Assembly (NCBI GenBank): GCA_030841025.1 | Contig: JAVEDJ010000197.1 | Coordinates: forward strand, 1-34,100 | Source: Actinomycetota bacterium | GTDB lineage: Bacteria > Actinomycetota > Actinomycetes > JACCUZ01 | DNA: 34,100 nt | Direction: 5' to 3' | Part shown: positions 1 to 34,100 of the stretch, piece after piece | Layout of the letters: each line of letters begins with the position of its first letter | Numbering within the stretch: position 1 is the first letter of the stretch | Position numbers and translations under genes: made by a program | Notes under the pieces: model-generated | Databases searched by the model: none | What the model saw: only the letters and a program-made list of their open reading frames with translations | Told to the model about the DNA's origin: nothing

Positions 1-366
1 GGAGTGCTCACCGGCGGCCACCTCAACGCGTCGTACGCCGCCGCGGACCTGCTGGTCCTCGCCTCGCGCGCCGAGACCTACGGCATGGTCGTGACCGAGG
101 CGCTGGCGCGCGGGCTCCCTGTCGTCGCGACAGCGGTCGGCGGGGTGCCGGAAGCGCTCGGCCACGGCGCTCATGGAAGCCGGCCGGGCGTACTGGTCCC
201 GCCGGGCGACCCGGCGGCTTTCGGTGCCGCGCTACGCGACTGGTTCGTCGACGCCGATCTGCGGCGACGGCTGCGGCGGGCCGCCCGCGAGCGGCGCACG
301 GCGCTGCCCGGCTGGTCGAGCAGCGCTGCGGCGATCTCGCGGGTCCTGACCGAGGCCGGCCAGTGA
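1..366 (+). CDS. Glycosyltransferase family 4 (GT-B), C-terminal fragment, truncated at the window's left edge
   Basis: The reading frame is open from base 1 (GVLTGGHLNASYAAADLLVLASRAETYGMVVTEALARGLPVVATAVGGVPEAL), matching the GT4 donor-binding motif E-x7-E (ETYGMVVTEALARGLPVVAT.VGGVPE). Confidence 0.88.
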   Translation, partial: GVLTGGHLNASYAAADLLVLASRAETYGMVVTEALARGLPVVATAVGGVPEALGHGAHGSRPGVLVPPGDPAAFGAALRDWFVDADLRRRLRRAARERRTALPGWSSSAAAISRVLTEAGQ

Positions 367-388
367 GCCGTTCCGAAGGGCCCCGGGG

Positions 389-1222
389 ATGAGCGTCGAG
401 ACGGTCCGGGTGAGCCCGGAGTGGCTGGCGTTGCGGGAGCCGGCCGACGCGCAGGCCCGTGCGGCCGACCTCGTCAGCCGGGCCCGGCAGCACCTGCCGG
501 CCAACGGTCGCCTGGTGATCCACGACCTGGGCTGCGGCACCGGGGCGATGACCCGCTGGCTCGCCCCGCTGCTGCCCGGGCCGCAGCACTGGGTCCTGTA
601 CGACCGGGACGCTGACCTGCTCGCCGCTGCCCCGGCGGACCTCCCCGCTGCAGCCGCAGACGGGACCGCGGTGACCGCCGAGACCCGCCAGTGCGACATC
701 ACCCGGCTGGACCCGGGCGAGCTGGCGGACGCGTCCCTGCTCACCGCCTCGGCCCTGTTGGACATGCTGACTGCAGACGAGCTGGACCGGCTGGTCAGGT
801 CATGTGCCGGCGCCGGCTGCCCCGTACTGATGACCGGGTCCGTCGTCGGACGCGTCGACCTCCTCCCGGGCGACCCGCTGGACGAGCTCGTCGCGGACGC
901 GTTCAACGACCACCAGCGCCGTACGACCGGTGGCCGGCGACTGCTCGGGCCGGACGCGGTCGCTGCTGCGGTCGACGCGTTCACGCGGCTCGGTGCCGAG
1001 GTGGTCGTCCGGCCCAGCCCCTGGCGGCTCGGCCCTGCTCATAGCGGCTCGGCCGAGCTGACCGCGGAGTGGTTCACCGGCTGGGTCGGCGCGGCGGTCG
1101 AGCAACGGCCGGAGCTCGTCGGCCCGGGCGCCGCCTACGTGCGGCGGCGCCGGGCCGAGGCAGCCACCGGCCGCCTGGCTGTCACGGTGCACCACGAGGA
1201 TCTGCTGGCCCTGCCGCGATGA
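389..1222 (+). CDS. Class I SAM-dependent methyltransferase
   Basis: 277-aa ORF with SAM motif I (VIHDLGCGTGAMTRWLAPLL) followed by VLYDRDADLL. Lies just downstream of, and co-directional with, the glycosyltransferase. Confidence 0.85.
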   Translation: MSVETVRVSPEWLALREPADAQARAADLVSRARQHLPANGRLVIHDLGCGTGAMTRWLAPLLPGPQHWVLYDRDADLLAAAPADLPAAAADGTAVTAETRQCDITRLDPGELADASLLTASALLDMLTADELDRLVRSCAGAGCPVLMTGSVVGRVDLLPGDPLDELVADAFNDHQRRTTGGRRLLGPDAVAAAVDAFTRLGAEVVVRPSPWRLGPAHSGSAELTAEWFTGWVGAAVEQRPELVGPGAAYVRRRRAEAATGRLAVTVHHEDLLALPR

Positions 1223-1345
1223 TTTCCGACCGAGCCGGTGAACCCCGGGGGCCCGCCGCACGTATCCCCGATCAGGGAGCGGCTCCGCACGGGTGACGGT
1301 GTGTGCGACGCTTCGCCAGCACCGACGAGGGAGTCGAGCGCCAGG

Positions 1346-2332
1346 ATGAGCCGGACGTTGGCGGGGTGGGCGCGCCTGCTGGGTGCCGCCGCGATCCTCG
1401 CGGTCCTGGTCTGGCGGCTGGGTACTGGCCCCTTCCTCGACGGCATCCACGCCGTCGACGGGCGGTCGCTGGCAGCGGCCGGCGTCATCGCGGTGCTGAC
1501 CACGGTCTGCTGCGCCTGGCGCTGGCGAACGGTCGCCCGCGGTCTCGGCGTGGATCTGCCGTTCGGCGTGGCGGTCGCCGCGTACTACCGGTCGGTGTTC
1601 CTCAACACGGTGCTCCCCGGCGGCGTGGTCGGCGACGTGCACCGCGGGGTGCGCCACGGCCGCGACGTCGGGGACGTTGGCCGTGCGCTGCGGGCTGTCG
1701 CCTGGGAACGCACCGCCGGACAGGTCGTGCAGGGCGTGCTGACCACGATCGTGCTGCTCTCGTTTCCTTCGCCGGTTCGCTCGTCCATGCCGGTGGTCGC
1801 GGTCGCGCTCGCGGCGCTCGCGCTCGGCGTCGTACTCCTGGTCCGGGCCATGCCGGAGGGCGGGCGGTCGCGGTGGGCGCGCACCTGGCGGGCCGCCCGC
1901 TCCGACGTCCGTGTCGGGCTGCTCGCACGCCGAGCGTGGCCCGGCATCGTGCTGCCCTCCGCCATCGTCGTGGCCGGCCATGCGGCCACCTTCCTGATCG
2001 CCGCGCGGACCGCGGGCGCCACAGCCTCGTTCGCCCGCCTGCTGCCCTTGGCGCTGCTCGTGCTGCTGGGCGCGACGGTGCCGAGCATCGCCGGATGGGG
2101 TCCCCGGGAAGGTGTGGCGGCGTGGGTGTTCGGCGCGGCCGGGCTGGGCGCGGCCCAGGGAGTGGCCACCGCCGTGGTCTACGGCGTGATGGTGGTCGTC
2201 GCCAGCCTGCCCGGCGCCGTGGTGCTCGTCATGGCGTGGCTGCACCGGCGCGCCGGGCGGCGCGACCCGGCGGGCCCAGCGCAGTGGCGGGTGCCGGCGG
2301 CGGCCAGGTCGGAAAGGGCCGGGCGTGGCTGA
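1346..2332 (+). CDS. Lysylphosphatidylglycerol synthase TM-region / flippase-like integral membrane protein (UPF0104 type)
   Basis: Polytopic membrane ORF. The ORF track starts at 1238, but the hydrophobic protein begins at the in-frame ATG 1346 (MSRTLAGWARLLGAAAILAVLVWRLG). Contains YYRSVFLNTVLPGGVVGDVHRGVRHGRD and WGPREGVAAWVF, typical of this family. Confidence 0.8.
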   Translation: MSRTLAGWARLLGAAAILAVLVWRLGTGPFLDGIHAVDGRSLAAAGVIAVLTTVCCAWRWRTVARGLGVDLPFGVAVAAYYRSVFLNTVLPGGVVGDVHRGVRHGRDVGDVGRALRAVAWERTAGQVVQGVLTTIVLLSFPSPVRSSMPVVAVALAALALGVVLLVRAMPEGGRSRWARTWRAARSDVRVGLLARRAWPGIVLPSAIVVAGHAATFLIAARTAGATASFARLLPLALLVLLGATVPSIAGWGPREGVAAWVFGAAGLGAAQGVATAVVYGVMVVVASLPGAVVLVMAWLHRRAGRRDPAGPAQWRVPAAARSERAGRG

Positions 2333-3017
2333 GCGGCCCTACACCCTGCTCAGCTGCGGCACGTCGATCGACGGATACCTCGGCGGCGCGACCGAGCAGC
2401 GCCTGGCGCTGTCCAACGAAGCCGACTTCGACCGGGTCGACGCCGTTCGCGCCGGCTGCGACGCAATCATGGTGGGCGCGGCCACCGTCCGACAAGACAA
2501 CCCGCGGCTGCTGGTGCGCTCGGCCGCGCGGCGGGACGAACGGGTCGTCCAAGGACTGGGCCCGTCACCGATCAAGGTGACCGTGACCAGGGGCGCCCAG
2601 CTGGACGCCTGCGCGAACTTCTTCACCGTGGGCGACGTCGAGAAACTGGTCTACTGCGCGAGCGCCGCGGTGGCCGAGGCCCGCTCCCGGCTGGGGCCGG
2701 TGGCGACCGTGATCGACGGCGGCTGGCCGGTCGACATGCGGCAGGTCAGCGAGGATCTCGGTGCGCGCGGCGTGCGGCGAATGATGGTCGAGGGCGGCGG
2801 CACGGTGCACACGCAGTTCCTCACCGGTGACCTCGCCGACGAACTGCAGCTGGTCGTGGCGCCGTTCTTCATCGGCGACTCCCGCGCCCGGCGGTTCGTC
2901 AGCGACGGCCAGTTCCCGTGGAACCCGCAGCGGCGCGCGACCCTCGCGGAGGTTCGCCAGATCGGTGACGTGGTGCTGCTTCGCTATGCCCTCTCGTCGC
3001 GGTTTCGCCTGGACTGA
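2325..3017 (+). CDS. RibD C-terminal-domain (dihydrofolate reductase-like) reductase
   Basis: 230 aa: LSCGTSIDGYL, DAIMVGAATVRQDNPRLLVR, RRMMVEGGGTVHTQFL, DELQLVVAPFFIGD are hallmark RibD-C motifs. Overlaps the preceding gene by 8 nt, suggesting translational coupling. Confidence 0.88.
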   Translation: MAERPYTLLSCGTSIDGYLGGATEQRLALSNEADFDRVDAVRAGCDAIMVGAATVRQDNPRLLVRSAARRDERVVQGLGPSPIKVTVTRGAQLDACANFFTVGDVEKLVYCASAAVAEARSRLGPVATVIDGGWPVDMRQVSEDLGARGVRRMMVEGGGTVHTQFLTGDLADELQLVVAPFFIGDSRARRFVSDGQFPWNPQRRATLAEVRQIGDVVLLRYALSSRFRLD

Positions 3018-3049
3018 CCGAGAAGGGAGCAAGGACGGACAATGCTCGG

Positions 3050-3913
3050 GTGTGGAACGCGGGTGGTGTGTGGGCGCAGATCCGCCCCACAGCTTTCGTC
3101 CTTGCCCTGGCCATAGGTGCGGGAGTGCTCGCCGGGACGGGCCCGGTGACGTCGGCCGGCGACGACATCCGGTTGGTGCAGTTCAACCTGTGCGGACACG
3201 TCTGCCGCGACGACGACGCCGACAAGGTCGGCGGCGTCGTCAACTCCTTGGCGGGCTTCCATCCAATGGCGGTCAGCCTGAACGAGCTCTGCCGCCCGCA
3301 GCTCGCCGCGGTCCTCGACGGCATCTCCAGACGTGGCTGGGCGATGCACTCCCGGTTCTTGGTCACCGAGCGCGGCGGGTGCAGGGGCGGCGTGGACTAC
3401 GGCATCGCCGTACTGACTCGCACCACCATCGTCGATGCCGACCCGGTGACTTACGCTGCCCAGAACCACGTGGGCACCACCGAGCTCCGCGGGCTGCTGT
3501 GCGCGAAGGCGGAGCTCGGGAGCCGTCCGACGCGCATCTGCACGTCGCACGTCGTGGCCGCCGACGAAGACCCCAGTGGTGACATCCGGCGCGAGCAGGT
3601 CGCGGCGGCCGCGCGCTGGGTCGCCGCCTACCGCGTCCCCGTCGTGGTCATGGGCGACTTCAACCTGCGCCCCACCGACAGAGCAATGAGCGCCCTGTAC
3701 ACGCGATCGCATCGGGGCGGCGGGAACGGCATTTTCGAGGAGGTCGACCAGGGATCGGAGCACTGCCGGTGCGGCGAGCACACCTACGATTCGGGCGGGA
3801 AGTATGACTACATCTTCGTGAGCGCCCACGACTTCGTCGTGGCCGAGGGGGACGCGACCGCGTCGAGGTTCTCCGACCACGACCTTTTGCGCGGCTGGGT
3901 CATCACCCGCTGA
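3050..3913 (+). CDS. Secreted endonuclease/exonuclease/phosphatase (EEP, DNase I-like) family protein
   Basis: N-terminal hydrophobic signal-like segment (TAFVLALAIGAGVLAGTGPVTSAG). EEP motifs VQFNLCG, VVVMGDFNLRPTD, YDYIFVS, SDHDLL. Confidence 0.85.
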   Translation: MWNAGGVWAQIRPTAFVLALAIGAGVLAGTGPVTSAGDDIRLVQFNLCGHVCRDDDADKVGGVVNSLAGFHPMAVSLNELCRPQLAAVLDGISRRGWAMHSRFLVTERGGCRGGVDYGIAVLTRTTIVDADPVTYAAQNHVGTTELRGLLCAKAELGSRPTRICTSHVVAADEDPSGDIRREQVAAAARWVAAYRVPVVVMGDFNLRPTDRAMSALYTRSHRGGGNGIFEEVDQGSEHCRCGEHTYDSGGKYDYIFVSAHDFVVAEGDATASRFSDHDLLRGWVITR

Positions 3914-3945
3914 CGCACGCGCTGGACCGTTGCGTGTCCGGATGA

Positions 3946-6342
3946 CTACGGAGTCGCCGGTTGCCCGCCGTACGCGGTGAGGAAGCGGTCGCGAAACGCA
4001 CTCATCGGCCACACGGGTGCGTGCGGGTCGGGCCGCAACCCGTCCTGCCAGCCCCACCCGGAGATCCGGTCCATGACCGCCTTGTCGTGGGCGACGATCG
4101 TGATCGGCACGTCGTGGCTCGCGTCTGGACCGGTGATGATCGTCGCGGGCTGGTGATCGCCCAGGAGGACAAGGACGAGGTTGTCGTCGGCGTAGTGCTC
4201 CACGAACGAGACGAGGGTGTTCACCGTGTACCGGACCGACCGGCCGTACGCCGCGCGTACCTTGTCGCGATCGCTCCACAGGGCGGCTCGCGACACCTGC
4301 TCGACGGGCATCCTGGCGAAGACCGAACCGTCGCCGACCTTGCTCCAGTCGATCAGCCGCGGTATGCGCGTCCACGGTTCGTGACTCGACACGAGGTCGA
4401 TCTCAGCCATCACGGGAGCACGGTCGGGTGCCGCGAGCTCCAGGCGTTGGAAGGCCGACATGACGTACTGGTCGGGCATCGAGGCGTAGGCGAAGGTCGG
4501 ACCGGCATACCCGACGTTGTGCCGCTCGTAGAGCTGGTCGTAGTGATAGAACGACCTGCCCTGCGGCCAGTCCCGGTTGTTGGACGGCACGTCGGCGACC
4601 GTCCGCCAGCCCGCGCGCTTGAACGCCTTGCTGAGCGTGAAGCGGTCGCTCGTGACCAGCTGGTCGTAGCGCCGCTGGCTGTCGACCCGCACCCCCGACT
4701 GCAGAGTCGCGTGGGCCAGCCAGCTGATGCCACCGAACGTCGGTGAGGTGAGGAAGGCGCTGCGGGAGGAGAAGCCGGCCGCCTGCAGTCGCCGGGTGCC
4801 TGTGTCGAGCGCCGCATTGACCTGCGGCGAGAAGGCCGAGTCCTGGACCGCGACCCGCCCGTAGCTCTCGACGAAGGCCACGATGACGTCCTTGCCGCGC
4901 AGGCCGGTCAACAGCTGGTCGCTCGGGCTGTCATGGAAGCGATCGTGGGCGATCTCGTCCGCGAAGATCGCGTGGTCCAGCACGCCGTTGCGCACTGCGC
5001 GCGCCTGGTCGTAGGCGAGGCCGGCTGCGCTCGTGGAGGCGACAGGCGTGCCGGAGACGAGCTGCACGCCGAGGACCGCGCACAGCACCCAGACGAGGCC
5101 GAGCGCCGTGACAGCCCTCAGTGACCAGGTGCGGTGGCGCGCCGCGAACCGGGTCAGGTGCAGCACCGACAGGGTCGTGAGGACGAGCACGACGACGGCG
5201 AGCAACCCCGCACCGACGATGGCCACGTTCGCGCCGGTTTCGCCGAACGAGCCGCGCAGCGTCTCGACCGCAGACCCGAGGTAGCCCCAGTCGGTCACCG
5301 GGTTGAACGGACGGGCGAGAGTCGCGAAGACGCCCATGTCGAGGAGCTTCACGAGGACCAGCAGGCCGAGTGCGGGTCCGAGCATCCACGCCAGGACGCG
5401 TCGTGCGGTGCCGGGCAGGACGAGAGCCATTGCGACGACGACAAGTCCTTCGACGGGGATCCGCACGAACTCGCCGAGCGTGAGACGACTCAGCTGGTTC
5501 GGAGCGACGAGGGCGACCCACACGAGCAGCAGGGCCAGGACCGTGGTCGTCGCGGCGGCGACGGTGCGCAATCGCCCTCGGGCCGGTCCCGGCTCAGCTG
5601 CGTCGGGGAGACTGCCCGACTGATCCGCAGCTGCCAGGGACGTGCCAGATGCGGCGCGCCGCCGACACCACAACCACCACACACTACGGCTGAACGACTC
5701 CGTGAGCAGCGCGAGGGACGCGACGAGCGCGGCGTACGTCCACGACCGGGGCAGGACGTCCGCCGCCGCGACCGTCAGCGTGATGCCCTGGATCGCCGCA
5801 ACGACCTTGCCCCAGTAGCGCGGTGGCAAGGTCTCGCGCAGCCACGGCAGCGGCCGACCGGCCACGACGAACGCGTAGCGCGCCACGCCGATCGTGAGCA
5901 CCCACCACCCGAAGGACGAGGCGACGTACACGCTGAGGACGAGGATCAGGAACGAGTCGACCTCCTGGTCGAAGTGCCGGCCGACGCTCGATGCCGTCCT
6001 GGTCCGCCGCGCCACCCAGCCGTCGACCGCGTCCAGCACCAGCGCTACGGCCGTGAGCGCCACCAGCGTCGACACTGGCGAGCGCTGCCCGAGCGAGTCC
6101 GCGACCAGTGCCGCCACGCCGCCGACGAGCGTGGCGCGGGCGAGCGTCACCCCGTCGGCGGGCCCGAGCGCGCCGGCTCCAGAACGCGCCAGGCCACGGG
6201 CCAGGGCGGCGTTGGTGACCACGCCGCAGGCGATGCCGACGACCCACCCGGCGATGCCCAGGCCGAGGGTTCCGGCCAGTACGGCGAGCAGCATCAGCTG
6301 CGCGGTCAGCCCAATCGCCGGGCCGGTTCGAACCGATGGCAC
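3946..6342 (-). CDS. Fusion protein: N-terminal CDP-alcohol phosphotransferase domain plus C-terminal alkaline-phosphatase/sulfatase-superfamily (LtaS-like) domain
   Basis: N-terminus carries the full CDP-OH-P motif D-x2-DG-x2-AR-x8-G-x3-D-x3-D (LDAVDGWVARRTRTASSVGRHFDQEVD). C-terminal half has DVIVAFVESYG, SPTFGGISWLAHATLQSGV, SSHEPW and LLGDHQPA. ORF track start 6558 is probably over-extended; in-frame GTG 6342 (VPSVRTGPAIGLTAQ) is preferred because the longer form overlaps the divergent methyltransferase. Confidence 0.85.
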   Translation of the reverse strand: MPSVRTGPAIGLTAQLMLLAVLAGTLGLGIAGWVVGIACGVVTNAALARGLARSGAGALGPADGVTLARATLVGGVAALVADSLGQRSPVSTLVALTAVALVLDAVDGWVARRTRTASSVGRHFDQEVDSFLILVLSVYVASSFGWWVLTIGVARYAFVVAGRPLPWLRETLPPRYWGKVVAAIQGITLTVAAADVLPRSWTYAALVASLALLTESFSRSVWWLWCRRRAASGTSLAAADQSGSLPDAAEPGPARGRLRTVAAATTTVLALLLVWVALVAPNQLSRLTLGEFVRIPVEGLVVVAMALVLPGTARRVLAWMLGPALGLLVLVKLLDMGVFATLARPFNPVTDWGYLGSAVETLRGSFGETGANVAIVGAGLLAVVVLVLTTLSVLHLTRFAARHRTWSLRAVTALGLVWVLCAVLGVQLVSGTPVASTSAAGLAYDQARAVRNGVLDHAIFADEIAHDRFHDSPSDQLLTGLRGKDVIVAFVESYGRVAVQDSAFSPQVNAALDTGTRRLQAAGFSSRSAFLTSPTFGGISWLAHATLQSGVRVDSQRRYDQLVTSDRFTLSKAFKRAGWRTVADVPSNNRDWPQGRSFYHYDQLYERHNVGYAGPTFAYASMPDQYVMSAFQRLELAAPDRAPVMAEIDLVSSHEPWTRIPRLIDWSKVGDGSVFARMPVEQVSRAALWSDRDKVRAAYGRSVRYTVNTLVSFVEHYADDNLVLVLLGDHQPATIITGPDASHDVPITIVAHDKAVMDRISGWGWQDGLRPDPHAPVWPMSAFRDRFLTAYGGQPATP

Positions 6343-6439
6343 CGTGCCTCCGCGTCGCTGGGTACGGCAGTGGGCTACATCGATGAGAACGGGAGAAGCG
6401 GCCGTTTCGTTCAAATCCCGGTCCGGAGGAGTGCTACCG

Positions 6440-7288
6440 ATGGCGGACACCCCTGTCGAGCAGCCAGTATGCGGCGATGCGCGGCACGCGTCGCACGTTC
6501 CGCACGGACTGAGGAAGGCCATGAGACAGGACGAGGACGCTCCTTTTGTCCCAGCCATGGAGCGGGCCCGCCGATCGGCGTACGCCCCCGGCGAGTTCGT
6601 CGATCAGGAAAACTTCATGCCGAGCGGCGAAATCCTTGCCTTGGCCGTTCGGGCCGGTGTCGGGCCTGGCGTTTCCGTGCTGGACCTGTGTTGCGGAGTG
6701 GCCGGGCCCGGACGGTTCATCACTCGGGAGCTGGCGTGCACATATCTGGGAGTGGACCACAGCCCCAGCGCCATTGCCCTCGCACGTGAGCGCGCCCGCG
6801 ACCTTGCCTGCCGCTTCGAGGTATCGCGCATCCCCCCGATTCCGGCTGGCCCGTTCGACGTCGTACTCCTGCTGGAAACCATGTTGCTCTTTCCCGACAA
6901 GGAGGCGCTCCTTCGCGAGATATCCCCGGCGCTCCCGATCGGGGGGCGCTTCGCCTTCACCCTGGAGGAGGGGCAGCCCTTGACGGCCGCGGAACGAGAC
7001 CGCATGCCGCACGCCGACACCGTGCGGCTCATTCCCTTGTCCGAGATGGTCTCCTGCCTGGAGCGGGTCGGGATGCGGGTCCGCTGGCAGAACGAGTGCA
7101 GTCAGTCCCACCGGGCCGTGGTCGATTCGTTGATCACCGCGTACACCGTCCATGAGTCGGACATTGCCGCGCACATCGGGCGCCGGGCCCTGGATGATCT
7201 GCTGGCCGCCCACCGGCTCTGGAGCGACTGGCTGCGAGAGGGACGGGTGCGCAAGTTCGCGTTCGTGGCCGAGAAGACCACGGGCTGA
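6440..7288 (+). CDS. SAM-dependent methyltransferase (class I)
   Basis: The frame is ORF 5894..7288. ATG 6440 is preceded by GGAGGA (6425-6430). SAM motif VSVLDLCCGVAGPGRFITREL..YLGVDHS, and FDVVLLLETMLLFPDKEALLREI. Start codon uncertain (ATG 6521 is the alternative). Confidence 0.8.
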   Translation: MADTPVEQPVCGDARHASHVPHGLRKAMRQDEDAPFVPAMERARRSAYAPGEFVDQENFMPSGEILALAVRAGVGPGVSVLDLCCGVAGPGRFITRELACTYLGVDHSPSAIALARERARDLACRFEVSRIPPIPAGPFDVVLLLETMLLFPDKEALLREISPALPIGGRFAFTLEEGQPLTAAERDRMPHADTVRLIPLSEMVSCLERVGMRVRWQNECSQSHRAVVDSLITAYTVHESDIAAHIGRRALDDLLAAHRLWSDWLREGRVRKFAFVAEKTTG

Positions 7289-7397
7289 CGGCGCCTCACC
7301 GGCCGGGTGGTCGTTGCGCCGGGGTTTGCGTGACCACGGCACCGGTGATGTCCGTCGGGCGCCGGCCTCTTACCTGCCGGGTGACGTCCGCGTCTGA

Positions 7398-7473
7398 TGG
7401 TGGAGACGAGGGGACTCGAACCCCTAACCCCCTGCTTGCAAAGCAGGTGCGCTACCAATTGCGCCACGTCCCC
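7398..7473 (-). tRNA. tRNA-Ala (anticodon TGC), 3' CCA encoded
   Basis: Reverse complement GGGGACGTGGCGCAATTGGTAGCGCACCTGCTTTGCAAGCAGGGGGTTAGGGGTTCGAGTCCCCTCGTCTCCACCA. Acceptor GGGGACG/CGTCTCC with the G3:U70 alanine identity pair, A73, TGC anticodon, GGTTCGA T-loop. Confidence 0.97.
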
Positions 7474-7511
7474 GAGCCGGCGTTGCTGCCGGTGCACGGG
7501 CCCTGCGAGTG

Positions 7512-7637
7512 CTACCGGACCCGGTCGGTCGCCTCGGCCCAGAGATCCTGTTCGGCGTTGCGGTCGGCGTTGACCTTGCGGTAGGCAAGGGCCCCGCCGA
7601 TGGCGGCGACGGCCGCGACGAGCAGCTTCTTTCTCAT
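7512..7637 (-). CDS. DLW-39 family small protein (41 aa)
   Basis: Not in the supplied ORF track. Translates as MRKKLLVAAVAAIGGALAYRKVNADRNAEQDLWAEATDRVR*, with RBS AGGAGG just upstream (CTCAGGAGGTTGGCATG). The C-terminal DLW-x-EAT motif and the position between tRNA genes next to gyrA fit this family. Confidence 0.92.
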   Translation of the reverse strand: MRKKLLVAAVAAIGGALAYRKVNADRNAEQDLWAEATDRVR

Positions 7638-7667
7638 GCCAACCTCCTGAGCCGACGGTCGCCAGAG

Positions 7668-7741
7668 TGGGCCTAAGTGGACTTGAACCACTGACCTCTG
7701 CCTTATCAGGGCAGCGCTCTAACCAGCTGAGCTATAGGCCC
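7668..7741 (-). tRNA. tRNA-Ile (anticodon GAT), CCA not encoded
   Basis: Reverse complement GGGCCTATAGCTCAGCTGGTTAGAGCGCTGCCCTGATAAGGCAGAGGTCAGTGGTTCAAGTCCACTTAGGCCCA. Acceptor GGGCCTA/TAGGCCC, anticodon loop CTGATAA. Confidence 0.97.
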
Positions 7742-7823
7742 GCGCGCCGCGCAAGACTACCCCACGCGAGCGGAGGCCGACCAACCGCTTCGGACCCGCT
7801 GACGTGCTTGCGCAAAGCGTGGA

Positions 7824-8311
7824 TCAGACGTCCTCGGTGAGCGTCACGTGCATGCCGCCGACGAGGCTCGCGGCGAGGTTGTAGAGGAAGGCACCGAGGG
7901 TGCCGAGCGCGGTCATCAGGATGACGTTGACGGCCGAGAGCAGGGCGGTCAGGGTGAGCACCCGGCTGAACCCGATGTAGGAGAAGATGTCGACGCCCTG
8001 CGCGTTGTCGCTGGAGCGCGTGACGCTCTCGACGGTCTGGCCGACCGAGTCGAAGACCCCCATCGAGTCGAGCACCGACCAGAGCACGGTGACCGCCACG
8101 AACATCACGACGGCCAGCGCGATCGACAGCAGGAACGCGAGCTTCATCACCGACCATGGGTCCACCCGCGCGAGCACGAGGCGGGCCTTGCGCGCCTTGG
8201 TCACGGCGGACGGTGCCGGTCGCCGCGCGGCGGCCCGGTCCGAGACGGGCGGCATGGTGGCAGTCGGTTGACCGCCACCCCACTGACTTCGCTGGGGAAC
8301 GCTCGGGGTGC

Positions 8312-8315
<4 letters not shown>
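7824..8315 (-). CDS. DUF3566 domain-containing membrane protein
   Basis: 163 aa with two TM segments; [17 protein letters not shown] and [26 protein letters not shown] are typical of the DUF3566 protein encoded just downstream of gyrA in actinobacteria. Overlaps the gyrA stop. Confidence 0.9.
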
Positions 8316-10897
<2,582 letters not shown>

Positions 10898-10949
10898 TGG
10901 TGGCTTCTCCTAGAAGGGGCGTACGACGGTGGCGATGGCTCGTCGTCGC

Positions 10950-13022
10950 CTAGATGTCGAGGAAGCGGACGTCCTTGGCATTGCGCTGGATGAACCGTCG
11001 ACGCGAGTCGACGTCCTCGCCCATCAACGTGGTGAACATCTCGTCGGCCTGCGCAGCGTCCTCGAGAGTGACCTGCAGCAGGATGCGGTGCTCGGGATCC
11101 ATGGTCGTCTCCCAGAGCTCGTCGTTGTTCATCTCACCGAGGCCCTTGTAACGCTGAATGCCGCCGTCCTTGGGCAGCTTGCGGCCGGCCCCGACCCCGG
11201 CCGCAGTGAGAGCGTCGCGCTCGCGGTCGGAGTAGGCGTACTCGGCCGGATGCGGCCGTGACCACTTGAGCTTGTAGAGCGGCGGCTGGGCGAGGAAGAC
11301 GTAGCCCTGCTCGACGACCGGACGCATGAAGCGGAACAGCAGGGTCAACAACAGCGTGCGGATGTGCTGGCCGTCGACGTCTGCGTCGGCCATCAGCACC
11401 ACCTTGTGATCGCGCAGCCGGTTGATGTCGAAGTCGTCATGGATGCCAGTGCCCAGCGCCGAGATGATGGCCTGGACCTCCTGGTTCTGCAGCACCCGGT
11501 CGATGCGCGCCCGCTCGACGTTGAGGATCTTGCCGCGGATGGGCAGGATCGCCTGGACCTTCTGGTCGCGCCCCTGCTTGGCCGGACCGCCGGCCGAGTC
11601 GCCCACGACGATGAACAGCTCGCACTCGTTGGGGTTCGTCGACTGGCAGTCGGCCAGCTTGCCGGGCAGGCTGCCGCCGCCGAGCAGACCCTTGCGGCTG
11701 CGGGCCGCGTCACGTGCCTTACGGGCGGCCAGCCGCGCGATCGACGCGGACATCGCCTTGCGGGCAATCTCCTTGCCCTCGCTCGGATTCTTCTCGAACC
11801 ACTCGCCGAGCCGGTCGTTGACGACGCGCTGCACGAACGACTTGGCCTCGGTGTTGCCGAGCTTGGTCTTGGTCTGACCCTCGAACTGCGGTTCGGCGAG
11901 CTTGACGCTGACGATCGCGGTCAAGCCTTCGCGCACGTCGTCGCCGGTCAGGTTGGCGTCCTTCTCCTTCAAGATGCTCCAGTCGCGGGCAAACTTGTTG
12001 ACCAGCGTCGTCAGAGCAGCTCGGAAACCCTCTTCGTGAGTCCCGCCCTCGTGCGTGTTGATGGTGTTCGCGAAGGTGTGCACCGACTCGTTGAAACCGG
12101 TGTTCCACTGCATCGCGACATCGAGCGACATGCCGCCGTCGATGTGGTCGGACTCGGCCTCGAAGGAGACGACGGTGTTGTGCACCGACTCCTTGCGTGC
12201 GCCCAGATAGTCGACGTAGTCGACGAGGCCGCCGTCGTAGCGATAGACCACCTCGGTCGGCGTCGTCTCGTCGATCTCGTCCTCGGCGCTCTGCTCGAGG
12301 GTGGCGGTGCGCTCGTCACGCATCGCGATCGTGAGGCCCCTGTTGAGGAACGCCATCTCGCGAAGTCGCGTGGACAGCGTCTCGAAGCTGTAGTCGGTCG
12401 TCTCGAAGATGTCGGCGGCGGCCCAGAACGTCAGGGTCGTGCCGGTCGAGTCGGTCGGCTCTCCGCGTTGCACCGGACCGTCGGGCACGCCGTAGGTGTA
12501 GGACTGCGTCCAGAGGTGACCGTCGCGCCGGATCGCGACCTCGAGCTTGCTCGAGAGTGCGTTGACCACCGAGACACCGACGCCGTGCAGGCCACCGGAC
12601 ACCTTGTAGCCACCGCCGCCGAACTTGCCGCCGGCGTGCAGCACGGTGAGGACGACCTCGACAGCGGGGCGGCCTTCGCTCTCGACGTTGTCGACCGGGA
12701 TGCCGCGGCCGTTGTCGCTGACCCGGACACCGCCGTCGGCGAGCAGGGTCACGTCGATGCGGTCGCAGTGCCCGGCGAGGGCCTCGTCGACGGAGTTGTC
12801 GACCACCTCGTAGACCAGGTGGTGCAGGCCTCGCTCGCCCGTCGACCCGATGTACATGCCCGGTCGCTTGCGCACCGCCTCGAGGCCCTCGAGGACCTGG
12901 ATCGCGCTGGCGTCGTAGGTGGGCGCGGCCGGGGGCGCGACCGCGGGGGTCGGTGGGGTGCTGGGAGCCTGCCCGTCGCTGTTCTCGCTGAGGTTCTCGG
13001 TCGAGTCGGCCGGCTGCGTCAC
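10950..13022 (-). CDS. gyrB: DNA gyrase subunit B
   Basis: 690 aa: [57 protein letters not shown]-like TOPRIM ([36 protein letters not shown]), [17 protein letters not shown]. Confidence 0.99.
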
Positions 13023-13314
13023 AGATCACCTTTCTTCGCGCACGCGGCAGCCAGATCCACCGGTAGGGGGGTGGTCGAGGCGGCTAGCGCGCAGTCGTCG
13101 CACGGACTGTGCGGACAGGTCTTTATCTTACCCGTCCCCGGCACCAGAACCGGCCATCAGGGCCGTCTGGGGACGGCGGAGCCGCGCAAACATGGGTGGG
13201 GGTGGGGTCCCCCACGCGAGCGGCGGCTCCAGCGGGCTCTCGGGCCATTCCCCGGCTCCCACCGGGTCCAGGCGGCCCGAACAGGACTGGCCCTCGCAGG
13301 CGCCAGTCGGCGCC

Positions 13315-13950
13315 TCAGCCGTAGGTGTCGCGCGGTCCCCGCCCGCGCACGGTCAACCGGCCGCGCTTCCAGGACGGCGCGCGCGGTCCCTGGATCGTCA
13401 CCTGGGTCACCAGGCCCTCGCCGAGCTCGGCCGAGAGGCGCCGCACGAGGGTCGGGGCGAGCAGCCGGAGCTGGGTGGCCCACGCGGTGGACGACGCGAC
13501 CACCACGAGCTCGCCGTCCTCGAACGACACCGGCTCGCAGTGCGACGCAAGCTCGTCGCCCACGACGGCGGCCCACCGACCCATCACCCCGCCGACCTTG
13601 GCGTCGGTCTGCCAGCCGCGGTCCTCGACCAACCGGCCGAGCGACGCGTCGAGGGTCTGCGGGTCTCGCTCGTCGGGATGCGCGCCGCTGCGCGCGGAAG
13701 TGTCACGGAACCGGCGGCGCCGACCGTCGGCCGCCGATCCGTCGCCGGTGCCAGCGGTACGCCCGCCCCGCGACCCCGACCGGGTGGAGAAGCCACGGCG
13801 CGACGCCTCCGCCTTGGCCGCCGCCAGGGCGCCGCGGGCGACCTCGACGCCGCGACGCACCGGAGCGGCCGCGGCATCAGCCCCGGCCACTGCATCCTGC
13901 GCGGCCGACCCGTCGGGGCCGGCTGCGTCCGAAGCACCTGGATCGGTCAT
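13315..13950 (-). CDS. DUF721 / DciA-like protein (replicative helicase loader family)
   Basis: Low-complexity N-terminus, then [69 protein letters not shown]. Positioned between recF and gyrB. Confidence 0.9.
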
Positions 13951-15083
13951 CGCACCCGCCGTACCTCTCCCGCCATCACGTCGACGCGTGCACCGGCGAG
14001 CTCCTCGGGGACATCGGCCGCGACGGCAGCGGTGACGAGCACCTGTTCCGCTCGGGCCACCATGCCCGCCAACCGCTCGCGCCGGCCGACGTCGAGCTCG
14101 GCGAACACGTCGTCGAGGATGAGCACCGGCTCGCCACCCTCATCGGTGTCGCTGCGGAGCAGGTCGTAGGCCGCCAGCCGCAGCGCGAGCGCGAACGACC
14201 AGGACTCGCCGTGGCTGGCGTATCCCTTGGCGGGCAACGGTCCGAGCTTGAGCAGCAGGTCGTCCCGGTGCGGACCCACGAGGGAGATGCCGCGCTCGAG
14301 CTCGTTGCGCCGGAGGTTGGAGATCTCGCTGAGCAGCGCCGCGGACAGCACGTCCCTGTCCGGCACCAGCGGCACGTCCTCGCCCAGCGAGCACTTGTAG
14401 TCGAGGGCCACCGGCCCGCCGGAGTCGGCCACCGCGTCGTACGCCTTGTCGACGAGCGGACGTATCACCTCGACCAGGTCGAGCCGTGCCGCGAGCAGCT
14501 CGGCCCCGGTCGTCGCGAGGTGGCTGTCCCAGACCTCGAGCGTGCGCAGGTCTCCCTTGCCGGCGCGGATGCCGGCCCCGGCGGACTTGAGCAGCGCGTT
14601 GCGCTGGCGCAGCACCCGGTCGTAGTCGGCGCGCACTCCGGCGAGGCGCGGTGTGCGCAGCACCAGAAGGTCGTCGAGAAACCGGCGACGCTCGGTCGGG
14701 TCGCCCTTGACCAGCGCCAGGTCCTCGGGGGCGAACAGCACGGTGCGCAGGATGCCGATCACCTCGCGGGCCCGGGGTACGGGCGCGCGGTTGACCCGCG
14801 CCCGGTTGGCCTTGCCCGGCGTGATCTCGATCTCGACGAGCAGCGCGCGGTCGTCACGGACCACATTTGCGCGTACGACGGCGCGCTCGGAGCCGAGCCG
14901 CACCAGCGGGGCGTCCTGCGCGACGCGGTGCGAGCCCAGCGTCGCGAGGTAGCCCACCGCCTCGACCAGGTTGGTCTTGCCCTGACCGTTGGGTCCCACC
15001 AGCGCCGTCACCCCGGCGTCGAGGGGCAGCTCGACCTCGACGTAGGAGCGGAAGTCGCGCAGTGAGAGGTGGGTCAGCCGCAT
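13947..15083 (-). CDS. recF: DNA replication/repair protein RecF
   Basis: 378 aa: [81 protein letters not shown]. Confidence 0.98.
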
Positions 15084-15153
15084 GTGCTCGGTCCTTGACT
15101 GCTGGGTCCTCGACCTGTCGGGCCGGTCGCGTGGTCGTCTCTGCCGCCGGGCC

Positions 15154-16065
15154 TCAGGCCGGCTCCTCGACCTCGCCCTTGGCCACCTTGGTGACCGCGT
15201 GGCCGCCGAACTGGTTACGCAGCGCGGCCACCGCCTTCATCGCCGGCGAGTCGACCTGCCGCGAGGAGAAGCGCGCGAACAAGGCCGCGGAGATCACCGG
15301 CAACGGCACTGCGTGGTTGATCGCCTCCTCGACGGTCCACCTGCCCTCGCCGGAGTCCTCGACGAAGCCGCGGATCTGTTCGAGCTTGGGGTCCTCGTCG
15401 AGCGCGAGCACCAGCAGGTCGAGCAGCCACGACCGGATGACGGTGCCATGCGTCCAGGACTTGATGACGCCCGGGACGTCCTGCACCACCTCGGACGCTT
15501 CCAACAGCTCGAAGCCCTCGGCATAGGCCTGCATCAGGCCGTACTCGATGCCGTTGTGCACCATCTTGGCGAAGTGACCGGCGCCCACCGGGCCGGCGTG
15601 CACGAAGCCGGACTCCCCTTCCGGCTTCAGCGCGTCGAAGATCGGCTGCACCGTGGCGACGTTCTCGGTCTCCCCGCCGACCATCAGCGCGTAGCCGTTG
15701 TCCAGGCCCCACACCCCGCCGGACACACCCGCATCGACGAAGCCGATGCCCTTGGTTGCCAGATGCTCGGCGTGCAGCTTGTCGTCGGTGTAGCGGGAGT
15801 TGCCGCCGTCGATCACGACGTCACCCTGCGCGAGGAGCTCGCCAAGCTGGTGGATCGTCTGCTGGGTCGCCTCGCCCGCGGGCACCATCACCCACACAGC
15901 ACGCGGGGCCTCGAGCTGCGCGACCAGGTCCTCGAGCGAGGAGGCATCACTGATGTCGGGGTTGAAGTCGAAGCCCACGACGGTGTGACCGGCGCGACGC
16001 AGCCGCTCGCGCATGTTGCCGCCCATCTTGCCCAAGCCGACCAGACCGAGCTTCATGGCTGCCAA
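15154..16065 (-). CDS. gnd: 6-phosphogluconate dehydrogenase (decarboxylating), short form
   Basis: 303 aa: [95 protein letters not shown]. gnd between dnaN and recF also fits known actinobacterial order. Confidence 0.97.
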
Positions 16066-16159
16066 CCCTTCCTACGAAGCAGGATTTCGGCAAATTCCCT
16101 TTGCTGACAACGGTTTCTTGTCACCTGCGACATGCTTGGTGAGACTGATTACGAGACCG

Positions 16160-17305
16160 TCAGCCGGACAGGCGCACCGGCATCAGGAGATAGCGGTAGT
16201 CGTCACCGGCGACCGCGTCGGCGCTGTCCTTGCCGGCCAGGACGGCGGGGCGGGTCGACGCGGTGAACCGCAGCTCGGCGTAGGACGCGCCGAGCGCACC
16301 CAACCCGTCGAGCAGATAGTTGGGGTTGAACGCGATCGAGATGTCGTCACCGGTGAGGCCGGCGTCGAGCGACTCGGACGCCTGCGCCTCGTCACCCGTG
16401 CCGGCTTCCAGGGTCACCTCGCTGCCGCTGAAGCTGAGCCGGATGGGTGTGTTGCGCTCGGCGACGAGTGCCACGCGCCGCACCGACTCGACCAGCGCGG
16501 CGGTCTCGACCGTGGCCACGGACTGCGACTCGGACGGCAGCAACGAGCGGTACTTGGGGAACTCGCCGTCCAGTAGCCGCGACGTCGTACGTCGGCCCGA
16601 ACCCTCGAAGCCGACCAGGCCCTCACCGGCGGCACCCGAGGATGCCAGCGCGACGGTCACCTTGTCGGCACCCGAGAGCGCCTTGGCGGTCTCGGACAGG
16701 GTGCGGGCCGGGACGAGCGCCACGGCAGCGAGCCCGGTCTGCTCCGGAGTCCAGGCCAGGTCGCGGACCGCGAGGCGGTAGCGGTCGGTCGCCGCCATCG
16801 TGATCTTCTCGCCCTCGATCTCGAGCCGGACCCCGGTGAGCACCGGCAGGGTGTCGTCGCGGCCGGCGGCCACGGACACCTGGGCCACGGCGGCCGCGAA
16901 GGCGTCACCCCGCAGCGAGCCGGACGCGCCGGGCATCGTCGGCAGCGCGGGGTAGTCCTCCACCGGGAGGGTGAGCAACGTGAATCGGGAGGTGCCGCAG
17001 GTCAGCACGACCTTGGACGCGTCGGTGGTGACCTCGACCGGCCGGTCCGGGAGGCTGCGGGAGATGTCGGCCAGCAGCCGTCCGCTGACCAGGGCGACCC
17101 CGGGCTCGCTGATGTCGGCCGAGATCTCCACGCGGGCGGACACCTCGTAGTCGAAGCTCGAGAGCACCAGCCCACCAGGCGCACTGGCATCGCTCGCGTC
17201 CAGCATCAGGCCGGCGAGCACCGGCACCGGCGGACGCGCGGGCAGGCCGCGGGCGGCCCATGCCACTGCGTCCGCGAGAACGTCGCGCTCCACCCGGAAC
17301 TTCAC
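16160..17305 (-). CDS. dnaN: DNA polymerase III subunit beta (sliding clamp)
   Basis: 381 aa: MKFRVERDVLADAVAWAARGLPARPPVPVLAGLML..., ISIAFNPNYLLDGL, C-terminal YRYLLMPVRLSG. Confidence 0.98.
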   Translation of the reverse strand: MKFRVERDVLADAVAWAARGLPARPPVPVLAGLMLDASDASAPGGLVLSSFDYEVSARVEISADISEPGVALVSGRLLADISRSLPDRPVEVTTDASKVVLTCGTSRFTLLTLPVEDYPALPTMPGASGSLRGDAFAAAVAQVSVAAGRDDTLPVLTGVRLEIEGEKITMAATDRYRLAVRDLAWTPEQTGLAAVALVPARTLSETAKALSGADKVTVALASSGAAGEGLVGFEGSGRRTTSRLLDGEFPKYRSLLPSESQSVATVETAALVESVRRVALVAERNTPIRLSFSGSEVTLEAGTGDEAQASESLDAGLTGDDISIAFNPNYLLDGLGALGASYAELRFTASTRPAVLAGKDSADAVAGDDYRYLLMPVRLSG

Positions 17306-17830
17306 CGGTCACCGCCTCCTGCTCCTGGTCGTGCTGATCGCTGGGGTCCGTCGTACAGCTCACGCTTCGTCTCACTGTGGCCCGGCGAGCCCGTCGTCCC
17401 CAGCTCGGGCCGCTCTGGTGTGAGAGGTCGATCCAACTCCATAGGTATCTGTAGAGGTCTCACTAGGGGCGGTGCACAGTGGGGATATCTGCCGTTCCTG
17501 CAGGTCAGACCGTAGACGAGGCTGGGGACAGGCTGGGGAGGGCGGCTGGGACCGGCCCCGGGCGACTGTGGACGAGAACCGTCATCCACCGTCGTCCACA
17601 GCACCACCCCGCACGTTCGGCCCTGTTTCCACAGGCTTGTCCCCAAGGTGTGAACGCGGCCGGCGGCGGGCCGGCGGGCCGGCGAGCAGCCCCGAGATTC
17701 GGCCCGTGAACCGGTCGCCGAGCGGCCGCTCCGGGTGGCGTGGCGCGCCGGCGTACGGCGCTGGGGGCCTAGGAGGGGGCCCCGGCGGGCGCCCAGGAGG
17801 GAGACGGGGGTGCGGAGCGTCATGCGCGAG
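17306..17830. promoter_or_regulatory. oriC: dnaN-dnaA intergenic region; probable oriC with a DnaA-box cluster
   Basis: Four near-matches to the actinobacterial box TTGTCCACA lie within about 80 bp: 17567-17575 (minus, TCGTCCACA), 17592-17600 (TCGTCCACA), 17625-17633 (GTTTCCACA) and 17637-17645 (TTGTCCCCA). Weaker ones flank them, e.g. TCATCCACC at 17582-17590. dnaA-dnaN is the usual actinobacterial origin. Confidence 0.7.
17761..17796 (-). terminator. GC-rich inverted repeat just downstream of the dnaA stop; possible terminator or structured 3' end
   Basis: CTGGGGGCC (17761-17769) pairs with GGCGCCCAG (17788-17796) with one mismatch, with an internal self-complementary GGGGCCCC. About 35 nt past the dnaA stop. 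No U-tract. Confidence 0.35.
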
Positions 17831-19366
17831 TCAGCCTGCACGGGCCTGCGACTTGATGCGGTTGGTCAGCTCGGTGACCTGGTTGTAGACGCTGCGCCGC
17901 TCCGCCATCAGCTGGCGGATCTTCTTGTCGGCGTGCATCACGGTCGTGTGGTCACGACCGCCGAACTGCTGCCCGATCTTGGGCAGGGAGAGGTCGGTGA
18001 GCTCGCGGCACAGGTACATCGCGATCTGGCGAGCGTTGACGAGCACGCGCGAGCGCGACGAGCCGCACAGCTCCTCCATCGACTGACCGAAGTACGCCGC
18101 GGTCTGCGCCATGATCGTCGCGGAGGTGATCTCCGGCTGGCTGCTGTCCGGGATCAGGTCCTTGAGCACGATCTCCGCGAGCGCCAGGTCGACGCCCTGC
18201 CGGTTGAGGCTCGCGAACGCCGTGACCCGGATCAGGGCCCCCTCGAGCTCACGGATGTTGGTCGAGATCTTGCTGGCGATGAACTCCAGCACCTCCGGCG
18301 GCGCCGCCAGCCGCTCCTGGGCCGCCTTCTTGCGCAGGATGGCGATACGGGTCTCGAGCTCGGGGGGCTGGACGTCGGTGATCAGGCCCCAGTGGAAGCG
18401 GTTGCGCAGCCGGTCTTCCAGGGTGACCAGCTGCTGGGGCGGCCGGTCGCTGGAGATGACGATCTGCTTGTTCGCGTTGTGCAGCGTGTTGAACGTGTGG
18501 AAGAACTCTTCCTGGGTCTGTTCCTTGTTCTCCAGGAACTGGATGTCGTCGACCAGCAGGATGTCCACGTCGCGGTAGCGGCGGCGGAAACCGTCGGCCC
18601 GACCGTCACGGATGGAGTTGATGAAGTCGTTGGTGAACTCCTCGGAGCTCACGTAGCGCACCTTCACCCCGCTGTAGAGGCTCATGCCGTAGTGCCCGAT
18701 GGCGTGCAGGAGGTGGGTCTTGCCCAGACCGGAGTCGCCGTAGATGAACAGCGGGTTGTAGGCCTTGGCCGGTGCCTCGGCCACCGCGACGGCCGCTGCG
18801 TGGGCGAATCGGTTGCTGGACCCGATGACGAAGGTCTCGAACAGGTAGCGCGGGTTGAGCCGGGTGGGCTCGCTCTCCCGGCGCGAACCGGGCTCCCGCC
18901 CGGTGCCGGCCGCAGTGGACTCACCGGGCTGGAAGCGGTCGAGGTCGGGGGCGGCGCTCGGCAGGGCGCGGCCGTCGGGGCCGGGCTGGCTCTCCTCGCC
19001 GACCCGCACGGTCGGCGGCGGGTCCAGCCGCCCGTCGTCGTCCAGGCTCGGGTCGACCACGACGGCGATGCGGATCTCGCGGCCGAGCTGCTCGGCCAGG
19101 CTGGCCGTGATCACCTGGCGCAGTCGCTGCTCGATGATGTCCTTGGCGAAGTCGTTGGGCACGGACAGCAGGGCGGTGTCGCCCACGACACCGTCCAGGG
19201 TGCTCAGCCGGACGAAGGCGCGCTGCTGCGGGGTGACCGTGTCCTCGAGAACCGCCAGCGAGCGGCCCCAGACCTCCGTGAGGTCCGGCCCGTCCGGCCC
19301 CCCGTCGGTGGGCACCTGGCCCGGGTCCGTGATGTCCGTGACGCCGTTGTTGGTCACGGCCTCCAC
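17831..19366 (-). CDS. dnaA: Chromosomal replication initiator protein DnaA
   Basis: 511 aa: [83 protein letters not shown], and signature [37 protein letters not shown]. Confidence 0.99.
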
Positions 19367-19483
19367 CTCTCGTCGTGCGCTCGCCTCGTGCTGCGGTGGT
19401 GCCGGTCGTTGCCCGGTGAGGGCAGTGGACCGGCATCAGTGCTGGTCAGGCCCTCGTGGGGTCACGCCCACGGTCCACCATCC

Positions 19484-19667
19484 CCGTCCACATGGTCATC
19501 CACAGCCTGTGTACACAGGGTGTCCCGAAGCGTCGCGTCGGTGCTGTGCGGCCCGTGGGAGAAGCCCGTGGGAGAGCACAGCGTCGCACACACCGCGGGA
19601 GGGGAAGCCGCCCGTCGAGGCGCCGACGCTAACAACCGGCGACCCGGCCAGCAAGCGCTTGTCCACA
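19484..19667. promoter_or_regulatory. dnaA upstream region with additional DnaA boxes
   Basis: Perfect TTGTCCACA at 19659-19667, TCATCCACA at 19496-19504 and CCGTCCACA at 19484-19492, in the dnaA-rpmH divergent intergenic region. Confidence 0.6.
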
Positions 19668-19999
19668 ACCGGGAGAGAAATTTCCGCCGCAAGCGTGGCG
19701 TCGCTCGGCGTGTCGAGCGAGACGGCGCACGTCCGGCGGCCAGGATGGAGGGTTCGGCCCGGCCGCCGGTTTACGGACGCGCGACGGGCGGTCCGTGGGC
19801 AGGGCGCGCCGCCCGTGGTTTGACCGTGCGCCGCCGCCGCACGTACCGTAGATCGGTCGAGTCCCCGACGACTCGGTGTCGCGCGTTCCTGTGAGCGTCG
19901 CCAGCTGGCTTGTCAGCCACCTTGCGCGCCGCTCCTGCCGACACACCCGCACCGCGTCCCGAGATGTCCCTTTCTTGTCGCAAGGCCAGGAGCCCACGA

Positions 20000-20137
20000 G
20001 TGAGCAAGCGCACGTTCCAGCCCAACAACCGCCGCCGGGCCAAGACTCACGGCTTCCGTCTTCGCATGCGCACCCGGGCCGGTCGCGCCATCCTCGCCGC
20101 CCGTCGTCACAAGGGCCGCGCCCGGCTCTCGGCCTGA
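20000..20137 (+). CDS. rpmH: 50S ribosomal protein L34
   Basis: GTG 20000: [45 protein letters not shown] (45 aa). The ORF-track start at 19910 is over-extended. Confidence 0.98.
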
Positions 20138-20142
20138 CCCCC

Positions 20143-20538
20143 GTGCTGCCGGCCTCCGCACGGTTACGCCGTAGTGCGGACTTTGCGGCGACCGTACGAC
20201 GGGGCCGCCGCGGCCGTACCGGCCTGCTGCTGGTTCACCTGCTGACTCCTGCCATGTCCGAGGTTGACGCCACCACGGACGGCTCCACCTGCGGTTTCGT
20301 GGTCTCGCGGGCCATCGGCGGTTCGGTGGTCCGGCATCGCGTGCTGCGCAAGCTGCGGCACCTGGTGTCCCCCCGAATCGAGCAGTTGCCGCCCGGCTCC
20401 CGGCTGGTGGTGCGCGCGCTCCCAGGAGCTGCGACGGCATCGTCCGCGGCGCTCGGCAATGCCCTGGACCGCGCGCTGCGCAGCGTTCTGGGCTCGCCCG
20501 CACGCTCCCCGCACGGCGAGACGGCAGCGCGGCGATGA
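20143..20538 (+). CDS. rnpA: Ribonuclease P protein component
   Basis: Frame of ORF 19876..20538 with GTG 20143: [34 protein letters not shown]...[25 protein letters not shown] (RNR-like motif variant). Follows rpmH directly. Confidence 0.95.
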
Positions 20539-20801
20539 TCGGCCGCCTGCTGACCCTGCCGATCCGGGTCTACCAGCTGCTCATCTCGCCGCTGCTCGGC
20601 CCCCGGTGCCGCTTCTACCCGTCGTGCTCGGCCTACGCCGTCGAGGCGCTGATCTCGCACGGCGCCCTGCGCGGCAGCTACCTGGCGGGACGCCGGCTGC
20701 TGCGTTGCCACCCGTGGAACCCCGGCGGTCTGGACCCCGTTCCTCCCAAGCACTCCGGGACCGCCCCGACTCCGCATCATCCGCATGGAGCCCGCACGTG
20801 A
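20535..20801 (+). CDS. yidD: Membrane protein insertion efficiency factor YidD
   Basis: 88 aa: [60 protein letters not shown]. Confidence 0.97.
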
Positions 20802-21823
20802 AGATCCTCGAGCCGCTGTACGACGCCGTCACGTTCATCATGTTGGCGTTTCATTCCTTGTTCAAGTCGATCGGCATCGATGAGAGCAGTGGGCTGGCCT
20901 GGGGTGGCTCGATCGTCGGTCTGGTCATCGTCATCCGCATCCTGCTGATCCCGCTGTTCGTCAAGCAGATCAACGCCCAGCGTGGGCTGCAGATGCTGCA
21001 GCCGGAGATCAAGAAGCTGCAGGCCAAGTACAAGGGGAAGACCGACCCCGAGAGCAAGCAGAAGCAGCAGCAGGAAATGATGAAGCTCTACCGCGACAAC
21101 GGGACCAACCCGCTCGCGAGCTGCCTGCCCATCGTCCTGCAGGCGCCCATCTTCTTCGCTCTCTTCCGGGTCCTCGACGGCATCGGCCATACGCCCAACC
21201 CGATCACGCGCGGCCTGCTGAACAACAACACGGCGACTCAGGCGGCCGACGCCTCCATCTTCGGCGCGCACATCTCGGATCAATTCCTGGGGGCGGACAA
21301 CGTCCGGGTCCAGATCATCACCGCGGTGATGATCGTGCTGATGTCGGCGACGACGTTCCTGACGCAGAAGCAGCTCATGAGCAAGAACATGCCGGCGTCG
21401 GCGATGGACAACCCGTTCGCCCAGCAGCAGAAGATCCTGCTCTACGTGTTCCCGCTGATCTTTGCCGTCAGCGGCGTGAACTTCCCCATCGGGGTGCTGC
21501 TCTACTGGCTGACGACGAACCTGTGGTCGATGGGCCAGCAGTTCTACGTCATCCGCCGCAACCCGTCCCCTGGCTCCCCCGCCTTCGACGCGCTGGAGAG
21601 GCGAAAGGCCGAGAAGGCAGCGCGGCACGCCGCGGCAGCCACCACCGCGGCGACGACCGGGTCGTCGGCAGAGGCCGGTAGCCCCAACGGCAGCTCCCCT
21701 GGCGGGATCGACGCGATCGACGTGACCGACGGTACCGACGCGGGAGCTGCCGACGGCGCGACCGAGACCCGTCCGTCGCGGCAACGCCAGCAGCCACGAC
21801 GGCAGCCCAAGCGCAAGCGCTGA
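20798..21823 (+). CDS. yidC: Membrane protein insertase YidC
   Basis: GTG 20798 ([26 protein letters not shown]), [82 protein letters not shown]. The ORF-track start at 20264 is over-extended. Confidence 0.96.
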
Positions 21824-21920
21824 CCGCACTCCCGGCGCGGCCGCCCGGCGCGCCAGCGCCACCACCCGACCAGCACCACAAGAGATCGCTGCACCGAGTC
21901 CGTGAAGGGTTAGGACCACG

Positions 21921-22520
21921 ATGACCGAGTCGACCAGTCCCGAAGCCGCCGAGGCGCCCCCTGCGGAGGTGACCGCAACGACCAGCGCACCGGCCAGTGA
22001 CGAGACTGAGACCGAGGGAGCGCCCGGCGCCGCGCAGAACGGCGTTCGCCGAGGCGAACAGGACATCCGCGCGCTGGAGCGTGAGGGCGAGATCGCCGCG
22101 GACTACCTCGAGGAGCTCCTCGACATCGCCGATCTCGATGGTGACATCGATATGGACGTCGAGCGCGATCGGGCCGCTGTGTCCGTGGTCGGGGGCGACC
22201 TCGACCATCTGGTCGGGTCCGAGGGGGCGGTGCTGGAGGCGCTGCAGGAGCTGACCCGGCTGGCCGTGCTGACCCAGACCGGCGACCGGTCGCGGCTGAT
22301 GCTCGACATCGGCGGTTACCGCGCCGGCCGGCGCGCCACGCTCACCGAGCTGGGGCTTGCCACGGCGGCGGAAGTCAAGAAGTCCGGCGAAGCGGCTCGG
22401 TTGGCGCCGATGTCACCGTTCGAGCGCAAGATCGTGCACGACGCCGTTGCCGAGGCAGGACTGCGAAGCGAATCTGAGGGTGAAGAGCCGCAGCGGCGCG
22501 TCGTCGTACTGCCCGCGTGA
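21921..22520 (+). CDS. Jag/KhpB-type protein (KH and R3H domains)
   Basis: 199 aa: DYLEELLDIADLDGDIDMDVE, GGDLDHLVGSEGAVLEALQELTRLAV, LMLDIGGYRAGRRATLTELG, MSPFERKIVHDAVAEAGLRSESEGEEPQRRVVVLP. Between yidC and rsmG. Confidence 0.95.
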   Translation: MTESTSPEAAEAPPAEVTATTSAPASDETETEGAPGAAQNGVRRGEQDIRALEREGEIAADYLEELLDIADLDGDIDMDVERDRAAVSVVGGDLDHLVGSEGAVLEALQELTRLAVLTQTGDRSRLMLDIGGYRAGRRATLTELGLATAAEVKKSGEAARLAPMSPFERKIVHDAVAEAGLRSESEGEEPQRRVVVLPA

Positions 22521-22539
22521 GGATTGCTGGTCACATCCT

Positions 22540-23268
22540 GTGACGGATGTTCCACGTGAAACACCGGACGCAGCGGGTGACCATGTTTCACGTGAAACAG
22601 CCGGAACCGAGGCGCGGCACCGTATCTTCGCGCGGCGGCTGCCCGTCGCGGAGCGCTACGCCCAGCTGCTCGCGACGGAGGGCGTGGTCCGTGGGCTGAT
22701 CGGGCCACGCGAGTCCGACCGGATCTGGGACCGCCACCTGCTCAACTGTGCGGTGATGGCCGAGCTGATCGCCCCCGGAGCTCAGGTCTGCGACGTGGGC
22801 TCCGGTGCCGGCCTGCCCGGGATCCCGTTGGCGATCGCCCGACCCGACCTGCAGGTCGAGCTGGTCGATCCCCTGCTGCGGCGCACCACCTTCTTGCAGG
22901 AGGTCGTGGCCGAGCTGGGCCTGGGGAACGTCACGGTGACCAGGGCGCGGGCCGAGGAGCTGGCCGGTACGCAGCGGGCCGACATGGTCACCGCGCGCGC
23001 GGTGGCCGCTATCCCCAAGCTGGCCGCGTGGTGCCTTCCGTTGCTCCGGTCAGACGGTAGTCTCCTGGCGCTGAAGGGTGCGCGCGCCTCGGCAGAGCTG
23101 GCCGACGCGATCGGCGAGCTGCGCCGGCTGGGCGCGCGCCACTGGGACGTCGTGCAGTGCGGCATCCAGGTCCTGACAGAGCCCACCACGGTGGTGCGCG
23201 TCGTCATGGGAGCCGGGGAACCGGCGGCCACGGTGCGGGCCCAGCGCCGAGATAAGAGGAAGCCATGA
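22540..23268 (+). CDS. rsmG: 16S rRNA (guanine-527-N7)-methyltransferase RsmG (GidB)
   Basis: Frame of ORF 22357..23268; GTG 22540 start inferred. VRGLIGPRESDRIWDRHLLNCAVMAELIAPGAQVCDVGSGAGLPGIPLAIARPDLQVELVDPLLRRTTFLQEVV. Confidence 0.95.
   Translation: MTDVPRETPDAAGDHVSRETAGTEARHRIFARRLPVAERYAQLLATEGVVRGLIGPRESDRIWDRHLLNCAVMAELIAPGAQVCDVGSGAGLPGIPLAIARPDLQVELVDPLLRRTTFLQEVVAELGLGNVTVTRARAEELAGTQRADMVTARAVAAIPKLAAWCLPLLRSDGSLLALKGARASAELADAIGELRRLGARHWDVVQCGIQVLTEPTTVVRVVMGAGEPAATVRAQRRDKRKP
22548..22563. promoter_or_regulatory. parS: parS site 1
   Basis: TGTTCCACGTGAAACA matches the ParB-binding consensus TGTTNCACGTGAAACA. Lies inside the rsmG 5' coding region. Confidence 0.92.
22584..22599. 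promoter_or_regulatory. parS: parS site 2
   Basis: TGTTTCACGTGAAACA, a perfect 16-bp palindromic parS, inside rsmG. Confidence 0.96.
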
Positions 23269-24734
23269 GCAGCTCGGTCCAGGAGGCCACCGGTCTCGGC
23301 TGGCCGGAGGTCCCAGGCAGCGGGGCCAGTGCGCCGCGCCGCGGACTCGGGTTGGGCCTCGGATGGCCCGCCCTCGCTCCGGTGGAGGGCCCCATCGACA
23401 CAGCGTCCGGCCTACCTGCGAACGTCGGTGAGACCGCTGCACCCGCCGGCCCGGAAAGGACCGCAGCACCGCGTGGTGCTGAGGGTCCGCCGGCGGACGG
23501 CGGCGCCGATGCCCCGGGCGATGCCCCGGCAGATGTCCCGCCCGACGCACCGGCGGACGGCCGCGCCGACACACCGGCGGTCACGGGAGCGGGTGTCGTC
23601 GTCATGGCGGCCATCGTGGACGTCGCAGACTCGGACGCCGGTCCCCGGCCACCTGTTCCCGCGGGCCGGCTCGGACCGACAACCGGCGCCGAGGCCCACG
23701 AAGCCGCGCCCGCCCCTCCCGTGCAGGCGTATCGCGCGACGGCGCCACTTCCCCACGGGTCGACGGTCGCGACGGCTGAGGAGCTCTCCGTGATGGAGGA
23801 TGTTTCACGTGAAACGGAGGACACCCCCATCGCCCGGGCCGCCGAGACGGCCGTCCGGGTGCTGGCTGGTCGCACGGGGAAGCCGCTGCCCCGGCCGCCG
23901 CACCTACGCGTGCTGACGGTGGCGAACCAGAAGGGTGGCGTCGGCAAGACGACTACCACGGTGAACGTGGCGGCCGCTCTCGCACTGCAGGGCGCCAACG
24001 TGCTCGTCGTCGACCTCGACCCGCAGGGCAATGCCTCGACGGCATTGGGCATCGACCACCACTCCGAGGTCCCGTCGGTCTACGACGTGCTCGTCGACGG
24101 CCGGCCGCTGCACGAGGTGGTCCGTCCGGTGGACGGCATCGCCGGCCTGTGGTGCGCGCCCGCGACCATCGACCTGGCCGGCGCCGAGATCGAGCTGGTG
24201 TCGCTGGTCGCCCGGGAGTCCCGGCTCGACAAGGCCTTGACGGCGTACGCCGCGTGGTGCGACGAGCAGGAGGCGAGCGGTCTGCCGCGGTTGGACTACG
24301 TGCTCATCGACTGCCCACCGAGCCTGGGCCTGCTGACGGTCAACGCGCTGGTCGCGGCGCCCGAGGTGCTCATCCCGATCCAGTGTGAGTACTACGCGCT
24401 CGAAGGCGTCGGCCAGCTGTTGAAGAACATCGAGCTGGTCAAGGCCCACCTCAACCCTGGCCTGCATGTCTCGACGGTGCTGCTCACGATGTACGACGCG
24501 CGGACCCGGCTCGCAGCCCAGGTGGCCGACGAGGTGCGCACCCACTTCGCGACCACCGTGCTGCGGACCACCATTCCGCGTTCGGTTCGCATCTCGGAGG
24601 CACCGAGCTATGGCCAGACGGTGATGACCTACGATCCGGGATCCACCGGGGCGTTGTCCTATCTGGAGGCGGCCCGGGAGATGGCGATCCGCGGAGCGGT
24701 CAAGCCGGACGTGCGTGCAGAGGAGACATCGTGA
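23265..24734 (+). CDS. parA: Chromosome-partitioning ATPase ParA
   Basis: [63 protein letters not shown]...[16 protein letters not shown]. Start uncertain: ATG 23265 overlaps the rsmG stop, but ATG 23793 has a good GAGGAG RBS and gives a conventional-length protein. Confidence 0.96.
23801..23816. promoter_or_regulatory. parS: parS site 3 (15/16 match)
   Basis: TGTTTCACGTGAAACG within parA, encoding DVSRET. Confidence 0.88.
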
Positions 24735-25807
24735 GCGAGAAGAAGCGTGGCCTCGGGCGTGGACTGGGTGCCCTGATACCGACGGCGCCCGGCAAGGAGG
24801 ACGGGGCGTCCAGCGGCCCGTCGCCGGTCGATCTGCTGATTCCCGCGAGAGCGCCGGCCGCGGGTCGGCCGGCCGCGACTACCGGGGACGGCGCTCCCGC
24901 ACGGAACGCCGACGCCGGTAAGGGAGCCGGTGAGGATGCCAGCCCGGCTACCGTCGCGGACCCGGACGGAGCACCAACCGCCGGCGGTGCCTACTTCGCC
25001 GAGCTGCCGCGCGATGCCATCACGCCCAACCCGCGACAGCCCCGCGAGGTCTTCGACGAGGAGGCCATGGCCGAGCTGGTCCACTCCGTGCGCGAGGTCG
25101 GACTGCTGCAGCCGATCGTCGTCCGGCCCCAGGGCGACGGTCGCTACGAGCTGATCATGGGGGAGCGGCGCTGGCGGGCGGCCGCCGAGGCCGGGCTGGA
25201 GACCATCCCGGCGATCGTGCGGCAAACGGGCGACGACGTCATGCTGCGGGACGCGTTGCTGGAGAACCTGCACCGCGCCCAGCTCAACCCCCTCGAGGAG
25301 GCCGCCGCCTACGACCAGCTGCTGGCCGACTTCGGCTGCACCCACGACGAGCTGGCCGGGCGGATCGGCCGGTCCCGCCCGCAGATCTCCAACACCCTGC
25401 GGCTGCTCAAGCTGCCGCCCTCGGTCCAGCGCCGGGTGGCCGCGGGCGTGCTGTCCGCTGGCCACGCCCGCGCTGTGCTCGGCCTCGAGGATGCCGCCGG
25501 GCAGGAGCGGTTGGCGCAGCGCATCGTGGCCGAGGGACTGTCGGTCCGCTCCGTCGAGGAGATCGTGGCCCTGGGCGGGGACGACGCCAAGGCGCCGCGG
25601 GCCCGGCGGGCGAACAAGCCGGTGGCCCCCAAGCTGGAGGTCCTGGCGAACCGGCTCGCCGACCGGTTCGAGACCCGGGTCAAGGTGGACCTGGGTCGCT
25701 CCAAGGGCCGGATCGTGGTCGAGTTCGCCTCCATCGACGACCTGGAGCGCATCGTCGGCCTGATGACCGACGGCGCCCACGACTCGCCCGCCGCCTCCGA
25801 CAGCTGA
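24731..25807 (+). CDS. parB: Chromosome-partitioning protein ParB
   Basis: 358 aa: [108 protein letters not shown]. Confidence 0.98.
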
Positions 25808-25813
25808 TCGACA

Positions 25814-25837
25814 TATCGCTTTGTCGACAAAGCGATA
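25814..25837. repeat. Perfect 24-bp palindrome downstream of parB
   Basis: TATCGCTTTGTCGACAAAGCGATA is exactly self-complementary. It starts 6 nt after the parB stop. Confidence 0.95.
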
Positions 25838-25960
25838 CAGGCGGGCCAGTCCTCCCGGCCACCCAGACAGCCACGCCGGCGGACCCTCGGGGTCTGGTCG
25901 CGCGGTGCTGCGGTCACTACGATGCTCGGCGAACAGCGACTCGAGGCCGGGGAGGCAGGG

Positions 25961-26644
25961 GTGTCGCGACGGCTCGCCAGCCTCACGCTCGACAACCTCG
26001 ACGATCTGCCACGCCGGTGCCGGCGCTGCGTCTTCTGGGAGCTCGACCCCGTCGCCCGGGAGATCGCCCGCGACAACGGCGATGTCGAGCTCGAGAAGGA
26101 GGCGTGGCTGTCGGCGACCCTGCTCGAGTGGGGGTCGTGCGGCAAGGTCGTCTACGTCGACTCGTCCCCGGCCGGCTACCTGCTCTACGCCCCGCCTGCC
26201 TACGTCCCCCGCAGCGTGGCCTTCCCGACCTCGCCTGTCTCCGGTGACGCAGTGCTGCTGATGACGGCCCGGGTGCTGGACGAGTTCCAGGGGGGTGGCT
26301 TCGGTCGGATGCTGCTGCAGGGCGCCGCCAAGGACCTGTCCCGCCGGGGTGTCCGAGCCATTGAGGCGTTCGGCTCCCTGACGCCCTCGGGCGAGGCGGA
26401 GGAACGCGAGGACGCGTACGACCAGCCGGGCTCACGGTCACGTGCCGCCCGACGGGCCAACCCCTGCGTCGTTCCCGCGGACTATCTGCTGGCCGTGGGC
26501 TTCAAGACGGTTCGACCCCACCACCGCTTCCCGCGGCTGCGCCTGGAGCTCAAGAACGCGGTGTCGTGGCGCGAGGACGTCGAGGTCGCCCTCGAGCGGC
26601 TGCTCGGGTCGATGAACCCCGAGCCGGTCTTCCGTCCGGTCTGA
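25961..26644 (+). CDS. GNAT-family N-acetyltransferase (conserved parB-adjacent protein)
   Basis: Frame of ORF 25922..26644. GTG 25961 follows GGAGGCAGGG; ATG 25922 is the alternative. DAVLLMTARVLDEFQGGGFGRMLLQGAAKDLSRRGVRAIEAFG resembles the GNAT acetyl-CoA loop. Confidence 0.75.
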   Translation: MSRRLASLTLDNLDDLPRRCRRCVFWELDPVAREIARDNGDVELEKEAWLSATLLEWGSCGKVVYVDSSPAGYLLYAPPAYVPRSVAFPTSPVSGDAVLLMTARVLDEFQGGGFGRMLLQGAAKDLSRRGVRAIEAFGSLTPSGEAEEREDAYDQPGSRSRAARRANPCVVPADYLLAVGFKTVRPHHRFPRLRLELKNAVSWREDVEVALERLLGSMNPEPVFRPV

Positions 26645-26646
26645 CG

Positions 26647-27825
26647 CTAGCCGGGCCGCCCGGCGCCGGTCCGCAGATCCGCTGGGATGTGCAGCAAGCC
26701 GGTCTCGGCGTCCTCGTCCGGCGGTAGGTAGAGCCGCTGCACGGCGGCCACCACGGCCTCCGCGAGCACGTCGCGGAAGGCCGGATCGGCCAGTCGCGCG
26801 GCGTCTCCCGGGTTGGACAGGTAACCGGGCTCGATCCGCACGGCGGGCATCCGGGTGCGCCGCAGCAGGTCCCACGTCTTGCGGTGCGCGCGCAGGTCGA
26901 CCAGGTCGGTGCGGGCGCACACCTCTCGCTGCACCAGGTCGGCGAACCGTTCACCCACAGAGGAGTGGTGGTCGATCCGGTCGTTGCCGAAGTAGTAGGT
27001 GGCGCAGCCGGCGGCCTGCGGATTGGCCTGCGCGTCGACGTGCAGCGAGATCACCAGATCGGCGCCGGCCGCGTTGGCGAAACCGGCGCGATCCACCTCG
27101 TCGAGGTCGCCGTCGGGTCCGCGGGTGAGGAACGCGGAGCTTCCCGTGAGGGTGAGCCGGCCCTCGACCCGGGAGGCGAGGTCGTAGGCCAGGGCCGCTT
27201 CGTCCAGGCCGTGGCCGGAGACACCGATGTCTGCGCCGCCGTGGCCGGGGTCGATGATGACCAGCTTGCCCGACAGCGTCGGTCCGGCGCGGTTGATCGC
27301 CTCGGACTCGCGCATGGCGTGCGGGCGGCCGCCGACGACGGTGCGCGCAAGCTTGTCGAGCGCCTTGAACGTCGTGGGCCCACAGGTCCCATCGGCGGGG
27401 ATGCCGACGTTGCGCTGGAACTCGCGCAGCGCCTGCTCGGTCTCGACGCCGAACAGGCCGTCGACCCGACCGCAGTCGAAGCCCATGTCGAGCATGCGCT
27501 GCTGCAGCGTGGCCACGTCGTCGCCGGCCTGCAGGCGCGCGGGCATGTAGAACAGGATGCGGTCGCCGATGCGCCAGCGAGCCTCATCCAGTGCGTGGTA
27601 CGTCGTCGCGCCGACCACGCCGTCGACGGTGAGACCGCGTTGCTGCTGGAACGCGCGCACGGCCCGGTCGGTGTCATCGTCGAACACCGCGGTGCTGGTG
27701 CCCGACAGTGGCGCGGACAGGTCGGCCAGCAGGCCGAGGACGACGAGCTTGAAGCGGATCTCCGCGACCGCAGGCCCCGCGTCGCCGTGCCGGTAGGCGC
27801 GTTCAGAAGACCGCTCGAAGGACAT
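26647..27825 (-). CDS. cwlM: N-acetylmuramoyl-L-alanine amidase-fold protein with two N-terminal peptidoglycan-binding domains (CwlM-like)
   Basis: Two PG_binding_1 repeats (DRAVRAFQQQRGLTVDGVVGATTY, EQALREFQRNVGIPADGTCGPTTF) then Amidase_3 (LVIIDPGHGGADIGVSGHGLDEAALAYDLASRVE..., VISLHVDAQANP). Start at MSFERSSERAYRHGD (27825) after GAGGAGC. Next to trxA/trxB as in the mycobacterial trxB-trxC-cwlM-parB order. Confidence 0.88.
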   Translation of the reverse strand: MSFERSSERAYRHGDAGPAVAEIRFKLVVLGLLADLSAPLSGTSTAVFDDDTDRAVRAFQQQRGLTVDGVVGATTYHALDEARWRIGDRILFYMPARLQAGDDVATLQQRMLDMGFDCGRVDGLFGVETEQALREFQRNVGIPADGTCGPTTFKALDKLARTVVGGRPHAMRESEAINRAGPTLSGKLVIIDPGHGGADIGVSGHGLDEAALAYDLASRVEGRLTLTGSSAFLTRGPDGDLDEVDRAGFANAAGADLVISLHVDAQANPQAAGCATYYFGNDRIDHHSSVGERFADLVQREVCARTDLVDLRAHRKTWDLLRRTRMPAVRIEPGYLSNPGDAARLADPAFRDVLAEAVVAAVQRLYLPPDEDAETGLLHIPADLRTGAGRPG

Positions 27826-27892
27826 CGAGGGTTGCTCCTCGGGTCGGAAGGGCGGGCGGGCGATGGTACCGCGCCGATCCCCACCGCCGTCC

Positions 27893-27925
27893 GCCGGCAA
27901 ACAGCGCCGCAGAGGCGTTGCCGGC
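27893..27925 (-). terminator. Inverted repeat between trxA and the cwlM-like gene; possible attenuator, terminator or RNA-processing hairpin
   Basis: GCCGGCAA-acag-CGCC-gcaga-GGCG-TTGCCGGC: an 8-bp outer and 4-bp inner stem with a 4-nt bulge. No U-tract. Confidence 0.35.
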
Positions 27926-27960
27926 CGGCGAACGGCCGACGGGTCCGAGCAGTGCGGCCG

Positions 27961-28287
27961 CTAGATGAAGGCTTCGAGGTCCTTGAGCAGCAGGGCCTTG
28001 GGCTTGGCGCCCACGATGGTCTTGACCACCTCGCCGCCCTTGTAGACGTTCAAGGTCGGGATCGACACGACGCCGTACTGCGCGGCGGTCTGGGGGTTCT
28101 CGTCGACGTTCAGCTTCACAATGGTGATCTTGTCGGCGTGCTCGCCGGCGATCTCCTCGAGGATGGGCGCGACCTGGCGGCAGGGCCCACACCACTCCGC
28201 CCAGAAGTCCACCAGTACTGGCTTGTCGTGCTCGAGCACGTCGGCGGTGAAGCTGTCGTCGGTGACGTGCTTTGTGGTGTCGCCCAC
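27961..28287 (-). CDS. trxA: Thioredoxin
   Basis: GTG 28287: [93 protein letters not shown] active site. Confidence 0.98.
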
Positions 28288-28334
28288 GGGAGATCCTTTC
28301 GTTGCGGTCGAGTGGGTTGGCTGTTGGGCGCGGC

Positions 28335-29324
28335 TCACGCGCCGACGCTGGCCGCCTGCGCGGCCTGGACTGGGTCTCCGGTCAGGTGCGCGTCGTCGAG
28401 CGACGTGAGGTAGCGCTCGGCGTCGAGTGCGGCGGCGCACCCGGTGCCGGCGGCGGTCACGGCCTGACGGTAGACGTGGTCCACGACATCGCCGCAGGCG
28501 AAGACACCGACGACGTTGGTGCGGGTGGTCGGGTGGTCGACCAGCAGGTAACCCTCGTCATCGCGGCGCAGCTGGCCCTGGAAGAGCTCGCTGCGTGGGT
28601 CGTGCCCGATGGCGATGAACAGGCCGGTGACCTCGACGGTGGACTGCTCGCCGGACTTGACGTTGCGGACGGTGACGCCCTGCAGCTTGTTCTCGCCGAG
28701 GATGTCGACGACCTCGCTGTCCCAGAGGTAACGGATCTTGTCGTTGGCGAAGGCCCGCTCCTGCATGATCTTGGACGCGCGCAGGGCGTCACGGCGGTGG
28801 ATGATCGTGACGGACCGGGCGAAGCGGGTGAGGAACGTCGCCTCTTCGATGGCGGTGTCCCCGCCGCCGACGACCGCGATGTCCTGGTCACGGAAGAAGA
28901 ACCCGTCGCACGTCGCGCACCAGGAGACTCCGTGCCCGGAGAGCTGCTTCTCCTTAGGCAGGCCCAGCTCGCGGTAGCCGGATCCGGTCGCGACGATCAC
29001 GGCGCGCGCGGAGTGCTGCTGACCCGAGCCGTCCGTGACAACCTTGACGTCCCCGGTCAGGTCGACCGCGGTCACGTCGTCGCTGACCAGCTCGGCACCG
29101 AACCGCTCGGCCTGCTTGCGCAGGCTGTCCATCAGGTCCGGGCCCATGACCCCCTCGGGGAAGCCGGGGAAGTTCTCGACGTCGGTGGTGTTCATCAGGG
29201 CGCCACCGGACGTGACGGACCCCTCGAACACCAGCGGGTGCAGGTTGGCCCGGGCCGCGTAGATGGCGGCCGTGTACCCGGCCGGGCCGGAGCCGATGAT
29301 GATCACGTTGCGCGGGTCGCTCAC
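28335..29324 (-). CDS. trxB: Thioredoxin-disulfide reductase
   Basis: [102 protein letters not shown]. Start: GTG 29324 with AGGAAGG RBS, or ATG 29396 with a [12 protein letters not shown] extension. Confidence 0.97.
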
Positions 29325-29434
29325 GGTGTCGCGGGGCCTTCCTGGATCGTCGTAGAAATCGTCGTAGGGATCGTCGTGGGATCGTCCCGGACGCATGGAT
29401 CAACCGATCCTAAGCGTCGCCCATTCCTTACCCA

Positions 29435-30310
29435 TCAGGGGCGCGCGACGCGACGGAAGGCCAGGAACGTCTGCGAGGGGCAGCCCGGCGCGACCGCATA
29501 GACGTCTACGGTCGTTCTGCTGCCGGTGGTCGGCAGCACGATGATCGTGGCCGGTTGGCCGAGGTACGTGGCGACGTCGACGGCCAGCGGAGTGACCGGT
29601 TTACCTGCCAGGTCGGCCACGCAGGCGGCGAGCGGTGCGCCGCCGGTCAAGCCGTCCGCCGAGCCGGGGCTCGTCTGCGTGCTGGCCGACCCGGAACCGG
29701 CCGACCCGGCGCGGTCCTCCGTGGCGGCGCGTGGCTTGGGGACGGCGGCCGCCAGACCGCGCACCAAGGCCGGCACCTGCGCCGCCAACGACTCGCTGGT
29801 GTAGTCACGGCCGCTCGCCGTCACCGGGTAGGTCCCACTGTCGGCGCCGGCCTGGGCACCCGCTTCCCGCCGCGCGTCGCTCGCGCTGCCAGCAGTGCTG
29901 GTGCCGTCGTTCGGGCTCAGGAAGGCCGCGTAGCCGAGCCCACCGAGGGCGAGCAGCAGTACGACGGCGGCCGCCTGCAGGACGCGCGTGCCCGGCACCC
30001 TGCGGCGTCCGTCAGACAGCGGGGTGACCGTGGCGGCCGACGTTGCGGTCGCAGGGCCGCGGGCCACGGCCAGCGCGACGTCGAGGCTGTGCGCTACGTC
30101 GTCGGGCATCGGGGTCACGACAGCAGCCCCCCTCAGCAGCCCGCGGACGTCGTCGAGGGCAGCGTGCCGGGCCCGGCAGGCCGCGCAGCCGGAGAGGTGC
30201 CGGGCAGCCCGGTCGGCTTCGGCCGCATCGAGCAGGTCCTCGTCGAGGTCGGCGAGCACGTCCGGGTCCAGATGTGCCGAGGGTGACTGGTGGGGCGGCT
30301 GCGGTGTCAT
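29435..30310 (-). CDS. Anti-sigma factor with zf-HC2 (ZAS) domain and single TM segment
   Basis: AARHLSGCAACRARHAAL (H-x3-C-x2-C), TM segment VLQAAAVVLLLALGGLGYAAFL, extracytoplasmic Ser/Ala-rich C-terminus. Directly follows the ECF sigma gene. Confidence 0.88.
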   Translation of the reverse strand: MTPQPPHQSPSAHLDPDVLADLDEDLLDAAEADRAARHLSGCAACRARHAALDDVRGLLRGAAVVTPMPDDVAHSLDVALAVARGPATATSAATVTPLSDGRRRVPGTRVLQAAAVVLLLALGGLGYAAFLSPNDGTSTAGSASDARREAGAQAGADSGTYPVTASGRDYTSESLAAQVPALVRGLAAAVPKPRAATEDRAGSAGSGSASTQTSPGSADGLTGGAPLAACVADLAGKPVTPLAVDVATYLGQPATIIVLPTTGSRTTVDVYAVAPGCPSQTFLAFRRVARP

Positions 30311-31038
30311 CGGATCGGTTCACCTCCTTCGTCGCGGGTCGCAGGCATGCTCGCGGTGGCAGGTGCTCGGCGACCGCCGTCAGCCGAGCCGTCCCCGCCG
30401 GGGTCGTCGCTGGGTGGGACGCCGCCGGCGCCGGTGGGGTTCCCGCCCGGGGCGCTGGGCGCGGGGCGGTCCGCGACCTCCGGTCGCAGGAGCGCCAGCA
30501 GCCGGGCGCGCCCGCGCGAGCAGCGGCTCTTGATGGTGCCGGCCGGGCACTCGAGCACCTCAGCGGCGTCCTGGACCGACCAGCCGTACATGTCGATGAG
30601 CACCAGCGCGGCGCGCTGCTCCGCGGGCAGGGTGGCGAGCGCGGCCTCGAGGTCCAGGGCGAGCTCCCGCGCGGCCATGGCGTCGGGGCCGGGCGCGGGC
30701 AGGTCGTGCTCCGGCCAGGGATCGGCCGGCCTGCTGGCGCTGCGTCGTACCCGGTCGAGGCAGGCATTCACCACGATGCGGTGCAGCCACGTGGTGACGG
30801 CCGACTCCGCCCGGAAGGCCGCGGCCCCGCCGGCAGATGACGCGCGGAAGGCCGACACGAGGGCGTCCTGCAGGGCGTCGGCGGCCTCCTCGCGGTCACC
30901 GAGCGTGCGCAGCGCCACCCCCCAGAGCCGGTCGCGGTGCCGGCGGACCACCTCGCCGAAGGCATCGGCGTCGCCGTCGGCATGCGCTGCCATCAGCTCC
31001 GTGTCGGAGCGTGACGCGGGCGCGCCTGGATCGGTCAC
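30307..31038 (-). CDS. sigM: ECF RNA polymerase sigma factor, SigM-like
   Basis: 243 aa: DADAFGEVVRRHRDRLWGVALRTLGDREEAADALQDALVSAFR (sigma2), LPAEQRAALVLIDMYGWSVQDAAEVLECPAGTIKSRCSRGRARLLALL (sigma4). Overlaps the anti-sigma start; neighbourhood matches sigM-trxB-trxA. Confidence 0.9.
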   Translation of the reverse strand: MTDPGAPASRSDTELMAAHADGDADAFGEVVRRHRDRLWGVALRTLGDREEAADALQDALVSAFRASSAGGAAAFRAESAVTTWLHRIVVNACLDRVRRSASRPADPWPEHDLPAPGPDAMAARELALDLEAALATLPAEQRAALVLIDMYGWSVQDAAEVLECPAGTIKSRCSRGRARLLALLRPEVADRPAPSAPGGNPTGAGGVPPSDDPGGDGSADGGRRAPATASMPATRDEGGEPIR

Positions 31039-31157
31039 CGAGGCCCCTTTCGCGCGGCGGACGGCCCCACTCGCAGCTCCACCCTAGGTCGGCAGGTACC
31101 GCGCTCGCCTCAAGCCGGGCCGCACCGGCCGTTCCCGCTGCCCCCCGGTCGGGACCG

Positions 31158-32654
31158 TCAGCCGCGGACGGTCACCTCGCTGATCTGGCCCCGGTAAGCA
31201 GACCCGTCCTGCGGGAGCCGGGTCAGCCAGACCAGGACGTACCGCGCCTCGACCGGCTTGTCGAGCGACACCACCGTCCTGCCGTCGGCGCCGGGGGCCG
31301 ACCCCACCTCGGCATAGTCGTCCAGCGACGTACCTTCGCTGTCGGCCACCCGCACGTCCAGGTCGGTGCTGCCACCCGCGGTGGTCACGATGACCCTGGA
31401 GAGGCTCTGCCGCGAGCCGAGGTCGAGCAGCAGACCCACACCGCTCTTGAGGCCGCCGGGGCCGAACTGCTGGTTGTAGCTCTTGGTCGTCCAGACCGTC
31501 GACCTGTCGCCGTCGATCGTCCGGGCGGCGCGGTCCCCGTTCTCCTCCCCGTCACCCGGAGGGGGGTCCAGGGTCGTGACGCTCGCGACGTCCAGGGCCC
31601 GGCCGGGCGACGAGCCGGGCGGGGGCGCACTGGACTCGCTGTCGGACGCAGGACCCGGACCACCGCCCAGGTCGGCTGCGGCCAGCTGCCACGCCGCGAG
31701 CCCCAGCCCGACCAGCAGCACGAGCCCGACGAGCACGTACGCCACGCGCCCGAGCCGTGGCCCCGGGCGCGCGCCCTCGTCGTCGTACCGCGCGAGGTAG
31801 GGCGCGCTGCTGTACGGCGGCGGGGTGTCGTCATGGGACTCGGTCGAGGGCCGCACCAGCGGGATGCGGCTGGTGGCGCCGGTGGCGTTCAGCCGTTCGA
31901 CCAGCTCCGCCGGCGTGCGGACCGGCGGCTGGCCGTCCTGGCCGTGCCGGGCCGCGCTGCCCAGGGTCTGGGCCACCAGGGAGTCGAGGTCGTCGGGGAC
32001 ACCGGCGCGGACCTGGCGCGGTGTGCAGAGGCGGCCGTTGTCGTAGGGCGCCGGGGCCACCTCCGTCGGGTCCTGGCCCGGCCACCGCGCGGTGAGTGCG
32101 GCATAGAGGATGGCCGCGGCCCCCCGGGTGTCGCGGGCCGACGCGTCGGCGGGGTCGCTGCTGGTGATGCCGTGGACGGCGGCGTCGACCGCGAGCCCGG
32201 CCACCTTGACCTGTCCGTGCGACGTGCGCAGCACGTGCTCCGGGGTGAGGCACAGGTGGGCCAGGCCCTGCTGGTGCGCGGCATCGAGCGCACCGGCGAC
32301 CTCGAGGGCGAGCTCGCGGGCATGGGCAGCGGTGAGGGGGTGATCGGCGAGCAGGTCGGCCAGGTTGCTGGCCGAGACCCATTCGCTGACGACGTAGACC
32401 ACGCCGTCGGTCTCGTTGGCGTCCAGGACGCGCAGGAAGCGGGGGTCGGTGACCGCGGCGGCGCGGCGGGCGGCGCCGAGTACCCGCGCGGCGCCCTCGT
32501 TGTCGCCCTGCAGCAGGCAGACGCCGACCGGCCGGTCGAGCAGCTCGTCGGTGGCGCGCCAGTAGGTCGTGTCCTCGGTGCGCCCCAGAGACTCCTCGAG
32601 GCGGTAGCGGTCGACGAGCCGGGTGCCGGGCTCGAGCGCGTTCGGCGCGGACAC
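31158..32654 (-). CDS. Protein-kinase-fold (pseudokinase) membrane protein with extracytoplasmic domain, MurJ-associated
   Basis: Kinase-like N-terminus (LVDRYRLEESLGRTEDTTYWRATDELLDRPVGVCLL; GLAHLCLTPEHVLRTSHGQVKVAGLAVDAAVHG), TM LGRVAYVLVGLVLLVGLGLAAWQLAA, then a C-terminal beta-sandwich-like domain (TIDGDRSTVWTTKSYNQQFGPGGLKSGVGLLLDLGSRQSLSRVIVTTAG). Confidence 0.85.
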   Translation of the reverse strand: MSAPNALEPGTRLVDRYRLEESLGRTEDTTYWRATDELLDRPVGVCLLQGDNEGAARVLGAARRAAAVTDPRFLRVLDANETDGVVYVVSEWVSASNLADLLADHPLTAAHARELALEVAGALDAAHQQGLAHLCLTPEHVLRTSHGQVKVAGLAVDAAVHGITSSDPADASARDTRGAAAILYAALTARWPGQDPTEVAPAPYDNGRLCTPRQVRAGVPDDLDSLVAQTLGSAARHGQDGQPPVRTPAELVERLNATGATSRIPLVRPSTESHDDTPPPYSSAPYLARYDDEGARPGPRLGRVAYVLVGLVLLVGLGLAAWQLAAADLGGGPGPASDSESSAPPPGSSPGRALDVASVTTLDPPPGDGEENGDRAARTIDGDRSTVWTTKSYNQQFGPGGLKSGVGLLLDLGSRQSLSRVIVTTAGGSTDLDVRVADSEGTSLDDYAEVGSAPGADGRTVVSLDKPVEARYVLVWLTRLPQDGSAYRGQISEVTVRG

Positions 32655-32819
32655 ACCACTCCTCGGGGGTCGAGCCAGGACTACACGAACGGCCGGGCCC
32701 CGCGGATCACGGCCCGTGGTGCGTGTAGTCGGCGGACGGATGTCGGTCCCGTCCCATGCTAGGTCCCGACTACCCCACGGGAGACGCGCTCACTCCTCGC
32801 GCGCACCGGCGGACGGCGC

Positions 32820-33248
32820 TCAGCCGGCGACGCTGCGCCCCTGCGCCTCGCGGACGACGTGCGCCCACTTCTTGGTCCGGTCGAGGCGGAAGACGAACAG
32901 CGTCCGGGCGGTGCGGGACACGGTCAGGTGCACCGTGCCGTCGGGGTCGACCGTGAAGGACTTGGTGGCAACCCTGTTCGCGGGGTTGCTGTCCTTGGCC
33001 GCCGCCACGGCGGCGTCGTACGCCTGCTGGATGTTCTTGCTCTGCTGCCAGTTCTCCGAGGCCTGCCGGGCCGCGTAGGCGCCCTCGTCGGACACCGTCA
33101 CCGCGGTCGAGGCGATCGAGATGCAGTCGAACAGGACCAGGCCGCACAGGGCGAGCACGACGGCGACCTTGGACAGCCAGCCGACGATGATGCCGCCGCT
33201 GTCGTCGCCGGCGGGGTGGTCGCCGAGCGAGGGCGAGAGCTGTGCCAT
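32820..33248 (-). CDS. Small single-pass membrane protein of unknown function
   Basis: 142 aa: TM VGWLSKVAVVLALCGLVLFDCISIASTAVTVSDEGAYAARQASENWQQ, then an extracytoplasmic domain. Positioned between murJ and the pseudokinase gene on the same strand. Confidence 0.75.
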   Translation of the reverse strand: MAQLSPSLGDHPAGDDSGGIIVGWLSKVAVVLALCGLVLFDCISIASTAVTVSDEGAYAARQASENWQQSKNIQQAYDAAVAAAKDSNPANRVATKSFTVDPDGTVHLTVSRTARTLFVFRLDRTKKWAHVVREAQGRSVAG

Positions 33249-33297
33249 GCCTTGTGGGTCGGCTTGCGCGATGCCGACCTTGAGCGCGCCCGGTGGC

Positions 33298-34100
33298 TCA
33301 GCGCCCGATCCGGCCCCGGACCGCCGCGGACAGGGTGGCGAGCTCCTGGATGCGCATCGCTCGCGCAGTCAGCAGAAAACCGGCGAGCAGTACGACGCCG
33401 CCGGCGGCGAGGGCGCTCGCCGAGCCGGCCAGCCCCGTGCCGAGCTCGTGGTTGACCAGCCGCGCGAGGCCCCAGGCGGCCACGCCCGCCGGCACCGCGG
33501 CGACGACGAGCCGGACATAGGTCCGCAGCACCTGGTGCTGGCCGAGCCCGCCCAGACGGCGGCGCAGGACCACCGTGCTGAGGGCCAGACCGCAGATGTA
33601 GGTGAGCGCGTAGGCACCCGCGACGCCGACCATCCGCCAGCGCAGCGGCAGGACGGAGTAGGCCAGCAACGCGAACCCCACGTTGGTCGCGGCGATCACG
33701 ACCTGCAGCAGGAACGGCGTGCGGGTGTCCTCCTGGGCGTAGAAGCCGCGCAGCGCGACGTACTGCGCGGAGAACGCCGGCAGCCCGACCCCGAAGGCCA
33801 CCAGGATCAGGCCGATGACGTGCGACGTGCCGGGCTGCTCCCGGTCGAACGTCGCGAACAGCACTCCGGTGATCTGCGGGCCCAGGGCGACGAAGGCGGC
33901 CGCAGCGGCGACGATGCCCACGGAGATGAGCCGCCAGCCGGTCGCCAGGTCCTCCCGTACCTCCTCGCGCCGCCCGTCGGCGGCGTGCCGGCTCATGCGG
34001 GGCAGCAGCCCGGTCACCACGGACACCGTGATGATCGAGTGCGGCAGGATGAAGACGAGATAGGCCGCGGCATACGCGGTGAAGCCGGCACCGACGTCCA
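33298..34100 (-). CDS. murJ: Murein biosynthesis integral membrane protein MurJ (lipid II flippase), 3' portion; truncated at the window's right edge
   Basis: ORF 33298..34026 stays open to the window end (...DVGAGFTAYAAAYLVFILPHSIITVSVVTGLLPRMSRHAADGRREEVREDLATGWRL). ALRGFYAQEDTRTPFLLQVV is typical of MviN/MurJ. Confidence 0.95.
   Translation of the reverse strand, partial: DVGAGFTAYAAAYLVFILPHSIITVSVVTGLLPRMSRHAADGRREEVREDLATGWRLISVGIVAAAAAFVALGPQITGVLFATFDREQPGTSHVIGLILVAFGVGLPAFSAQYVALRGFYAQEDTRTPFLLQVVIAATNVGFALLAYSVLPLRWRMVGVAGAYALTYICGLALSTVVLRRRLGGLGQHQVLRTYVRLVVAAVPAGVAAWGLARLVNHELGTGLAGSASALAAGGVVLLAGFLLTARAMRIQELATLSAAVRGRIGR

Follow-up and report, generated by a model that had tools for sequence, protein, structure and literature searches.

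A glycosyltransferase, a methyltransferase, a flippase-like membrane protein and a RibD_C reductase are encoded side by side at one end of an actinobacterial contig, raising the question of what product this combination of enzymes would make. The window analyzed here is the complete contig C291, 34,100 nt, of the draft genome G000 (433 contigs). As the earlier note on this DNA had described, all four genes lie on the plus strand, and each has a Pfam match (Table 1). The 8-nt overlap given there for the last two genes is also present and is typical of relatives, where the junction has a median gap of -8 nt and is overlapping in 87% of 23 loci. This overlap suggests that the flippase and RibD_C genes may be translationally coupled.

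Table 1. Features of the cassette in the window, with the basis of each assignment.
Feature	Position (nt)	Strand	Basis
GT4 glycosyltransferase, C-terminal fragment, last ~121 residues	1..366	+	PF00534, 74 bits vs cut-off 26.4
Class I SAM-dependent methyltransferase, small-molecule type	389..1222	+	PF13649; cassette alignment, 36 rows
LPG_synthase_TM / flippase-like membrane protein	1346..2332 (alternative start 1238)	+	PF03706, 102.8 bits vs cut-off 33.4
Flippase / RibD_C stop/start overlap, 8 nt	2325..2332	+	gene coordinates
Stand-alone RibD_C reductase, 230 aa, without deaminase domain	2325..3017	+	PF01872, 130 bits vs cut-off 24.1
CDP-alcohol phosphotransferase fused to membrane-anchored sulfatase/LtaP-like phosphotransferase domain	3946..6294 (alternative start 6558)	-	PF01066
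Second SAM methyltransferase, possible accessory member beside the CDP-OH_PT gene	6557..7288	+	Pfam

The GT4 fragment retains the EX7E motif in SRAETYGMVVTEALARG and scores 185 bits against an HMM of the cassette glycosyltransferases. Its 5' part is lost to the end of the contig and not merely to the window edge; a full-length orthologue is found in a sister genome of the same genus (L104:10463-11542). The AlphaFold2 model of the first methyltransferase has a pLDDT of 94.4, and its Foldseek matches are for the most part small-molecule methyltransferases, a result that makes the fold clearer than the substrate class. The flippase-like protein passes the PF03706 gathering score and falls below the cut-off of TIGR00374. 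Judged by the sister genome, the start at 1346 is more likely than that at 1238.

The earlier note had the operon continuing to the left. This is seen in the sister genome and other relatives; in G000 the contig ends inside the GT4 gene and the assembly is without the DNA upstream. The sister genome, whose RibD_C is 87% identical to that of the window, encodes upstream of the methyltransferase the rest of the GT4 enzyme, a 132-aa PTPS-fold protein and a BchC-like alcohol dehydrogenase, the last two also supplied by about 70 other loci. No orthologue of the PTPS-like protein or the dehydrogenase was found elsewhere in the G000 assembly, and the PTPS-like gene of this genome would fall within the contig gap. 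Contig C170 carries a second, divergent set, which we rejected as a candidate for the missing upstream half: it is only 36% identical, has a Zn-type PTPS and belongs to another gene set. The C170 PTPS is absent from all others of 197 class genomes, which together with the divergence of the set points to horizontal transfer or a mis-binned contig.

We gathered 80 loci encoding RibD_C relatives and then loci around the PTPS-like gene, the latter avoiding a bias toward RibD_C, and scanned them with HMMs of the cassette families. Across many actinobacterial families the genes recur in the order dehydrogenase (ADH), PTPS-like, GT4, methyltransferase (MT) and flippase-like, followed by RibD_C and/or GTP cyclohydrolase II (GCHII), with short gaps or overlaps between them and a mostly divergent CDP-alcohol phosphotransferase gene ahead of the dehydrogenase. 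Gene frequencies were taken from the 63 PTPS-gene loci that extend 5.5 kb or more in both directions. The partners predicted by the earlier note were a PTPS homologue, now found in the sister genome and related cassettes; a "zinc" alcohol dehydrogenase, which proved to be the BchC-like enzyme (60/63 loci); GCHII, present in related cassettes (48/63); and a creatininase, which occurs in streptomycetes. GT4 accompanies the PTPS-like gene in 57 of the 63 loci, the flippase-like gene in 56, the CDP-alcohol gene in 49 and the methyltransferase in 48. The membrane genes are missing near some PTPS-like genes (flippase-like 7/63, CDP-alcohol 14/63), and some relatives carry ADH-PTPS-GT4 only (L141, L143). 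GT4-MT and GCHII-RibD_C fusions are seen in other cassettes; no GCHII gene was found in the window's own cassette.

Co-occurrence was surveyed in 297 genomes of the class, with 105 genera sampled. The PTPS-like gene is present in 42 genomes, the window's flippase subfamily in 39 and both in 37 (Fisher p = 2.8e-39, a value that overstates independence, genus g24 with its large, Streptomyces-like genomes being heavily represented). Matches span up to 17 genera for the PTPS-like gene and 15 for the flippase. The flippase lies within 10 kb at 38 of 43 PTPS places, usually within 4 kb, and its subfamily is almost confined to genomes that have the PTPS-like gene: the two exceptions include G000, whose contig ends within the cassette. 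The conserved co-occurrence on which the earlier note staked its reading is thus borne out for these two families, with a gene order far beyond chance. RibD_C is bound to the set less tightly; 43 genomes have a RibD_C relative without the PTPS-like gene, and streptomycete-type cassettes lack RibD_C. We rejected RibD_C as the defining gene, its subfamily occurring in other contexts, for example beside a cytidine-deaminase-fold gene.

The cassette, shared by many soil actinobacteria, also extends beyond the phylum to some proteobacteria. Plasmids of Rhizobium, Peteryoungia and Agrobacterium carry genes for the sulfatase-like protein, LPG_TM protein, CDP-alcohol phosphotransferase, RibA, dehydrogenase, PTPS, GT4, methyltransferase, RibD and a cytochrome b, with an FkbM gene added in Rhizobium and Peteryoungia. 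Partial cassettes occur in Methylosinus, Palleronia and Thiodictyon. In all, the spread reaches Rhizobiaceae and Chromatiaceae. Cross-phylum HMM scores are 474 bits for the sulfatase-like protein, 372 for the dehydrogenase, 277 for GT4, 166 each for the PTPS-like protein and methyltransferase, 159 for the CDP-alcohol enzyme and 153 for the flippase.

In the window, the minus-strand gene at 3946-6294, absent from the list of the earlier note, also belongs to this cassette. Its CDP-alcohol phosphotransferase motif, D88xxDG..AR..G105xxxD109xxxD113, is intact, and the DxxDGxxAR(x8)GxxxDxxxD pattern is invariant both in 9/9 aligned members and across the alignment of the window's fusion with 12 relatives. 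The second half of the fusion scores below the PF00884 cut-off and has weak similarity to LtaP 4uop (E 6.5e-5), with E249, T292 and D485-H486 conserved. The AlphaFold model of the fusion was of low confidence (pLDDT 68) and was left out of the fold search. In other cassettes, such as that of Rhizobium (L153), the two halves are separate neighboring genes; their fusion here is further evidence that they act jointly. The second methyltransferase family (cluster 12) was found in nine loci, for the most part adjoining the CDP-OH_PT gene. An endonuclease/phosphatase gene (3125-3913) adjoins the cassette in both G000 and the sister genome and lies outside the conserved set.

The PTPS-fold protein of the sister genome is an orthologue of Streptomyces coelicolor SCO6650, PDB 3d7j (E 1.3e-62), and an orthologue of this type stands beside GT4-MT-flippase in the sister genome and most of the 42 class genomes. 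The full PTPS/QueD signature (Cys27, Zn ligands His16/31/33, Asp70-His71) was found in none of 74 PTPS-like proteins: Cys27 is replaced by Ala, His33 by Ala (Val in one), and His71 is lost in all of them. Glu110, the pterin anchor, is kept in 74/74, and His16 and His31 are also kept. The family thus has the T-fold and substrate-anchoring Glu in common with PTPS/QueD (6-carboxytetrahydropterin synthase), but is without the catalytic Cys, one Zn-binding His and the relay His. From these losses and the invariant Glu we consider it most likely that the fold still binds a pterin-like ring and does not run the PTPS reaction.

The cassettes have two kinds of front end. GCHII in RibD_C cassettes keeps Tyr105 (E. 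coli numbering), which we take to be needed for deformylation. In cassettes without RibD_C this position is Met, His, Gln or Leu (13/13); a creatininase-family gene is present in each of these 13 and in no RibD_C cassette. The Zn cysteines 54/65/67 and Arg128 are kept wherever the sequence is complete. Spoonamore et al., whose work PMC3509567 cites, are said to have found in 2006 that a Tyr-less GCHII of S. coelicolor stops at the formyl intermediate FAPy. The cassette creatininase-family protein matches PF02633 with 218 bits; it scores 37 bits against ArfB (cut-off 180) and 141 against MftE (cut-off 172), and is nearer MftE. BrbF, an enzyme of the creatininase family, is a proven FAPy formamidase (PMC9478397). 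By analogy, a cyclohydrolase stopping at FAPy followed by such a deformylation would bring both front ends to the same diaminopyrimidine. The cassette tree suggests that the switch between front ends was probably a single event, and the 13 Tyr-less/creatininase cases are then not independent; we rejected the reading of this correlation as many independent events. A pair of RibD_C and Tyr-type GCHII was found elsewhere in the genome in seven of eight Streptomyces-like genomes examined, L110 counted. Some genomes with streptomycete-type cassettes are without the RibD_C subfamily altogether, and a ribityl product is therefore not universal.

The best NCBIfam model for the window's RibD_C is TIGR01508, the archaeal/fungal diaminopyrimidine reductase, at 129 bits (cut-off 186). 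It scores 76 bits against bacterial RibD (TIGR00326, cut-off 156), has no N-terminal deaminase domain, and is closest among solved structures to 5xv5 and 6p8c. The earlier note had named ordinary riboflavin biosynthesis as the finding that would count against its reading. A complete, canonical riboflavin operon is present elsewhere in G000, on contig C405, so that the window's RibD_C is not the housekeeping enzyme and the cassette does not serve ordinary riboflavin synthesis.

Together these results make it probable, if far from certain, that the genes in the window form the 3' half of a widely conserved pathway dedicated to a glycosylated, methylated pterin or pyrimidine that is lipid-linked or exported. 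From gene content, order, conservation and residue losses, all read from sequence, we infer its substrates, the order of its steps and its product as follows. GCHII, alone or with the creatininase-family formamidase, would convert GTP to 2,5-diamino-6-ribosylamino-pyrimidinone phosphate. RibD_C, where present, would reduce the ribosyl to a ribityl chain without prior deamination. The Zn-free PTPS-fold protein and the BchC-like dehydrogenase may then turn the diaminopyrimidine into a pterin-like core, which would be glycosylated by GT4 and methylated by the methyltransferase. The CDP-alcohol phosphotransferase would next link this head group to an anchor of phospholipid type; the LPG_TM protein would translocate the anchored product, and an LtaP/LtaS-like enzyme may act on it outside in many species. 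The product would most likely be a glycosylated, methylated pterin or pyrimidine, lipid-linked or exported; lipid attachment is less certain than any other step because some cassettes are without membrane genes. Tentatively, the product may be a membrane-anchored glycosylated pterin or ribityl-pyrimidine, a phospholipid with a GTP-derived head group that perhaps serves the membrane as a cofactor for redox reactions or light absorption. A redox role would agree with the cytochrome b561 gene found in proteobacterial cassettes.

Part of the same evidence would suit a soluble glycosylated pterin, kept in the cell or exported, much as in the pterin glycosides of cyanobacteria, with the CDP-alcohol and LtaP-like genes serving a neighboring phospholipid function instead of steps in this pathway. 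The PTPS-like gene is accompanied most constantly by the dehydrogenase and GT4 (60/63 and 57/63), the CDP-alcohol gene mostly lies on the opposite strand and is lacking at 14/63 loci, and some relatives are limited to ADH-PTPS-GT4. However, the CDP-alcohol and sulfatase-like genes accompany the cassette across phyla with strong orthology, and the near-exclusiveness of the flippase subfamily to PTPS-like genomes also speaks against this reading, which we regard as plausible but doubtful. An anti-phage defense system was also considered and rejected, there being no meaningful PADLOC match.

GT4, methyltransferase, flippase, CDP-alcohol and LtaP-like domains are typical of envelope enzymes, and a cell-envelope glycopolymer or glycolipid could be made if the PTPS-like and RibD_C folds had been recruited for sugar-nucleotide chemistry with no pterin involved. 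The missing PTPS catalytic residues would agree with this, but the invariant pterin-anchor Glu would not. GCHII is found in most cassettes, also fused to RibD_C; the presence of a creatininase gene coincides exactly with loss of the Tyr in GCHII; and RibD_C relatives adjoin cytidine-deaminase-fold genes in the manner of a split RibD. Such a product thus seems improbable. Least credible, and very unlikely in our view, is an extra gene set for riboflavin or a secreted flavin made under special conditions. The cassette shares its entry enzymes with riboflavin synthesis, its front ends resembling the GTP opening, deformylation and side-chain reduction of that pathway (RibA/RibD in bacteria; ArfA-ArfB-ArfC / RIB7 in archaea and fungi; BrbF), and many bacteria keep extra GCHII copies. 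Yet the cassettes are without deaminase, lumazine synthase and riboflavin synthase, the riboflavin operon elsewhere in G000 is complete, the front end is followed by PTPS-like, dehydrogenase, GT, MT and membrane genes, and the glycosyl, methyl and lipid enzymes would be left unexplained.

The proposed route to a modified pterin has counterparts in known systems. Cyanobacterial pterin glycoside pathways also use a PTPS-fold enzyme and a glycosyltransferase acting on a pterin, but start from GTP cyclohydrolase I and are without CDP-alcohol, flippase and LtaP-like genes. Families known from lipoteichoic acid-type lipid handling (LtaP/LtaS, CDP-alcohol phosphotransferases, LPG_TM) make up the cassette's membrane half, whereas its head group would appear to be pyrimidine- or pterin-derived and its similarity to LtaP is weak. 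Conservation from streptomycetes to rhizobia, in a nearly fixed order over several thousand bases, suggests that the product should be of use to cells. If the membrane-anchored form is correct, a phospholipid with a GTP-derived head group would represent a class of lipids and cofactors not previously described. Testable assignments follow from the comparison: the intermediate made by the cyclohydrolase, the role of the inactive-looking SCO6650 fold and the attachment of pterin to lipid.

The streptomycete order, as in S. fungicidicus, is PTPS-GT4-MT-(flippase)-creatininase-GCHII, which fits the locus-tag steps from SCO6650 to SCO6655 in S. coelicolor. With SCO6650 as PTPS and SCO6655 as GCHII, the numbering implies that SCO6651 would be GT4, SCO6652 the methyltransferase, SCO6653 the flippase and SCO6654 the creatininase. 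The window's cassette differs in being of the RibD_C type without creatininase. We take SCO6655 to be the cyclohydrolase whose GCHII activity has been studied, and know of no enzyme activity for any other cassette member nor of a metabolite for any cassette. The searched literature contained only single-gene mentions (structure, expression lists) and no product of the cassette. Expression of SCO6652 rises by about 4 log2 units when the mycelium is differentiated (PMC3610822), and SCO6655 was anticorrelated with predicted flux, as one of a group of genes most of which are upregulated in stationary phase (PMC2853524). The solved but unexplained structure 3d7j and these growth-stage-regulated "hypothetical" genes are now tied to one proposed pathway, and their expression is consistent with its operation late in growth.

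An endonuclease/exonuclease/phosphatase-family gene that lies beside the cassette also occurs in the sister genome of the same genus, and falls outside the conserved cassette set. In G000 the cassette is located on contig C291 near the replication-origin region.

Features of the window and of the second gene set in the same genome
Feature	Location	Description
Endonuclease/exonuclease/phosphatase-family gene	window 3125-3913	between RibD_C and the CDP-PT fusion
Replication-origin region	within window 8315-25804	gyrA, gyrB, recF-like, dnaN, dnaA, yidC, parB
L116	contig C170 (7,877 nt)	GCHII fused to RibD_C, a dehydrogenase, a PTPS of the Zn type (36% identity), two GT4 and a HAD hydrolase

G000 carries a second, divergent gene set, L116. 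Its Zn-type PTPS was searched for in 197 genomes of the class and was present in none besides G000, and we therefore conclude that this set has been either transferred or mis-binned.

The proteobacterial cassettes at L151, L153, L159, L160 and L163 include a cytochrome b561-type gene, which may hint at a redox-active membrane product.

Family members were also observed outside the cassette. At loci L086, L170 and L171 a RibD_C relative is adjoined by a cytidine/dCMP-deaminase-fold gene; this pair resembles a split RibD and constitutes another putative, uncharacterised pyrimidine module. Two Streptomyces plasmids (L155 and L164) encode a PTPS-like protein of the SCO6650 type without the cassette, in the neighborhood of cupin, MEKHLA-domain and MBL-fold genes.
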